From Lactovum miscens (GTDB lineage: Bacteria > Bacillota > Bacilli > Lactobacillales > Streptococcaceae): 64,000 nucleotides of DNA. The position numbers and the translations under genes are program-made. Shown here piece by piece: positions 1 to 64,000 of this stretch; the stretch's first letter is position 1; the number at the start of each line of letters is the position of its first letter. The notes under the pieces were generated by a model that was not told the DNA's origin, did not search any database, and saw nothing but the letters and a program-made list of their open reading frames with translations. The stretch lies in the NCBI RefSeq assembly GCF_014202895.1, contig NZ_JACHHV010000006.1:1-64000 (forward strand), in the 5' to 3' direction.

Positions 1-492
1 ACGTTGGTTAATTTCCTCTGGACGTTGGTCAATGGACAAGCCATACGGACGCTTGGGGTGTGTTTTCCGAAGCTTCTTTGCTTTCTTATAATGCGTGGTA
101 TTTTACATCCAACCAGCCCTTATCTACCCAGTGATAGAGGGTGCGAAGGCAAACACCTGTCAGGTCTTGGAGAATGACTTCTAATGATTTTTTATCTCTG
201 ACACCCACACGAATGGTTTCATTGAGTGCATAGGTGAGCTTAGAAGGACGGCCGCAGTGACTTTTATTGACGCTATGGTGTTCTTGTGCATGAGATGCAG
301 AGTACTTTGTCTTTATTTTTAAGTGCACTTCCCTTCCCCTTGACGAAGTTCATTGTTTATTGTCTGAGGGGCTTTATTCAAGAGCTGAGCGATCCGACGG
401 TTACTTAGCTTCTCCTTGTTGTGCCAACGTTCAATCAACTGACGTTCTGCATAAGTAATTTCTTTGCCTTTTGTGTTAGAATCATCTTGCAT
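1..492 (-). pseudogene. Decayed IS30-family transposase (N-terminal part, cut by window edge)
   Basis: Reading from an ATG at 492 on the minus strand gives a helix-turn-helix N-terminus (TYAERQLIERWH, then RRIAQLLNKAPQTINNELRQG) typical of IS30-family transposases. The frame breaks near 330 and continues in another frame as HLKIKTKYSASHAQEHH, GRPSKLTYAL and LRTLYHWVDKGWLDVKYHAL. It breaks again near 88 and resumes as KTHPKRPYGLSIDQRPEEIN up to the window edge. Two frameshifts make an active enzyme unlikely. The DDE catalytic core would lie outside the window. Family assignment is from motif recognition; I cannot name the element. Bases 493-793, between this remnant and the AraC-type gene, hold no gene that I recognise. 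Confidence 0.75.
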
Positions 493-793
493 CTGAATCC
501 TTTTCTACTTTTTGTTCTTTCAAACTCAAGTATAAGAGATTCAGGTGTTTTTTTCTTGCTTCAGGTGGCTAAACTAATTTTACAATTTGCCATAATTTTT
601 TTATTTACCAAAAGCTATATAAAATTGAGGATATTTTTGGCAAAATACTTGGCTGAATTGATGCGGCACCAAAATGACGTTTTCTATAGATTCGGGGCTA
701 AATATCCAAATTGTTGAAAGTTCCCGCATATGATAAATTAATTGATTTCTAGCATTTTTCAAAAAACTCGTTAGCCATTTTTTCAATCATTTC

Positions 794-1777
794 CTATCCT
801 TTCTTCATACGAAACTCCTTTGGCTTGACACCATACTTTTTCGTAAAAATTCGATAAAAATAGTTCAGATTAGAAAACCCCACTTGCTCAGCAACATCAG
901 TAATAGGAAGCGTTGTTAATTCTAGGAGAAGTACCGAATTTTTAAGCCTTTCTTCATTAAGTAATTCTGTAAAAGTATGACCCAGCTTCGCCTTCAAAAG
1001 ATTCGACAAATAATTCTTATTATAAGCTAGCTTTTTACTTAGCTCGCTCAATGTTAAAGTCTGATATTCACTTTCAATATATTTCAGACTCTGGATTATC
1101 GTTTCATTTGTGATTGTCTTTTGCACTACACCGTTGAGATGATAGTCAGTATTTCCGATTAATTCCATAAATAAAATAGGTACATATGAGCGTAAAATTT
1201 CGTTGGAAAAAGTCAACCCTGTAAAATAAACATTAATCATCTGTTCCAGAATATCCCGAATTGTTGGATTCTTTTCTGCATCAAAAAAGACAAAACCACC
1301 TTCCGAATGCTTGGAAATATCCTGCATCAAGAATTGAAAAAGCATGTTCTTTTGCTGCTTCAATTCCGAAAGTAGTTCCGTACTAAAATTTTCCATAGGG
1401 AAAATAATATTGATTAAAATGTCATGTTCAGAAAGTGCACGTATCTTGTGGTGGCTATTATTATCCATCAAAAGTAAATCTCCTGTGTGTAACGTAAAAG
1501 GCTCACCATTGATAATCTGCTCACACTTGCCATCTAACATATAGTTAAATTCCAAAAAATCATGTGTATGAGTTGGGTAATCTGCAAATCGATTATGTTT
1601 ACTAATATAAACTGCCCGATTCTTCAAAAAGAAAGTTTTTACAAAGGATAAGTCCTTGTTTTTACCTGTAATAAAAGCATTATTAGGATAATCAAAGATG
1701 ACCTCTTGAGTTTCTTTCTGAATTAATTCAATAGTATTATAGTTGTATAAATAGTCTTTAACCACATTGTTTAGCAT
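794..1777 (-). CDS. AraC-family transcriptional regulator, probable rhamnose regulator
   Basis: A 327-residue AraC/XylS-type regulator. The N-terminal half (about residues 40-120) has a cupin-like sensing domain with the His-rich stretch YPTHTHDFLEFNYMLDG. The last ~100 residues hold two helix-turn-helix units, including LSELSKKLAYNKNYLSNLLK and the typical ending ITDVAEQVGFSNLNYFYRIF followed by KKYGVKPKEFR. The start is ATG with AAAGGAA about 8 bases upstream. It is divergent from rhaB-rhaA-rhaD-rhaM, so the likely role is sensing rhamnose (or a linked sugar) and activating that operon. The ligand is inferred from position only. It sits next to a decayed IS30 element but is itself intact. 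Confidence 0.85.
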   Translation of the reverse strand: MLNNVVKDYLYNYNTIELIQKETQEVIFDYPNNAFITGKNKDLSFVKTFFLKNRAVYISKHNRFADYPTHTHDFLEFNYMLDGKCEQIINGEPFTLHTGDLLLMDNNSHHKIRALSEHDILINIIFPMENFSTELLSELKQQKNMLFQFLMQDISKHSEGGFVFFDAEKNPTIRDILEQMINVYFTGLTFSNEILRSYVPILFMELIGNTDYHLNGVVQKTITNETIIQSLKYIESEYQTLTLSELSKKLAYNKNYLSNLLKAKLGHTFTELLNEERLKNSVLLLELTTLPITDVAEQVGFSNLNYFYRIFTKKYGVKPKEFRMKKG

Positions 1778-1978
1778 TTTTAGATTCCTTTATTCTCCTA
1801 AATCAATATAACATATAACCTGTAAATTGAATAGCTAATTATCACTTGACAAGTAATGTAAATTAGATAGAAAATAGCTTACGATTTGATATTATAATTA
1901 TTTTAAAAATAAAATAAAATTAACTTATCAAAAATAAAATGTAATTTTTGAAAATGAATGAAAGAAGAAAAAAACATA

Positions 1979-2070
1979 CAAAAGCAAATTTGATTATGAA
2001 ATCATTTTGCTTTTGATACATTCAATTCTATGTTAGAGATTTTATTTGATACCTTTGATCAAAGTATCAA
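1979..2070. promoter_or_regulatory. Inverted repeats in the divergent AraC-rhaB control region
   Basis: Two separate dyads are visible. Ten-base arms CAAAAGCAAA (1979-1988) and TTTGCTTTTG (2006-2015) flank a 17-base loop. Then 2046-2070 reads TTGATAC, an extra C, the perfect palindrome TTTGATCAAA, and GTATCAA. The second is a strong candidate for a dimeric regulator site or a structured RNA. The rest of the 580-base region shows no intact gene. One open stretch in 2179-2313 (ILIPAYLGNLKTIPDFFF, ending at a TAA) may be a gene remnant or chance. Confidence 0.45.
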
Positions 2071-2281
2071 CATTTTACCAATGAATTTTGAATTATGGAA
2101 CTAGCGGTTTGATCAATCATACTTTATGTCGAAACTATTTGAGTAAAATGGTAGAGATTGCTAAATAAGGGAACGAAATTTTGATACCAGCTTACTTGGG
2201 GAATCTGAAGACTATTCCAGATTTTTTCTTCAAAGATACTGACACAACCATGATTAAGTTTTCATTCACTGACATAGTTAT

Positions 2282-2313
2282 TGGTATAATCCTTTACCAA
2301 ATATCAAGGTAAG
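2282..2313 (+). promoter_or_regulatory. Probable rhaB promoter with extended -10 and small dyad
   Basis: TGGTATAAT at 2282-2290 is an extended -10 element. No good -35 lies at 17 bases, which suits an activator-dependent promoter. Just downstream TTACC (2294-2298) and GGTAA (2308-2312) form a short inverted repeat that could be an operator. The rhaB ATG follows about 65 bases later. Confidence 0.5.
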
Positions 2314-2356
2314 CTTTATATGAAGATATAAAAATTATGGAGTAATTCAATATATA

Positions 2357-3778
2357 ATGATAGATTACAAAAATTACATTGCAATTGATATCGGAGCAAG
2401 CAGTGGTCGACTTATTTATGGTTATCTGAAATCTGGAAAACTACAGCTTGAAGAAATTCATCGTTTTAAAAATGGCTTTCACCAAATCAATCATCATGAC
2501 CGCTGGGATATTGACTTTCTTATTCGAGAAATATTTATTGGTCTTGAAAAAGTCAAAGAACGAGGAGTTGATGAATGTAGAATAGGCATTGATACTTGGG
2601 GGATTGATTATGTACTCATAAGAAAAAATGGTGAAAAAATAGCTGATCCGATAAGTTATCGTGACAAAAGAACAAACAACAAAATGCAAGAATTTTGTTC
2701 TAAAGTTTCTAAAGAAAAAATTTATGAAAAAACTGGCATTCAATTTTTAGACTTTAATACCCTTTACCAACTTTATGCTGAAGACAAAGAAACATTAGCT
2801 AAAGCAGATAAATTACTTTTTATTCCTGACTATATAGGTTATATTTTGACTGGGAGGCAAGTAACAGAGGTCACAAATGCTTCTACTACACAAATGTTGA
2901 ATCTAAGAAAAGAGCTATTTGATTCAGAACTCCTAGAAGCATTACATATCAAACCAGAACTTTTCAACCCTTTAGTTGACCCAGGAACTGTTCTCGGTGA
3001 AATTTGTGAAAAATGGTATGACCAATATGATCTGCCAAAAGCAGAAGTTATCACTGTTGCCACGCACGATACGGCCAGTGCAGTTTCCGGCACGCCAGTA
3101 TTAAATTCTGATAAAGATAACTGGGCTTATATCTCAAGTGGAACATGGTCATTGATTGGGCGTGAGCTCAAAACACCTATCAATACTAAAGAGGCCTATG
3201 AAAGCAACTTTACCAATGAATGGGGGGCTTACGGAACTTACCGGTTTCTCAAAAATATAATGGGAATGTGGATGATCCAAGAAGTTCAGAGACTTTTTGA
3301 AAATGGTAAAAATACATATTCACAAATTGCGACTTTATCACAAGATACACCATTTTATAATTCTATCGTTGATGTCAGAGACATACGGTTCACCAATCCA
3401 CCTAACATGATTGAAGAAGTCCAAAACGCCTGTAGGGAAACGAATCAGCCTATTCCAGAAACTCTTGGAGAGTTGGCAAACTGTATTTATTCAAGTCTTG
3501 CAATAAGCTATAAAGAAGAGTTGAAAAATCTTGAAAAATTATGTGGTGTGGCAATTGATGAACTTTACATTGTAGGTGGAGGTAGCAACGTTGAAGTTCT
3601 TAACCAACTCACGGCAAATCTAGCAAGAGTTAAAGTTTATGCAGGACCGAGTGAAGCAACTGCAATCGGGAACCTGATTGTTCAGATGATCGCGTATAAA
3701 GATATTGCAAGTATTAAAGAAGCTCGTAAAATTATTTATCAATCCTTTGAGATAAAGGAATATCAACCACAAGTATAG
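2357..3778 (+). CDS. rhaB: L-rhamnulokinase
   Basis: Phosphorylates L-rhamnulose to L-rhamnulose-1-phosphate with ATP. The 473-residue protein belongs to the FGGY carbohydrate kinase family. It starts with the phosphate-binding motif [14 protein letters not shown] and has the substrate-loop stretch [12 protein letters not shown]. The mid-protein block [12 protein letters not shown] with [11 protein letters not shown] is characteristic of RhaB, and [17 protein letters not shown] is the C-terminal ATP-binding motif. Length matches the family (about 470-490). It is the first gene of the rhaB-rhaA pair; rhaA begins 26 bases after its stop. Confidence 0.95.
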
Positions 3779-3804
3779 TAATTTAAATAGAAAGAAGGTA
3801 CAAA

Positions 3805-5067
3805 GTGACGGATGAAACAAAAATTATCCAACGTTTTGAAGATGCAAAGGAACAATTTTCAGCAATAGGTGTAGATGTTGATGGAGCCCTTAAAATTTTA
3901 GAAAAAATAAAAATTTCAATGCATTGTTGGCAAGGAGATGACGTTCATGGTTTCATAAACCCAGGTTTAGAGTTAACTGGAGGAATTATGTCAACAGGGA
4001 ATTATCCAGGAGCTGCTCACACACCAGAGCAATTACGCAAAGATGCTCAAAAAGCCTTTTCACTTATTCCAGGAAAGCATAAATTTAATCTCCATGCGAT
4101 TTATGCAGATACTGATGAAAAAGTTGATCTTAACGAAATTGAGCCGAGACACTTTAAAAAATGGGTAGAGTGGGCAAAAGAACAGGAAATTGGTCTTGAC
4201 TTTAATCCTACATTCTTTAGTCACCCAATGTACAAAGATGGTTATACGCTCGCCCATCCCAATAAAAATGTGCGTGATTTTTGGATTGAGCATGGTAAAC
4301 GTGCACGTAAAATTGCTGAATATTTTGGTAAAGAACTTGGTCAACCAGCTTATAATAATTTCTGGGTACCAGACGGCAGCAAGGACAATCCAATTGATCG
4401 TTTGTCACCGCGTCGTCGGTTGATGGAATCTCTTGATGAAATTTTTTCCGAAGACATTTCCGAAGATTATACCGTTGATACAATTGAATCAAAACTATTT
4501 GGGATTGGCGCAGAAGCTTATACTGTAGGTAGTCATGAATTTTACATGGGCTATGGAATCAGTCGTGGCAAGACGATTTTAATGGATGCGGGGCATTTTC
4601 ATCCAACAGAGGTAATTTCAAATAAGATTTCAAGTTTATCACTTTTTTTACCAAAATTAATGCTCCATGTCAGCCGTCCTGTTCGTTGGGATTCAGACCA
4701 TGTCATTATTATGGATGATGAACTTCAAGAAATCATGAAAGAAATTGTCCGTGGGAATCTTCTTGAACGTACAGCAATTGGTCTTGACTTTTTTGACGGC
4801 ACAATCAATCGTGTTGCTGCTTGGGTTGTAGGTGTTCGTAATGCTCAAAAGGCTTTGCTTAAAGCTCTTCTTGAACCAACAGCCGACCTTAAGAAGGTTG
4901 AACTTAAATTTGATTTCACGAAGCGCCTAGTTTTGACTGAAGAGTACAAAAGCTTACCTTTTGGTGCAGTTTGGGACTATTTTTGCTTCATGCAAGATGT
5001 TCCGGTTGGGTTGGATTGGTTTCAAGAAATCCAAGATTATGAAAATGATGTCTTAAACAAACGATGA
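3805..5067 (+). CDS. rhaA: L-rhamnose isomerase
   Basis: Converts L-rhamnose to L-rhamnulose, the step before RhaB, using divalent metal in a TIM barrel. The 420-residue length is usual for RhaA. Recognisable family stretches are MHCWQGDDVHGF, GGIMSTGNYPGAAHTPEQLR, DFNPTFFSHPMYKDGYTLAH, DAGHFHPTEVISNKIS and RPVRWDSDHVI, which carry the metal-ligand His, Glu and Asp residues. The start is GTG at 3805 with GAAGG 8 bases upstream. It follows rhaB closely and is probably co-transcribed. Confidence 0.95.
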   Translation: MTDETKIIQRFEDAKEQFSAIGVDVDGALKILEKIKISMHCWQGDDVHGFINPGLELTGGIMSTGNYPGAAHTPEQLRKDAQKAFSLIPGKHKFNLHAIYADTDEKVDLNEIEPRHFKKWVEWAKEQEIGLDFNPTFFSHPMYKDGYTLAHPNKNVRDFWIEHGKRARKIAEYFGKELGQPAYNNFWVPDGSKDNPIDRLSPRRRLMESLDEIFSEDISEDYTVDTIESKLFGIGAEAYTVGSHEFYMGYGISRGKTILMDAGHFHPTEVISNKISSLSLFLPKLMLHVSRPVRWDSDHVIIMDDELQEIMKEIVRGNLLERTAIGLDFFDGTINRVAAWVVGVRNAQKALLKALLEPTADLKKVELKFDFTKRLVLTEEYKSLPFGAVWDYFCFMQDVPVGLDWFQEIQDYENDVLNKR

Positions 5068-5118
5068 TATCTACAAGTCTAAAATATGGTTAAATATTTA
5101 GAAAATGAATTATTTATC

Positions 5119-5182
5119 AGTTACATGTGATTTTCGTTTCCTATATTTTGCTATAAGGAAATAAATATCTTATGCTGTAACT
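5119..5182 (+). terminator. Nested inverted repeats after rhaA
   Basis: Outer arms AGTTACA (5119-5125) and TGTAACT (5176-5182) enclose inner arms TTTCCTATA (5137-5145) and TATAAGGAAA (5152-5161). The outer right arm runs into TTTTGTT. This could be a weak terminator or an mRNA-stability structure between rhaA and rhaD. Confidence 0.4.
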
Positions 5183-5220
5183 TTTGTTATTTGCAGACAA
5201 TCTTTTTAATAATCAGGTCA

Positions 5221-5249
5221 TTGACGGGTATACTAATATACAGTATACA
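5221..5249 (+). promoter_or_regulatory. Promoter of rhaD-rhaM with an overlapping GTATAC dyad
   Basis: TTGACG (5221-5226), a 17-base spacer and TATACA (5244-5249) form a near-consensus sigma-A promoter. The spacer and -10 contain GTATAC (5228-5233) and GTATAC (5243-5248), each self-palindromic, with TATA between, so a repressor or activator site may overlap the promoter. It gives rhaD-rhaM transcription separate from rhaB-rhaA. Confidence 0.7.
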
Positions 5250-5284
5250 AACAAATTGAAAATAATAAATTGAATAGAAAGCAT

Positions 5285-5315
5285 TTATACTGGTAGAAGT
5301 TATCTGCCAATATAA
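5285..5315 (+). promoter_or_regulatory. Hairpin in the rhaD 5' leader
   Basis: TTATACTGGTAGA (5285-5297) can pair with TCTGCCAATATAA (5303-5315), with one mismatch and one G-U pair, leaving a 5-base loop. It lies 14 bases upstream of the rhaD ATG, close to its ribosome-binding region (GAGAAG), so it could modulate translation. Confidence 0.35.
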
Positions 5316-5329
5316 ATATAAGAGAAGAA

Positions 5330-6148
5330 ATGAAAAAAAATATTTTGGAAGCATCATTTATTGTTAACATGTGTAAAACAACACATAATCTTTATCAACA
5401 TGGCTGGGATGAACGCAATGGTGGTAATATTTCAATGATTTTAAGTGAAGAGGAAGTCAGCGAGTATCTGGATATTAGTGATGTAAAACGTGTGATTCCA
5501 ACCAAATTTGATGCTTCAAAACTGGCTGGGAAATATTTTATAGTAACTGGTGCTGGGAAATATTTTAAAAATGTTATAGACGCCCCAGCAGTAAACATGG
5601 GAATTGTACATGTGCAAGAAAATGGAAACAATCTCGATTTGCTTTGGGGCTATGAAGATGGTGGATTTCCCACGAGTGAACTTCCATCACACTTTATGAC
5701 TCATATTTCTCGACTTTCAGTTGATCTTGATAATAAAGTTGTTATACACTGCCATGCAACAAATTTACTCGCGATGACCTTTACTTACTCACTTGATGAA
5801 CGAGAATTTACTCGGATTCTTTGGCAAATGTGTACAGAATCGCTGGTTGTATTTCCGGATGGCGTTGGTATTTTGCCATGGATTGTACCCGGAACGAATG
5901 AAATTGGTGTAGCAACTGCTGAAAAAATGCGAACATCTCGTCTAGTAATTTGGCCTTTCCATGGTGTTTATGGAGCAGGAAAAGATCTTGATGAAACCTA
6001 TGGCTTGGTTGAAACGGCTGAAAAGTCGGCTCAAGTTTACACGTTGACACAGGCTCAAGGCGGGATTAAACAAACATTGACTGACCATAATTTACGTGAG
6101 TTGGCTGAAGCATTTCACGTTGTGCCAAAAGTTGGATATTTGGAATAA
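5330..6148 (+). CDS. rhaD: Rhamnulose-1-phosphate aldolase
   Basis: Class II zinc aldolase splitting L-rhamnulose-1-phosphate into dihydroxyacetone phosphate and L-lactaldehyde. The 272-residue length and residue positions match the E. coli enzyme. E117 lies in FPTSELPSH, H140 and H142 in VVIHCHATN, and H211 in WPFHGVYGAG; these correspond to the known catalytic Glu and three zinc-binding His residues. The N-terminal HGWDERNGGNISM motif is also typical. It has its own promoter, and rhaM starts 4 bases after its stop. Confidence 0.96.
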   Translation: MKKNILEASFIVNMCKTTHNLYQHGWDERNGGNISMILSEEEVSEYLDISDVKRVIPTKFDASKLAGKYFIVTGAGKYFKNVIDAPAVNMGIVHVQENGNNLDLLWGYEDGGFPTSELPSHFMTHISRLSVDLDNKVVIHCHATNLLAMTFTYSLDEREFTRILWQMCTESLVVFPDGVGILPWIVPGTNEIGVATAEKMRTSRLVIWPFHGVYGAGKDLDETYGLVETAEKSAQVYTLTQAQGGIKQTLTDHNLRELAEAFHVVPKVGYLE

Positions 6149-6152
6149 AAAG

Positions 6153-6467
6153 ATGATTAAAAAAGCAGTACGAATGAAAGTTTTCCCAGGCAAGCAAAAA
6201 GAGTACGAAAAACGGCATGAAAAGCTTTGGCCAAATTTGAGCTCAATGCTTAAAGAATATGGCTGTATAAGTTATTCTATCTGGTTAGATAAGGATACCA
6301 ATTACCTTTTTGGGTATCTTGAAATCGAAGATGAAGAAAGATGGATAAAAGCTGCTGATACAGCAATCAACCGTAAGTGGTGGGACTACATGGCAGATAT
6401 CATGGACACTAATATGGACAATTCGCCTGTATCTGTAGATCTATATCAAGTTTTTGATTTGTTTTAG
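6153..6467 (+). CDS. rhaM: L-rhamnose mutarotase
   Basis: Interconverts alpha and beta anomers of L-rhamnose so that RhaA receives the right form. From the ATG at 6153 the product is 104 residues, the usual RhaM length. A longer reading from 6096 only adds sequence overlapping rhaD in another frame. Motifs are MKVFPGKQKEYEKRHEKLWP near the N-terminus, SYSIWLDKDTNYLFGYLE in the middle, and RKWWDYMADIMD with the typical PVSVDLYQVFDL ending. It is the last gene of the rhamnose cluster. Confidence 0.95.
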   Translation: MIKKAVRMKVFPGKQKEYEKRHEKLWPNLSSMLKEYGCISYSIWLDKDTNYLFGYLEIEDEERWIKAADTAINRKWWDYMADIMDTNMDNSPVSVDLYQVFDLF

Positions 6468-6559
6468 TTATGGGGATTATAAGTTTGATATACTGTTGAA
6501 CAGTTTAGAGTGATGTAATAACATTTCTTTAAAATAAAGTCATCCACGTTTAAAATTTT

Positions 6560-6588
6560 GACAATAGCTGAGACTGTTGTCTTTTTTA
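6560..6588 (+). terminator. Terminator of the rhamnose operon
   Basis: GACAATAG (6560-6567) pairs with CTGTTGTC (6574-6581, one G-U pair) around a 6-base loop, followed by TTTTTT. This is a standard intrinsic terminator about 90 bases after rhaM. Confidence 0.8.
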
Positions 6589-7886
6589 TTTTGAAGAAAT
6601 TGTTGGATCAGATAATTAGAAATCAGGAAGGTGATGAAATGGAGTAACCCTTCACTTTTCAAAGCGCATTTTGTCGCTTATAAGTTCAGGATGGGTTTTA
6701 TATATGAACTCAAAAATCAATTTTGGTAATTTACAGCCAATTACTTGTCGCTAATGTCTTATAGTACGGAAAATTCAGCACACAACAATGATAAAATAAG
6801 TGAAAAATTAAAAAACTTGGAATATCAATAGTTGATGTAAAAGAGTTGTAATAGTAATATAAGGGGGTGGTGGGTGGAGACCATTGATGTTTTCATCTTG
6901 TCTTAAGTTGATAAAGATTGAATCATATGTTGGAATACTAGAAATAGTTTTTGGGGTTATGGAATGACAAAACTGTTTCTTAGACTGGTTAAACAAAGTT
7001 TGGGTTTTGCTTATGCGGAAGTATACGTAAAAGTTGGATTCAGAAATGTAACAAATTCCATTAACAACGAAGTTGGTCTGTTGGTTATGTATGTTAATCA
7101 CTTGAAAAGTGATTTGTCAAAGAACATTGTTGCTGAACTTTATGCAGACAAGGTTGCTCATCAAGGAAATATTTCTTCCGACTATTTTCAGAAATTTGCT
7201 GATTTAGCAGTTAATGCATTGAATAGTCGTGAGATTATAAGTTTGAATACGAAAGCTGTTCTTGAAAAAGATTAAAGGATAAAAGTAACACAAGCTAACG
7301 ATTTTTTTGTTCATTTAGCTCGTGTGCAGATGGATAGCAAATCTTTTTATTGAAATACAGACAAGCATTGATAATGATTAGGGGTATCGGTTATGTATGG
7401 AGGAACTGAGAATGATAACCAGAGCTCATGGTATTTTTATGAAATATATACCGATCTAAAAGCTTATGGCATACATTGCGAAGCGACCCAGCTGATTTAT
7501 TGTCAGATCACCTTTAGTCATCAGTTCACAAATATGTTTTCCTCGTAGAAAACAAAGGCACATATAAAGAATCTTATATTGCATTTGACAATTGGCTTGA
7601 AGTAACAGAGAGTTGAATCTCACAATTTTTTATGGTTTGGTAATAATTTTGCTATTCTCTAGTAAAATGTTCTTATGCCATTTAGTTGCGTGAATTTCAA
7701 TGTGGTAAAGTTGTTATCGGTGTTTGATAGATACTGTTTAAAGAGATATTAACCTTTTGGGGTTTTCTTGTCTTGATAATCTAAAGTGGAATTAAAGCCA
7801 AAATTTGCAGTTATTGCTTGCAACTTTTAGTAATTATAATTTGTTCTAACCAATTTCTTTATAAAGGAATGATCAATCACCCCTAG
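6589..7886. other. Mostly non-coding, apparently decayed spacer upstream of rpsL
   Basis: Apart from the weak ORF at 6964-7275 I see no convincing gene in about 1.3 kb. A short open stretch at 7394-7549 (MYGGTENDNQSSWYFYEIY and on) has a poor ribosome-binding site and no recognisable family. The sequence looks like a gene graveyard, but no clear parent family is recognisable. Confidence 0.4.
6964..7275 (+). CDS. Hypothetical protein, possibly a remnant
   Basis: An open frame of 103 residues (MTKLFLRLVKQSLGF start, LNTKAVLEKD end) that I do not recognise. It has no signal peptide or obvious membrane segment, and the middle part (LSKNIVAELYADKVAHQ) looks like an ordinary soluble helical protein. 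There is no strong Shine-Dalgarno sequence; GGAATG directly overlaps the start. It is isolated between the rhamnose terminator and the rpsL promoter. It may be a truncated relic or a chance frame. Confidence 0.3.
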   Translation: MTKLFLRLVKQSLGFAYAEVYVKVGFRNVTNSINNEVGLLVMYVNHLKSDLSKNIVAELYADKVAHQGNISSDYFQKFADLAVNALNSREIISLNTKAVLEKD

Positions 7887-7915
7887 TTGACAAATCCAAA
7901 CGGTATTGATATAAT
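7887..7915 (+). promoter_or_regulatory. Consensus sigma-A promoter of rpsL-rpsG
   Basis: TTGACA (7887-7892), exactly 17 bases, then TATAAT (7910-7915): a perfect consensus match, as expected for a ribosomal-protein operon. The rpsL start is about 175 bases after the expected transcription start, giving a long leader. Confidence 0.92.
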
Positions 7916-7960
7916 TTATCACGGTACTTTTTACATTTGGATTTTCCAAGGAGAACGTAA

Positions 7961-7978
7961 ATGTTGCCAAACTTCTAG
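7961..7978 (+). CDS. Possible five-codon leader peptide upstream of rpsL
   Basis: AAGGAG at 7948-7953 precedes an ATG by 7 bases, and the frame reads Met-Leu-Pro-Asn-Phe-stop. The Shine-Dalgarno match is better than that of rpsL itself (AGGAG). It sits in the leader about 40 bases after the expected transcription start. It could be a translated attenuator-type leader or a standby ribosome site; chance is also possible. Confidence 0.3.
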   Translation: MLPNF

Positions 7979-8098
7979 TCAGAACTTGTCTCAAGCGAAC
8001 ATATACTGACAACCAAATTTAAAACAAAACGAAAGGAATGCTTTTCACAGATTTTTATCGCTTGGCAAAATGCGAAAATCAAAAAAAGCAGGAGATTA

Positions 8099-8512
8099 AT
8101 GCCTACAATTAATCAATTAGTGAAGAGCCCTCGTAAATCAAAAATTACGAAGTCTAAATCACCAGCCATGAACGTTGGCTACAACAGCCGCAAAAAAGTT
8201 CAGACTAAAATTTCAAGTCCACAAAAACGAGGTGTAGCAACTCGTGTTGGAACAATGACACCTAAGAAGCCTAACTCAGCGCTTCGTAAGTTTGCGCGTG
8301 TTCGTCTTTCAAACCTAATGGAAGTTACAGCTTATATTCCAGGTATTGGTCACAACTTGCAAGAACACAGTGTTGTACTTCTTCGTGGTGGGCGTGTTAA
8401 AGATCTTCCAGGGGTACGTTACCACGTAATTCGTGGAGCTCTTGATACTGCCGGTGTTACTGGTCGTAAGCAAGGCCGTTCTAAATATGGCGCAAAACGT
8501 CCAAAAGGATAA
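8099..8512 (+). CDS. rpsL: 30S ribosomal protein S12 (uS12)
   Basis: Decoding-centre protein of the small subunit. The 137 residues include [12 protein letters not shown] at the N-terminus, [19 protein letters not shown] (the conserved loop holding the Lys positions linked to streptomycin resistance) and [19 protein letters not shown]. The Lys in KPNSA is intact, so no classical resistance change is visible there. AGGAG lies 5-6 bases before the ATG. It is first in the str operon and is followed by rpsG after 19 bases. Confidence 0.98.
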
Positions 8513-8531
8513 GAGAGAGGAGATAAGTTAA

Positions 8532-8999
8532 ATGCGTAAAAATCGTGCCCCAAAACGTGAAGTTTTGGCAGATCCAGTTTATAGCTCAGTAGTTGTCTCA
8601 CGCCTTATCAACCGTCTTATGCTTGACGGCAAACGTGGTGTAGCAACTTCAATCGTTTATGGTGCCTTTGATCAAATCAAAGAAGTTAGTGGAAACAACC
8701 CACTTGAAGTATTCGACCAAGCAATGGAAAATATCATGCCTATGCTTGAAGTCCGTGCTCGTCGTGTTGGTGGTTCTAACTATCAAGTTCCTGTTGAAGT
8801 TCGTCCAGAACGTCGTACTACACTGGCCCTTCGTTGGTTGGTAACTATCGCTCGTAAGCGTGGTGAACACACAATGCAAGAACGTTTGGCTAAAGAAATC
8901 ATGGATGCAGCAAACAATACAGGCGCAGCAGTTAAAAAACGTGAGGACACTCACAAGATGGCTGAAGCAAACCGTGCCTTCGCTCACTTCCGTTGGTAA
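8532..8999 (+). CDS. rpsG: 30S ribosomal protein S7 (uS7)
   Basis: Binds 16S rRNA in the head domain and nucleates assembly of the small subunit. The 155 residues have the usual features: [17 protein letters not shown] start, [16 protein letters not shown], the [20 protein letters not shown] segment, LALRWLV and the C-terminal [37 protein letters not shown] upstream supplies the ribosome-binding site. A terminator follows, partly separating it from fusA. Confidence 0.98.
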
Positions 9000-9040
9000 T
9001 AAATTCAGTCAATCTGAGACTTTATTAATAAGTGACTCAA

Positions 9041-9075
9041 AACTGAGCTGGGCGTTAGCTCAACTCAGTTTTTTT
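9041..9075 (+). terminator. Terminator between rpsG and fusA
   Basis: AACTGAGCT (9041-9049) and AGCTCAACTCAGTT (9057-9070) form a long stem with a small bulge, followed by TTTTTTT. It implies that some or all fusA transcription starts downstream or reads through. Confidence 0.8.
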
Positions 9076-9216
9076 AAATAATAAGCGACACTTCGGGTGA
9101 GAATCCGATGAGAAGCATCCAAACAAAAAATTTAATAGAAGTGGGGAAGGTTGCCTTACAGGCAGAACTCCTCTCTAGTAGAAAATTTTTCATAAACTTC
9201 AAGGAGAATAACTAGA
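9076..9216 (+). promoter_or_regulatory. Structured leader of fusA
   Basis: The 140 bases before fusA contain GGGGAAGGTTGCCT and AGGCAGAACTCCTC around 9142-9172. These can form a stem with an internal loop, and CGG/CCG pairs lie near 9095-9110. No consensus promoter is obvious. AAGGAGAATAACTAGA precedes the ATG. The region may hold a leader RNA, but I do not recognise a known family. Confidence 0.3.
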
Positions 9217-11304
9217 ATGCCTCGTGAATATTCATTAGAAAAAACACGTAACATCGGTATCATGGCTCACGTCGATGCCGGTAAAACTACAACGACTGAG
9301 CGTGTGCTTTTCCATACTCATAAAATTCACAAAATTGGTGAAACCCACGATGGCGCTTCACAAATGGACTGGATGAAGCAAGAGCAGGAGCGTGGAATCA
9401 CAATCACTTCAGCCGCTACAACTGCATACTGGAAGAACAACCGTATCAATATTATTGATACTCCAGGACACGTTGACTTCACGATCGAAGTACAACGTTC
9501 ACTCCGTGTTCTTGATGGTGCAGTAACAGTTCTTGATTCACAAGTTGGTGTTGAACCACAAACAGAAACTGTTTGGCGTCAAGCCACAGAATATAAAGTA
9601 CCACGTATTGTCTTTTCAAATAAGATGGACAAGACAGGTGCAGATTTCTTCGCTTCAGTTGAATCACTTCATGAGCGCCTCCAAGCCAATGCTCACCCAA
9701 TTCAAATTCCAATTGGTGCTGAAGATTATCTTTCAGGGGGCATCGACCTTGTTGAAATGAAGGCTTGGCACTATGATGGTGCAGCCGAAGAAGAAGCAAC
9801 TGAAATTCCAATCCCAGAAGATATGCAAACTCTTGCTGAAGAGTGGCGTGAGAAATTAGTTGAAGCAGTTGCTGAAAATGATGAAGATCTCATGATGAAA
9901 TATCTTGAGGGTGAAGAAATTACTATACCAGAGCTCAAGGCAGGTATCCGTAAGGCTACTATCGCTGCAGATTTCTTCCCAGTAATGGGTGGCTCTGCAT
10001 ATAAGAACATGGGTGTTAAGGCTATGCTTGATGCAGTTCTTGATTACTTGCCATCACCAGTTGACGTACCAGCTATCAATGGTATCAATCCTAAGACTGA
10101 TGCTGAAGAAGTGCGTCACCCATCAGACTCAGAACCATTTTCAGCAATTGCCTTCAAAATTATGACAGATCCATTTGTTGGTCGATTGACATTTTTCCGT
10201 GTTTACTCAGGTCATGCAGAAGCAGGTTCATATGTCTTAAATGCTGAATCAGGTAAAAAAGAACGCCTTGGTCGTATTGTGTTGATGCATGCCAATCACC
10301 GGTCAGAAGTTAACGAAGTATGGGCGGGTGATATCGCGGCTGCGATCGGTTTCAAAGATACTAAGACAGGGGATACTATCTGTGATGAAAAATCTCCAAT
10401 TATCCTTGAATCTATTGTCTTCCCAGATCCAGTTATAGAGATTGCAATCGAACCTAAGTCAAAAGCTGATCAAGATAAGATGGGCAATGGTCTTCAAAAA
10501 CTTGCTGAGGAAGATCCATCATTCCGTGTTTCTACAAACGAAGAAACTGGTGAAACGGTTATCGCTGGTATGGGTGAACTCCACCTTGACGTTTTGGTTA
10601 CTCGTCTGAGAGATGAATTCGGTGTTGATGCTAACGTTGGTGCTCCTCAAGTTTCTTACCGGGAAACATTCCGTGCAGCTTCAACAAAAGCACGTGGGTT
10701 CTTCAAGCGTCAATCTGGTGGTAAAGGTCAATATGGTGACGTATGGATCGAATTCACACCAAATGAAGAGGGTAAAGGGTTTGAATTTGAAAATGCCATC
10801 GTTGGTGGTGTTGTTCCTCGTGAATATGTACCTGCAGTACAAAAAGGATTGCAAGAATCCATGTCAAATGGTGTCCTTGCTGGGTATCCATTAGTTGATA
10901 TCAAAGCTAAGCTTTATGATGGATCATACCACGATGTCGATTCATCAGAAACAGCCTTCAAGGTTGCTGCCTCATTGGCACTTCGTGAAGCTGCTAAGCA
11001 TGCCAATGCTGTCATTCTTGAACCAATTATGAAAGTTACAATTACAGTACCTGATGAATACATGGGTGATGCAATCGGACACGTGAACTCACGTCGTGGC
11101 ACGGTTGAGGGTATGGAATCTCTTGGAAAAACTCAAATTGTTCATGCAATGGTTCCATTGTCAGAAATGTTTGGTTACGCAACAGTTATCCGTTCAGCTA
11201 CTCAAGGACGCGGTACCTTCATGATGGTCTTTGACCACTACTCAGATGTGCCAAAATCAGTTCAAGAAGAAATCATCAAAAAGAATGGTGGTTCTGCTGA
11301 CTAA
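9217..11304 (+). CDS. fusA: Elongation factor G
   Basis: GTPase that drives ribosomal translocation and, with RRF, ribosome recycling. The 695 residues are the normal bacterial length. The GTPase motifs are [16 protein letters not shown] (G1), the switch [19 protein letters not shown] (G3) and [11 protein letters not shown] (G4). The later domains show [27 protein letters not shown] and [13 protein letters not shown]. The start ATG has AAGGAG 10 bases upstream. Terminators on both sides suggest regulation separate from rpsL-rpsG. Confidence 0.98.
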
Positions 11305-11314
11305 GCAGAGTAAT

Positions 11315-11340
11315 AAAAAACGGGCTTCAGTCCGTTTTTT
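11315..11340. terminator. Terminator after fusA
   Basis: AAAAAACGG (11315-11323) pairs with CCGTTTTTT (11332-11340) over a short loop. The A-tract and T-tract make it potentially bidirectional. Confidence 0.85.
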
Positions 11341-11364
11341 ATTACTCAATAATTTCAAAAGACA

Positions 11365-11398
11365 AACGTTCGGGAAAAATTCTTGAGTATGGTATAAT
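11365..11398 (+). promoter_or_regulatory. purR promoter with a PurBox-like site
   Basis: TATAAT at 11393-11398 is the -10. GTTCGG at 11368-11373, flanked by A/T-rich bases, matches the reverse complement of the PurBox core CCGAAC bound by Gram-positive PurR, and sits in the -35 region. This suggests autoregulation. Flanking positions of the box are imperfect. Confidence 0.55.
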
Positions 11399-11420
11399 CT
11401 TAGATGAGAGGTTGATAAAA

Positions 11421-12236
11421 ATGAAAAGAAGCGAACGTTTGGTGGATCTAACAAATTTCCTAACAGAAAACCCATTTGAATTGCTAAAGTTAAGTACTTT
11501 TACCGAAAGATATGAATCTTCAAAGTCAACGATTTCCGAGGATTTGGAAATCATTCGCCAGGTGTTTAAAGCAAGAGAAATTGGGGAAATCAAGACCTAT
11601 ACAGGGACTGCTGGCGGTGTAGAGTTTATTCCTGATATTTCAGATAAACGCTCAGTTGAGTTTGCGAGAGATATTCAAGAACTGATGGGACACCAAAAAC
11701 GTATTCTGCCAGGGGGTTATCTTTATTTATCTGATATTGTAGGAGATCCAACTAACTTGAAAAAAATTGGGCGTATTTTGGCGCATGAGTTTATTGACGC
11801 CCGGGTAGATGCGGTAATGACCATTGCGACTAAAGGTATCCCAATTGCTCAAGCTACAGCTGAGTGCTTAAATGTTCCTTTTGTTGTAGTGAGACGAGAC
11901 CCAAAAGTCACAGAAGGAGCAACATTAGCTGTGAACTATATGTCTGGCTCGAGTTCCAAGGTAGAATCCATGGTTCTCTCAAAACGTGCCTTGCTTCCAG
12001 GCAAACGTGTCCTGATTGTAGATGATTTCATGAAAGGAGGCGGGACTCTCAATGGGATGCGTAGCTTAGTTTATGAAATGGATTGTCGCGTTGCTGGCGT
12101 TTCTGTCTTTATTGAGGGACCATTCCATGGAGAACGTCCGCTTGTTGATTATCGTTCAATGCTCAGAGTGGATAATATTGATCTGGCTAATCATGCAATT
12201 GATGTAAGGCTTGGAAATATGTTTGACAGAGCTTAA
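11421..12236 (+). CDS. purR: Purine operon regulator PurR
   Basis: Gram-positive PurR: an N-terminal winged helix (about residues 1-75, KRSERLVDLTNFLTENP start) fused to a phosphoribosyltransferase-like domain. The PRPP-binding loop reads VLIVDDFMKGGGTLNGM. It senses PRPP and controls purine genes; in lactococci it is known as an activator. The ATG at 11421 is preferred because AGAGG lies 9 bases upstream and family members start MKR-ERLV; an upstream TTG adds three residues. 271 residues is the usual length. A strong terminator follows. Confidence 0.93.
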   Translation: MKRSERLVDLTNFLTENPFELLKLSTFTERYESSKSTISEDLEIIRQVFKAREIGEIKTYTGTAGGVEFIPDISDKRSVEFARDIQELMGHQKRILPGGYLYLSDIVGDPTNLKKIGRILAHEFIDARVDAVMTIATKGIPIAQATAECLNVPFVVVRRDPKVTEGATLAVNYMSGSSSKVESMVLSKRALLPGKRVLIVDDFMKGGGTLNGMRSLVYEMDCRVAGVSVFIEGPFHGERPLVDYRSMLRVDNIDLANHAIDVRLGNMFDRA

Positions 12237-12250
12237 TAATAAATAAAAAT

Positions 12251-12287
12251 AAATAACAGCTGCAAGCTTTGTCTGCAGCTGTTATTT
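12251..12287. terminator. Strong terminator after purR
   Basis: AAATAACAGCTGCA (12251-12264) and TGCAGCTGTTATTT (12274-12287) are perfect 14-base arms with a 9-base loop. The A/T ends allow use from both strands, which suits its place between purR and the convergent tRNA genes. Confidence 0.9.
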
Positions 12288-12300
12288 ATTAAAAGAAAGT

Positions 12301-12324
12301 AAAAAAAAGAAGCTCATTGCTTCT
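12301..12324 (-). terminator. Terminator of the tRNA transcript
   Basis: On the minus strand AGAAGC, a 5-base loop, GCTTCT and then a T-run (plus-strand A-run 12301-12308) lie immediately after tRNA-Pro. Confidence 0.8.
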
Positions 12325-12329
12325 AAGTA

Positions 12330-12403
12330 TCGGGAAGACAGGATTCGAACCTGCGACACCTTGGTCCCAAACCAAGTACTCTACCAAGCTGAGCTACTTC
12401 CCG
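12330..12403 (-). tRNA. tRNA-Pro (anticodon UGG)
   Basis: A 74-base cloverleaf on the minus strand. The acceptor CGGGAAG pairs with CTTCCCG, the D-stem is AGCTC, the anticodon arm is CTTGG-TTTGGGA-CCAAG with TGG, and the T-loop is GTTCGAATC. The discriminator is A and CCA is not encoded, as is common for Firmicutes tRNAs. Confidence 0.95.
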
Positions 12404-12492
12404 TAACATCATTAAGTAAAGAAATTCGTTTAATAATTCTTTAATCAAATCGCTCACTGTGTTAATTTAGGCAAGCTAATATTAACATAGAA

Positions 12493-12566
12493 TGCGCCCA
12501 GCAGGATTCGAACCTGCAACCGCTTGATTCGTAGTCAAGTACTCTATCCAGTTGAGCCATGGGCGC
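12493..12566 (-). tRNA. tRNA-Arg (anticodon ACG)
   Basis: A 74-base cloverleaf on the minus strand. The acceptor GCGCCCA pairs with TGGGCGC, the anticodon arm is CTTGA-CTACGAA-TCAAG with ACG (read as ICG), and the T-loop is GTTCGAATC. It lies upstream of tRNA-Pro in the same transcript; the 89-base spacer has a GTTAAT...ATTAAC dyad. Confidence 0.95.
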
Positions 12567-13183
12567 CTTTAACAACTAGCATAGTTTACCACAAGATGGT
12601 ATAAATAGCAAATTTTAAACCCCTTATTTAGTCATATTATTTAGTCATATTTGGGAAGTACCATAGGTTAAAAGTAATGCAACTTAATATCTATTGGATT
12701 TAACTATTTAACCTACATGACCTGCTAAAATATTCATATCTTTTTCAAGTTAAGTCCAGATTATTTTGATCAAATTGTTTTGCTTTTAAATACCTAAGTT
12801 GTCAAAGACTTGTTTAAAATTGAATTTCATGAAATTACTACATATAGGCAGGATTCTGTCTGGGTTTGGACTAGAGATTGATTAATTAGTAATAGAAATA
12901 TCTACTCTTAATATAGAATAAATATTTGAAAAAATTATTAGCTTCATCATTATATGATATGAGAAGTGTCTTTTTGACTTAATATAATTTTATCTTTAAA
13001 AGATTGAATTTTTATAAGCTACTGAGATTTTATTTAGTTTATCAATTGGCAAATATGAAAATGTTGTAGCACTACCTCCACGCGGCAAATCCAGAATAAC
13101 TAAGGACAGTATAAGATACAATCTGTGGACATATATAATGCCAAAATTGGAAACTAGATGAATATGATGTTTTTTGAGGTGAA
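12567..13183. other. Gene-free stretch with a 13-base tandem repeat
   Basis: About 600 AT-rich bases without a supportable gene. The only clear structure is a perfect two-copy tandem repeat of TTATTTAGTCATA at 12624-12649, roughly 60 bases upstream of tRNA-Arg. I see no other site. Confidence 0.5.
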
Positions 13184-14212
13184 ATGGCGTATAATACAAT
13201 TCATATGAGGAAAAAAGTAACGATCAATGATATTGCTCAGCTGACAGGGGTCTCCAAAACGACTATTTCACGATTTTTGAACGATAAATACGAAGGAATG
13301 TCTGGTGAAACGCGTCAAAGAATTGATGCGGTGATAAAGGAGCTAAACTATCGTCCTAACCGTCAAGCAAGAGCTTTAAAATCCCAGATTTCATCAATGA
13401 TTGGAATTGTAGTAGTTGATATTTCGAATCCGTATACATCAAGAATGGTCAAAGGAATAATGGATCGCTTGAAAAATACACAGTATCATACCCTTATTAT
13501 GGACTCTGACCTAAGCCAAGAGCGGGAGCAGAAAAATGTAAATAAGCTTTTAGATGAGCAAGTTGACGGTATTGTTATTCAGCCCCTAGGAAAAAGTTCG
13601 ACAGATTATCAGGCTTTAGGAACAAATGTTCCAGTAGTACAGATTGATCGTTACGTAGAGCCTTTGATATGGCCGGCGGTAGTCTCTGACAATTTTGTTC
13701 AATCAAGAAATCTTGCGAAATTGTTTCTAGAAAAAGACTATCAACGGATTATTGTTGTTTCTCCCCCCATTAAATATGCTTCCCCTCGAATTAATCGATT
13801 AAAAGGGCTACTTAATGAACTAGTTAACACTGACATTGAAGTCAAACAAGTTATTACAACCGAAATTAAAGATGTTGTTGCAAGGAATGAGGAAATTTGG
13901 GAACAACTTAAAGTTTACATTAAAGGCGATGCTAAAACAGCCATTTATGCTTTTAATGGTGGACTGTTGTATGGACTTATCAAAATATTCAAAGAAAAAA
14001 ACATTTTAATTCCTGAACAAGTTGGACTAGTTGGATATGATGATGGTGCATTCGCTGATTTAGTAAGCCCTGGTATAACTTCAATTGAACAAAATCCAGT
14101 TGAAATAGGGTACCAAGCAGCTGATAAACTCTTAGAGCAAATCGAAGGAAAGGAAAGTCTCATCGAATTAACTTGTGTTGATTCAAAATTAAATATTAGA
14201 CAATCATTATAA
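13184..14212 (+). CDS. kdgR: LacI-family regulator of the uronate operon (KdgR-like)
   Basis: The N-terminal helix-turn-helix reads VTINDIAQLTGVSKTTISRF with the hinge NYRPNRQARALKS. A periplasmic-binding-protein-like sensor follows (IGIVVVDISNPYTSRMVKGI, then VGYDDGAFADLVSPGITSIEQ). It lies directly upstream of kduI-kdgA and a LacI-type operator, so it most likely represses that operon and responds to KDG or a related intermediate (inference). The start is uncertain. ATG 13184 has GAGG only 4 bases upstream. ATG 13205 lies 9 bases after a TATAAT (13190-13195) and would fit a leaderless message. Confidence 0.85.
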   Translation: MAYNTIHMRKKVTINDIAQLTGVSKTTISRFLNDKYEGMSGETRQRIDAVIKELNYRPNRQARALKSQISSMIGIVVVDISNPYTSRMVKGIMDRLKNTQYHTLIMDSDLSQEREQKNVNKLLDEQVDGIVIQPLGKSSTDYQALGTNVPVVQIDRYVEPLIWPAVVSDNFVQSRNLAKLFLEKDYQRIIVVSPPIKYASPRINRLKGLLNELVNTDIEVKQVITTEIKDVVARNEEIWEQLKVYIKGDAKTAIYAFNGGLLYGLIKIFKEKNILIPEQVGLVGYDDGAFADLVSPGITSIEQNPVEIGYQAADKLLEQIEGKESLIELTCVDSKLNIRQSL

Positions 14213-14213
14213 G

Positions 14214-14253
14214 AAAACCTTTACAAAAAACATATATTTGTAAAGGTTTTTTT
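14214..14253 (+). terminator. Terminator after the LacI-type regulator
   Basis: Perfect 14-base arms AAAACCTTTACAAA (14214-14227) and TTTGTAAAGGTTTT (14237-14250), 9-base loop, followed by further T residues. Confidence 0.92.
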
Positions 14254-14273
14254 AATTTTATCTATTTTATTTG

Positions 14274-14302
14274 TTGACAGATAAAATGAAAACGCTTATA
14301 AT
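14274..14302 (+). promoter_or_regulatory. Consensus promoter of the uronate operon with overlapping cre site
   Basis: TTGACA (14274-14279), 17 bases, TATAAT (14297-14302). TGAAAACGCTTATA at 14287-14300 matches the CcpA cre consensus at nearly all positions and overlaps the -10. This predicts catabolite repression by blocking RNA polymerase. A second, weaker cre-like sequence TGCAAACGCTTTAA lies in the leader at 14387-14400. Confidence 0.88.
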
Positions 14303-14305
14303 ATA

Positions 14306-14333
14306 GGTAAATCGGTTTACCAAATCGATAAAC
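14306..14333 (+). promoter_or_regulatory. LacI-type operator upstream of kduI
   Basis: GGTAAA-TCGG-TTTACC (14306-14321) is a near-perfect palindrome at the expected transcription start. It overlaps a second dyad GTTTA...TAAAC extending to 14333. It is the natural binding site for the LacI-family regulator encoded just upstream. Position at +1 implies repression. Confidence 0.75.
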
Positions 14334-14410
14334 TAAATTATTTTGGCCGGCAGAATTATTTTAGTGTCATATTATTTTGAATGAAATGCAAACGCTTTAA
14401 AGGAGAAAAA

Positions 14411-15256
14411 TTGAGCAATCAAACTATGGAAACTCGATATGCACATGCACCAAGTGATATTGCAAAATTCACAACAGAAGAATTGCGTCGTGAGTTTGCT
14501 GTTGAGAAAATTTTTGAAGAAGGGTGGATTCATCTGACTTATACTCACAATGATCGTTTGATCTTTGGTGGAGTTGAGCCTACTGAAAAACCCTTGGAAA
14601 TCATATTGGACAAAGTCCTAGGGGTTGAATATTTCCTCGAACGACGTGAACTTGGATTTATCAATATAGGTGGAGACGGAAGCGTTGAAATTGATGGGGT
14701 TGAAGATGAAGTTCTACATCGCGATGGCTATTATGTTGGTAAAGAAACTAAACATGTAATTTTCAAATCAAAAGATTCTAAGCATCCTGCTAAATTTTAC
14801 GTTGCATCTGCACCGGCGCACCACAAATATCCTAATAAAAAGATTGCATTGTCGAATATTAATCCGCTAACACCTGGGGATGATGAGCATATGAATAAAC
14901 GAAAAATAAACCAATATGTTCATCCAAATCAAGTTGAGTCTTGTCAACTTCAGATGGGATTAACTTCGTTAGCATCAGGTTCATCATGGAATACGATGCC
15001 ATGTCACACACATGAACGTCGTATGGAAGCTTATTTTTACTTTGAGCTTCCCAAAGAAGAGGCCATATTTCATTTCATGGGGAAGCCAAATGAAACTAAA
15101 CACTTGATTCTTCATGATGACGAAGCGGTAATCAATCCTAGTTGGTCAGTTCATTTTGGTGTAGCAACGAGCAATTATTCATTCATATGGGCAATGTGTG
15201 GGGAAAACATAACTTATGATGATATGGATATCATACCAATTAGCAAATTAAAATAA
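14411..15256 (+). CDS. kduI: 5-dehydro-4-deoxy-D-glucuronate isomerase (KduI)
   Basis: Isomerises 4-deoxy-L-threo-5-hexosulose uronate, released from unsaturated uronides, to 3-deoxy-D-glycero-2,5-hexodiulosonate. The family signature GVEYFLERRELGFINIGG is present. Zinc ligands H199, H201 and E206 (CHTHERRME) and H248 (NPSWSVHFG) fit the E. coli ligands with an offset of three. The TTG start at 14411 is chosen because AAAGGAG lies 6 bases upstream; an ATG 15 bases later is the alternative. The 281-residue length is normal. First gene of the operon. Confidence 0.93.
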   Translation: MSNQTMETRYAHAPSDIAKFTTEELRREFAVEKIFEEGWIHLTYTHNDRLIFGGVEPTEKPLEIILDKVLGVEYFLERRELGFINIGGDGSVEIDGVEDEVLHRDGYYVGKETKHVIFKSKDSKHPAKFYVASAPAHHKYPNKKIALSNINPLTPGDDEHMNKRKINQYVHPNQVESCQLQMGLTSLASGSSWNTMPCHTHERRMEAYFYFELPKEEAIFHFMGKPNETKHLILHDDEAVINPSWSVHFGVATSNYSFIWAMCGENITYDDMDIIPISKLK

Positions 15257-15294
15257 AGAAAAATTCAAAAAAAATTATTCAGGAGAGGATAAAA

Positions 15295-16710
15295 ATGAAA
15301 GTTGCACGTAACATTATCCCTAGTTTGGGACAGGAGACTCGCCCGTTTGCTTGGAAAGACAAAATCGGGTACGCCTTTGGGGATTTATCTAATTGCTGGC
15401 TTTTAGGGTTGGTAAACACGTTTATCACGATTTATTATGTTACCGTTTTAGGGATTGATGGTGTGTGGGTAGGATCTTTACTTTTTGGTGCAAAAATATT
15501 TGATGCTTTTGTCGATCTATTTGTTGGAAAGCTTGCAGATATGGCCAAACTTACACCAGAAGGAAGATTTCGCCCGTGGATTCGTAAAGCTAAATGGTTC
15601 TTTTGCGCGATTGTAATTGTAATGTTCTTACCATTCATACATACATTACCAATGACTTGGAGAATGGTATTTGCTTTTATTACCTATGTTGGATATGACA
15701 TAGGTTATTCTACTATGATTGTCCCTTATGGATCAATGATAGCCGCGATTACATCAGATCCAGTTGAGCATACTTCATTATCCACTTCACGTAGTGTAGG
15801 TTCAGCGATTAGTGGTGGATTAACAGGGTTTTTCATCCCTATGGTCGTATATTCTACAGTTAATGGTCAACAAGTTGCTTCAGCAATGAATTTCTTTTTT
15901 GTTGCAATAGTCTGTGCAGGCTTGGCTTTTGCTGGATATAATGTTACTTATAAATTAACTACAGAGCGTGTCCAGGTAGAACCAAAAGAAAATATTACTT
16001 TTGCACAAATGCTTTCAGGCATAGGCAAAAATCGTGCTTTATTAATCTTGATTATTGCTGATGTATTTATTGTTGTAAACCAAATTTTAGCTGGCACAGC
16101 TAACACATTCTTATTTACAACTTATTTTGAAAATAAGTCAGCGCTTGCAATTGCACTGTTATTTACATATGGAACTGTAGCCGTGCTTGCTCCCTTTGCA
16201 AAATGGTTGACAGCAAGATTTGGAAAAAAAGAGACAAGTATTGCTGCATTGTTTTTCTCAGCAGCACTGTATGTAGTGATGGATTTAGCACACTTTACAA
16301 ACCCGTGGGTTTATCTTGTCTTTATGTTTGTTGCAACTGCAGGAGCGGGAATATTTAATTTGATGGTGTGGGCCTTTATTGCTGACACAGCAGATTATCA
16401 TCAAATTGTAACAGGTAGACGAGAAGATGGAACGATTTATGGATTAAATAGCTTTTCAAGAAAAATTGGGCAAGCAATCGCTGGGTTAATTGGAGGATCA
16501 ATGCTTACCATGATAGGTTATATTGCCTCAACAACGGGAGGCGCAAAACAAACAACACAAGTTGTTAATCGGATTTATGATTTGGCAAACCTATTACCAG
16601 CAGTAATACTAGCTAGTGCTGGAATCATCCTGCTCTTTTATCCATTAAATCGGAAAAAATCAGAAGAAATGGCCAAAGAAATTGAAAAAATTAATGCCAA
16701 TGAGTCTTAA
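15295..16710 (+). CDS. GPH-family sugar:cation symporter
   Basis: A 471-residue polytopic membrane protein of the glycoside-pentoside-hexuronide family (major facilitator superfamily). About 12 hydrophobic segments are visible. The family stretch KIGYAFGDLSNCW at the start, FDAFVDLFVGKLADMAK with TPEGRFRPWI after the second segment, and FIADTADYHQIVTGRREDGTIYG before the last segments are typical. Placed between kduI and the GH105 gene, it probably imports the unsaturated di- or oligosaccharides used by the operon. Substrate is inferred from context. AGGAGAGG precedes the ATG. Confidence 0.88.
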   Translation: MKVARNIIPSLGQETRPFAWKDKIGYAFGDLSNCWLLGLVNTFITIYYVTVLGIDGVWVGSLLFGAKIFDAFVDLFVGKLADMAKLTPEGRFRPWIRKAKWFFCAIVIVMFLPFIHTLPMTWRMVFAFITYVGYDIGYSTMIVPYGSMIAAITSDPVEHTSLSTSRSVGSAISGGLTGFFIPMVVYSTVNGQQVASAMNFFFVAIVCAGLAFAGYNVTYKLTTERVQVEPKENITFAQMLSGIGKNRALLILIIADVFIVVNQILAGTANTFLFTTYFENKSALAIALLFTYGTVAVLAPFAKWLTARFGKKETSIAALFFSAALYVVMDLAHFTNPWVYLVFMFVATAGAGIFNLMVWAFIADTADYHQIVTGRREDGTIYGLNSFSRKIGQAIAGLIGGSMLTMIGYIASTTGGAKQTTQVVNRIYDLANLLPAVILASAGIILLFYPLNRKKSEEMAKEIEKINANES

Positions 16711-16737
16711 TATAATAAGTGAAGGAGAGAGTTTGAG

Positions 16738-17841
16738 ATGATTAAGCGACAGCTTTTTATTGAAAAGAAAAGAGTGGAAGAGTTAATTGATTTATTGACG
16801 GGTAATTTAACGAAGATTGATGACGATGCTGGGAAATTTACTCTTGATTTTGATGGACTAAAAGTAGACGACAAAAGTTGGAGTGTGTGGAACTGGCCTC
16901 AAGGCGTAGGCCTATATGGTATTTTTAAAAATTACAAACTTACCAAAAATTTTAAAACTCTCCGTGTGGTAGGGGACTGGATAGATAAACGGATGATTGA
17001 GGGAGCTCCACCAAGAAATGTCAACACGATGGCACCTCTCTTAACCTTTGCATATATGTTTGAAGAAACAAGAGATTGTAAGTTTATACCCTATTTGGAA
17101 CAATGGGCTGAATGGGCAATGAAAGAAATGCCTCGAACAAATGAAGGGGGGATGGAGCATATTACTTATGGCCCTGAGAATGTGAACCAGTTATGGGACG
17201 ATACACTTATGATGGCGGTTCTTCCACTAGCTAAGATCGGAAAATTGCTCAACCATTCTGAATATATTGAGGAAGCAAAATATCAGTTCTTAATTCATGC
17301 AAAATACTTGGCTGATAAAAAGACTGGGCTTTGGTATCATGGTTGGACATTTGAAGAAAATCATAATTATGCAAAAGCCTTTTGGGCTAGAGGAAATTCT
17401 TGGATTACAATTGCCATTCCTGAAATTATAGATATTTTAGATTTACGTGAAGGAGATTTCTTACGAACTTTTTTGATAAATTTACTGGATGACCAAATTA
17501 AAGCACTTGAAAAATATCAAGACGTGTCTGGAATGTGGCATACCCTCATTGATGATCCCACTTCCTATTTAGAATCTTCTGGCACTGCAGCTTTTGCCTA
17601 TGGAGTTCTTAAGGCAGTTCATTGCCGATACATCGATAAGAAATACGAAGAGGTGGCTTTCAAAGCATTACGAGGATTAATTAAGGAAATCAATGAGGAT
17701 GGAGAAGTTCAACATGTTTCTGTTGGCACTGGCATGGGAAGTAACCTAGATCATTATAGGAATATTGAGATGACTGCAATGCCATATGGGCAATCATTGA
17801 CGATTTTAGCATTAACAGAACTCCTAATTTCTTTCGTGTAA
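16738..17841 (+). CDS. Glycoside hydrolase family 105, unsaturated rhamnogalacturonyl hydrolase-like
   Basis: Cytoplasmic enzyme of the GH105 (YteR/YesR) type, which hydrates the 4,5-double bond of unsaturated uronic-acid ends and so releases the next sugar. The 367-residue length fits. Signatures are WNWPQGVGLYG, QLWDDTLMMAVLPLAK (catalytic Asp pair D154/D155) and FWARGNSWITIA, followed by YLESSGTAAFAYG. There is no signal peptide, so the substrate must be imported. Neighbouring kduI, kduD, kdgK and kdgA process the uronate. The nearby rha genes could use rhamnose, making rhamnogalacturonan fragments the most likely substrate. GH88-type glycosaminoglycan disaccharides are an alternative. Confidence 0.88.
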   Translation: MIKRQLFIEKKRVEELIDLLTGNLTKIDDDAGKFTLDFDGLKVDDKSWSVWNWPQGVGLYGIFKNYKLTKNFKTLRVVGDWIDKRMIEGAPPRNVNTMAPLLTFAYMFEETRDCKFIPYLEQWAEWAMKEMPRTNEGGMEHITYGPENVNQLWDDTLMMAVLPLAKIGKLLNHSEYIEEAKYQFLIHAKYLADKKTGLWYHGWTFEENHNYAKAFWARGNSWITIAIPEIIDILDLREGDFLRTFLINLLDDQIKALEKYQDVSGMWHTLIDDPTSYLESSGTAAFAYGVLKAVHCRYIDKKYEEVAFKALRGLIKEINEDGEVQHVSVGTGMGSNLDHYRNIEMTAMPYGQSLTILALTELLISFV

Positions 17842-17846
17842 TAAGT

Positions 17847-18692
17847 ATGAATACAAATATTTTTGATTTTACAATACGCGGGCATGATCTTTCAAGTGTA
17901 AGCACATTTGAGGAACTTGCACTTCAAACTCAAAATTATGGAGCAGAAAGCCTCCAACTTGCATTGGGAGTATCCTTTCCAGATTTTCCTTCTGGAGCAG
18001 AAAATTTAAACCCAGGCATGGGAAATAAAATAGAGAAAATTTTAGCAAGAAAGGGAATCGATATTGCAATACTTAGTTGTTACATCAATATTATTCATCC
18101 TAATATTGAAGAAAGGGAAAAACTTTTACACAAGTTTGAAACGTACGTAAAGTATGCTAAATTTTTTGGAGCTTCTTTAGTTGCTACAGAAACAGGTGGA
18201 GTTTTTCCGGAAATTAAGTTTACTGAGAAGAACTATACTGAAAAAGTATTTCAAGAAACGGTTAAGGTAATAAAGAGGCTAGTCAAGTGTGGGGAGAAAA
18301 ATGGTATATTGATTGGAATAGAACCTGGTCTTAACCATCCTGTTCACTCACTTGATAAGGTTGTACGACTCATAAATGAAGTGGATTCTGAAAACTTGTC
18401 AATTGTTTTAGACCCCACAAATTTAATTAATGCAGATACTTGGCAGAGCCAAGTAGAGTTAGTAGATGAAGCACTAAGATTATTTGGTGATAAGATAGGC
18501 GCTTTTCATATAAAGGATTTTATTATCACTAATGGAATCATTAAGCCCGTTAATTTATTTAATGGTTTAATGAAAGCAGAGGAGATTTTGAAAAAAATAA
18601 GCAAACGAAGCCCTGGAAGTATTATCGTTTTGGAAGAAACGAAAGATTTCGCAATACGAGATGCTATTAATAGGATTAAAAATACAAAATGA
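17847..18692 (+). CDS. Sugar phosphate isomerase/epimerase-like TIM-barrel protein
   Basis: A 281-residue member of the xylose isomerase-like TIM-barrel superfamily (AP endonuclease 2 fold). Supporting stretches are IAILSCYINIIHPNIEEREK, GIEPGLNHPVHSLDK, LSIVLDPTNLINAD and IGAFHIKDFI, which carry the Glu, Asp and His residues that usually bind metal. Exact substrate is unknown; such genes often occur in uronate and rhamnogalacturonan operons. The start ATG lies 5 bases after the GH105 stop, implying translational coupling. Confidence 0.75.
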   Translation: MNTNIFDFTIRGHDLSSVSTFEELALQTQNYGAESLQLALGVSFPDFPSGAENLNPGMGNKIEKILARKGIDIAILSCYINIIHPNIEEREKLLHKFETYVKYAKFFGASLVATETGGVFPEIKFTEKNYTEKVFQETVKVIKRLVKCGEKNGILIGIEPGLNHPVHSLDKVVRLINEVDSENLSIVLDPTNLINADTWQSQVELVDEALRLFGDKIGAFHIKDFIITNGIIKPVNLFNGLMKAEEILKKISKRSPGSIIVLEETKDFAIRDAINRIKNTK

Positions 18693-18708
18693 TTTAGTAG
18701 GAGATTAT

Positions 18709-19518
18709 ATGACAGAATTTAAAAACGAATCTTTTAGATTAGATGGAAAAATTGCACTGGTTACAGGTGCCACTTACGGGATTGGTTTTGCTCTTGCAAC
18801 TGCGTTTGCGCAGGCAGGTGCAAAAATTGTCTTTAATGACCGCAATCAGGAAGCTCTAGAGAAAGGAATCGCAGCTTACAAAAAAGCGGGAATTGAGGCC
18901 TACGGATATGTCTGTGACGTAACAGATGAAACAGCTGTAAATGCAATGGTTGCTCAAGTTGAAAAGCAGGTGGGTGCTATTAATATTTTAGTTAATAATG
19001 CTGGAATCATCAAACGGATCCCAATGCTTGAAATGTCAGCACAAGATTTTCGTCAAGTTATTGATGTGGACTTGAATGGACCATTTATTGTGTCTAAAGC
19101 AGTCATTCCCGGGATGATTAAATCTGGTGGCGGAAAAATTATAAATATTTGCTCCATGATGTCAGAATTAGGACGGGAAACTGTTTCTGCTTATGCAGCC
19201 GCTAAAGGAGGTTTAAAGATGTTGACACGTAATATTGCTTCTGAATATGGGAAATATAATATTCAATGTAATGGTATTGGTCCTGGTTACATTGCAACGC
19301 CTCAAACGGCTCCATTGCGGGAAATTCAATCTGATGGTTCTCGTCATCCATTTGATAGCTTTATTATTGCGAAAACACCAGCTGAGCGATGGGGGGAAGT
19401 TTCAGATTTGCAAGGACCAGCAGTATTTCTTGCTTCACCTGCTTCTGATTTTATTAATGGTCATGTTCTCTATGTCGATGGTGGTATCTTGGCATATATT
19501 GGAAAACAGCCAGATTAA
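18709..19518 (+). CDS. kduD: 2-deoxy-D-gluconate 3-dehydrogenase / 2,5-diketo-3-deoxygluconate reductase (KduD)
   Basis: Short-chain dehydrogenase/reductase that converts the KduI product to 2-keto-3-deoxygluconate with NAD(P)H. It has the Rossmann motif TGATYGIGFALA, the NNAGI motif (ILVNNAGIIKR), the catalytic Ser and YxxxK (SAYAAAKGGLKMLTRN), and the C-terminal substrate-loop region typical of KduD. The ATG at 18709 follows AGGAG by 5 bases and gives 269 residues. An upstream start overlapping the isomerase gene is less likely. Confidence 0.9.
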   Translation: MTEFKNESFRLDGKIALVTGATYGIGFALATAFAQAGAKIVFNDRNQEALEKGIAAYKKAGIEAYGYVCDVTDETAVNAMVAQVEKQVGAINILVNNAGIIKRIPMLEMSAQDFRQVIDVDLNGPFIVSKAVIPGMIKSGGGKIINICSMMSELGRETVSAYAAAKGGLKMLTRNIASEYGKYNIQCNGIGPGYIATPQTAPLREIQSDGSRHPFDSFIIAKTPAERWGEVSDLQGPAVFLASPASDFINGHVLYVDGGILAYIGKQPD

Positions 19519-19916
19519 TTATATATTGAAATATCAATAACAGTACTATTTTTGAGGTACCGTTATCTTTGGTAGGAGATAATATTTGAGAAATCAAATT
19601 TTGAAAACTAATGGAAAATCATAGGTAGACAAGAGTATTTCTTCAGTATAAAAATAAAAAACATGAGGCAATAGTGGTTGTTTCTAAAGCTATTCTTGTT
19701 TCTTTTTACACTGTTTTTGATACTTTTTTTAAAGGTAGAAAAACAAATGAAAACATGTAGCTTTATATAGATGATTTTCGCGTTAAGAGAATAATTAAAT
19801 AAAAATTGAACATGAATTATTTTTGGAATTTAAATCAATCTTGAACATCCGAGAGAAAATAAAAAAATGATTGAGAAAGTTATGACCAAATTGTGCTTAA
19901 GATTAGAGGTAGATTA
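19519..19916 (+). other. Interval inside the uronate operon, possible transposase relic
   Basis: About 400 bases between kduD and kdgK without an intact gene, unusual inside an operon. One frame at 19629-19760 reads TRVFLQYKNKKHEAIVVVSK and continues to a stop; it loosely resembles the C-terminal end of IS110-type transposases. This is a weak impression. GAGGT precedes the kdgK start. Confidence 0.25.
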
Positions 19917-20885
19917 ATGTCGGAAATATTGACAATTGGGGAGCCACTGGTAGTATTTGCTTCGAAAATTTTGGGTAGCAATTTAGTTGATGCTTCAGAG
20001 TTTTCCAAAGTTATGGGTGGAGCTGAACTTAATGTTATGATTGGTGCATCAAGACTTGGGCACACAACTGAATATATTTCACAGGTTGGGGAAGATCCGT
20101 TTGGTGAATATATCATCAAGGAAATTGCTGAGCACCATGTTGGAAATCACTATATTAGTACTGATTCAAAGCACTGGACAGGATTTTATTTAAAAGAATT
20201 TGTCAATATTGGGGACCCCCGTACCTTTTACTTCAGAAAAGGTTCTGCTGCAGCACACATTACAAAGGACCAAATTGATGCAATTGACTTTTCTGATGTT
20301 AAATGGGCTCATTTGTCAGGAATATTCCCAGCAATTTCTTTACAAGCAAGAGATACTTTTATTTATTTTGCTGATCAACTTATTGCTAATAAAATTCATA
20401 CGATTTTTGACCCTAATTTACGCCCAAGTTTATGGGAATCGGAAGAAGTTATGTGCTCAACAATTAATGAGTTGGCAAAATATGGAGAAATTGTAATTCC
20501 TGGAATTGACGAAGGTGAAACATTAGTAGGAACTAGAGTTCCAGAAGAAATTGCAGATTTTTATCTTAACCAGAGTAAGCTAACATATGCGGTTATTGTC
20601 AAACTAGGAGCAAGTGGTGCATATGTGAAATTGAAAGATGGAAAATCGTATACTGTTCCTGGTTTTTCTGTTGAAAAAGTTATTGATACGGTTGGAGCAG
20701 GAGATGGCTTTGCTTTAGGGGTTTTAACTGGACTACTTGAGGAAATGAACTTGAAAGAAGCTATAACCCGTGGTTGTGCAATTGGTGCTTTAGCAGTCAT
20801 GGCTCAAGGAGATAATGATGGTTACCCTACACGAGAACAGTTAATAGCTTTTTATGATGAACAGGGAGAAGAGAATAATGCATAA
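19917..20885 (+). CDS. kdgK: 2-keto-3-deoxygluconate kinase
   Basis: PfkB/ribokinase-family kinase phosphorylating KDG to KDPG. It has the N-terminal motif GGAELNVMIGASRLG, and the C-terminal PfkB signature DTVGAGDGFALGVLTG contains the catalytic Asp and anion hole. FDPNLRPSLW is typical of KDG kinases. The ATG at 19917 (after AGAGGT) gives 322 residues, the usual length. Its last 8 bases overlap the start of kdgA. Confidence 0.92.
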   Translation: MSEILTIGEPLVVFASKILGSNLVDASEFSKVMGGAELNVMIGASRLGHTTEYISQVGEDPFGEYIIKEIAEHHVGNHYISTDSKHWTGFYLKEFVNIGDPRTFYFRKGSAAAHITKDQIDAIDFSDVKWAHLSGIFPAISLQARDTFIYFADQLIANKIHTIFDPNLRPSLWESEEVMCSTINELAKYGEIVIPGIDEGETLVGTRVPEEIADFYLNQSKLTYAVIVKLGASGAYVKLKDGKSYTVPGFSVEKVIDTVGAGDGFALGVLTGLLEEMNLKEAITRGCAIGALAVMAQGDNDGYPTREQLIAFYDEQGEENNA

Positions 20886-21531
20886 ATCAGTATTACTTAA
20901 CAAAGTTGTTAAATCTGGCGTTGTATCAGTTGTCAGGGCTGATAGCACTGACAAAGCTATTAAAATTGTTGATGCAGTAGTGGTAGGTGGGATTAAAGCA
21001 ATTGAATTGACTTATTCTGTTCCTCACGCTAATGAAGTTATTGATGAATTAGTTGTAAAATATAAGGGAACGGATGTAGTTATTGGCGCTGGGACGGTGC
21101 TTGATGCAACTTCAGCTCGATTAGCGATTATTGCAGGAGCACAGTTTATTGTCAGCCCTTGTTTTTGTAAAGAGGTGGCAAAAATGTGTAATCTTTATCA
21201 AATACCTTATATTCCAGGTTTTTTAACATCTCGTGAAGCTCAAGAAGCGATGGAGTATGGTTCTGAATTAATTAAATTATTTCCTGGAGACGTTGCAGGA
21301 GTTAGAATGATTAAAGATTTAAAAGGCCCCTTCCCATACATCAATATTCTCCCTTCTGGTGGCGTTAATATAAATAATATACATGAGTGGATTAGTGCTG
21401 GAGCTGCTGCTGTCAGTGCTGGTGAAGGTATTACTGCACCAGCTTTATATGATGATTATGCAGCGGTAACTGAAAATGCTAAATTATTTGTTGATGCTTA
21501 TCAGGGATGCAAAATAAGTGATAAAATCTAA
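20878..21531 (+). CDS. kdgA: 2-dehydro-3-deoxy-phosphogluconate (KDPG) aldolase
   Basis: Class I aldolase cleaving KDPG to pyruvate and glyceraldehyde-3-phosphate, the last step of the operon's uronate route. It has the catalytic Glu43 in GGIKAIELTYS and the Schiff-base Lys133 in SELIKLFPGDVAG, with IGAGTVLDATSA and ILPSGGVN phosphate-binding loops. The ATG at 20878 overlaps the kdgK stop and follows GGGAGAAGAG, giving 217 residues; a longer upstream frame is rejected. Confidence 0.93.
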   Translation: MHKSVLLNKVVKSGVVSVVRADSTDKAIKIVDAVVVGGIKAIELTYSVPHANEVIDELVVKYKGTDVVIGAGTVLDATSARLAIIAGAQFIVSPCFCKEVAKMCNLYQIPYIPGFLTSREAQEAMEYGSELIKLFPGDVAGVRMIKDLKGPFPYINILPSGGVNINNIHEWISAGAAAVSAGEGITAPALYDDYAAVTENAKLFVDAYQGCKISDKI

Positions 21532-22269
21532 TGTTGATTCAGTGTAAAGAGTTTCCAAAGAAGTCGTAAGTGAAGTTGCTATTGCTAAACAAGTAAAATG
21601 AAGCTGGCTATTTGAACTTTTTTGGAATTGACTCATCTTCGCCTTAATTTTGGCAAAGGCTTTTACTAAAGGCAGGTTTATTTCGTGTGGCAGGAGCTCA
21701 GAAAAATACAAATTTTAATTCTCATTGATTTCATTTCAAAATTTTCATAAGCGTGATTATAGAAATAGTAAATAGGTGCTTTATGAATGCATACGAAATT
21801 ATGAATATTATTTAAGTATTGGACTTGAACTGATCAGATTACTGAACTGTAAAAAACTGTGCTGACTTAAGTTGAAGTCTTTTCAAAGATGCACTGAATC
21901 ATATCAAAGAGTGACTGGTGAGTGTCAGAGACACTCATTTTTTGTTTTATATAAAAACAATATTAATTTCCAAATTCCCACTTCTGAGCGGGTGAGTTAA
22001 CACTTCCTGAGAGCATCAGTCGTATTTTGAATCTTCTTAATCGACTTGTAAATAGGTAGTGTAAGTGATGATATTTTTCTTCTTTCACCCTGTCCTTTCC
22101 AACTTGTGGTAGAGTGTTTAAATCCAAATACTTGGCAACTCACGTGGAGCGGTCACTAACGATTTTTCTCGGATATCCATACTTGTCAAATGGTTTTTAT
22201 GTGAACATGCATTTTTTTGCCAAGGGCAAAGTAATTTTTCAAGTGAACTTCGGAAAAAAATAACTGAGT
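21532..22269. other. Spacer between uronate operon and rml genes
   Basis: No intact gene in about 740 bases. A terminator lies at 21919-21943. Beyond it, one minus-strand frame around 22200-21970 reads DKYGYPRKIVSDRST and later VKEEKYHHLHYLFTSRLRRF with one stop. This is possibly a decayed integrase-core transposase, but not convincing. Confidence 0.35.
21919..21946 (+). terminator. Intrinsic terminator downstream of kdgA
   Basis: TGAGTGTC (21919-21926), loop AGA, GACACTCA (21930-21937), then TTTTTTG. A perfect 8-base stem. Confidence 0.85.
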
Positions 22270-22298
22270 CTGACAGTCCAAATAGATTTTGGTATAAT
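22270..22298 (+). promoter_or_regulatory. rmlA promoter
   Basis: CTGACA (22270-22275), 17 bases, TATAAT (22293-22298), with rmlA starting 33 bases later after GGAG. Likely drives rmlACBD. Confidence 0.82.
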
Positions 22299-22331
22299 GA
22301 AACAGAATGAATATATGGAGGCCTTTACATA

Positions 22332-23201
22332 ATGAAAGGTATAATTCTAGCAGGTGGTTCAGGCACTCGCCTATACCCCCTTACTCGTGCTGCAAGCAAG
22401 CAACTCATGCCAATTTATGACAAACCTATGATTTATTATCCATTGTCAACCCTGATGCTTGCAGGCATTAAAGATATTTTGATCATTTCCACGCCAACAG
22501 ATTTACCCCGCTTTGAGGAACTCCTCGGTGATGGTTATGAACTTGGTATTAACTTGACATATAAAGTCCAACCAAGCCCTGATGGTCTCGCACAAGCCTT
22601 TATCTTGGGAGAAAAATTCATCGGTAATGATTCAGTTGCCTTGATTTTGGGAGACAATATCTATCATGGACCTGGTATGTCTAAGCTACTTCAAAAAGCT
22701 GCAGCTAAAGAAAATGGTGCAACAGTGTTTGGCTACCATGTCAATGATCCAGAACGTTTTGGTGTTGTAGAGTTTGATGAAAATATGAATGCCATCTCTA
22801 TTGAGGAGAAACCAAAAGCTCCAAAATCAAATTATGCGGTAACAGGTCTTTATTTTTATGACAATGACGTCGTAGAAATTGCAAAAAAAATTGAACCTTC
22901 ACCTCGGGGTGAACTTGAGATCACAGATGTTAATAAGGTTTATCTCGAACGTGGTGATCTTTCAGTAGAATTGATGGGGCGTGGTTTTGCTTGGCTTGAT
23001 ACAGGAACTCACGCGAGTCTTCTGGAAGCCGCTCAATATATTGAAACTGTTCAAAGAATGCAAAATGTGATGGTAGCAAACCTAGAAGAAATCGCTTGGC
23101 GTATGGGTTATATTACAGACGAAGATGTGTACAAACTTGCACAACCTCTGAAGAAGAATGATTATGGCCAATATTTGCTTCGTTTGATTGGTAAGGCTTA
23201 A
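22332..23201 (+). CDS. rmlA: Glucose-1-phosphate thymidylyltransferase
   Basis: First step of dTDP-L-rhamnose synthesis: glucose-1-phosphate plus dTTP to dTDP-glucose. The 289 residues start [18 protein letters not shown], the nucleotide-binding signature, followed by [32 protein letters not shown] and the late IEEIAWRMG-like segment ([14 protein letters not shown]). Length matches RmlA. First gene of rmlACBD. Confidence 0.97.
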
Positions 23202-23235
23202 ATTTAAGGAATATAAATTTAGTAGAAAGTAAAAG

Positions 23236-23832
23236 ATGACAGAAGAATTTTTTGAAAAAAAATTAGCAGCCCATCAGATTGAAGCTATTCCTGGGTTGAT
23301 CAAGTTTGATATCCCAGTTCATGGAGACAATCGTGGCTGGTTCAAAGAAAATTTCCAAAAGGAAAAAATGGTGCCACTAGGTTTCCCAGAAAGTTTTTTT
23401 GCATATGGAAAATTGCAAAACAATGTTAGTTTTAGCAAGAAAAATGTTTTGCGAGGGCTTCATGCGGAGCCTTGGGATAAATATATTTCTGTTTCAGACT
23501 TTGGGCGTGTTCTTGGAACTTGGGTAGATTTGCGTGAAGGTGAGAGCTTTGGCCATGTCTATCAAACAATCATTGATGCAAGTGTAGGAATGTATGTGCC
23601 TCGTGGCGTTGCCAATGGCTTCCAAGTCCTTTCTGACAACGTTTCTTACAGTTATTTGGTTAATGATTACTGGTCGCTTGAACTTAAACCTAAGTATGCT
23701 TTCGTCAATTATGCCGATCCAGCACTTAATATTACCTGGGGAAACTTGGATGAAGTTGAAGTCTCTGAAGCAGATAAGAAACATCCATTTTTAAAAGATG
23801 TTAAAGCCCTGACAAAGGAAATGTTAAGTTAA
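23236..23832 (+). CDS. rmlC: dTDP-4-dehydrorhamnose 3,5-epimerase
   Basis: Cupin-fold epimerase. The 198 residues contain GDNRGWFKENFQ, NNVSFSKKNVLRGLHAEPW (catalytic His region) and YVPRGVANGFQVLSDNVSYSY. It belongs to the longer Gram-positive RmlC subgroup, which carries the variant LRGLHAEPWDKY instead of LRGLHYQ. It sits between rmlA and rmlB; the product feeds RmlD. Confidence 0.95.
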   Translation: MTEEFFEKKLAAHQIEAIPGLIKFDIPVHGDNRGWFKENFQKEKMVPLGFPESFFAYGKLQNNVSFSKKNVLRGLHAEPWDKYISVSDFGRVLGTWVDLREGESFGHVYQTIIDASVGMYVPRGVANGFQVLSDNVSYSYLVNDYWSLELKPKYAFVNYADPALNITWGNLDEVEVSEADKKHPFLKDVKALTKEMLS

Positions 23833-23891
23833 TAAGATATGAGTAACTATAAAATTTATAATAGCTACTTTAGAAAATAATATTAGATTAA

Positions 23892-24962
<1,071 letters not shown>

Positions 24963-24982
24963 TAGTTGGAATTGGAGAAAAC

Positions 24983-25879
24983 ATGATATTAATCACAGGC
25001 GGCAACGGTCAACTTGGGACGGAGCTACAACATTTATTAGATGAGCGTGGCATAAAATACGTAGCAGCGGATGTTGCAGAACTTGATATAACGGATAAGA
25101 CGTCTGTAGATGCTTACTTTGATGCAAATAAGCCTGAAATAGTCTATAACTGTGCAGCCTATACAGCTGTTGACAAAGAAGAGGGTGAAGGTAAAGAACT
25201 TGGCGAAAAAATCAATGTCGATGGCACACGTAATGTTGCAGAAGCTTCAGCTCGAATTGGCGCAACGATGGTACAAATCTCAACTGATTATGTTTTTGGA
25301 GGTTATCTTCCCATCGGCGAAGAACGCATGCCTGATGATGAAAAACACCCTGAGTCTGAATATGGACGTACAAAGGACCTTGGTGAACAAGCAATTGTTG
25401 CCTCTGGGGTAAAGTTCTATGTGATCCGCACAGCCTGGCTTTTTGGTTCATATGGACCAAATTTTGTATTTACAATGCAAAAGTTAGCAGAAAATCACTC
25501 AGAAATTACCGTAGTGAATGATCAACACGGTGTGCCAACTTGGTCACGTACACTTGCTGAATTTATGACTTATCTTGTTGACACGAATGCAGAGGTTGGC
25601 TTTTATCATCTGACAAATGACAAGGCTAGAGATGAAGATGTGACTTGGTTTGATTTTGCAACAGAGATTTTAAAAGATACAAATACAGTTGTTAAACCGG
25701 TAGATTCATCAACTTTTAAGCAAGATGCAAAACGTCCTTTTAACTCGACCATGAACTTAGATAAATCCAAAGCGACTGGTTTTGAAATTATTAGTTGGCA
25801 AGCAGCTCTATCCAAAATGCTAAAAAATGGTGACTTACGGCCTGATCCTAGTAAGAAAAAGGGCGAAAATATGAAATGA
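24983..25879 (+). CDS. rmlD: dTDP-4-dehydrorhamnose reductase
   Basis: Final step to dTDP-L-rhamnose using NAD(P)H. The 298 residues have the Rossmann motif MILITGGNGQLGTELQ, VYNCAAYTAVDKEEGE, ISTDYVFGG, the YxxxK in SEYGRTKDLGEQA and RTAWLFGSYGPNFV. The C-terminus RPFNSTMNLDKSKATGF is typical. Last gene of the rml set. A 185-base AT-rich gap follows before ugd. Confidence 0.96.
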   Translation: MILITGGNGQLGTELQHLLDERGIKYVAADVAELDITDKTSVDAYFDANKPEIVYNCAAYTAVDKEEGEGKELGEKINVDGTRNVAEASARIGATMVQISTDYVFGGYLPIGEERMPDDEKHPESEYGRTKDLGEQAIVASGVKFYVIRTAWLFGSYGPNFVFTMQKLAENHSEITVVNDQHGVPTWSRTLAEFMTYLVDTNAEVGFYHLTNDKARDEDVTWFDFATEILKDTNTVVKPVDSSTFKQDAKRPFNSTMNLDKSKATGFEIISWQAALSKMLKNGDLRPDPSKKKGENMK

Positions 25880-26064
25880 AGTAAAAAATGTGAATCAAAG
25901 TTTCATTTAATAAAAAATATGAAAATTCGGACATTTACTTGAAATATTAAAAAAGTAGATTTTCGAATTTTAATTTTTTACTAGAGTCGATTTGTTTTAA
26001 AGAGTGTAAGAATCGGTCCAATTCAATAAGAATAAAGCTACGGTTTATTATAAATGGAGAAAAT

Positions 26065-27231
26065 ATGAAGGTTTCAGTATTTGGTTTAGGATATGTTGGA
26101 TTATCTAATGCTTTATTATTAGCACAGCATGAGGATGTTATGGCTTACGATATTGTAGAGGAAAAAGTAAAAAAATTATCTTCAAGAAAATCAACTCTAG
26201 ACGATAAAAAAATAATAGAATTTCTTTTGCGTAAGGATATTCAAGTTGACTTTACTTCAGATTTTGAAAAAGCTGTACGACATGGTGACTATTTGATTAT
26301 AGCAACCCCAACGGACTATAATGATAAAACTAATCATTTTGACACATCAACAATTGAAAATGTAATCGAACGAGCTCTAGAAATTCGTAAGGATTCAGTG
26401 TTTTTGATAAAATCAACTATTCCAGTTGGTTATGTGATGAGTATCAAAGAGAAATTTTCGACTCAAAATATTATCTTTTCACCAGAGTTCCTTCGAGAGG
26501 GGCATGCGTTAGATGATAATCTTCATCCTAGTCGAATTGTCATTGGAGAAAAGTCAGAGAGAGGCAAAGAACTTGCAGCTATGTTCAAACGTGCATCACT
26601 TGAGAGCAATACTCCAGTTCTTCTTATGGGGGAAATGGAAGCAGAGTCTGTCAAACTTTTTTCAAATACATACCTTGCGCTCCGGGTTTCATATTTTAAT
26701 GAGTTAGATACATATTCTGAAATGAATGGACTTAATACAAAGGATATCATTGAAGGAATGGGTTTTGACCCCAGAGTAGGCAACTATTATAATAATCCAA
26801 GCTTTGGTTATGGAGGTTATTGTCTCCCAAAGGATACAAAGCAACTTAAAGCAGAGTTCAATGGTGTTCCTCAACAAATGATGACTGCAATTGTTAGTGC
26901 GAATGAAATACGAAAGAATCATATAACAGACATGATTCTTTCTAAAAAACCTAAAAAGGTTGGAATTTATAGGCTAACTATGAAAGCGAATTCAGATAAT
27001 TTCCGTTATTCAGCAATACATGATATTATTCGAATGTTAGAGGCTTCAGGAACTGAAGTTGTAATATATGAGCCACGCCTGAATGGAGAAACTTATCATA
27101 ATATACGGGTTAATCGCGATTTTCAACGTTTTACTGATGAAGTTGATGTTATAGTTGCTAACAGGATGGATAATGTACTACGTCCAATGAAGGAAAAAGT
27201 TTATACAAGGGATCTTTTTGAAAAGGATTAA
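26065..27231 (+). CDS. ugd: UDP-glucose 6-dehydrogenase
   Basis: Oxidises UDP-glucose to UDP-glucuronate using two NAD+. The 388 residues start MKVSVFGLGYVGLSNALLL (Rossmann), followed by STIPVGYVMSI, SPEFLREGHALDDNLHPSRI and the catalytic Cys in FGYGGYCLPKDTKQL. The protein resembles the shorter Gram-positive and enterobacterial Ugd type. It implies an acidic sugar in the wall polysaccharide. Its TAA overlaps the first possible ATG of glf (TAATG). Confidence 0.93.
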   Translation: MKVSVFGLGYVGLSNALLLAQHEDVMAYDIVEEKVKKLSSRKSTLDDKKIIEFLLRKDIQVDFTSDFEKAVRHGDYLIIATPTDYNDKTNHFDTSTIENVIERALEIRKDSVFLIKSTIPVGYVMSIKEKFSTQNIIFSPEFLREGHALDDNLHPSRIVIGEKSERGKELAAMFKRASLESNTPVLLMGEMEAESVKLFSNTYLALRVSYFNELDTYSEMNGLNTKDIIEGMGFDPRVGNYYNNPSFGYGGYCLPKDTKQLKAEFNGVPQQMMTAIVSANEIRKNHITDMILSKKPKKVGIYRLTMKANSDNFRYSAIHDIIRMLEASGTEVVIYEPRLNGETYHNIRVNRDFQRFTDEVDVIVANRMDNVLRPMKEKVYTRDLFEKD

Positions 27232-28370
27232 TGTGGAAAAACATGAAATTTAATACAAAAAATTATGATTATTTAATTGTTGGAGCAGGTCCTTATGGAT
27301 CAGTCTTTGCTCATGAAGCTTCAAAACGTGGTAAGCGCAGTTTAATCATTGAACGTCGTAAGATGCTGGGTGGAAATATGGCAACTCATAAAGAACATGG
27401 CATCAATGTACACGACTTTGGGGCACATATCTTCCACACTGATAATAAAGAAGTCTGGGACTACGTTAACCAGTTCACAGAATTCAATGGATATATTAAC
27501 CAAGTTGTAGCAAACTATAAAGGGGAACTTTACAATCTTCCGTTCAACATGAATACTTTTTATCAAATGTGGGGTGTAAGAACACCTGAGGAAGCAGCAA
27601 CGAAGATTGAAGAGCAAAGAAAAGCTGCGGGTTTAACTAGTGCACCAAGGAACTTGGAAGAGCAAGCTATTAGCTTGATTGGTACGGATATATATAATAA
27701 GCTTATTAAAGGTTATACAGAAAAACAATGGGGACGTAAGGCGACCGAATTACCGAGTTTCATTATTCGTCGTTTACCAGTTCGCTATGTCTTTGACAAC
27801 AACTACTTCAATCACCGATACCAAGGTGTACCAGTAGATGGCTATACACCTATCTTTGAAAAGATGCTGGACTCGGACTTGATTGATGTTCAACTTAACA
27901 CGGACTTTTTCGCAAATAAGTATGCTTATCTTGAAGAATTCCCACGTGTTATCTATACAGGTATGATTGATCAATTCTTTGATTATAAATATGGTGAATT
28001 GGAATACCGTTCTGTTCGCTTTGAATCAAAGGTATTTGAAGTTAACAACAAACAAGGAAATGCAGTAATTAACTATACCGATGCTGAAACTCCCTACACA
28101 CGTATAATGGAGTGGAGGCACTTCGATAAACATGCAGATGATGGTTACACTATTTTGACAAAGGAGTACCCCCAAGATTGGGATCGGTCTAAGGAAGCTT
28201 ACTATCCTATAAATGATGAGAAAAACTCGAAACTTTTCAGAAAATATCACAAAGAAGCTGATGCATTGGAGAAGGTATTATTTGGTGGACGTCTCGGTAA
28301 CTATCAATATTACGATATGGATCAAGTCTTCAATGCAGCTCTTAAGGCGGTGGAGCGTGAATTTAAATAA
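27231..28370 (+). CDS. glf: UDP-galactopyranose mutase
   Basis: FAD-dependent ring contraction of UDP-galactopyranose to UDP-galactofuranose. The 379 residues have the FAD motif DYLIVGAGPYGSVFAHEASK and GINVHDFGAHIFHTDNKEVW. Later motifs are LPFNMNTFYQMWG, GYTEKQWGRKATELP and VIYTGMIDQFFDYKYGELEYRS. Start is either ATG 27231 (overlapping the ugd stop) or ATG 27243, which would match the usual short N-terminus. A terminator follows. It supplies Galf for the next gene's product. Confidence 0.95.
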   Translation: MWKNMKFNTKNYDYLIVGAGPYGSVFAHEASKRGKRSLIIERRKMLGGNMATHKEHGINVHDFGAHIFHTDNKEVWDYVNQFTEFNGYINQVVANYKGELYNLPFNMNTFYQMWGVRTPEEAATKIEEQRKAAGLTSAPRNLEEQAISLIGTDIYNKLIKGYTEKQWGRKATELPSFIIRRLPVRYVFDNNYFNHRYQGVPVDGYTPIFEKMLDSDLIDVQLNTDFFANKYAYLEEFPRVIYTGMIDQFFDYKYGELEYRSVRFESKVFEVNNKQGNAVINYTDAETPYTRIMEWRHFDKHADDGYTILTKEYPQDWDRSKEAYYPINDEKNSKLFRKYHKEADALEKVLFGGRLGNYQYYDMDQVFNAALKAVEREFK

Positions 28371-28381
28371 AGAGAACAAAT

Positions 28382-28415
28382 GCCAGGGATGTTTCGAGTA
28401 CTGTCCTGGCTTTTA
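28382..28415 (+). terminator. Terminator after glf
   Basis: GCCAGG (28382-28387) and CCTGGC (28405-28410) with some further pairing, followed by TTTTAT. It splits the sugar-nucleotide genes from the glycosyltransferase block. Confidence 0.7.
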
Positions 28416-28430
28416 TTGTGCTTAGAATTA

Positions 28431-28439
28431 TGCTATAAT
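28431..28439 (+). promoter_or_regulatory. Extended -10 promoter immediately before a glycosyltransferase ATG
   Basis: TGCTATAAT, an extended -10, ends 10 bases before the ATG at 28450. No Shine-Dalgarno sequence lies between. Transcription would start within a few bases of the ATG. Confidence 0.6.
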
Positions 28440-28449
28440 CTTGCTTGAT

Positions 28450-29427
28450 ATGCAATCAAAAACAACTCAACTGAACCTTGCAATCGTTGTGGTAACATTT
28501 AAGCGCCAGGACCTTTTACAAGTCTTACTTGATTCAATCAAGAACTTAAGCATTCACCCGAAGTTCCTTGTCGTCGTTGACAATGAGAATTCCTTAGAAA
28601 CGAAAAACATCCTTAAATCTGCCCAAACTATCCTAAAGGATGTTAACGTTAATTATGTTCCTATGTTAGAAAATACTGGAGGAGCGGGTGGATTCTCTAA
28701 GGGGACTGAGGTGGCCTATCAGTTAGGTGCTGATTGGCTCTGGCTGATGGATGATGATGTTAAAGTCTTTTCAGAAGCTATTGCACGTTTGAGACCATGG
28801 CTTGAGACAGCAGTCGAAAATGACACGCGTGCTATTCAAGTAGCTCGTAAAAATTTTGATGGAACAGATTTCTATTGGCAATATGATTTTAAAAATCATT
28901 TAGGTATTCCTAACCCTGTTGCACCTGCAGGATTTAAATCAGGGGAGACTTACAAAAAAATAAATACAATGTGTTTCGAAGGAGGTATTTTTCACCGAAG
29001 TTTAGTATCAGAAAATGGCCTTCCAGATAATCGTTTCTTTATCTATTGGGATGATACTGTGTACGGATATCTAGCGAGTAAGGTCACTCAACCAATTTTG
29101 ATTAACGAGACCTTGATGGCACGTACACGTCCACTTGATAATGTAAGAATTGGGAAAATCCGTCGCCTAAACTCAACTTCTGATATGACTCGGTTTTATA
29201 TTATGAGAAACCGTGGATATATGGCTCAATATTTCAAACTAAAAGGAGACTATCGCCCTTTAACCTTTTGTTTTGGAACTTTTCTTACTTTGATAAAAGA
29301 AGTTATTCGTTTAGGATTTTCTGACAATTTTTTGAAGAGTTTTAAGGTCTTGTTAAATGGAATGAAAGAAGGAAAGATAATTCGAAAAGACAAAACTTGG
29401 CAACCAATGCCTAAAATGGAAGAATAG
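28450..29427 (+). CDS. Galactofuranosyltransferase-like GT2 glycosyltransferase
   Basis: A GT-A fold family 2 transferase of 325 residues. It begins LAIVVVTFKRQDLLQVLL, with NTGGAGGFSKGTEVAY and the donor/metal motif WLWLMDDDVKVF, both characteristic of galactofuranosyl- and related transferases, then FFIYWDDTVYGYLAS. The neighbouring glf supports a Galf donor (inference). ATG 28450 is preferred; a TTG at 28441 is the alternative. Possible leaderless message. Four bases separate it from the next gene. Confidence 0.82.
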   Translation: MQSKTTQLNLAIVVVTFKRQDLLQVLLDSIKNLSIHPKFLVVVDNENSLETKNILKSAQTILKDVNVNYVPMLENTGGAGGFSKGTEVAYQLGADWLWLMDDDVKVFSEAIARLRPWLETAVENDTRAIQVARKNFDGTDFYWQYDFKNHLGIPNPVAPAGFKSGETYKKINTMCFEGGIFHRSLVSENGLPDNRFFIYWDDTVYGYLASKVTQPILINETLMARTRPLDNVRIGKIRRLNSTSDMTRFYIMRNRGYMAQYFKLKGDYRPLTFCFGTFLTLIKEVIRLGFSDNFLKSFKVLLNGMKEGKIIRKDKTWQPMPKMEE

Positions 29428-29430
29428 TTT

Positions 29431-30420
29431 ATGGCTGAAAAGTTAGTTTCAATTATTGTTCCAGTCTATAATTCAGAAAATTTTCTAAAAAGAACAATTC
29501 AATCGATTCTTTATCAGACATATCATAATTTTGAGCTTTTATTAATTGATGATGGTTCAAAAGACGAATCTGGTAAGATTTGTGATGACTTTGAAAAATC
29601 TGATGGGCGTATTAAAGTTTTCCACATGGGAAATGGTGGGATTTCAGTTGCTCAAAACAAAGGATTGGATGAAGCAAAGGGAGAATACATAACCTTCTGT
29701 GATAATGATGATATTTATCATCCACAATACTTGGAAGTGCTAGTTACATCCCTAGAAAAAACTGGTTCAGATATTGCTAAGGGACGCACAGAGAGTCCTG
29801 GAATGAGTGCACTTGATAATTTTAATTTTTGTGGCATCCAATATGATATTGCTTCTTTGAATTTGACTGTTTTTCCGGATCCATTACAAAAATATCACGA
29901 AATATTTCTTAAGTCTGTTAAAATTTGGGGGAAAAGTGCCTACTACTTTAATGAGGCAAACTGGTGTAAACTTTATAAAAGAGAATTATTTGACAAGATT
30001 CGCTTTCCAATCAATCGATATGCTCAAGATGTAGCTGTAGTAGGTGATCTTCTAATCCAAGCTAAAAAAGTCGTGGATGTGGAGGCAGTGATTTATTTTT
30101 GGATTCAACATACAGAGTCTGTAACTCATGATAAGGATAAGCGGCGAAATTTCAAGTTCTTAGAAGACAACATTTTTGCTGGAGTTGCAGGTTTTAATGT
30201 TGCTATAGAGAATGGAATTGTACCTTTCAGGAGTTATTTCATTCTTGAGACAACTTTGCGAGATATTAAAAAGATAGGTGGAAATCACTCAGAACTAATC
30301 CAGCATATAGAAAAAGAATATCTGGATAATATGCCACATAAGATGAAAGCAATTCTTTTTAATATAATAGGCCGTGTAGAATATTTCTTTTATGCGAAAA
30401 TTGTTTCAGAAAAAAAATAA
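29431..30420 (+). CDS. GT2 glycosyltransferase
   Basis: A 329-residue family 2 transferase. The N-terminal GT-A domain shows VSIIVPVYNSENFLKRTIQS, LLIDDGSKDESGKICD and the DxD-type motif TFCDNDDIYHP. The C-terminal half is variable, without membrane segments. It probably adds one sugar to the wall polysaccharide repeat; donor and acceptor are not predictable. A short perfect GTGAAG/CTTCAC hairpin lies at 30462-30478, before the ABC permease gene. Confidence 0.82.
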   Translation: MAEKLVSIIVPVYNSENFLKRTIQSILYQTYHNFELLLIDDGSKDESGKICDDFEKSDGRIKVFHMGNGGISVAQNKGLDEAKGEYITFCDNDDIYHPQYLEVLVTSLEKTGSDIAKGRTESPGMSALDNFNFCGIQYDIASLNLTVFPDPLQKYHEIFLKSVKIWGKSAYYFNEANWCKLYKRELFDKIRFPINRYAQDVAVVGDLLIQAKKVVDVEAVIYFWIQHTESVTHDKDKRRNFKFLEDNIFAGVAGFNVAIENGIVPFRSYFILETTLRDIKKIGGNHSELIQHIEKEYLDNMPHKMKAILFNIIGRVEYFFYAKIVSEKK

Positions 30421-30496
30421 GATAAATGAAAAGAGGCAATTAACTTTGCTTCAATTAAGATGTGAAGGTTGACTTCACGATTAAAACAGGAAATAT

Positions 30497-31318
30497 ATGA
30501 ATATTTTTGAAAAGAAAAATCGAATACTCCTTAAGGAGTTAGTAAAAACGGATTTCAAATTACGTTATCAAGGTAGTGTTATTGGTTATCTCTGGTCAGT
30601 CTTGAAGCCAATCATGCTTTTTCTTGTCATGTACTTGGTCTTTGTGAAGTTTTTGAGGTTTGGAGCCGCGGTACCACACTTTGCAGTTGCTTTGCTTTTA
30701 GGTATAACAATTTGGAATTTTTTCAGTGAATCCACAATAGTGGGTATGCAAGCAATTGTTGGTAGGGGAGATTTGCTCCGTAAAGTTAGTTTTTCAAAAT
30801 CAATCATTATTTTATCAGTTGTATCAAATGCATTTATAAACCTTATGATTTCAACCACGGTAGTGATAATTTTTGCTATTATTAATGGAGTTCATTTCAG
30901 CTGGAATGTTATTTTTGCAGTACCTCTTTTGTTTGAATTATTTATTTTTACTTTAGGAATTGTTTTCATGATTTCTACAGCTTTTGTGTATTTTCGTGAT
31001 TTGAGTCCCGTTTGGGAAGTTGTAATGCAAGCCGGTTTTTATGCGACTCCAATAATTTATCCGATAACGCAAGTTTCGGAAAGAGCCGGAAATATTGGGC
31101 ATTACGCAGCTAACTTTATGATGATGAATCCGATTGCTCAAATTGTTCAAGATATGCGCTACATTTTTACTTATAGCAATAATACCAATCCAACAGTATG
31201 GCAAATGTTACATAATCCTTTACTTATTATGATTCCATATATTATGCCAATAATAATTTTCTTTATTGGTTTTTGGATATTTAACAGAAAATCTAAAAAA
31301 TTTGCGGAGGTAATCTGA
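30497..31318 (+). CDS. Polysaccharide ABC exporter permease (RgpC/Wzm-like)
   Basis: A 273-residue ABC-2 type permease with six hydrophobic segments. The first cytoplasmic stretch LLKELVKTDFKLRYQGSVIG with YLWSVLKPIMLF is the hallmark of RgpC/TagG/Wzm proteins. A late segment reads GFYATPIIYPI. With the ATPase that overlaps its end by one base, it exports the lipid-linked rhamnan chain. AGGAAA precedes the ATG. Confidence 0.9.
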   Translation: MNIFEKKNRILLKELVKTDFKLRYQGSVIGYLWSVLKPIMLFLVMYLVFVKFLRFGAAVPHFAVALLLGITIWNFFSESTIVGMQAIVGRGDLLRKVSFSKSIIILSVVSNAFINLMISTTVVIIFAIINGVHFSWNVIFAVPLLFELFIFTLGIVFMISTAFVYFRDLSPVWEVVMQAGFYATPIIYPITQVSERAGNIGHYAANFMMMNPIAQIVQDMRYIFTYSNNTNPTVWQMLHNPLLIMIPYIMPIIIFFIGFWIFNRKSKKFAEVI

Positions 31319-32499
31319 TGACTGAAGAAATAGCTGTAAAAGTAAGTCACGTAAGTAAATTTTTCCGTTTACCAACTGAAGCGACTAATAGCCTTCGTTC
31401 AAAAATGATCAACTCATTAAAAGGGGTTAAAGGCTACAAACAACAATATGTTTTAAAAGATATAAATTTCACTGTTAATAAAGGTGATTTCTTTGGAATT
31501 GTGGGTCGAAATGGTTCGGGTAAGTCTACACTTTTGAAAATAATTTCACAAATTTATGTTCCGGAGACAGGCAATGTAGAAGTTTCTGGTAAGTTGGTTT
31601 CATTTATTGAATTGGGAGTTGGATTTAATCCAGAGTTAACTGGACGTGAAAATGTTTATCTAAATGGTGCCATGCTGGGATTTTCAACAGGAGAAATTGA
31701 TGGTATGTATGATGAAATTGTCGAGTTTGCAGAGCTTGGTGAATTCATGAATCAAAAGCTTAAAAACTATTCATCAGGAATGCAAGTGCGCTTAGCTTTT
31801 TCAGTTGCCATAAAAGCGAAAGGAGACGTACTTGTTTTAGATGAAGTTCTTGCTGTTGGCGATGAAGCTTTTCAGAGAAAATGTGATAATTTCTTTAAAG
31901 AGATAAAAGAAGATAAAACCAAAACAATCATTTTAGTAACACATGACATGAACTCGGTAAAAAAATACTGTAACAAGGCTGTTCTTATTAAGGATGGATT
32001 AATAACTATTAATGGTTCACCAAATGATGTTGCAAACGAATATATAAAGGAAAATTTTAGCACTCATAAAAATGAGTCGGGAAATGAAAATAGTTTTGGA
32101 GTAAGCCCAAGTATTCCTATTCTAGACATTAAAGCAAACTCTCCAATAATTTTGAAAAACATGGAGAATTGTTCCTTTAGCATTGAATTTGAATCAAAAG
32201 AGAAAAAAAATCTCAAACTAGAACTCCGCGTAAGTGATGATGTTAGCAGTGCGTTAATTACTCGTCGAGTTAAGGAAATTGAAGCATTTGGAAAACAATC
32301 AATAAATTATATCTTACCAATATCTATATTAAATAATATTCAGTTTAATGTTAAAGTAACAATTACTGATAAGGATACAGAAGAGATACTAGCTTATACT
32401 ACTGAAGAAAAGGCTCTCCATTTTAAAATAGATAACTCAGCTAATAAGGGAAAAGGACTACTATCTCCTTCTGAAGCTGTAAGTGGTGATTGGTCATGA
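31318..32499 (+). CDS. Polysaccharide ABC exporter ATPase with C-terminal domain (RgpD/Wzt-like)
   Basis: The ATPase domain spans about residues 1-250. It has Walker A GRNGSGKSTLL, signature NYSSGMQVRLAFSVAIK, Walker B DVLVLDEVLAVGDEAF and H-loop VTHDMNSVKKY. The remaining ~140 residues form a beta-rich extension like the Wzt C-terminal carbohydrate-binding domain, which in some systems recognises a capped glycan end before export. RgpD homologues also carry such an extension. Start overlaps the permease stop; its own stop overlaps the next gene (ATGA). Confidence 0.9.
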   Translation: MTEEIAVKVSHVSKFFRLPTEATNSLRSKMINSLKGVKGYKQQYVLKDINFTVNKGDFFGIVGRNGSGKSTLLKIISQIYVPETGNVEVSGKLVSFIELGVGFNPELTGRENVYLNGAMLGFSTGEIDGMYDEIVEFAELGEFMNQKLKNYSSGMQVRLAFSVAIKAKGDVLVLDEVLAVGDEAFQRKCDNFFKEIKEDKTKTIILVTHDMNSVKKYCNKAVLIKDGLITINGSPNDVANEYIKENFSTHKNESGNENSFGVSPSIPILDIKANSPIILKNMENCSFSIEFESKEKKNLKLELRVSDDVSSALITRRVKEIEAFGKQSINYILPISILNNIQFNVKVTITDKDTEEILAYTTEEKALHFKIDNSANKGKGLLSPSEAVSGDWS

Positions 32500-33506
32500 A
32501 TTACCGATCCTACTCAGATATGAGTAATACAATACGTAATCATCTACCTCAGATTACAGACCAAGGGTTTGATCTTATAGTTGGTATTCCACGTAGTGGT
32601 ATATTACCTGCTTATATGATTGCCTTAAATTTGAATATTTCTGTTTGTTCTTTAAATGATTTAATCAATAATAATCTGATAAAGCGTGACGGGGGAAGAT
32701 ATATCAACAGGGAGTTAACTTACCCTTCGGAAGCTACTAAGATTTTATTAGTTGATGATAGTTACGATTCAGGGAATAGTTTGAGACGAAATCTCAGAAT
32801 ACTTTCTCAAGAATTGCGGGATAAAATCAAGATTTTGGCTGTTTATTACGCTTCCAGCACAGAGCAATTAGATTTTGGACTTGAGCAATGTACTCACCCT
32901 AGAATTTTTGAATGGAATATTTTTCATCACCAATTTGTTAGTACTTCATGTTTTGATATGGATGGTGTAATTTGTAAAGATCCTACAGATGAGGAAAATG
33001 ACGATGGTGAAAATTATGAAAACTTTATTTTAAATGCACAACCAAAATTTATACCAACGTATATAATCAAAACAATTGTTACATCACGGCTTTCCAAATA
33101 TAGAAATTTGACTGAACAGTGGCTATCAAATCACGGTGTGAAATACGAAAATTTGGTAATGCTTTCAGGATATACAGCAAAAGAAAGAGCTAAACTTGGT
33201 TTGCATGCGAGCTTTAAAGCAGCTGAATATGAAAAATCAGATTATAATCTTTTCTTTGAAAGCAATCCTTCTCAAGCAAAAGAGATTAGTAAATTAACTG
33301 GTAAGCCAGTTTATTGTGTTGACACCAATGAGATGTTTAACGAGAGCAAAGTCGAGATAAAAGAAAACAATCCAACAATAGAAGATCAATTAGGTTCTAT
33401 AAAGAGGAAGTTTAGAAATGTAGTATCGGGTAATCACATTTTGTATATGGTATTAAAGTATCCTTATCGAATTGCTAGATTCTTTTATCACAGAATTTTT
33501 AGATAA
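32496..33506 (+). CDS. Phosphoribosyltransferase-HAD fusion protein in the polysaccharide operon
   Basis: A 336-residue two-domain protein. Residues ~1-140 look like a type I phosphoribosyltransferase: GFDLIVGIPRSGILPAYMI, then ILLVDDSYDSGNSLRRN in place of the PRPP loop. Residues ~150-290 look like a HAD hydrolase with motif I SCFDMDGVICKDP and a Thr-Ser motif II (IKTIVTSRLSKYR). The basic C-terminus (VLKYPYRIARFFYHRIFR) may contact the membrane. ATG 32496 overlaps the ATPase stop (ATGA), so it is translationally coupled to the exporter. Function is unknown; a role in modifying a sugar phosphate or nucleotide precursor is speculative. Confidence 0.75.
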   Translation: MNYRSYSDMSNTIRNHLPQITDQGFDLIVGIPRSGILPAYMIALNLNISVCSLNDLINNNLIKRDGGRYINRELTYPSEATKILLVDDSYDSGNSLRRNLRILSQELRDKIKILAVYYASSTEQLDFGLEQCTHPRIFEWNIFHHQFVSTSCFDMDGVICKDPTDEENDDGENYENFILNAQPKFIPTYIIKTIVTSRLSKYRNLTEQWLSNHGVKYENLVMLSGYTAKERAKLGLHASFKAAEYEKSDYNLFFESNPSQAKEISKLTGKPVYCVDTNEMFNESKVEIKENNPTIEDQLGSIKRKFRNVVSGNHILYMVLKYPYRIARFFYHRIFR

Positions 33507-33596
33507 GCAGTCTGAATCTATTTAGGTCAGACCATATTGACATACATAAGGAATGAGTTAATATTTGGAACATAGATACCTTAAAAAATTAAATAA

Positions 33597-34910
33597 ATGG
33601 AAAAAATAAAGGCAGAAAAAGTTTTTTTGTGGATTATGCTTATTTGGGGACTTCTGGCTACTTTTGTGACTCCCCCTTTAACAACAGGGGATGAAGGATA
33701 TCATCTAAGTATTGCTTATAATATTTTCTCATCTGAACACCCTTCTACAATGTCAATGCGACCAATGAGGGATCTTGAGTTTGAAGCAATTGGTGGAAAT
33801 TATGATGGTGACACAAGTACTTTTAATAAAAAATCTTTAGTTATCCAAAAAATAAACTTGCAGCACGACGGCGTAAAGCTTAATTTGGATAATAGTGATA
33901 GTAGCTTTGGACCAATCGATTTAATGCACCTACCCGCGGCATTTGGCGTCCTTCTTGCACGCCTTGTCTACCCCAGTGTTGGTGTGATGGATTATGGAGC
34001 AAGAATTGCAAATTTATTATTTTTTGTACTTTCATTTTATTTTCTGATAAAAAGAAGAAAGTACGGGAAATGGATTTTAGTGATGCTTTTCACTGTTCCC
34101 TTTATGCAAAAAGTAGCAAGCCCGAGTTATGACGTGTTTAGCTATATTGCTTTAGCGACATATTCACTTAATTTATTTGACCTAGCACTTGTAGAAAGAT
34201 TTAGAGATCTCAAGACATCAAAGATTCTTTATAGTTTATTTACAGTTCTACTGTTAATTTTTTCAAAAAAAAATTATGTGTTTGCTTTATTTGCTCTTCC
34301 CGGTCTTCCTCTTATTTATCAACCATTTTTAGTGTCTATAGAGCAGTTGGATAAAAAAGTTAGATCTTTCTTATATCTGATTAGTGGATTGGCAGCCGCA
34401 ATCATTGTATACTTTCTAAATGGCAAATTCCATTTAGTGCATCTGTTTAAGGTATTTTTCAACAATTACATTGTAGGGCAATTTGCTTATAATGCTACTA
34501 TATGGAGTGTTGTACCAACAACTATTCCAAATTTTATCAATATCCTATGGTTTGTTGCACTGGCGTTAGTGGCTGTTGGAGAGAAAGGTCATGTTTATAA
34601 AAAATGGACAGCTGTAAATTTCGCGTTAGTATACTTTATAAATTGGTTAGGTATATTTACAGGATTTTACCTTATGAAGGAATCTTTATCCAGCTTTGCT
34701 GACCTTTCAGGACGTTATCTTCATCCTTTTATGGTTTTTTTCATTCCTCTTGCCCAAAGTTTTAGAAAAAAGGTTAATTTAGAGATTAATGAAAAGGCAA
34801 TTTCAATGATCGCGATACTCATAACGATTTTTGTTTTAGCTTTATATCTATTTATTACTTTCTACAGAGGTTTTATTCTAAGAGTTAACCCAACATGGGC
34901 TTACCATTAA
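33597..34910 (+). CDS. DUF2142-family multi-pass membrane protein
   Basis: A 437-residue integral membrane protein with about 9-11 hydrophobic segments. The extracytoplasmic loop after the first segment carries TPPLTTGDEGYHLSIAYNIF; the acidic-histidine pattern and the later SPSYDVFSYIALATYSLN are typical of DUF2142. This family belongs to the GT-C-like membrane glycosyltransferases, so it may transfer a side-chain sugar from a polyprenyl-phosphate donor outside the cell (family-based inference). No clear Shine-Dalgarno sequence. A paralogue lies at 39800-41395. Confidence 0.75.
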   Translation: MEKIKAEKVFLWIMLIWGLLATFVTPPLTTGDEGYHLSIAYNIFSSEHPSTMSMRPMRDLEFEAIGGNYDGDTSTFNKKSLVIQKINLQHDGVKLNLDNSDSSFGPIDLMHLPAAFGVLLARLVYPSVGVMDYGARIANLLFFVLSFYFLIKRRKYGKWILVMLFTVPFMQKVASPSYDVFSYIALATYSLNLFDLALVERFRDLKTSKILYSLFTVLLLIFSKKNYVFALFALPGLPLIYQPFLVSIEQLDKKVRSFLYLISGLAAAIIVYFLNGKFHLVHLFKVFFNNYIVGQFAYNATIWSVVPTTIPNFINILWFVALALVAVGEKGHVYKKWTAVNFALVYFINWLGIFTGFYLMKESLSSFADLSGRYLHPFMVFFIPLAQSFRKKVNLEINEKAISMIAILITIFVLALYLFITFYRGFILRVNPTWAYH

Positions 34911-34929
34911 TAAGGAGGTTGAGAGTAAG

Positions 34930-35826
34930 ATGAATAAGAAGGTTTCTGTTGTAGTTACTTGCTATAACCATGAAGCATATATTGAACAATGTCTAAAAAG
35001 TATTTTTTATCAGAGTTATCCAGCGATAGAGCTTTTGATTTTTAATGATGGTTCAACGGACAAGTCAGATGAAATCATTAGAGGACTATTGAAGGATTCA
35101 CCTTTTAAAACACAGTATTTCTTTAGTAAAAACCAAGGAATTGCCAATGTTAGAAATTTAGCGCTGACGAAAATTTCTGGTGAATTTCTACTTTTTGTTG
35201 ATAGTGATAATTTTTTAGATAAAGATTATGTTGAAATACTCTATAGAGGTCTCAATAAAAGCAATGCTGACATTGCTTATGCGCGACTTTGGGATTTTGT
35301 TAATGAGACAGATGTTTTGGCTGGTGATCTAGAATACACTTTTGAAAAAGAACTTGAAGGAAATCGAATTGATAACTGCTCTCTTATCCGTACGTCAAAA
35401 CTTGGTCAAGCAGGTTTTGATAGAGAATTAAAGAAACTTATAGATTATGACTTTATCCTTAATTTAATTATTAATGAAAAAGCAAAACCAATTTATATTC
35501 AAGAAACAAAGCTAAACTATCGGGTCCTTGAAAACTCAATCTCGGATCATGGCAATTGGGACAAATATTATAAAGCATATTTCAGCATATTGGACAAGTA
35601 TATCCAGAAAATACCCATAGATGTGGTCGAAGCCCTCAAAAAGAATGTTGAAACTTGGGTATCAGGATATTCTAATCTAGAAATCGAAAAAAATAAATTT
35701 ATGCTTAATTCTCAAAAAGAGATTGATGAGTTGAACAAAGCATTACAAAGTTTGAAATCTTCTCGCTCATACAAGCTTGGTAAGCTATTGCTTTTACCAA
35801 TTAGATTGCTTAGGAGAAAAAAATGA
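34930..35826 (+). CDS. GT2 glycosyltransferase with basic C-terminal tail
   Basis: A 298-residue family 2 transferase: VSVVVTCYNHEAYIEQCLKS, LLIFNDGSTDKSDEI and FLLFVDSDNFLDKDY (DxD-type motif). The C-terminus has a short coiled stretch followed by SSRSYKLGKLLLLPIRLLRR, a tail frequently found in wall-polysaccharide transferases and possibly membrane-associating. AAGGAGG lies 11 bases upstream. Its end overlaps the RgpF start (ATGA). Confidence 0.82.
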   Translation: MNKKVSVVVTCYNHEAYIEQCLKSIFYQSYPAIELLIFNDGSTDKSDEIIRGLLKDSPFKTQYFFSKNQGIANVRNLALTKISGEFLLFVDSDNFLDKDYVEILYRGLNKSNADIAYARLWDFVNETDVLAGDLEYTFEKELEGNRIDNCSLIRTSKLGQAGFDRELKKLIDYDFILNLIINEKAKPIYIQETKLNYRVLENSISDHGNWDKYYKAYFSILDKYIQKIPIDVVEALKKNVETWVSGYSNLEIEKNKFMLNSQKEIDELNKALQSLKSSRSYKLGKLLLLPIRLLRRKK

Positions 35827-37613
35827 ATCGTCTACTGATTTACGTCCATTTTAATAAATACAATAGCTTAAGTAATCACGTTATATATCAATTGACAAAA
35901 ATGCGTCATATCTTTAAAAGGGTACTTTTTATTTCCAATAGTTATTTATCAGAAGCAGATAAGAGTTTACTTGAAAAAAATCAACTGATTACTGAGCTAA
36001 TTTTACGAGAGAATAGAGGTTTTGACTTTGCTGCATGGAAAGAAGGTATTGACAAATTTGGTTATAAAAACTTAGAGAATTATGATTCAATTACATTGAT
36101 GAATGATACTTGTTTTGGGCCACTCTATGACCTTTTGCCTTATTATGAAAAATACGAAGATAGTTTGACAGATTTTTGGGGGATCACAGATCATCGTGAA
36201 TTTCAAGATATAGAGACTCATGACAAATTTGAGCAACACGTTCAATCATATTTTATGGTTTTCAGTAAGAAAGTCGTAATTTCTGAACCTTTTTCAAAAT
36301 TTTGGAAGGAAGTTAAGGTTTTTGAAACAGTAGTAGAAGTAATTACTAAGTATGAGAGTCATTTAACTGCTATCTTAAGAGATGCAGGCTTTTCATATAA
36401 GGCGATTATTGAAACTATTTCAAGAGATGCTTCAAAGATGCCATACCCAAACTTCTCTTTGTTTGCTCCAGAAGTCCTCATTCAAGAAAAATGTCCTTTT
36501 ATTAAAGTTAAAATTTTCGATTTTAATTTAGGTATTGCCCCCTATATTATTGATAATATTGAAAAAAAATCAGATTATCCTGTCTCTCTTATTAAAGAGC
36601 ATCTATATCAGACTGACTTCCCGCATAAGCCCTTCCTTATAGAAGACAGCTATCTAACAACTGCTGAGAGAAATATTTATGATAAAAAGGTGGCTATTCA
36701 TATCCATGTATATTTTCCTGATTTATTAACTAGATTTTTAGAGTTACTAATTGAAGTGACCTGTGGCTTTGATTTATTCCTTACAACGGATTCAAAGGAA
36801 AAGCAATCCATAATACAAGAAATTTTAAAAAACTTTAAATTTAATGTATTTATCAAGGTGTTTCCTAACAGAGGTCGAGATATTATTCCACTTTTAGAGT
36901 TAAGAAGAGAGCTATCTAATTATGAGATTATTGGTCATTTTCATACCAAGCGTTCTGATGAGGTTTCTTATTTTGTAGGAGATTCTTGGCGTGAAGAATT
37001 GATGGCTATGCTTGTCAAACCAGCAGATAATATTATTTCACAAATGAATCTCAACAACAATTTGGGGGTAGTGATTGCAGATATCCCAAGCTACTTTAGA
37101 TACAACTACACAATAAATTTTGCAAGAGAAAGTGAAGCCTTATCCCCTATCATGAATAAGCTATGGGATAAATTAAAAAGAAGAAAGACTATTGATTTTT
37201 CAAGCTTAGATGATTTTATTATGTCTTATGGGACTTTCTTTTGGGCAAGGCGCGAAGTTCTTGAGCCTCTTTTTAATCTAGATCTGAAGGATATTGATAT
37301 TCCAGAAGAACCGTTAGGTCAAAACACTGTTTTGCACGTAATTGAAAGAATATTAGTTTACCTCGCTTGGGATATGAATTATGATTTTAAAATTTCTCCA
37401 AATGAGAAGAAACTTCCACCGTTTATTGATAGACAAAAAAATAATAAGTATGTAATTGAACTCACGAATTATGCGGATACAATGGCTGAGATGGTTAAAG
37501 CTCAACAATCTGAGCTTGAGAGAATCCGCAATTCAAAAAGTTTTAAAGTTGGAAGTCTAATTACAAAACCTTTTAGGGAATTAAAGAAAATGGAGAAAAG
37601 TGAAAACTTATGA
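35823..37613 (+). CDS. rgpF: RgpF-family rhamnan synthesis protein
   Basis: A 596-residue homologue of RgpF, a rhamnosyltransferase of streptococcal and lactococcal rhamnose polysaccharides. N-terminal IYVHFNKYNSLSNHVIYQL and LRENRGFDFAAWKEGI, with SITLMNDTCFGPLYDLLPYY, mark the first domain. A second related half contains VAIHIHVYFPDLLTRFLELL and KVFPNRGRDIIPLLELRREL, then GHFHTKRSDEVSY. The C-terminus NSKSFKVGSLITKPFREL resembles the preceding protein's tail. Overlaps of 4 bases on both sides show tight coupling. Confidence 0.88.
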   Translation: MNRLLIYVHFNKYNSLSNHVIYQLTKMRHIFKRVLFISNSYLSEADKSLLEKNQLITELILRENRGFDFAAWKEGIDKFGYKNLENYDSITLMNDTCFGPLYDLLPYYEKYEDSLTDFWGITDHREFQDIETHDKFEQHVQSYFMVFSKKVVISEPFSKFWKEVKVFETVVEVITKYESHLTAILRDAGFSYKAIIETISRDASKMPYPNFSLFAPEVLIQEKCPFIKVKIFDFNLGIAPYIIDNIEKKSDYPVSLIKEHLYQTDFPHKPFLIEDSYLTTAERNIYDKKVAIHIHVYFPDLLTRFLELLIEVTCGFDLFLTTDSKEKQSIIQEILKNFKFNVFIKVFPNRGRDIIPLLELRRELSNYEIIGHFHTKRSDEVSYFVGDSWREELMAMLVKPADNIISQMNLNNNLGVVIADIPSYFRYNYTINFARESEALSPIMNKLWDKLKRRKTIDFSSLDDFIMSYGTFFWARREVLEPLFNLDLKDIDIPEEPLGQNTVLHVIERILVYLAWDMNYDFKISPNEKKLPPFIDRQKNNKYVIELTNYADTMAEMVKAQQSELERIRNSKSFKVGSLITKPFRELKKMEKSENL

Positions 37614-38452
37614 GTGAAACATTAGATATTTCAGTAGTCATTCCTTTTAAAGATAAACCTGAACTTACCATAAAGGCTATTGAAACTTTTAGAGCTTATG
37701 GTCCAAGTGTGAGAGAGGTTTTATTAATTAGTAATAATTCAAGTAAGGAAAGTCTGACAAAACTCTCACGGTTAATTGAAGGTTTAAGAAATATTAAAAT
37801 TCTAGAGTATAATATTCCGTTTAATTACCAGAAAATTAATAATTGGGCTATTTCAAAATCTACTGGCAAGTTCATTTTGATGATGAATAATGATATTGAA
37901 CTAGATGAAAATAGCAATGGCCTAATTGAAAAAATGTATTACTTTGCTAAAGATTCGGCTGTAGGAATCTGTGGGGCAACGTTACTTTATGGTGACAAAA
38001 AGCATATTCAACATGCTGGAGTGTTTCTTCACCCAGAAGGAATGGCTGATCATATGTATGTTAAGAAAAAATATAGTTCAGCTGTGAACAAAGCTGGAAC
38101 TATAGAATTCCCGTATGATGTCCAAAAAAATATTAAGATGACGGCAGTTACTGGTGCATTTCAACTAATTGAGAAATCAAAATTTGATTCAGTGAATGGT
38201 TTTGATGAAAGGTTTATTATTGGTGGTGGGGATGTAGATCTATGTATCAGGCTGAACAAGAAAGGATATCAGACATGGTTTATTGGTGGTGGGTATTTAA
38301 TTCACAAGGAGAGCATGTCAAGGCGTTTCACTCCTATTCCCTACTCGGATTTCTACTATTCTTACCTAAGTTATATAAATGGATATGATGTAAATGTTGG
38401 CGATCCCTTTCTTCCAGAAATTACAAAAAAGATTATCATAAATGGAGCCTAA
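37610..38452 (+). CDS. GT2 glycosyltransferase
   Basis: A 280-residue family 2 transferase starting ISVVIPFKDKPELTIKAI, with FILMMNNDIELDENSNGL as DxD region. The acceptor-side block VTGAFQLIEKSKFDSVNGFD followed by ERFIIGGGDVDLCIRLNKKG is common in rhamnosyl- and similar transferases. The start overlaps the rgpF stop. Donor unknown; rhamnose is plausible from context. Confidence 0.82.
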   Translation: MSETLDISVVIPFKDKPELTIKAIETFRAYGPSVREVLLISNNSSKESLTKLSRLIEGLRNIKILEYNIPFNYQKINNWAISKSTGKFILMMNNDIELDENSNGLIEKMYYFAKDSAVGICGATLLYGDKKHIQHAGVFLHPEGMADHMYVKKKYSSAVNKAGTIEFPYDVQKNIKMTAVTGAFQLIEKSKFDSVNGFDERFIIGGGDVDLCIRLNKKGYQTWFIGGGYLIHKESMSRRFTPIPYSDFYYSYLSYINGYDVNVGDPFLPEITKKIIINGA

Positions 38453-38454
38453 AG

Positions 38455-39795
38455 ATGACAGGAAAAGAATTTTTTATAAGAGCTGTTCGAAAATCGAGTA
38501 GTATATTAACGAGAGCCTTGAGAAAAGGAGCAAATGTCACTAATCGAGTTGAAAATAAAACAAATCGTATTTTGATGGGGACAGACCCTTCAATTAAGTT
38601 AAATAAGGCAGTCCCATTTCAAAAAATTTACTATGAAGGGCTCTCACTTGTCACTCCATTGAATCCTGCGATGCCTGCAATAGGTTCTAAACCTTCAGTT
38701 ACATTATTAATTCCATCTTTGGACAATTCTTCTTTTTTTGGCGGGGCGGCCACTGCTCTTATAGTTGCAGCAAAGTTTGCATTGAAAATGGGAAGACAGT
38801 TACGAATTGTTCAGACTGTAAAAACTGGAGATAGTGTTGATTTAGAGGCTCACTTTCATTCTGAGGGTATAAATATAAAAAATGATCAAATAAAAGTAAT
38901 TTCAGTTGCAGAAAGAAAGTTTGATATCTTGGCATACATTCCCATGCATAAGGAGGATCTTTTTATTGTATCTGCTTGGTGGGATGCTTATTTGGTCAAC
39001 AAATTGCCCGTGGATAAATTCGTCTATTTAGTTCAGGATTTTGAACCGGCTTTTTATAATAATTCTGACCAGTACGTTCTGGCAGAAGGAACTTACCAAA
39101 GTAGTAAAATTATTCCATTATGTAATACTAAGTTAATGTACGACTTTATGTTGGAACGTCAGTACCCAGAAATTGTTAAAGATAATGCTTATTTTTTTGA
39201 ACCAGCCGTTTCTCGTTTGGCTTCTGGTAAGCTTATTCATAAGGAACACGGTGTTAAGCAAAGGATCTTCTTATATGGTCGTCAAAATGTTAGTAGGAAT
39301 TTATTTTTTACTGCTATTGAAGCTCTTAATATTGCCCTTAATAAAGGTTATATTACGGGAGAAAATTTTGAATTCTACATGGCAGGACAAGAAGGTTTAC
39401 CAGATATTATTTTAGAATCAGGTGTAAGAATTCAGAATGTGGGTAAAATGTCTATGGGAGATTATATTCAGTTTTCAAAAACAATTGATATTGCAATCTC
39501 TCCAATGATGGCGCCACATCCAAATTATCCAACATTAGAGTTTGCTTCTATAGGTAGTGCAGTTGTAACAACAAAATACTCAAACAAGCAAAGTTTGGGA
39601 ACTTATTCCAAAAATATTTTTATGTCAGATACCGATGCAGAGTCAATGGCTGAAATGATCAAATTAGCTGCTGAAAAGAAATATGATGAAAAGCTCAGAG
39701 ATTTAGAAGATAATGTTATTCTGAGCGATTGGGATGATAGTTTAGCTACCCCTATTATTGAGATAGTTAGAAAGTTTAACTTTGTGATAGAATAA
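38455..39795 (+). CDS. WsaF-type rhamnosyltransferase (GT4-like)
   Basis: A 446-residue protein resembling WsaF, a rhamnosyltransferase of Geobacillus S-layer glycan synthesis. Key stretches are SVTLLIPSLDNSSFFGGAAT, KFVYLVQDFEPAFYNNSDQY, LYGRQNVSRNLFFTAIEAL and the C-terminal GT-B motif HPNYPTLEFASIGSAVVTT with the conserved Glu. It would add rhamnose to the polysaccharide chain. Starts 2 bases after the previous stop. Confidence 0.8.
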   Translation: MTGKEFFIRAVRKSSSILTRALRKGANVTNRVENKTNRILMGTDPSIKLNKAVPFQKIYYEGLSLVTPLNPAMPAIGSKPSVTLLIPSLDNSSFFGGAATALIVAAKFALKMGRQLRIVQTVKTGDSVDLEAHFHSEGINIKNDQIKVISVAERKFDILAYIPMHKEDLFIVSAWWDAYLVNKLPVDKFVYLVQDFEPAFYNNSDQYVLAEGTYQSSKIIPLCNTKLMYDFMLERQYPEIVKDNAYFFEPAVSRLASGKLIHKEHGVKQRIFLYGRQNVSRNLFFTAIEALNIALNKGYITGENFEFYMAGQEGLPDIILESGVRIQNVGKMSMGDYIQFSKTIDIAISPMMAPHPNYPTLEFASIGSAVVTTKYSNKQSLGTYSKNIFMSDTDAESMAEMIKLAAEKKYDEKLRDLEDNVILSDWDDSLATPIIEIVRKFNFVIE

Positions 39796-39799
39796 ATAC

Positions 39800-41395
39800 A
39801 TGAGGGATTTTTTACAGAAAAAATTAAAAATAGAATTTACCAAATGGAAATTATTACAGATTTTAATCGCGGTTTTTCTTCTTTTTTTTAGTCAATATGC
39901 ACTTCAAGATACTACCTTTCATTTTCCTAACAAGGTAGTTTTTGCTGTTTCAGTTGTAGCTGTAGTTCTATTAATACTTTTTATCAAAGATTTAACGAAT
40001 AAGAAATTTTTGGCTAGAAATGTTGCGCTGATAATAATCTTGGTTGGTGGTGCTGCTTGTGTAATAAAAGCGCCACAAAGAGGACTAGATGAGGAAAGTC
40101 ATCTTACTTATGCTATTGAGCTAGCAGACGGAAATTTCTTTAAGTATGAAAATGATTTTAATCCTGCAAAAGTTGATGTAAATGTTTCTCAACCTGACTG
40201 GAATGCTGTGTATAATTTTGACTCTCTCAGAAACCCTAGCGCAGATAACAAATTATCTAATTTTCTTCAGCCAAAACACCAAAGTTCAAAGTACTCTGGG
40301 AAAATTACAGGGTTAACCAATTTATCCTATATTCCAAACGCGATTGGTTGGGATATTGGAAGGATTATTTCTAACAGAGTATTTGTTTCTTATTATTTAG
40401 GCCGTCTCTTTAATGTTCTAGCTTTTGCACTGCTTGCGTTTTTCGCTGTAAAGATTTCGAAAAGATATTCGGAAGTTTTGTATTTGTTTGCAACTTTTCC
40501 AACTACACTTTGGATTGTAGCTGGTTATAGTTATGATTACCTTTATTATGGACTAGCTTTAATACTTTTTGCTTTGTTTACAAATTTTTTTGCAAAAGAA
40601 AAATCTATTGGAAAAAAAGAAAGCCTACTCTTCATTGGTCTCTCATCACTAATGATATTTCCGAAATTTCCCTTTGTATTGATTGGTACTTTTATTTGTG
40701 TGTTCCCAAGTAGATATTATAAATCTGCAAGGGATCGTATATTTGCTGGAGTCGTTTTTCTCATGAGTATGATTTTAGCTGGAATCTACTATATAAGCGG
40801 TTCAATTTTAACGAAGATTTTTCATTCAGTATCACCAACAAACAACCCAACAATTCAGGGTGGAGGAATTTTTTCTCTAGTAGCTCACCCAGGGATACTT
40901 TTGAGGACTTTCTTTTTTGAAGTGTTAGGGTCAATCGGTGTTTTTTCAGGAACAAACCAAGGAAATCCCCCTGCTCCGTTGCAGTATACTAATACAGATT
41001 CAGCCTTTTTACATAATATTAGCCCATTTTTATTCGTACTACTGTTAGTTTTAGTCTCAGCAAACATTCAAATTAAAATCCCTAATAAGATAAAAGTTTT
41101 TATAGTAGGTGTCTTTTTAGCCATTTCTTTTATGATTATGTATGCGATGGCTGGGGATAGTCGAGTTGGGATGAAAAGCGGTGATGTTATTTTGCATGGA
41201 GTTCAATTTAGATATTTTTATTTAATGTTTTTGACTGTCCCATTCTTTATTTCTGATAAAATAAAAATGTTATTTAAGTCAAGTGACAATAATCTATTGA
41301 GAACAAAAGATAGTTCAGTATCATTTTTGCAGTATTCATTGATTTTCTTAAATATTTTTGTTCTTGGAATTGCTATTTTTTCTTATTGGAAGTGA
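39800..41395 (+). CDS. Second DUF2142-family membrane protein
   Basis: A 531-residue multi-pass membrane protein. APQRGLDEESHLTYAIELADG in the first external loop and FATFPTTLWIVAGYSYDYLY match the DUF2142 pattern seen in the product of the gene at 33597, so the two are distant paralogues. Probable extracytoplasmic glycosyltransferase of GT-C type (inference). Last gene of this block; a nested hairpin follows. Confidence 0.75.
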   Translation: MRDFLQKKLKIEFTKWKLLQILIAVFLLFFSQYALQDTTFHFPNKVVFAVSVVAVVLLILFIKDLTNKKFLARNVALIIILVGGAACVIKAPQRGLDEESHLTYAIELADGNFFKYENDFNPAKVDVNVSQPDWNAVYNFDSLRNPSADNKLSNFLQPKHQSSKYSGKITGLTNLSYIPNAIGWDIGRIISNRVFVSYYLGRLFNVLAFALLAFFAVKISKRYSEVLYLFATFPTTLWIVAGYSYDYLYYGLALILFALFTNFFAKEKSIGKKESLLFIGLSSLMIFPKFPFVLIGTFICVFPSRYYKSARDRIFAGVVFLMSMILAGIYYISGSILTKIFHSVSPTNNPTIQGGGIFSLVAHPGILLRTFFFEVLGSIGVFSGTNQGNPPAPLQYTNTDSAFLHNISPFLFVLLLVLVSANIQIKIPNKIKVFIVGVFLAISFMIMYAMAGDSRVGMKSGDVILHGVQFRYFYLMFLTVPFFISDKIKMLFKSSDNNLLRTKDSSVSFLQYSLIFLNIFVLGIAIFSYWK

Positions 41396-41440
41396 TCAAT
41401 TAGAAAAAATATATTAAAAGTCAAGCAAAAACTGTGAATA

Positions 41441-41515
41441 AAAAAATCATTTTTGAAAGATTAAAAGATTATGAGAAAAATCTTTTAGTGATCAAGTTAT
41501 TAAAAATGATTTTTT
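41441..41515. terminator. Nested double hairpin ending the glycosyltransferase block
   Basis: Outer perfect 14-base arms AAAAAATCATTTTT (41441-41454) and AAAAATGATTTTTT (41502-41515) enclose inner perfect 9-base arms TAAAAGATT (41462-41470) and AATCTTTTA (41479-41487). It is T-rich at the 3' end and probably a bidirectional terminator. Confidence 0.65.
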
Positions 41516-43007
41516 CTTTTAATGGTTCATCTCAATTTATTTTTCATTAAACGTCATATTACTTTGAAGCAATTTGAAAATCCGTAATACTATAGTTTTC
41601 CTAGGGCTTCCCTTAGGAGAAGATATTCTATCATATGGAGTGAAGAACTGCCAATTAACTTCGAAGCTTGAATCAGTGCACATTTTAATTATGAGGAACT
41701 ACATTTAACCATTTGTCTATGGTTATTCATATCCGCCAAGGCAGGTAAATTGCGGACATTAAAACTATCGAGGCCAACAGCCTAGTGAGGCTTCCTTAAA
41801 TTATGGATATAACAAATTTAAGCGAGAATAACAACCTTTAGCCAGTTTTAACCACATTAATAGGAAAAAATTGATAGTCAAGTTACTTTGGACCTCATAA
41901 GTTTGTGCTTGAATTTCAATAGGTATCTACTCGCAGTAATGCCAAATAGTTAAAATGAATTGTGTTAGTTTAAACTGAAGAGGAGTAGAGTTTATTCCAT
42001 ATTTTATGATTCAGCCTCTCGAATCTTTTCATCTTTATGAGCGTTATTTTCTTAATTTTAATCATTGTATTAAAATGCGCTTGACATATCTTCTGAGGTG
42101 TTGGATAGGGTAGTTAAGGTAGTGCTCATTAATTGAAGAACCCACTAAATATCAAGTCAAGTGTCTAACACACAATATTTTAGCTTTAGAAAGGTCACGA
42201 TCCTAGAGGTATCGATAGTGTGTCAGTTTTTTAGCTGATTGATCGTATCATCTGTGCAATAATGCTCTGAAACATTGTAAGGAAAAAATTTACGTGCTGT
42301 TTACGTATATGCCTTTTTATTGGTTTTGGTCTTTCTCAAGAATTGAGATTTAACAAATCCTTTGATGGGCAGAGAATTACAAGTTAAAGTGTGGTAATTA
42401 AATTTTTTTAAGAAATGTATAAGAATTTGGATGTAATGTCGAGATTCTTCAAGAGAAATTTGAATATTTACTTTGTTAGAATCAAGTTGTTCTAAACAAT
42501 ATTTAAGAGTTTGAAATCCTTAATAGACATTCTGAAATCAAAATTATAAATTCGAATTTCTCTATTTGAGCCAGTACAACCAAGATCGTGCTTATTCCAA
42601 ACAATGACTCTAAGATATAGAACAGTAAGATTCTCCTAGACTTCATATTTAGCACTGTTGCAAAACGCATGCATTCTTATGAAAGATAAAACGTCTAAGT
42701 ATTACCAAACTAATTACCAATCAAACAAAAGATATGGGTAGATTCAAAGCAAAATTGTTTAGAGATTAACAGTGAAATAATAGTCCACAGCACATAAAAC
42801 AAGTTTAACACTCGTACTTTTGCAGCAGCTAACTAAATATAATATTGATAAGTTTTAGATTATCTCACTCACTTTTAAAGTTCTTTGTTGATTGGATTTT
42901 GAAGATAGAAATTAAATACGAGATAAGATTTTTAATCTTTTGCTTAGTGCTCAAAAATTTTCAAGTTTTGTTGGTGCTTCGCCTGAAGAACACTGAATCC
43001 AGTTTTT
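41516..43007. other. 1.5 kb without intact genes, decayed DNA
   Basis: No open frame of useful length and no recognisable protein. Short sequences resembling IS6-family ends (CACTGTTGCAAAACG near 42653 and CTTTTGCAGCAG near 42817) hint at transposon debris but are not enough for a call. The stretch separates two polysaccharide gene blocks. Confidence 0.45.
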
Positions 43008-43016
43008 TGGTATAAT
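43008..43016 (+). promoter_or_regulatory. Extended -10 promoter of the second polysaccharide block
   Basis: TGGTATAAT is an extended -10 with no consensus -35 at 17 bases. The leader to the next ATG is about 145 bases. Confidence 0.5.
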
Positions 43017-43167
43017 AGCATTTGTGAAAAGTAAAGTTATCTAACTTGATGATATTTGTAGCATATTTTATACAAGGATGTACAAGTTGAAGAAATTAAA
43101 TTTGAAATTTAAGGATTTGGAGTAATTAACAAGATGAAGAAGATTTTACTAAATAGGGCGTTTGAGA

Positions 43168-43875
43168 ATGAAGAATGAGAAAATTCTTTTAATAATTCCT
43201 GCTTATAATGAGGAAGAGAGTATAGTCAATACTATCGAATCAATTGAACAGTTTAAAAGGTCAGTAAAGTTACCTTTCCAGCTAGATTATGTTGTTGTTA
43301 ATGATGGATCAACAGATTTAACTCCATTACTGGTTCTTTCAAAAGGCGTTAAACTGATAGATCTGAGAATAAATTTAGGCCTCACTGGTGGGTTTATGGC
43401 TGGTATGAAATATGCATATCGTCAAGGTTATGATAGTGTAATTCAGTTTGATGCAGATGGGCAACATCTGCCTGATTATATTCCTGCAATGGTCAAAGAA
43501 GCTGACTCAGGAGCAAATGTTGTTATTGGGAGCCGATTTGTTACTGAGAAAAAGCCTAATTCATTAAGGATGTTAGGTAGTGTATTAATTTCATTTGCAA
43601 TTAAAATTACGACAGGAAAAACAATCAACGATCCCACGAGTGGATTGAGGTTATTTGATCGGAAAGCAATTCAATTTTATGTAAAGAACTATAATATGAC
43701 CCCAGAGCCTGAGACAGTGAGCTACTTGATAAAAAAGGGTTTTATAACGAAAGAGGTTCAAGTAAAGATGCAAGACCGCTTAGTGGGAGAAAGCTATCTT
43801 AATCTCAAACGTAGTATTCAATATATGATAAGGGTAGTAATTTCTATTCTTATTCTGCAACCTTTTAGGAAATAA
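43168..43875 (+). CDS. DPM-like polyprenyl-phosphate glycosyltransferase (GT2)
   Basis: A 235-residue transferase of the dolichol/undecaprenyl-phosphate hexosyltransferase type. It has ILLIIPAYNEEESIVNTIES, DYVVVNDGSTDLT, the motif VIQFDADGQHLPDYIPAM and the family stretch VVIGSRFV...RMLGSVLISF with NDPTSGLRLFDRKA. Lacking a C-terminal membrane part, it probably works with the DUF2304 membrane protein that follows after 2 bases. Likely makes Und-P-sugar for extracytoplasmic transfer. ATG 43168 preferred over TTG 43162. Confidence 0.85.
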   Translation: MKNEKILLIIPAYNEEESIVNTIESIEQFKRSVKLPFQLDYVVVNDGSTDLTPLLVLSKGVKLIDLRINLGLTGGFMAGMKYAYRQGYDSVIQFDADGQHLPDYIPAMVKEADSGANVVIGSRFVTEKKPNSLRMLGSVLISFAIKITTGKTINDPTSGLRLFDRKAIQFYVKNYNMTPEPETVSYLIKKGFITKEVQVKMQDRLVGESYLNLKRSIQYMIRVVISILILQPFRK

Positions 43876-43877
43876 TC

Positions 43878-44228
43878 ATGACATTAACCTTACGAATAAT
43901 ACTAATTATTGGCTCTTTGGCGACAACTTATTATGTAGCGAGACAAGTAAGAAAGGGAAATATTGAAATAAATCACTCACTATTTTGGGTGTTGTTTTCA
44001 ATTTTCTTACTGTTAACAAGTATTTTTCCTCAGTATTTAGCAGTTTTAACACATCTAATGGGCATTTATTCTATAAGTAATATGATTTTTTTACTTATCA
44101 TTTTTATTTTAGTATTGAAATTATTTCAGAATTCTGTTAGCATTAGCAAACTAGAGGAGAAAATAAATTCAATTGTTCAAGAATCTGCGTTAAAGGACTT
44201 GGAGAAAAACGAAAATGATAAAAAATAG
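43878..44228 (+). CDS. DUF2304 small membrane protein
   Basis: 116 residues with three hydrophobic segments (about 4-20, 34-62 and 68-85) and a charged C-terminal coil (SISKLEEKINSIVQES). The pattern VRKGNIEINHSLFWVLFSIF is typical of DUF2304, which is regularly found after DPM-like transferases and thought to anchor them or flip their lipid product (family-based inference). The end overlaps the next gene by 14 bases. Confidence 0.8.
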   Translation: MTLTLRIILIIGSLATTYYVARQVRKGNIEINHSLFWVLFSIFLLLTSIFPQYLAVLTHLMGIYSISNMIFLLIIFILVLKLFQNSVSISKLEEKINSIVQESALKDLEKNENDKK

Positions 44229-45162
44229 CAAAATTCTTGTGACTGGCGGAGCTGGCTTTATTGGCTCTTCTCTTACCAATAAACTTCTTGTAAATAATGA
44301 AGTTATTGTAGTCGATGATTTATCAATGGGAAATTTTTCTAATTTGGTTGAATCGACAAATTTGACAAAAATTGAAGGCTCTGTCACTGATAAGACATTA
44401 CTTGAAGAAATATTTATAAAATATAACTTTGACTATATTTTTCATCTAGCTGCAGTTGCTTCGGTTGCGGATTCAGTAGCTCGCCCATTTGAAACTCATC
44501 TAGTAAACTTTGATAGTACAATGACAATTCTTGAGTTGTTGAGAAATAATAATAATAAGACATTAAAACGGCTGGTATTTTCTTCAAGTGCAGCGGTTTA
44601 TGGGGATGATCCAATACTTCCAAAATCTGAAATGAGTTCAATTAAGCCATTAACTCCTTATGCGATTGATAAGTTTGCTTCTGAAAGAATGGTTTCAATA
44701 TATAATAATCTTTATGGGGTACCTACAAGTGCAACGCGGTTCTTTAATGTATATGGGCCAAAACAAAATCCAAAATCACCATATTCGGGCTTTATTTCAA
44801 TACTCGTTGATTGTTTTAAAAAAAATAAAAAAATTACAATTTTCGGAAATGGAGAGCAATCAAGAGATTTTGTATATATTGATGATGTAGTTCAGGCGTT
44901 GATCTTACTTGCAACATCTGAGCAGGCTCAGGGAGAAGTTTATAATGTTGGAACTGGAAAGCAGGTGACATTAAATGAACTATTAGGAATTTTTCAGGAT
45001 ATTTCTGGGAAAAATATTGAGATTGTTTATGCTGCTCTAAGAGAGGGTGATATAATTCACTCTGTAAGTGATATTGGAAAAATAGTAAATATTGGATTTG
45101 AGAATAAATTTGATTTTAAGAGCGGTCTAGCAAAGTATCTGAAATATGAAGGGTTAAGATGA
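44215..45162 (+). CDS. NAD-dependent sugar epimerase/dehydratase (GalE-like)
   Basis: A 315-residue extended short-chain dehydrogenase: [44 protein letters not shown], the YxxxK motif in PLTPYAIDKFASERM and ATRFFNVYGPKQNP. It most resembles UDP-glucose/UDP-GlcNAc 4-epimerases. Probably makes the donor sugar for neighbouring transferases; the exact nucleotide sugar cannot be read from sequence. Confidence 0.85.
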   Translation: MIKNSKILVTGGAGFIGSSLTNKLLVNNEVIVVDDLSMGNFSNLVESTNLTKIEGSVTDKTLLEEIFIKYNFDYIFHLAAVASVADSVARPFETHLVNFDSTMTILELLRNNNNKTLKRLVFSSSAAVYGDDPILPKSEMSSIKPLTPYAIDKFASERMVSIYNNLYGVPTSATRFFNVYGPKQNPKSPYSGFISILVDCFKKNKKITIFGNGEQSRDFVYIDDVVQALILLATSEQAQGEVYNVGTGKQVTLNELLGIFQDISGKNIEIVYAALREGDIIHSVSDIGKIVNIGFENKFDFKSGLAKYLKYEGLR

Positions 45163-45885
45163 ACTACAATATAAATTGTGGAATTTCAGATATGAAAAGC
45201 TTTGAAAGCGAGAAAGCAATGATAATTATAGGATAAAACGTTTCTAGCCCAAAGAAATAAAGATATCTGAACTGACATCTGATATTCTAACATTTTTTCG
45301 GATAATGATTCATCCAAGACTCAATTTTAGTAACGGGTTTATCTGTTTTGGGAAGCTATAATAAAAATTATAATTTGCCAAAATATAATGATTAAAGTAA
45401 CTTTAATATGTACTAAGATTATCAATAATTATATGTAAATTCGGTGAGCTAATAGTTAAAGAATCTTTTTAAATAGACATGGATTCCTTCAACGTATTAC
45501 AAATTTATCAAAAATATTTGTGCATCCGTTTCGCTGAGCCACTTCTGAAAATTCAAAGAAGATCAATAAATTGGATATATTATCCATTTACTTGAACTTT
45601 GGATAAATAAAGCTCCACTTTGCTAGAAAGTCATCAAGCATAGTTGAACGATTTTCTTTACTTTCGAATGCTGAGTTTGCTTAAAGTCTCGAATTATGAC
45701 AGTCTTTAATTTGATCAGCTACACTAATGGAACGGGAGAGATGACTGAAGCAATGTTGGTATTTTGCAATGGGAAATAGAAGAAATACAATTTCAATCAA
45801 AGGATTGCTGTGTAAGTTTGAAAATTGTTTGAGAAAAAGTTACAATGTTGTGTTGTCAAATTGAAAGTATTTTAAGGAGTGAAGT
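45163..45885. other. Gene-free interval within the polysaccharide locus
   Basis: About 720 bases with stops in all frames and no recognisable protein. AAGGAG near its end is the ribosome-binding site of the next gene. Looks like decayed coding or transposon DNA; I cannot assign it. Confidence 0.4.
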
Positions 45886-46692
45886 TTGAGAAAAAGTTCT
45901 CTAGTACATACGTTTGTCATTTGTGCATTCAAGGATTCGCCATACCTCTCTAATTGTATAGAGTCTTTGGTCTCACAAAAATCAGTGAGAGAAGGATTTT
46001 CGGAAGTATTACTTTACACTTCAACACCAAGTGCATATATTGAAAGTTTATGTGATAAATTTTTAATAAAGATGAATGTTGGCGAATCAAAAGGGATTGG
46101 AGCAGATTGGAATTCAGCTTTATCAATAGTAAAGACAAAGTATGCAACACTTGCACATCAAGATGATCTATATTTACCAAACTATGGAAGCAAGGTATTG
46201 GCATCTTTTGACTTAAATTGTCAAGCAAACATAGTTTTTTCTGATTATTATGAAATTGATGCTGAGGGAGCTGAACGAAAAAGGAATATAAATCTCAATA
46301 TCAAAACCCTAGCTTTGAAATTACTTTCGATTAGTGATATTAAAATTTACCAACGCCGTGTATATGCCTTCGGAAACTTTATTTCTTGTCCAGCGGTTTC
46401 TTATGACATTGAAAGACTTAAGGAATTTAGGTTTGATGAGTCTTTAAAAATGGCAGTGGATTGGGATGCTTGGGAAAGAATCATGAAGTATCCAGGTAAT
46501 ATAAAGTATATTTCAGAAAGGCTTGTGGCACACAGAATTCATTTAGACTCGGAGACAACGGCTAATAATAACGAAAAACGTGAAAAAGAGGAATATCAAC
46601 TTTTTAGACGTTATTGGGGGAAAAATATGACAAAGTTATTAATGAAATTCTACGTAAAAAATCAAAAGGGAAACCAACAACTTAAGGAGTAA
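45886..46692 (+). CDS. GT2 glycosyltransferase
   Basis: A 268-residue family 2 transferase: HTFVICAFKDSPYLSNCIES, GIGADWNSALSIVKTKYATL and the short acidic motif AHQDDLYLPNYG replacing the usual DxD. The late segment MAVDWDAWERIMKYPG with a basic end is like other wall-glycan transferases. Start is TTG with AAGGAG 6 bases upstream, well supported. Isolated by gaps on both sides, yet the frame is intact. Confidence 0.78.
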   Translation: MRKSSLVHTFVICAFKDSPYLSNCIESLVSQKSVREGFSEVLLYTSTPSAYIESLCDKFLIKMNVGESKGIGADWNSALSIVKTKYATLAHQDDLYLPNYGSKVLASFDLNCQANIVFSDYYEIDAEGAERKRNINLNIKTLALKLLSISDIKIYQRRVYAFGNFISCPAVSYDIERLKEFRFDESLKMAVDWDAWERIMKYPGNIKYISERLVAHRIHLDSETTANNNEKREKEEYQLFRRYWGKNMTKLLMKFYVKNQKGNQQLKE

Positions 46693-46992
46693 TAATTTTA
46701 ACTTTATTCCTCTGATAGCAATTTTTAGGCTTTTGTCAAATAGCATGGGTAGAAAGTTGTCACGGAAGTGATGGCTTTTTTGGTTGTGTAAATATCAGGG
46801 TTCAAGTCTTATGATCATCAAGACAACTGCTTTTCAAGCGTAAGCGATGAGAAGGTTCATCACACAAGATTACACATCAATGCCATGTTACAAAAAGTAC
46901 TTGATTTCAAGCGAAATGAGGAGTTTTTATTCCACTTAATTTAACAATTCAGCTATCTTAACTAATTTGACAAGTTGAAAATAGATTCTAGT

Positions 46993-47021
46993 TTGAAAAA
47001 AAGAAACAAAAAAGTTATAAT
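46993..47021 (+). promoter_or_regulatory. Promoter of the flippase gene
   Basis: TTGAAA (46993-46998), exactly 17 bases, TATAAT (47016-47021), ending 10 bases before the ATG at 47032. No Shine-Dalgarno sequence intervenes. The interval 46693-46992 otherwise shows no gene. Confidence 0.72.
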
Positions 47022-47031
47022 TGCTGAGTTA

Positions 47032-48258
47032 ATGAAAAATACAGTTCAGAATAAGAATGTTACTTGGAATCTGGTGGGAGTCACTTTAAATGCTTCCTAT
47101 TCACTTTTTTTGTTGATTTTTATAACCAGAATAAATGGGATTAATGCTGCAGGTGATTTTTCTTATGCATTTTATATTACTTCAGTTCTTTCAGCAATTG
47201 GCATGTATGGTGGAAGAATCTTTCAGGTTACGGATATTTCAAAGCGATATTCATCAGATCATTATATTTCTTCAAGACTCTTGACTAGCTTAGTAATGTT
47301 CATTGTCACGTTTCTGTTTTGTTTGATTAGCCTTTACAGTGTATATACCTTTTTACTATTTTTAGTTATGATCGCTTATCGTGCTGTTGAAGCTGTTTGT
47401 GAGATGTATTTTGGGATCATGCAAATAAATGATAATCTAGCAGCTGTTGGAAAATCAATGTCGTTAAAGACTGTTCTGACATTTGTTTTATTTATCTTAA
47501 TAGATTTGCTAACTAAAAATATAGTTTTAGCAAGCTTATCGCTTGTATTTTCATTTATAATCATCTATTTTTTCTATGACCGAAAGATTGCTTCTAAATA
47601 TACAAAAATCGTATTTAATTTCACACATCATACATTTGTTTTATTAAAGGAGTCTTTTTCCCCATTTATTTTTGCGTTATTGGGTTTAATTATGCTCAAT
47701 ATCGTTCGTTATTTTATTGAGTATCGAGGAAATAGCACAATTCAAGGATATTTTAGTATTATTAATATGCCAGCGGCTACTATTGCTCTACTCTCTCAGT
47801 TTTTATTTCAACCTTTATTAAATAATCTTGTAAAACTTCATCAAGTTAACAAAATGAAATTCTTTTCAATTGTAAAATTGCTATTAATTGCTTTAACCTT
47901 AATGGGTATTTTACTTGCTATTATTTCTTATTTCATCGGGGCGCCTATCTTAGGATTTGTTTATCATGTTGATATCTCAAGTTATCGTTTTGAATTAAGT
48001 CTTATTGTTTTATCTGGAATTTTTAGTGGCGCAGTAGGTGTGATTTCTAACATTTTAATCTTGATGCGACAAATGAGAATTCAGATACTTATGTATACTT
48101 TATCTATAGCTTTAGGAATACTGATTAGCTATCTTTATGTTAGAGATTTGTCAAGTTCGCTTTACACTTCCTTCATTATCATGCTTGGTGAATTTATAAT
48201 ATTTTTGTTGGTATTTTATTTTATTGTAAGAAAGAGCGTGAAAGACTCTAAGAAATAA
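47032..48258 (+). CDS. Polysaccharide flippase (Wzx/MATE-like)
   Basis: A membrane protein with about 12 hydrophobic segments, of the MOP-superfamily polysaccharide exporters (family PST). The N-terminus VTWNLVGVTLNASYSLFLLI with TRINGINAAGDFSYAFYI is typical. It would flip lipid-linked repeat units (pellicle side chains) outward, parallel to the ABC exporter route. The ATG at 47032 (408 residues) is preferred because a consensus promoter lies inside the longer TTG-started reading (from 46975). It ends next to a decayed IS3 element. Confidence 0.82.
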   Translation: MKNTVQNKNVTWNLVGVTLNASYSLFLLIFITRINGINAAGDFSYAFYITSVLSAIGMYGGRIFQVTDISKRYSSDHYISSRLLTSLVMFIVTFLFCLISLYSVYTFLLFLVMIAYRAVEAVCEMYFGIMQINDNLAAVGKSMSLKTVLTFVLFILIDLLTKNIVLASLSLVFSFIIIYFFYDRKIASKYTKIVFNFTHHTFVLLKESFSPFIFALLGLIMLNIVRYFIEYRGNSTIQGYFSIINMPAATIALLSQFLFQPLLNNLVKLHQVNKMKFFSIVKLLLIALTLMGILLAIISYFIGAPILGFVYHVDISSYRFELSLIVLSGIFSGAVGVISNILILMRQMRIQILMYTLSIALGILISYLYVRDLSSSLYTSFIIMLGEFIIFLLVFYFIVRKSVKDSKK

Positions 48259-48339
48259 AAAGCTTGATATTAGATAAATCAATTTTAAAATAAGTATTAT
48301 AAGAAATAAAAAGTGATATGAAGTAGCTTCCAAAAGTTG

Positions 48340-49609
48340 GACTTTATGTAGCGCTTCACATAAACTGAACCAAAATCTAAAATATTGAGAGTTTTATTAT
48401 GTCTAAATAGCCCTATGAATTAAAGCAACAAGTTCTACAAGATTACTTAGATGGTTGCGGACGTCATAAAGCATTAAATATGAAATAGGATTTATCAACG
48501 AAATCAACTATTTTTCAATGGCTCAATGTTTACAAGCATTATGTTTTAAAAATGATGAAAATCATCAAAAAGATAGAATTATGATCAATGGATAACCAAG
48601 AAAACTTGAAAATCAACGAATTTGTGAACTTGAAATACAACTGAGACAAGCGCAAATTGAAAGCGACTATTAAAAGAACTGCGGAGGCTAGCTACGCAAG
48701 CAAAAAAAATCAAGAAAAAGTCAAAATAGTGCGAAGTTTTCGTGATAAATAGACGCTCGCAGACCTATTAAAGGCGGTTGGATTATCTCAATCGAGTTAT
48801 TTCCATGTACTACAGTACTACATACAACAGAAAATAGGGATATTGACCTAGAAAGTTCGTCAAGGACACCCAAATTATGGCTATCGTCCATTACAGTTCT
48901 TTTGAGGTATGAAGGAATGAGCATCAATGCGAAACATGTACTGAGAATCTTAAGAAAGCTTCAACTTCTTGTGACAAGCTTTTATCAGAAAGCAAGAAAA
49001 CAGAGTTCTTATCTAGGGTGTGTAGGAAATGTTACGAAATATTTGATGAGAAGGCGCTTTGAAATAATTATCTTTCATCAAAAAATTACGACAGATACAA
49101 CTAAATTCAAATACGATGAAAATTGTAATGTCAAAAGCTTATCTTGACCTTTTCCTTGATTTGTTTAATCATGGAATCATCTCCTTTTGTATCCCAAAAC
49201 AACCAAGTATCTATTATGAGCGTTTTGAAGCAGGCAATAGATATAGCATCTGATTGCCCATTTCGACGTACTTTCCATGTTGACTAAGTGATGATGCATC
49301 ATAGACATATAAACTTAAGGAGCAACGCATTTCCCGACCCATGAGTTGCAGAGAGAAGAGGCAACAACCATGATCATTTAGTGATGGAGAATTTCTTTGG
49401 TCTACTTAAACAAGAAATCTATTATGGCTATATCTTCACAAGCTATTAAGAGCTATCATAAACAACCATTCAGTGGATTCAGTATTACAATACCAAACGG
49501 ATTATAAAAAAATTGGTTTGGCTTTCATCAAAAGGATATCAATTAGAAATGGTACACTAACAAAAGGCAAAAAGCTCAAGCAAAATTATTTGCTTGAGCT
49601 TTTGTCCAG
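48340..49609 (+). mobile_element. Decayed IS3-family element (IS150-like)
   Basis: OrfA-like translation from 48400 reads PYELKQQVLQDYLDGCGRHK with stops, then LSTKSTIFQWLNVYKHYV. OrfB-like pieces are LLKAVGLSQSSYFHVLQYY, GHPNYGYRPLQFF, ITTDTTKFKYDENCNVKSLS, LDLFNHGI and the C-terminal MENFFGLLKQEIYYGY. Each piece lies in a different frame or is broken by stops, so the transposase is dead. Possible terminal repeats are GTTGGACTTTA near 48335 and GTCCAGC near 49604. It is not recent, given the number of lesions. Confidence 0.75.
49570..49603. terminator. Strong hairpin at the right end of the IS3 remnant
   Basis: Perfect 15-base arms AAAAGCTCAAGCAAA (49570-49584) and TTTGCTTGAGCTTTT (49589-49603) with a 4-base loop. 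Acts as a bidirectional terminator candidate for the flippase side and the converging GH25 gene. Confidence 0.8.
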
Positions 49610-49774
49610 CTTAATGGATGCACTAAATGGGAAATCTATACTCTGGGGGTTACATCAGGGCTGCTGCCAAAATTGAGACATGGATGAATTGTTATCCAAG
49701 AAAATATTCAAATATCAGATAACATTTCAGATGTTTAGCGGTTGCTAAATTATATTTAAATTTGCTGAATTTTA

Positions 49775-51235
49775 CTAATTTAACATCCCATACCAAGCAA
49801 TTCCTTCTTGATTCCAACCACGTGTTGCAAGAACATTATATTCGTTCAAATCTGTTGTGTAGAGATGCTGTAAAATTTGGGGATTGTATAAGCGATAGAC
49901 TGGGACTTGACCACTGCTTGCTGATGTAGCATAAAAAGCAACTCCTTCTTGATTCCAACCGCGTGTTGCCAATACATTATATTCATTAGAATCAGTTGTG
50001 TACATATGCATCTGTATATAAGGATTATACAGGCGATAAACTGGAATTCCGCCAGAGGCTGGAGCGTAATAACTAATTCCTTCAGAGTATCCCCAACCAA
50101 TTTGAATCAGCGTTGTTGCTTCATTTAAACTTGCTGTATAAAAATGTTCATAGTTAGTCGGGTTATATAATCTGTAAATTGGAACATTTACAGGTGCTGC
50201 TGATTGTGAGAAGAGATTTGCATAATCAATGCTTGTGTCTATGGGTTGATAGTGAGAAGCCCCAACATAGTACATCTGGGACGAATATTGCCAAGCGCCA
50301 AATTTTGTGTTTTGTAAATTCGAAGAACTAGGTGTTCCATATAAATATTGAGCGAGCCACATATTAGTTTTCCCAAGTTGTCCTTCCTCCATAAGGTTTC
50401 CACCTCCAGCTGTAGTCCAACTTTGGCTAGTATAATACTTTACATTAGAGTAACCAAGGAGAACCATCTCTTTTTCCCAACTTAAAGAGGCCAAAGTCCA
50501 ATCCACAGAATTGATATTAACAGCAGGACTTTCGCAGTCTAAGATCATAGCAGTATTTGAAGGAATTCCAAGATTCCTTGCCACGGAAACAAAGTATTCT
50601 GCTTCTGCTACAGCTTGTGAATTTGCGGTGGCTTGGTCTGAAGTATCTCCTAATCGAGCATAGTGATATGTAGCAATATTCAAACCAGAATTTTTAGCCA
50701 TTTGTAAAAAACTTTTCGCATAAGGATTTGTGTAACCAGTACCCTCGGTCAACTTTATTACAACAGTTTTGACTCCTTGCTTTTTTAAGTTATCAAAATC
50801 AGTTTGAGTCATCCATGATTGGGCGCTTGAAATATCAACTGCATCTTTTCGAGGAAGGTTAGAGTTATCGGAGGATAAATCAGCTGGAGCATTAACTGTT
50901 GAAGATAATTTAATGAAACTTAAGGGGTTAAAAGAATTCGTGCTATTTGATTGAATTTTCCATGCGTAGCCCATTGGATGATTGTCTGATTGTATAAATT
51001 GAGATACTGTAGAAGAAATTGAACTAAGTACTGGTGAGTTACTAGAGCTTGTATTATTTGAAGTTGAAGATTGGTTTGTAGTTGAACTACTTGATGTGCT
51101 AAAATGTGATGATGAACTTTGACTTAAACTTGTACTTGTTGAACTTATTGTGTTATCGGCCTTAACCACTACAGAAATGCAAATAATGATGGAAGATAAT
51201 AGTCCTAAAGTAATAATTTTTCTAAAATTTCTCAT
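49775..51235 (-). CDS. Secreted GH25 lysozyme with three C-terminal repeats
   Basis: A 486-residue secreted muramidase. Residues 1-26 form a signal peptide (basic start, IITLGLLSSIIICISVVV core). Residues ~27-75 are a Ser/Thr-rich linker. The GH25 catalytic domain spans ~130-345, with D134 (VDISSAQSWM) and the DxE pair D233/E235 (MILDCESPAV). Residues 351-486 are three ~45-residue repeats with YRLYNP, H-YT and GW-EG motifs (DUF5648-like), probably wall-binding. It lies next to vicX, so WalR-type control is plausible. TATAAT ends 5 bases before the ATG. Confidence 0.9.
   Translation of the reverse strand: MRNFRKIITLGLLSSIIICISVVVKADNTISSTSTSLSQSSSSHFSTSSSSTTNQSSTSNNTSSSNSPVLSSISSTVSQFIQSDNHPMGYAWKIQSNSTNSFNPLSFIKLSSTVNAPADLSSDNSNLPRKDAVDISSAQSWMTQTDFDNLKKQGVKTVVIKLTEGTGYTNPYAKSFLQMAKNSGLNIATYHYARLGDTSDQATANSQAVAEAEYFVSVARNLGIPSNTAMILDCESPAVNINSVDWTLASLSWEKEMVLLGYSNVKYYTSQSWTTAGGGNLMEEGQLGKTNMWLAQYLYGTPSSSNLQNTKFGAWQYSSQMYYVGASHYQPIDTSIDYANLFSQSAAPVNVPIYRLYNPTNYEHFYTASLNEATTLIQIGWGYSEGISYYAPASGGIPVYRLYNPYIQMHMYTTDSNEYNVLATRGWNQEGVAFYATSASSGQVPVYRLYNPQILQHLYTTDLNEYNVLATRGWNQEGIAWYGMLN
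49778..50185 (-). repeat. Three tandem protein repeats in the GH25 gene
   Basis: Repeat units of about 46, 47 and 43 codons each contain YRLYNP, a H-x-YT motif, NE and GW-x(2-3)-EG. Units 2 and 3 are almost identical over NEYNVLATRGWNQEG and share long DNA identity, suggesting a recent duplication. Confidence 0.85.
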
Positions 51236-51373
51236 AACTCATTATACCTTATAAAAAATGTCAATTAAGTCAGATCATAAAATTGTAATACAAAGTAATA
51301 TAAATATAATATAAAACAATGAGTTGGGGGAAAGGCGTTGCAAAAGAAAAAAATTGCAAGTTTTTCGCAATTT

Positions 51374-52177
51374 TCAAATATCAAATAGCTGGCTTGCCTC
51401 TTCATGACTTGTATTCAATACTTGTAAGACATTGGTATCCACATCGTGTTGCTGCAGTTGAGTTTTCATGGTAATATTTGCTAAATCGAGTGTGTTGTTG
51501 TGCTGACTACGGTGACCAAGAAAAATCTTTTTAGTATGTCGGCCAATCACAGTGAGTGCCGATATTGCCCCATCTTCATTCGAAAGATGTCCCTTATCTG
51601 ATAGAATACGTTGTTTGATTCTCCATGGATACGGACCATACCGAAGCATCTCGACATCGTGATTAGACTCCATGATATAAGCATCTGCGTCTGCAATAGT
51701 TCCAGCCATTCTGTCTGATACATAGCCCGTATCTGTCAGGATAACAAATGACTTGTTGTCTTTCATAAATCGATAGAATTGTGGAGCAACTGCATCGTGA
51801 CTGACGCCAAAGCTTTCAATGTCAATATCATCAAAGGTTAGCATTTTTCCCATGTCAAATATTTTAACAAGCTCTGGATCAACTTTCCCTAACATATTAT
51901 CATCTAAAAGCTTACGCCAGGTCAGTTCATTGGCATAGAGATTAAGATGATGTTTACGAGCGAGGACGCCAATTCCTTTAATATGATCACTATGCTCGTG
52001 GGTAATTAGAATAGAGTCTAAATCTTTAGCAGAGCGACCAATAGATTCAAGTCCTTCTTCAATTTTTTTAGCAGTCAAACCCGCATCAATTAGGATCTTC
52101 CTTTTATCAGTTTCTATGTAAGTTGCATTGCCGGTTGAGCCAGATGCAAGAATGGAATATTTAAATCCTTCTGTCAT
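51374..52177 (-). CDS. vicX: MBL-fold metallohydrolase VicX (WalJ/YycJ)
   Basis: A 267-residue beta-lactamase-fold protein. The metal motif is ILITHEHSDHIKG (HxHxDH), followed by VILTDTGYVSD and ESNHDVEML, with a late LGHRSQHN. The start LASGSTGNATYIETDKRKIL matches YycJ proteins. Family members act downstream of the WalRK system and may be nucleases. The start overlaps the vicK stop by 4 bases. Confidence 0.92.
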   Translation of the reverse strand: MTEGFKYSILASGSTGNATYIETDKRKILIDAGLTAKKIEEGLESIGRSAKDLDSILITHEHSDHIKGIGVLARKHHLNLYANELTWRKLLDDNMLGKVDPELVKIFDMGKMLTFDDIDIESFGVSHDAVAPQFYRFMKDNKSFVILTDTGYVSDRMAGTIADADAYIMESNHDVEMLRYGPYPWRIKQRILSDKGHLSNEDGAISALTVIGRHTKKIFLGHRSQHNNTLDLANITMKTQLQQHDVDTNVLQVLNTSHEEASQLFDI

Positions 52178-53742
52178 TCTATATCTTCATCACTTTCTTG
52201 CACTGGCTTTTCAAGGCTCAGGCTAACATCATTAAAATAATCATCTTCAAAAACTTCACTGTAGGAGATATTATCCTTTTTTTCGTTTTTAGAAACGAGA
52301 TCTTCAGTGTAATCGTCTTCCATTTCTAAATCATCAAATTCATTCTCAAAGTCGCCTTCATCCGTGTAGGGTGTATAAGGGAGTACTATGGCAAACTCTG
52401 TTCCAATTCCTTCCTCTGATTTAACACCTATTGTTCCTCCATGAAGTTTAACAATGTCATAGGTGATCGCAAGTCCTAGCCCCGTTCCACCTGCATCATG
52501 AGTACGGGCCTTATCAACTCGATAGAAACGATCAAAAATCTTTGGAAGATCTTTTGCAGGGATACCCATTCCCTCATCGGCGATTTTGATGATCAGTTGA
52601 GAAGGGGTGACGGATAGACTAATCATCACAGTTCCTCCATCAGGAGAGTATTTTACTGCATTGGTTAGAATGTTATCGACAACCTGACTCATTTTAGAGA
52701 CATCAATTTCGCTCCAGATTTGGCCCTTTGGAAAGACGGTCTCAAAATGGAATGACAAGGTTGGGTCACTATTTGTGACCTGTTTAAAACGATCTACAAG
52801 ATGACTAAGAAAGGCGACCATATTGACCATTTCTTTTTGGGGCTTCATACGTCCTAAATCCATTCTTGATAAATCAAGGATATCAGAGACCATTTGAATC
52901 ATATGGTTAGTCTCATTTAGAGTTGTAGAAACGAAATCGTGTGCCAAATCAGGTTGACTGAGAGCGCCATCTTGTAGTGTTTCAAGATAAGATTTGATAG
53001 TAGTAAGGGGAGTACGTAGCTCATGTGATACATTTGAAACAAAGGAACGCTGTTCTCGCTCTAACTTTTCTGATTCGGTAACATCATGGAGGACCGCAAC
53101 TATACCTGAGATGTCTCCTGTCTCACGTCGGAAAATAGAAAAGTTAACTCTGAGGCGCACATATTCACCAAATGAGTTTTCTGAGTCAATCGAAATATCA
53201 GGAGTCCGCTGGAGCAAATCACGGAAAGCAAAGTAATTATCAATCTGCAGTGCTTCAGCAATTGTTTGGGTGAGGATAATCTCTGTTTTTGTTGAAAGCA
53301 AATGAAGTGCAGCAGTATTGGCTAGGATAACACGTCCCGCACGATCTGTCGCAATAACTCCATCTGTCATATAGGCAAGGATACCATTAAGTTGGTTATG
53401 CTGATTTTCTAGATTTTCCTGAGAAAGCTTGAGGTTTCTACTTAGTTGGATGATCATTCGAGATAAACCATTGACCTCGGCTGAATTAGTATCGTAGGGT
53501 TGGACTGAGTTATCTCCACGAGATAGACGGTCTACCGCATTGGTAGCATCCTTAATTGAACGAATCAAGTCAAAAGTAAAGAAGCTGGAGATAGCCAATG
53601 TAACGATAAAAAGACCTAATATTATCTGTAAGAGCGTGGTTGGCTGATGAACAAGGTTTACCACAATAAGCAAAATGCCAAAAAGTAGTAGAACAAAGAC
53701 TACTACTTTTGTGATTAGACTTGAAGTTGGTTTATTATGCAT
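52174..53742 (-). CDS. vicK: Sensor histidine kinase VicK (WalK)
   Basis: Essential cell-wall sensor kinase. Two hydrophobic segments (about 13-32 and 40-60) are separated by a very short external loop. Then come a HAMP-like region, a PAS domain (~112-225) and the HisKA phospho-acceptor H240 in FVSNVSHELRTPLTT. The ATPase boxes are DNILTNAVKYSPDGG, DEGMGIP and GGTGLGLAI. After the kinase domain, residues 459-522 form an acidic tail rich in Asp and Glu, longer than in the streptococcal VicK proteins I know. Cognate regulator VicR is 51 bases upstream. Confidence 0.93.
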   Translation of the reverse strand: MHNKPTSSLITKVVVFVLLLFGILLIVVNLVHQPTTLLQIILGLFIVTLAISSFFTFDLIRSIKDATNAVDRLSRGDNSVQPYDTNSAEVNGLSRMIIQLSRNLKLSQENLENQHNQLNGILAYMTDGVIATDRAGRVILANTAALHLLSTKTEIILTQTIAEALQIDNYFAFRDLLQRTPDISIDSENSFGEYVRLRVNFSIFRRETGDISGIVAVLHDVTESEKLEREQRSFVSNVSHELRTPLTTIKSYLETLQDGALSQPDLAHDFVSTTLNETNHMIQMVSDILDLSRMDLGRMKPQKEMVNMVAFLSHLVDRFKQVTNSDPTLSFHFETVFPKGQIWSEIDVSKMSQVVDNILTNAVKYSPDGGTVMISLSVTPSQLIIKIADEGMGIPAKDLPKIFDRFYRVDKARTHDAGGTGLGLAITYDIVKLHGGTIGVKSEEGIGTEFAIVLPYTPYTDEGDFENEFDDLEMEDDYTEDLVSKNEKKDNISYSEVFEDDYFNDVSLSLEKPVQESDEDIE

Positions 53743-53793
53743 TTTATATATTTATAAGGGCACGTGTGAAAAGGTTTGGATAAATCATGGATA

Positions 53794-54501
53794 TCATCTC
53801 TCGACAGGGCTGTTAAGGTAGTAGCCGACCCCACGACGCGTACAGATGTATTCAGGGCGACTCGGATTTTCTTCAACCTTTTCACGAAGTCTGCGTACGG
53901 TAACATCTACTGTGCGGACATCCCCAAAGTAATCATAGCCCCAGACTTCTTCAAGAAGGGTCTCACGAGTGATGACTTCACTTTGATGGATGGCTAGAAA
54001 ATGGATTAATTCAAATTCTCTATGAGAGAGGTCAAGTGGATGATCATTCTTATAAACAAGATAAGTTTCGGTATTGATGCGAAGCTCTTTGATAAGTAAT
54101 TCTTTTTTCTCTATTTCGACCGCTTTCGCATTTGTCTCAGTTATGGCACGACGTAAATTTGCCTTAATACGGGCCAAGAGTTCCGCGTTGCTGAAAGGCT
54201 TTGTAACATAGTCATCTGCTCCAACATTAAGCCCGACTACCTTATCAATTTCACTATCCTTTGCTGAAACCATGATAATAGGTACTTCAGAAGTTTTTCG
54301 AATTTCGCGAGCGACTTCAATCCCGTCCTTTTTTGGCAACATCAAGTCAAGTAAAATCAAATCAGGTTGCTCAGCATGAAAAACTTCAACAGCTTCTTCT
54401 CCGTCAAAAGCCGTTACAACTTCATAGTGTTCTTTCTCAAGATTAAACTTTATAATATTTGAAATTGGCTTTTCATCATCTACGATAAGTATTTTTGGCA
54501 T
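53794..54501 (-). CDS. vicR: Response regulator VicR (WalR)
   Basis: OmpR/PhoB-type regulator, 235 residues. The receiver domain has D8/D9 (ILIVDDEKPIS), phospho-acceptor D52 (LILLDLMLPKKDG), the Ser of IIMVSAKDSE and K in DYVTKPFSNAEL. The C-terminal winged helix reads LSHREFELIHFLA, EEVWGYDYFGDVRTVDVTVR and RRGVGYYL. ATG 54501 gives the family's usual start MPKILIVDDE; a longer reading to 54603 is not family-like. No Shine-Dalgarno sequence precedes it, and a -10 box lies 6 bases upstream. Confidence 0.95.
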   Translation of the reverse strand: MPKILIVDDEKPISNIIKFNLEKEHYEVVTAFDGEEAVEVFHAEQPDLILLDLMLPKKDGIEVAREIRKTSEVPIIMVSAKDSEIDKVVGLNVGADDYVTKPFSNAELLARIKANLRRAITETNAKAVEIEKKELLIKELRINTETYLVYKNDHPLDLSHREFELIHFLAIHQSEVITRETLLEEVWGYDYFGDVRTVDVTVRRLREKVEENPSRPEYICTRRGVGYYLNSPVER

Positions 54502-54507
54502 GTCTAT

Positions 54508-54516
54508 ATTATAACA
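54508..54516 (-). promoter_or_regulatory. Extended -10 promoter directly before vicR
   Basis: On the minus strand TGTTATAAT (54516-54508) is an extended -10. Six bases separate it from the vicR ATG, so transcription would start at or next to the ATG. Confidence 0.65.
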
Positions 54517-54655
54517 AATAATTGATAAAAAACTTGACAAATTGAAAACAATAATATTTGGTGAATTATAGGAATATTCTTTAGAAAAAGGCATCTTAAA
54601 CATAGCAAAAGAAGGAAGGTGATTTGAAATTAATAAAATATTAACTCGTTAAATG

Positions 54656-54679
54656 TACACTAAAACTAACGTTAGTGTA
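54656..54679. promoter_or_regulatory. Palindrome between vicR and the 54766 gene
   Basis: TACACTAA (54656-54663) and TTAGTGTA (54672-54679) form a dyad with an overlapping perfect palindrome ACTAACGTTAGT (54665-54676). It may be a regulator site for the divergent genes. A CATAAT -10-like box with TG upstream follows near 54730. Confidence 0.45.
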
Positions 54680-54765
54680 TAAATTTTAATTTTTTAAAAT
54701 TTTGGTTTCGTAATGTGCTAATTTCATGGCATAATATAGTAAGTCAAATGAGGAGATAGATAACT

Positions 54766-56025
54766 ATGAACAATGAGAACGAAGTCAGAGCAATAGACAC
54801 AATTGTGTTGAAGAATAACATTGGTGAAGAACTAAATCTTGTTCGAACTCACCCACAAAAGCTAGAAACTGGGCACTTTCAAGAACTGTTAGCTGATGGA
54901 ACACTAGCAGAAACTACATTATTCGGTATGACCCAACTCAAACAAACAGTTGAAGTGTCAGCACAAGGTCTAAACCTCTTTACTCAGGCGGTGCCTATTG
55001 GACAATTGAAAACCTACGCGGATGGCACAATTTCTTCAATGGTCAAGGGACAAGCTGGCCAAATAGCAGCTCACAATGGATTTGTGCAGGCAGGTGCTTT
55101 ATCGGCTACAATTTCAAACCCAATTGTTCCCATTGTTTTATTGACGACGTTGGTTATTAAACAACAGTTCAATGAATTAAACAAAAAGATTGATAAAATT
55201 ACAGACAAATTGGATAGTATTACGGGGATGATGCATGCCGAAAAATTGGCGATTTTACAAACAATAGATGCTCGTATTAAAGCAATTACACAACAGGAAA
55301 ATATTTCATCGGAGAATTTGAATGAGTTGTCAATTTTAGCAAATGACGCACAAACTGTTTTTCATCAGTATAAAATTTTACTAGATCAATTTGATACTAC
55401 AACACTATTGAAGTATAAGGGGGTTAATGATGAAGCACGAATTGCTTATATGCTAGATAACATAAAAAATAGTGACTTCATCAATGCATTTAAATTAGCA
55501 TATTATGCAGATTCGTTAAGTTGGCTCGTGAGATTAACAATCATCACATCATTGGTTAAGGCAGGTACACAGTCAAATATCATAAATGAACGTGTAGTTT
55601 CTTTCAAAAACGAATTTCAGAATAGTTTTAGCAGTAGTGCCTCGCTTTACATTGATAAAGTTAGGAAACCTGTTATTGAAAAAGCATTGGGAATGATTAC
55701 GAAAGTAGATACTGTAGAAGATATTGCTGCAGGAGCACTTGGAAAAATAGCCAATGTTGCTAATCGTTTACCACTGAGAGCAGCAAAAAAGATGCAACTC
55801 CATTCAGAAAAGTTAAAGAGTGAGACGGATGACAAAAAGGTTAAAATAGCGATGGCCTTAGATGAAGAATTTGAAAAGATAACACGACCTGTTTTAGGTG
55901 TAAATGTTGAAGATCTTGCAACAAATATAATAAATAATCTTACTTCACCAAGAGAAATAGTTTATGCGATGGACGATAAGTCAGATAAAGTGCGTATCTT
56001 TATCGGTGAAACGGTTACTGATTGA
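54766..56025 (+). CDS. Unrecognised 419-residue protein
   Basis: I do not recognise a family. The N-terminal third is soluble-looking. Residues ~113-135 (SATISNPIVPIVLLTTLVIK) are a hydrophobic segment long enough to enter a membrane, directly followed by a coiled coil (FNELNKKIDKITDKLDSITG). The remainder is largely helical with Lys/Glu-rich stretches, including IAAGALGKIANVANRLPLRA. There is no signal peptide. GAGGAG lies 9 bases before the ATG. It stands alone between vicR and tmk. The soluble-hydrophobic-coiled-coil layout is reminiscent of helical pore-forming or effector proteins, but that is only an analogy. Confidence 0.7.
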   Translation: MNNENEVRAIDTIVLKNNIGEELNLVRTHPQKLETGHFQELLADGTLAETTLFGMTQLKQTVEVSAQGLNLFTQAVPIGQLKTYADGTISSMVKGQAGQIAAHNGFVQAGALSATISNPIVPIVLLTTLVIKQQFNELNKKIDKITDKLDSITGMMHAEKLAILQTIDARIKAITQQENISSENLNELSILANDAQTVFHQYKILLDQFDTTTLLKYKGVNDEARIAYMLDNIKNSDFINAFKLAYYADSLSWLVRLTIITSLVKAGTQSNIINERVVSFKNEFQNSFSSSASLYIDKVRKPVIEKALGMITKVDTVEDIAAGALGKIANVANRLPLRAAKKMQLHSEKLKSETDDKKVKIAMALDEEFEKITRPVLGVNVEDLATNIINNLTSPREIVYAMDDKSDKVRIFIGETVTD

Positions 56026-56095
56026 TTTTAAAGCATGTTTTTAAAATAATGGGATCCTCTTTAATTAAATCAATTAATAATAGGTGGAGGAATTT

Positions 56096-56385
56096 ATGAC
56101 CTCGGAAATAGCTATTGAAATCAGTTTATTAAAATGTTGAGTGAAGAGAAAAAACTTTGGCACAATCCTAAAGTTATTTGCCAGTGCACTTGGTGTAAAT
56201 CAGGTCTTATAAAATGAGAAAAACTCTACTTTAAAAAATAAAATATTTGTTTAGAATACTTCGGAAATACTAGCAAAGAACCAAAAATAGTTTAATGCAT
56301 CTGCCAACTAAATTGATAAGATTGTTTAAAAAATAGAGAATACAAATTTTCTTGATACTATTAACAAGATATTAGGAGTTATTTA
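56096..56385 (+). pseudogene. Decayed reading frame after the unrecognised gene
   Basis: GGTGGAGG at 56083-56090 precedes an ATG (MTSEIAIE), but the frame breaks at once; shifted by one base it reads NQFIKMLSEEKKLWHNPKV. A later segment IDKIV-stop-KIENTNFLDTINKILGVI resembles the coiled-coil part of the upstream protein (KKIDKITDKLDSI). It may be a decayed paralogue or partner gene. The original function is not readable. Confidence 0.4.
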
Positions 56386-56499
56386 AAAAAGCTTGTTGTA
56401 CATTGTGTGAAAAGTAATTATAGCTGCTTTAGTTTGTTCAGATAAAAGCTTTTTAATAAGAATTATGAAGGAATTAGCAAAGCGATACGGTAAAGATTT

Positions 56500-56508
56500 T
56501 GCTATAAT
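56500..56508 (+). promoter_or_regulatory. Extended -10 promoter directly before tmk
   Basis: TGCTATAAT ends 7 bases before the tmk ATG (56516), with no Shine-Dalgarno sequence in between. Transcription would start at or next to the start codon. Confidence 0.62.
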
Positions 56509-56515
56509 TAATAGA

Positions 56516-57151
56516 ATGAATCCGTTATTTATATCAATTGAAGGCCCTGAAGGAGCTGGGAAATCCACAATTCTTGAAGCACTTTTACCAATCTTATCGG
56601 TAAAGCGTAGTGTCGTGGCAACACGAGAGCCAGGAGGAGTTAGGATTGCCGAGGATATTCGTGGGATCATTTTAGATCCTAAAAACACTGTATTGGATGG
56701 CAAAACTGAGATTCTACTATTTGCGGCAGCACGTCGTGTTCATTTATTAGAAAAAGTTCTACCAGCTTTGGCAGAAGGGAAAGTCGTTATTGCTGATCGT
56801 TTTATTGATTCATCTGTGGCTTATCAAGGATTTGCAGGTGGCGTGGATGTTGAGCAAGTCAAGTGGCTAAATGACTTTGCGACCGATAGCTTGAAACCTG
56901 ATTTAACAATCTTTTTTGATATCACACCTGAAGAAGGTTTGAAGCGAGTTATGAAAAATAATGAGCGAGAGAAGAACCGATTAGATTTGGCAAAACTTGA
57001 TTATCATAAAAAGGTTTATGAGGGATACCAAGCACTACTTAAGACTGATAGCGACCGCATTGTTGCGATTGATGCTTCTAAGAGCCCAGAAGAAGTTTTA
57101 GATCAAATTATAAACGTTCTTTATACTCGTTTCCCAGGTGAATTTTTATGA
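56516..57151 (+). CDS. tmk: Thymidylate kinase
   Basis: Phosphorylates dTMP to dTDP; the product also feeds dTTP for RmlA. The 211 residues have P-loop [31 protein letters not shown], the DR motif [18 protein letters not shown] and the LID-region [13 protein letters not shown] 56516 gives the usual [10 protein letters not shown] start; the longer reading from 56465 contains a -10 box and is not family-like. The stop overlaps holB by 4 bases. Confidence 0.95.
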
Positions 57152-58002
57152 AAATTGCAGAAGTTCAACCTCGACTTTTTGAGCATTTCCAAAAGTTATT
57201 AAAGCATCAGCAGCTTTCACATGCCTATCTATTTGTTGGTGGATTCGGAAATTATGATATGGCGATGTGGCTAGCAAAAGGCGTTTTTTGTGAGAAAATG
57301 GGTGCCCCATGTGGTAACTGCCGTATTTGTAAGTTAATTGATAGAAATGAATTTTCTGAACTTCAAATTATAGAGCCAGATGGCCAAATGATCAGGGTAG
57401 ATCAAGTACGAGAGTTACTTGCTAATTTTGCCTCAACTGGCTTTGAATCTACGAAAAAAGTGGTGATCATTAAAGAGGCTGAGAAGATGGGTATGAATGC
57501 AGCAAATGCCTTGCTTAAGACAATTGAGGAGCCTGAGAGTGAGGTCTATATTTTTCTTTTAGCCGAAAATGAAAGCCTCCTACTTCCAACAATTCAGTCT
57601 CGGGCGCAAAAAGTTGTCTTTCCTAAAGATGAAATTTATTTATCAAACTTTCTACAACAGATGGGTCTTTTAAAGACAGAAGCGGATCTTTTGGCTGCTA
57701 TTACCAATTCAACCGATGAAGCAAAAGCTTTGGCTGAATCAAGTTGGTATTTACCAGCCAGTAAGGTTTTGGCTAATTTTGTAGAAGTTATCCAAAGCTC
57801 GAATGAATTAGCTTTTCTCAAAGTGATTGAACTCTTGCCTCATTTTGAGGGAAAGAAGGAGCAGAGTGTAGCATTTGAAATTCTCCTCATTCTTTTCAAT
57901 CAAGTTCAAGCAACCAATTTTACAATAAAAACCTTTAAGGCAGAGAAAATGTGGCGTGCCAATGTTCGTTTTCAGTCTTGCCTGGAAAGCATCTGTTTAT
58001 GA
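57148..58002 (+). CDS. holB: DNA polymerase III delta' subunit
   Basis: Clamp-loader subunit of 284 residues. It has the start [20 protein letters not shown] and the zinc-finger Cys set [15 protein letters not shown]. It also has the conserved [13 protein letters not shown] and [15 protein letters not shown], in the place of the SRC-like sensor region. The P-loop is degenerate (GGFGNYDM instead of GxxGxGKT), so it should not bind ATP, as known for delta' subunits. It lies in the usual tmk-holB-ricT-yabA-rsmI string. Confidence 0.93.
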
Positions 58003-58811
58003 TTTATCAAATAAATTTTTCAAATGGTCTACCAAGCTTTTTAGCTAATTCAGAGATTACATATGTTAAAAATGATGAAGTGATTATTAAATCGGACAAG
58101 GCAACTTATTTCGGGAAGATTGGGAGGATTTTATCTGGGCATTCATCGGAACTTGACTTGATTGAAAATCAGGCAAAAGTTTTACGCTTGGCTGATGAAA
58201 ATGACAGGATCATCCTTAACAGTATTTATCATGAGTCTATATTTGCTAAGGAGGGAGTACGAGAAATCGTGGTAGATTCTGGGCTCGCTATGAAAGTCGT
58301 TACTGTAACTTATAACTTTGATCAGTCGTTCCTCTATATTTCTTTTACAGCTGAAAATCGAGTTGATTTCCGGCAATTATTAAAAGATTTAGCAAGTCAT
58401 TTCCAGACTCGGATCGAACTGCGTCAGATTGGAAGCCGAGATGAGACGAAATTATTTGGAGGAATTGGGCCTTGTGGTCGTCCTTTGTGCTGTTCTGAGT
58501 TTTTATATGAATTCCCATCTGTGTCAATTAAAATGGCAAAAAATCAACAATTAGCCTTTAATCAGGGAAAACTCAATGGTATGTGTGGCCGTCTGATGTG
58601 TTGTCTTAGCTATGAAGATGACTTTTACAAGCAAGCAGCTCAAGAATTTCCTGATTTTGGTGGCCTTATGAAAACCTCTGAAGGGCTTGGAAAAGTCATT
58701 GGAATGAATATTTTGGGAAGGTCTGTAAAATTACGCTTTGATGATTTTGTGAGAGAATACTCATTAGATGAATTGCTGGATGAATCAAAAAAGGAGGTTG
58801 CTCATGTTTGA
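57999..58811 (+). CDS. ricT: RicT/YaaT family protein (PSP1 domain)
   Basis: 270 residues with the PSP1 C-terminal domain. The Cys motifs GPCGRPLCCSEFL and GMCGRLMCCLSYE match the iron-sulfur-binding Cys of RicT, part of the Y-complex that affects RNase Y-dependent mRNA processing in Bacillus. ATG 57999 overlaps the holB stop (ATGA); the longer reading inside holB is rejected. The stop overlaps yabA by 8 bases. Confidence 0.92.
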   Translation: MIYQINFSNGLPSFLANSEITYVKNDEVIIKSDKATYFGKIGRILSGHSSELDLIENQAKVLRLADENDRIILNSIYHESIFAKEGVREIVVDSGLAMKVVTVTYNFDQSFLYISFTAENRVDFRQLLKDLASHFQTRIELRQIGSRDETKLFGGIGPCGRPLCCSEFLYEFPSVSIKMAKNQQLAFNQGKLNGMCGRLMCCLSYEDDFYKQAAQEFPDFGGLMKTSEGLGKVIGMNILGRSVKLRFDDFVREYSLDELLDESKKEVAHV

Positions 58812-59124
58812 ATCAACTCAGAATAGGGAAGAAATCCTTGAAAGCTTGAATCGTCTAGAGATAGATTTGGCAGATACCTATGCAATTATTGGGACAATGA
58901 AGGATTTTTTAAATGATACTTTGACTGAAAATACGCAATTCCGTTTGGAAAACGAGCGTCTACGAGATCGCATTGAAGAACTAGAAAGTTCAACAAATGC
59001 TAGGAAATCAGTGGATAGCCTACAAAAAATCTACGACGAAGGTTTTCACGTCTGTCGGACGTACTATGGAAAGGTTTTAGAAAACGGTGAAAACTGTTTG
59101 CTTTGCCAGGAGGTACTATCTTAA
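58804..59124 (+). CDS. yabA: DNA replication initiation-control protein YabA
   Basis: Negative regulator of initiation that bridges DnaA and the DnaN clamp. The 106 residues have an N-terminal leucine-zipper coiled coil (ILESLNRLEIDLADTYAIIG, NTQFRLENERLRDRIEELES) and a C-terminal zinc-binding motif with FHVC and CLLCQEVL. AAGGAGG lies 8 bases before ATG 58804. The stop codon overlaps the rsmI start (TAATG). Confidence 0.93.
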   Translation: MFESTQNREEILESLNRLEIDLADTYAIIGTMKDFLNDTLTENTQFRLENERLRDRIEELESSTNARKSVDSLQKIYDEGFHVCRTYYGKVLENGENCLLCQEVLS

Positions 59125-59996
59125 TGCCAAATCTAAAAATTCAATCAAGCTTCCGTGGCACGAGTGACTTCGGAAGACTTTTTTTAGTTCCCACTCCAAT
59201 TGGTAATCTCGAGGATATGACCTTCCGTGGTGTTAAAACTCTGGTTGAAGCTGATTTGATTTGTGCTGAGGATACGCGGAACACATTAAAACTTCTGAAT
59301 CACTTTGAAATCAAAACACCAATGGAGAGCTTTCACGAACACAACTGGGCAGAGAAGATTCCAAAGCTTTTGGACTTTTTGAAATCAGGTCGATCAATTG
59401 CCCAAGTCTCCGATGCCGGCATGCCATCCATCTCAGACCCAGGGCATGAACTTGTCATCGCAGCAATCGCGGAAGATATTCCCGTTGTCGCTTTGCCTGG
59501 ACCGTCGGCTGGAATTACTGCCCTGATTGCCTCAGGTGTAAATCCTCAGCCACATATTTTTTATGGGTTCTTACCTCGTAAGAGAGGTTCTCAGATTGCT
59601 TTTTTTGAAGGTAAGAAAAATTATCCAGAGACTCAGATTTTTTATGAGTCACCTCTACGCTTGGTTGATACGCTGACAAATATGTTAGCTGTTTATGGAG
59701 ATCGCCAGGCCGTTTTGACACGTGAATTGACGAAAATCTATGAGGAGTATCGTCGTGGAGATATTTCAGAATTGATTGAAGACCTGAAAGAGCATCCTGC
59801 AAAGGGTGAATGTCTCTTGATCGTGTCAGGTTCTGATGGCTTGGCAGAGCTTGAATTTGAGGGGAGCCCGTTTGAAGAAGTTCAAAATCTGATTCAAATG
59901 GGAGAAAAGCCAAATAATGCTATTAAACTGGTTGCAAAGACACGAGGCCTAAATCGTCAAGAATTTTATAAAGAAATTCATAATTTGACTGATTGA
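59124..59996 (+). CDS. rsmI: 16S rRNA (cytidine-2'-O)-methyltransferase RsmI
   Basis: Methylates the 2'-OH of C1402 in 16S rRNA. The 290 residues begin near GRLFLVPTPIGNLEDMTFRG, with AEDTRNTLKLLNHF, HEHNWAEKIP, ISDAGMPSISDPG-type motif (VSDAGMPSISDPGHELV), ALPGPSAGITALIASG and FYESPLRLVDTL, all typical. AGGAGG 10 bases upstream supports ATG 59124 overlapping the yabA stop. Confidence 0.95.
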   Translation: MPNLKIQSSFRGTSDFGRLFLVPTPIGNLEDMTFRGVKTLVEADLICAEDTRNTLKLLNHFEIKTPMESFHEHNWAEKIPKLLDFLKSGRSIAQVSDAGMPSISDPGHELVIAAIAEDIPVVALPGPSAGITALIASGVNPQPHIFYGFLPRKRGSQIAFFEGKKNYPETQIFYESPLRLVDTLTNMLAVYGDRQAVLTRELTKIYEEYRRGDISELIEDLKEHPAKGECLLIVSGSDGLAELEFEGSPFEEVQNLIQMGEKPNNAIKLVAKTRGLNRQEFYKEIHNLTD

Positions 59997-60368
59997 AAAA
60001 TAGGGATGAAACAGGCTAATGAAGTATTTCAGCCAGGGGATGAATATCTTAGAAATAACCGGTCTGAAGAATATGATGAAATATTAATTTAACCATTTTT
60101 AGATTTTTAAGGAGCCTTACTATATTTGTGTTTGCACTGGTTTAAATTGAAATTTTTAAATCTTCTGCATTAAAATATATTTTGCAACTTTGACAGTTTG
60201 AAAAAAGGAAGATAAAGGAAGAGATTTATGGCACGCTCTATGAAAATAGATATTGATGGAGCGTTGGTAGACAAACGGATACTATAATGTTACAGCATCA
60301 ATAGAGAGATTTTGTAAGTTTTTCTTCTCAACGAATGGAGTTCTTTCAAGGTAAATGGGCTCTAATTA
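59997..60368 (+). other. Spacer with short broken frames before mvk
   Basis: Two tiny frames, 60006-60092 (MKQANEVFQPGDEYLRN and on, 28 codons) and 60228-60287 (MARSMKIDIDGALVDKRIL, preceded by GGAAGAG), look like debris of larger genes. I do not recognise either. Nothing else is visible. Confidence 0.35.
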
Positions 60369-60397
60369 TTGATATTTAAGTAAAAATTCTGTAAAAT
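60369..60397 (+). promoter_or_regulatory. Promoter of the mevalonate operon
   Basis: TTGATA (60369-60374), 17 bases, TAAAAT (60392-60397). The mvk ATG begins 7 bases after the -10 with no Shine-Dalgarno sequence, predicting a leaderless or nearly leaderless transcript. Confidence 0.75.
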
Positions 60398-60404
60398 TGC
60401 CTAT

Positions 60405-61343
60405 ATGGAAAGTAATCAAAGAATCGGACACGGGGAAGCTCATGCAAAATTGATTTTGCTGGGAGAGCACGCCGTGGTCTATGGTCAGCCTGCCATCGCT
60501 ATTCCAGTGAATCTTTTAAAAATACGGGTGACCTTAACTAAGATTAATCATGGTCAATTTATCGAAGATAATGATGAGCTTCGCCGCCGATTAGAGTTAA
60601 TGGAAGATGACTTTGAGGGAATTCGACAGTTGATTCTCCGTCTTCTGCTTAAGTTTGATGAAGAGTTTATGCCATTTTCGCTGGAAATTGACTCAAATAT
60701 CCCACGAGGACGTGGACTTGGCGCTTCAGCTGCATTGGCAACTTCCATTACAAAAGCCTTTTTTGATTTTTTTGATGCAGAACTTGATACCAAAGAACTT
60801 TTAACTTTTGTGAATTTCTCAGAGTCTATCGTTCACGGTCGTGCTTCTGGTATTGATGCGGCTACTGTAAATTCAGATAAACCAGTCTGGTTTGTGAAGA
60901 ATCAGGAAATTGAAACGATTGACATTGAAATGCCGGGTCTTTTGGTAATTGGAGATTCAGGTATTCATGGCTTGACGAGTCAGGCTATTGCCACTGTTCA
61001 GCAAAAATTGCGTGAGGATAAACTTCAAGCTGAGGCTGATATTGAGAGATTGGGTACTTATGTGAAGCAAGCTCGTTCGATTTTAATTGAGAACAAGGTT
61101 TATGGCTTTGGCCCAATTTTGAATGCTTCACAAGAAATCTTGGAAAATCTTGGAGTTTCTCACCCTAAACTAGATAATTTAATTACAACCGCTCGAGAAG
61201 CAGGCGCTTTGGGTGCTAAATTGACGGGCTCAGGTTTAGGTGGAGTTATTGTTGCCCTTGCTGCCAATGCAACAGATGCAATAAGGATTTCTCAAGCTTT
61301 GTCTAAAAATGGCGCTCAGAATACTTGGATTTTTAGTCTATGA
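60405..61343 (+). CDS. mvk: Mevalonate kinase
   Basis: GHMP kinase making 5-phosphomevalonate. The 312 residues begin GHGEAHAKLILLGEHAVVYG, the family N-terminus. The ATP-binding glycine loop is PRGRGLGASAALATSI, with HGRASGIDAATVNSDKPVWF and the C-terminal LTGSGLGGVIVALA. First gene of mvk-mvaD-mvaK2-fni. There is no visible Shine-Dalgarno sequence; see the promoter entry. Confidence 0.95.
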   Translation: MESNQRIGHGEAHAKLILLGEHAVVYGQPAIAIPVNLLKIRVTLTKINHGQFIEDNDELRRRLELMEDDFEGIRQLILRLLLKFDEEFMPFSLEIDSNIPRGRGLGASAALATSITKAFFDFFDAELDTKELLTFVNFSESIVHGRASGIDAATVNSDKPVWFVKNQEIETIDIEMPGLLVIGDSGIHGLTSQAIATVQQKLREDKLQAEADIERLGTYVKQARSILIENKVYGFGPILNASQEILENLGVSHPKLDNLITTAREAGALGAKLTGSGLGGVIVALAANATDAIRISQALSKNGAQNTWIFSL

Positions 61344-61473
61344 AATAGAAATTTAAAAAGAATTTGAATTCCTAACTTCCTCGGGAGATGTAGAATATTG
61401 AGCAAGGAAGGACTGGTTCATTTTAAGAGTCAATCCTTTTTATATTACAGGATTTTTAATATATTGGAGGCGT

Positions 61474-62436
61474 ATGTCGGACATTATCACAGCTACAGCA
61501 CATACAAATATTGCTTTAATTAAGTATTGGGGGAAGGAAAACGTAGATTTAAATATCCCAACAACTTCAAGTTTATCAATGACGCTTGATAAATTTTATA
61601 CTAGGACATCTGTTGAATTTAATAATTCATTGGCTCAGGATACATTGATCCTGAATGAAAAAGAAGTGGACCCGAGTCGTGTACACAGATTTTTAAATAT
61701 CTTCCGTTCAGAAGTTGCCGATTTCGGTTCTGTGTTAGTAATTTCAAAAAATCACGTTCCAACGGCGGCAGGTTTGGCATCGAGTGCTTCAAGTTTTGCT
61801 GCCCTTACTGGGGCTATGTCTGGCCTTTTAGATTTAAATCTTATGCCAACTCAGATGTCGCGTTATGCTCGACGTGGCTCCGGTTCGGCTTCACGCTCTA
61901 TCTTTGGTAATTTTGCTATTTGGAATAAAGGAGAAGATGAAGAAAGCTCCTATGCGGAGTCATTTTTGAATGAAGACATTGAACTATCTATGATTGTAGC
62001 GGAAGTTTCGGCTACGTCAAAAAAAATGAGTTCTACAAAAGGTATGCAGTTGGCTCAGCTTTCACCTGATTACGCTACTTGGGTGGAACGTTCAGCTGTG
62101 CAGTTGAAAGAAATGAAGGCTGCAATTTTACGCTCAGATATTGAACGTGTTGGGTTAATTGCTCAAGAAAATTCTTTGGCGATGCATGACCTGAATTGGA
62201 ACTGTCCAGAACCCTTTGACTATTTTACAGATAAGACCCGTGAATTAATAAGTTTCGTGGATAATTGCTATAAGGAAGGCTTGTTAGCTTTTGTGACAAT
62301 TGATGCGGGTCCTAATGTAAAGATTATTACGAGTCGTGCTCAAGAAAAGTATATCTTGAAGCGTCTTCAAGATAATTTCCCAGACTTACAATTTGATATC
62401 GCCCATGCTGGACCCGGAATTAGAGTTGAGGTTTAG
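61474..62436 (+). CDS. mvaD: Diphosphomevalonate decarboxylase
   Basis: Converts mevalonate-5-diphosphate to isopentenyl diphosphate, using ATP. The 320 residues show AHTNIALIKYWGKENVDLNI, TSSLSMTLD, the glycine-serine loop AAGLASSASSFAALTGA, RRGSGSASRSIFGNFAIWNK and the catalytic Asp near FVTIDAGPNVKIIT. GGAGG lies 6 bases before the ATG. A weak hairpin with a T-run (about 61407-61442) lies in the 130-base gap after mvk and could attenuate transcription. Confidence 0.95.
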   Translation: MSDIITATAHTNIALIKYWGKENVDLNIPTTSSLSMTLDKFYTRTSVEFNNSLAQDTLILNEKEVDPSRVHRFLNIFRSEVADFGSVLVISKNHVPTAAGLASSASSFAALTGAMSGLLDLNLMPTQMSRYARRGSGSASRSIFGNFAIWNKGEDEESSYAESFLNEDIELSMIVAEVSATSKKMSSTKGMQLAQLSPDYATWVERSAVQLKEMKAAILRSDIERVGLIAQENSLAMHDLNWNCPEPFDYFTDKTRELISFVDNCYKEGLLAFVTIDAGPNVKIITSRAQEKYILKRLQDNFPDLQFDIAHAGPGIRVEV

Positions 62437-62472
62437 TTTGTTTCTTGTAGTTATAGATCAATGGAGGCGCTC

Positions 62473-63429
62473 GTGCCTAAAAAGGTAATTATTAAAGTTC
62501 CAGGTAAGTTGTTTATTGCTGGTGAATATGCTGTGACTCGTCAAGGGGGACGTGCAATTGTTGCAGCCGTTGAGACTAATTTTATGATTTCTGTAAAGCA
62601 AACCAAAGGTTTATCTGTGATGCATACTAACATTGGCTTAGAAGCTTTCTCATTCAAACCAACTGATTTACTGAAGCCTGGTATGATTGACATGAAGTCA
62701 GATTGGAGTTTTGCTCTAACAGCGATAAAAAAATTTATTGAAGTTTGTGGGCCTCTGAAATCCGAATTAGAAATTGAGATTCAATCAAATCTTGGCTATG
62801 GTAAAAATAAAAAAGGATATGGTTCAAGTGCAGCAGTAGTTTCTGGAATTGTTAAAGCCTTAAATCAATTTTTTAACATGAAGCTTTCTTTTGAAGAAGA
62901 ATTTGAAATTGCTGCGGATGCACATTTTGAAGTTCAGGGCTCGGGCTCGATGGGGGATATTGCTGCTATTATTTTTGGCGGCATCGTGAGTTATCGAAAT
63001 CGTGATTTGATTGAAGTGTTACAATTTCCTGACTGGGAGACTTTCGTAGTTCAAACTGGAAAGTCTGTGAAAACAGGTGAGAAACTTTCAATAAATTTTG
63101 AACCATCTTTCTATGCGGAGTCTGACAAACTGGTTCAACGACTTTCTCAAGAAAAAAACTTTTCAGGTTTTAAAAAACTTTTATTAGAAAATCAAGATCT
63201 TTTAATCAAAAATTTACCAAAGGACTATGTTACAGAGAAACTAGACTTTGCCCTAAAAACTGTAAATTCACATCCTCGCTTAGCTGGAAAAATTTCAGGC
63301 TCAGGCTTTGGGGAAAATCTAATTGTTTTCTCAAATGGGGTGAGTTGGGGAGAAATTACTTTGCTCATTCAGTCACTTGAGCAGAAGAATATCAAAATGG
63401 AGGCTATAAAAATTGCCAAATCCAACTGA
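62473..63429 (+). CDS. mvaK2: Phosphomevalonate kinase
   Basis: GHMP kinase making diphosphomevalonate. The 318 residues from GTG 62473 begin VIIKVPGKLFIAGEYAVTRQ; the loop is KKGYGSSAAVVSGIVKAL, followed by GSGSMGDIAAIIFGGIVSY and GKISGSGFGENLIVF. The GTG start is chosen because GGAGG sits 5 bases upstream, inside the alternative ATG-started reading (62461). Its end overlaps the start of fni by 17 bases. Confidence 0.93.
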   Translation: MPKKVIIKVPGKLFIAGEYAVTRQGGRAIVAAVETNFMISVKQTKGLSVMHTNIGLEAFSFKPTDLLKPGMIDMKSDWSFALTAIKKFIEVCGPLKSELEIEIQSNLGYGKNKKGYGSSAAVVSGIVKALNQFFNMKLSFEEEFEIAADAHFEVQGSGSMGDIAAIIFGGIVSYRNRDLIEVLQFPDWETFVVQTGKSVKTGEKLSINFEPSFYAESDKLVQRLSQEKNFSGFKKLLLENQDLLIKNLPKDYVTEKLDFALKTVNSHPRLAGKISGSGFGENLIVFSNGVSWGEITLLIQSLEQKNIKMEAIKIAKSN

Positions 63430-64000
63430 AAAAAATCGGTATCAACACCGAAAAGAAGAGCATCTTTCACTTGCACAAAAGTATTGGCGCAATCAAAAAC
63501 ATGATAATACCGCGGGTTTCGGAGATCTCCGCCTGATTCCAAATTCTCTTCCTGAAATTTCACTTGATGAGGTGGATTTATCTGTGCAACTTTTAAATCA
63601 TCGCTTTGAGAAACCTTTTTTTATTGAAGCGATGACAGGCGGTTTCGTTCGTGGAGATAAAATCAATGCTCAGTTAGCAGAAATCGCTAAAAATCAGCAT
63701 TTGGCGATGGCTGTTGGGTCACAAACAATCGCTCTAAAGTTCCCAGAATTAGCGGCGGGATTTAGGAAAGTTCGAGAAACTAATCCAGATGGTTTTATAT
63801 TAGCTAATATTGGAGCAAGCCATGGTCTCGAAGACGCCAAAAGGGCGGTTGATATGATTCAAGCTAATGCTTTGGAAGTTCACATCAATGTTATCCAAGA
63901 ATTAGCCATGAAAGCAGAAGAAGGTGATCGCAGCTTTTATTGGCTGGATAATATTAATGAAATTGCGGGCAAGCTTGATGTTCCCGTAATTGTAAAAGAA
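63413..64000 (+). CDS. fni: Type 2 isopentenyl-diphosphate isomerase, 3' end outside window
   Basis: FMN-dependent isomerase interconverting IPP and DMAPP, the last step of the pathway. The visible 196 codons start with TTG (GGAGG 9 bases upstream) and read NRYQHRKEEHLSLAQKYW, with DLRLIPNSLPEISLDEVDLS, FEKPFFIEAMTGG, LAMAVGSQTIAL and ILANIGASHGLEDAK, then LEVHINVIQELAM. These match Idi-2 signatures. The frame is open to the window end. Confidence 0.92.
   Translation, partial: MPNPTEKNRYQHRKEEHLSLAQKYWRNQKHDNTAGFGDLRLIPNSLPEISLDEVDLSVQLLNHRFEKPFFIEAMTGGFVRGDKINAQLAEIAKNQHLAMAVGSQTIALKFPELAAGFRKVRETNPDGFILANIGASHGLEDAKRAVDMIQANALEVHINVIQELAMKAEEGDRSFYWLDNINEIAGKLDVPVIVKE

Follow-up and report, generated by a model that had tools for sequence, protein, structure and literature searches.

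In lactococci and streptococci, phages use the side chains of wall polysaccharides as receptors, and these side chains also influence the shape and division of the cell, according to PMC10821137 and PMC12542673; published parallels for the attachment scheme considered here are given in PMC10821137, PMC8035078 and PMC9746298. In the GacI/GacJ/GacK/GacL system of S. pyogenes, as described in PMC8035078 and PMC8327497, a GT2 glycosyltransferase, a small partner with three transmembrane (TM) segments, a Wzx-type flippase and a GT-C enzyme decorate an exported rhamnan. The lactococcal cwps loci of PMC10821137 and PMC12599335 follow the order rml, backbone, RgpCD, DUF2142, RgpF, wpsA, wpsB, side-chain genes and Wzx, and their DUF2142 proteins are proposed there to be WpsJ and WpsI. 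The Rgp pathway of S. thermophilus (ScbA-F) includes a DUF2142 GT-C candidate in the rhamnan region, orf6935, for which PMC9746298 proposes attachment of the lipid-linked side chain; the same source describes two WpsJ-like proteins in one locus, and side-chain genes 5' of the backbone genes. For S. mutans, PMC11754754, whose main text does not use the term DUF2142, reports two GT-C enzymes in one locus (SccN/SccM and SccP/SccQ) that decorate one rhamnan from two monosaccharide donors.

The locus analyzed here belongs to the lactococcus-like bacterium Lactovum miscens and lies in a window of 64,000 nucleotides, the whole stretch of DNA considered (GCF_014202895.1, NZ_JACHHV010000006.1, positions 1-64,000; Table 1). 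It is a further case of the four-component scheme described before in these two groups. It shares the cwps gene order and, counting a putative Wzx-like flippase, the four kinds of GacIJKL component, but differs from the latter system in its extra GT2, its epimerase and its two DUF2142 genes, both in the backbone half. Compared with lactococcal WpsA/WpsB/WpsG/WpsJ, the window GT2/DUF2304 pair represents a different, streptococcal/clostridial group: the GT2 is 55-57% identical to GT2s that in S. cristatus and Clostridia are followed by a DUF2304 gene, and only about 40% identical to lactococcal WpsA, whose product is known. Relative to lactococcal cwps, the window is also without a slot-3 DUF2142 (slots being labels from gene order), a WpsH-like gene and RgpA. 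The presence of two DUF2142 genes recalls both S. thermophilus and S. mutans, although the side-chain genes here are 3' of the backbone genes, orf6935 is likened by role rather than by orthology, and the two monosaccharide donors are a difference of the S. mutans locus. Unlike the classic three-component systems (GtrB-GtrA-GtrC or CsdA-CflA-CsdB), the locus pairs its GT2 with DUF2304 and not with a GtrA-type flippase. New here are the co-occurrence of DUF2304 and DUF2142 across the family, the presence of both ancient DUF2142 lineages in one locus, the missing RgpA with galactofuranose-type genes in its place, and a presumed IS110-type remnant in the gap before the GT2.

Table 1. Features of the L. 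miscens wall-polysaccharide locus (window positions).
Feature	Position	Strand	Evidence
ugd, glf, GlfT1-like GT2, second GT2	26065..30420	+	ORFs; relatives have RgpA/RgpB here
RgpC/RgpD-type ABC exporter of backbone polymer	30497..32499	+	51-76% to RgpC/RgpD-like ORFs from examined rhamnan-type loci
DUF2142 copy 1 (lineage I), predicted GT-C glycosyltransferase	33597..34910	+	PF09913, 39.9 bits; 437 aa
Backbone GT2 and rhamnan-synthesis gene RgpF	34930..37613	+	PF05045, 515 bits
DUF2142 copy 2 (lineage II), predicted GT-C glycosyltransferase	39800..41395	+	PF09913, 173.7 bits; 531 aa
Non-coding transposase gene remnant, presumably IS110-type, 1.77 kb	41396..43161	-	Separates DUF2142 copy 2 from GT2
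Predicted GT2 polyprenyl-phosphate sugar synthase (GacI/WpsA-like)	43168..43875	+	PF00535, 86.5 bits; 235 aa from ATG
DUF2304 small membrane partner (GacJ/WpsB-like)	43878..44228	+	PF10066, 101.7 bits (cut-off 25.5); 116 aa
NAD-dependent epimerase, UDP-sugar supply	44215..45162	+	PF01370
GT2, likely second-sugar addition to lipid-linked side chain	45886..46692	+	PF00535, 31.9 bits
Putative Wzx/GacK-like flippase	46975..48258	+	25-31% to ORFs directly after wpsB (GacK position) in streptococcal loci

Side-chain genes and the gap before the GT2

The genes named in a preliminary description of this DNA are real and their coordinates hold. That description saw in the pair at 43168-44228 the arrangement of a synthase for a lipid-linked sugar and its small membrane partner, and the layout bears this out: the DxDxQ motif of the GacI/WpsA-like GT2 appears as FDADGQ, with D95, D97 and Q99 invariant in 14 of 14 rows (alignment A1), and the gene directly downstream encodes the GacJ/WpsB-like DUF2304 protein; no second DUF2304 locus was found in the genome. 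The span then considered (33597-44228) omits the second GT2 gene and the Wzx-like gene, which belong to the same pathway.

Further downstream, relatives of the epimerase (66-69%) lie just after or near wpsB in four genomes (G057, G042, G039, G051), and relatives of the 45886 GT2 adjoin wpsA/wpsB/wzx in streptococcal and lactococcal loci; this extra GT2 suggests a side chain of roughly two sugars. The protein encoded at 46975-48258 has no Pfam match of its own, and one streptococcal relative matches PF01943 below the cut-off. The label of a three-component glycosylation system is not supported, even though a GT2, a small membrane protein and a GT-C are present: the system is of the four-component type. 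It includes a predicted Wzx-type flippase and at least one extra glycosyltransferase, so that an oligosaccharide is a more probable product than one sugar alone.

A decayed, dead mobile element, which we take to be an IS110-type transposase remnant, now separates the gene for DUF2142 copy 2 from that for the GT2. Pieces of this gap are 67-78% identical to copies in genome G019, two of which lie inside transposase ORFs, and its longest open stretch of 72 aa equals that of shuffled sequence. A hidden gene or RNA was rejected, there being no Rfam match and only weak, scattered protein matches (best E 0.005).

The two DUF2142 proteins and their coupling to DUF2304

In a whole-genome profile search both copies exceeded the curated PF09913 cut-off of 30.1 bits, and no further DUF2142 loci were found in the genome; hmmscan listed no family for copy 1, though it is above that cut-off. 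Among 147 genomes searched, relatives of copy 1 (43-52% identity) occur in 7 others and relatives of copy 2 (34-43%) in 12 others, with conservation above chance in both cases. The assignment of both proteins to a GT-C-type family agrees with their predicted fold. AF2 models of copy 1 (pTM 0.75) and copy 2 (pTM 0.79) match solved GT-C enzymes, with VIA Z scores of 14.0 to Pmt4 and 12.4 to ArnT for the former and 14.1 to ALG12 and 10.6 to ArnT for the latter, to be read with the tool's warning that helical models may reach Z ~14 through arrangement alone. The top 41 VIA rows for copy 1 and the top 42 for copy 2 are all GT-C-type chains, and Foldseek alone gave no match at E <= 0.001 for either model. 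An acidic residue in the first outer loop (TM counts being simple hydropathy counts) is conserved in both, within an invariant D-E-x-x-H motif that is presumably catalytic: D32/H36 are invariant in copy 1, and D97, H101, D246, K289, R471 and Y472 of copy 2 are identical in 26 of 26 aligned DUF2142 proteins. Neither of the two findings that the preliminary description set as refuting, a missing GT-C fold or a missing acidic residue in the external loop, was thus obtained.

DUF2142 and DUF2304 are tightly coupled, both in genomes and in position. Across the 147 family genomes, 77 carry both, 3 and 3 carry only one and 64 neither (63, 2, 2 and 17 among the 84 RgpF-positive genomes), the genomes being related to each other and a P value of the table not a true probability; one DUF2304 match in G118 and a second in G133, both below the family cut-off, were left out. 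All 72 same-contig pairs lie within 15 kb. A survey of 80 loci left 77 readable after L092, L094 and L100 were dropped (no GT2 ORF kept by the ORF picker). In 60 of these the gene at +1 relative to the GT2 encodes DUF2304, and no DUF2142 was found in 50; in 16 of the 77, outside the family, the gene immediately before the GT2 encodes DUF2142 (16 of the 32 DUF2142 ORFs there). Contiguous arrangements include GT2-DUF2304-Wzx-GT-DUF2142 (G131, G084) and Wzx-GT2-DUF2304-DUF2142 (Lacrimispora, Clostridium).

A DUF2142 tree was built from 49 rows, a subset of those found, and rooted by midpoint only; slot labels were assigned from gene order beforehand, except for L070, labeled slot 1 by similarity, whose DUF2142 gene lies upstream of glf. 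Under this root the window copies fall in two deep lineages, and a recent duplication was rejected on that ground. Copy 1 belongs to a clade of 8 slot-1 rows (100/100) in lineage I. The same lineage contains the gene that occupies the WpsJ position in L. cremoris and is taken to be WpsJ from its place, but the copy 1 clade is not the sister group of the clade at that position and lies outside the clade with the L. cremoris slot-1 protein. Copy 1, which shares the place and the lineage, is a candidate but not a demonstrated strict ortholog of WpsJ. The two copies may stand for two acceptors or two sugars, as first proposed; in relatives each lineage occurs without the other.

Proposed mechanism and alternatives

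The backbone genes depart from the canonical rhamnan order, in which RgpA and RgpB lie upstream of RgpC/D. The backbone GT2 of 34930..37613 (GT2_c) adjoins RgpF in relatives too. No RgpA relative was found in the genome or window, whereas 20 other ORFs in family loci match at E <= 1e-20, and the RgpB-like match that comes closest in the window, at 29431, is a weak one (E 8.8e-15). With RgpA missing and galactofuranose-type genes in its place, the acceptor may therefore not be plain rhamnan.

From families, fold, motif, gene order and co-occurrence we infer the sugars, lipid, direction and acceptor of the following scheme. The GT2/DUF2304 pair would put the first sugar on undecaprenyl phosphate at the inner face, the 45886 GT2 would add probably one further sugar, and the Wzx-like protein would flip the lipid-linked oligosaccharide outward. 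A DUF2142 GT-C would then move the glycan from undecaprenyl phosphate to the RgpC/D-exported backbone by means of its first-outer-loop Asp. We consider it quite probable that the module is the side-chain part of a rhamnan-type wall-polysaccharide locus working in this way. Points against it are the lack of a Foldseek match, the lack of a Pfam match for the Wzx-like protein, the 50 readable loci in which no DUF2142 was found, and the dead element between copy 2 and the GT2. Copy 2 is most likely the ligase, since members of its lineage are the sole DUF2142 in streptococcal genomes with one DUF2304 and one DUF2142: in G022, G056 and G075 the sole DUF2142 is a lineage II relative of copy 2, and in G060 it is 40% identical to copy 2 (not among the tree rows). 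Copy 1 would be an alternative ligase or an enzyme for a second decoration.

A tenable but less probable alternative is that copy 1 is the side-chain ligase (the WpsJ role), with copy 2 a separate GT-C adding a single glucose from GtrB-made, GtrA-flipped undecaprenyl-phosphate glucose supplied elsewhere in the genome. Copy 1 lies between rgpD and RgpF, the place of the only DUF2142 in the rhamnan half of the L. cremoris locus, and PMC8327497 places wpsJ in that half; the genome also has a GtrB-like GT2 that is 59% identical to the GtrB-like GT2 of a streptococcal rgp locus and has no neighboring GT-C gene, and a single GtrA match, on another contig and not with the GT2. The four genomes with a copy 2 relative as sole DUF2142 and a sole DUF2304, and the placement of the copy 1 clade, argue otherwise, and the GtrB genes may serve another glycan. 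The literature gives the ligase role to WpsJ, by position copy 1, an observation against copy 2 as ligase.

It is improbable that one DUF2142 is a side-chain polymerase (the WpsI role) and the other the ligase. The lactococcal 3'-end DUF2142 (WpsI) is the polymerase proposed in PMC12599335, and lineage I contains both kinds, but the slot-3 group forms a separate clade (100/100) with neither window copy in it, and the window locus showed no WpsH-like 2-TM co-polymerase (~600 aa). Lipoteichoic acid was one acceptor named in the preliminary description. A three-component system that decorates it with single sugars would have its GT2, small membrane protein and GT-C, but is very improbable, and that acceptor was rejected: the small protein is DUF2304, not GtrA, whose gene is elsewhere, the GT2 is of the short kind that accompanies DUF2304, the surrounding genes are those of a rhamnan-type wall polysaccharide exported by an ABC transporter, and no linked gene supports lipoteichoic acid.

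Returning to ligation by a DUF2142 GT-C, a wider and rather doubtful proposal is that DUF2142 is the dedicated GT-C partner of GT2/DUF2304 pairs in this family, possibly in Firmicutes, with two ancient lineages that differ in acceptors or donors, and that the acceptor in this genus is not rhamnan but a backbone made by the galactofuranose genes replacing RgpA/RgpB. If true, a mixed polymer would receive side chains at two kinds of site from a single locus. The near-perfect DUF2142/DUF2304 pairing offers a rule by which the transferase of each such system can be located from sequence, and a genome with both DUF2142 lineages and without the slot-3 polymerase is a simple place for testing which lineage attaches what.

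Locus layout and polymer backbone

The genes under study lie in a rhamnan-type wall-polysaccharide locus, and all of their positions in the preliminary description were confirmed. Its choice of genes was right, as was its general idea that a GT2/DUF2304 pair could make a lipid-linked sugar for use outside the cell by predicted GT-C-type DUF2142 proteins. We presume the names rml, ugd and glf from the sequences, and the positions in the locus agree with them.

Gene order in the Lactovum miscens locus
Feature	Position	Remarks
rmlA, C, B, D	22332-25879	
ugd, glf	26065-28370	
Two GT2	28441-30420	
RgpC/RgpD-type exporter	30497-32499	
Phosphoribosyltransferase-like gene	32490-33506	PF00156 plus additional C-terminal part; between RgpD and copy 1
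DUF2142 copy 1	33597-34910	divergent PF09913 member
GT2		
RgpF		PF05045, 515 bits
GT2		
WsaF-like transferase		
DUF2142 copy 2	39800-41395	clear PF09913 member
Gap	41396-43161	1.77 kb
GT2 of the pair	43168-43875	2 bases before DUF2304 gene
DUF2304 protein	43878-44228	sole DUF2304 gene detected in the genome
Epimerase		
GT2	45886-46692	
Wzx-like gene	46975-48258	

The same frame was seen in neighbourhoods of other genomes of the host's family, Streptococcaceae, in which DUF2142 genes occupy three places: the RgpD-RgpF interval (slot 1), past RgpF (slot 2) and the 3' end (slot 3). Slots 1 and 2 are occupied in the window. A whole-genome search found only these two DUF2142 loci in the L. miscens assembly, copy 1 scoring 39.9 bits against PF09913, above the cut-off; hmmscan listed no family for copy 1. 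The slot-2 DUF2142 gene of G059 (L075:3367-4979) forms two ORFs and is probably broken. At loci L066, L067 and L068, GT2_c relatives measure 978-987 aa, the pre-RgpF GT2 being part of a ~1000-aa protein. Downstream of the Wzx-like gene, 1.5 kb (48259-49774) is gene-free, and contig C23 of the L. miscens assembly carries a 79% identical copy of this region's final 117 bases. A secreted, presumably lysozyme-like protein (49775-51235) closes the locus; G057, G059, G051 and G054 have relatives of it beside the corresponding locus.

No relative of RgpA was found in the window or elsewhere in the genome, nor at three same-genus loci (L070, L071 and L080); the same query matched 20 other ORFs among the loci examined (E ≤ 1e-20). 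The best RgpB-like match in the window was weak (E 8.8e-15), with no close RgpB relative. The RgpA/RgpB place (26065-30420) instead holds ugd, glf, a GT2 that we take to be GlfT1-like and a second GT2. Two genomes of the same genus (G019 and G001) share glf and both GT2s, and the first GT2 is also found in G026. The accepting polymer may contain galactofuranose.

The gap between copy 2 and the pair is a dead insertion element with a decayed transposase gene, presumably of IS110 type. It had no Rfam match, and its open-frame length was 72 vs. 73.5 in shuffled sequence. Fragments of it are 67-78% identical to sequence in G019, and two of the matched G019 sites fall inside transposase ORFs. Within the gap, a minus-strand ORF (42301-42519) retains transposase resemblance. 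In G054 the copy 2 relative stands directly before the GT2.

Predicted fold and conserved residues of the DUF2142 proteins

AlphaFold2 models were obtained for copy 2 (pLDDT 70.8, pTM 0.79) and copy 1 (pLDDT 69.1, pTM 0.75). Foldseek alone gave no match to either at E ≤ 0.001. A second look with VIA against solved structures placed GT-C-type chains in the top 42 rows for copy 2 (best Z = 14.1) and the top 41 for copy 1 (best Z = 14.0; first unrelated row, Z 6.1). These chains included ALG12, PMT, STT3/PglB, ArnT, Aft/Emb and PIG-U, the last of which we assume to be GT-C-like. When both copies were aligned with 24 other DUF2142 proteins, D97, H101, D246, K289, R471 and Y472 (copy 2 numbering) were identical in all 26 rows, and E98 was kept in 20. 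GT-C enzymes carry a catalytic acid in the first outer loop; D97, past model helix 68-89 of copy 2, has a modelled position that fits this loop.

Coupling of DUF2304 with DUF2142 and origin of the pair

Among 147 family genomes (one per species, evenly drawn), 77 had both DUF2304 and DUF2142, 3 only DUF2304, 3 only DUF2142 and 64 neither, a co-occurrence for which Fisher P is a guide only because the genomes are akin to one another. The two genes shared a contig in 72 of the 77 (separate contigs in the other 5), always within 15 kb and in 34 of the 72 within 3 kb. Among the 84 RgpF-positive genomes, 63 had both, 2 and 2 had one only and 17 neither; RgpF and DUF2304 occurred together in 65 of the 147, with 15 having DUF2304 only, 19 RgpF only and 48 neither. 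These tables show a link beyond the mere presence of a rhamnan locus.

Outside the family, the best 80 of 276 confirmed GT2 relatives in named genomes gave 77 readable loci. DUF2304 lay directly downstream of the GT2 in 60. DUF2142 was present in 27 and directly upstream of the GT2 in 16, a place holding 16 of the 32 DUF2142 ORFs among 1086 other ORFs. Lacrimispora and one Clostridium carry Wzx, GT2, DUF2304 and DUF2142 consecutively. Counting against coupling, 50 of the 77 loci had no nearby DUF2142, meaning that some pairs work with other transferases or that contigs end early.

The GT2 of the pair is 55-57% identical to counterparts in Streptococcus cristatus and Clostridia, 52-54% to streptococcal-type GT2s of G075, G131 and G084 (we infer that genus g4 is Streptococcus), and about 40% to lactococcal WpsA. 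GlcNAc should not be assumed as its sugar. Elsewhere the L. miscens genome holds two GtrB-like GT2s (L174:8729-9682, with no adjoining GT-C-sized membrane gene, and L175:8873-9838, with large multi-TM neighbours) and one GtrA-type gene (L176:7685-8164).

Candidate ligase and published parallels

Copy 2 is our first choice for the ligase, the enzyme that would attach the lipid-linked side chain to the exported backbone. In a DUF2142 tree of 49 rows (midpoint rooting only), copy 2 fell with streptococcal slot-2 proteins, in a different lineage from copy 1. Copy 1 fell within a clade of eight slot-1 proteins (support 100/100), its wider lineage also including the L. cremoris slot-1 protein, inferred from its place to be WpsJ, and the slot-3 group, by place WpsI. 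Four genomes (G022, G056, G060 and G075) have a single DUF2142 and a single DUF2304 each, with GT2, DUF2304, a Wzx-like gene and a second GT2, related to that at 45886-46692, clustered less than 15 kb from DUF2142; the G060 protein, outside the tree, was assigned by 40% identity to copy 2. The lineage of copy 2 can thus serve alone. The copy 1 clade, with proteins in 7 other genomes, is accompanied by a second DUF2142 in each; we therefore prefer copy 2. Copy 1 is the alternative ligase, or a second decorator.

In the literature searched, DUF2142 and DUF2304 were nowhere named in one and the same paper. Excerpts of PMC10821137 give GlcNAc-P-C55 as the WpsA/WpsB product, with WpsG and the GT-C WpsJ completing a four-component system, and those of PMC12599335 assign WpsJ and WpsI to DUF2142. 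In S. thermophilus, a rhamnan-region DUF2142 protein is proposed as side-chain transferase (excerpt of PMC9746298), and the side chain is a phage receptor (excerpt of PMC12542673). Further parallels, likewise from excerpts, are the GacIJKL system (PMC8035078; PMC8327497) and S. mutans SccM/SccQ (PMC11754754). The L. miscens system belongs to a known kind, of which it is a new member whose gene complement is a mosaic.
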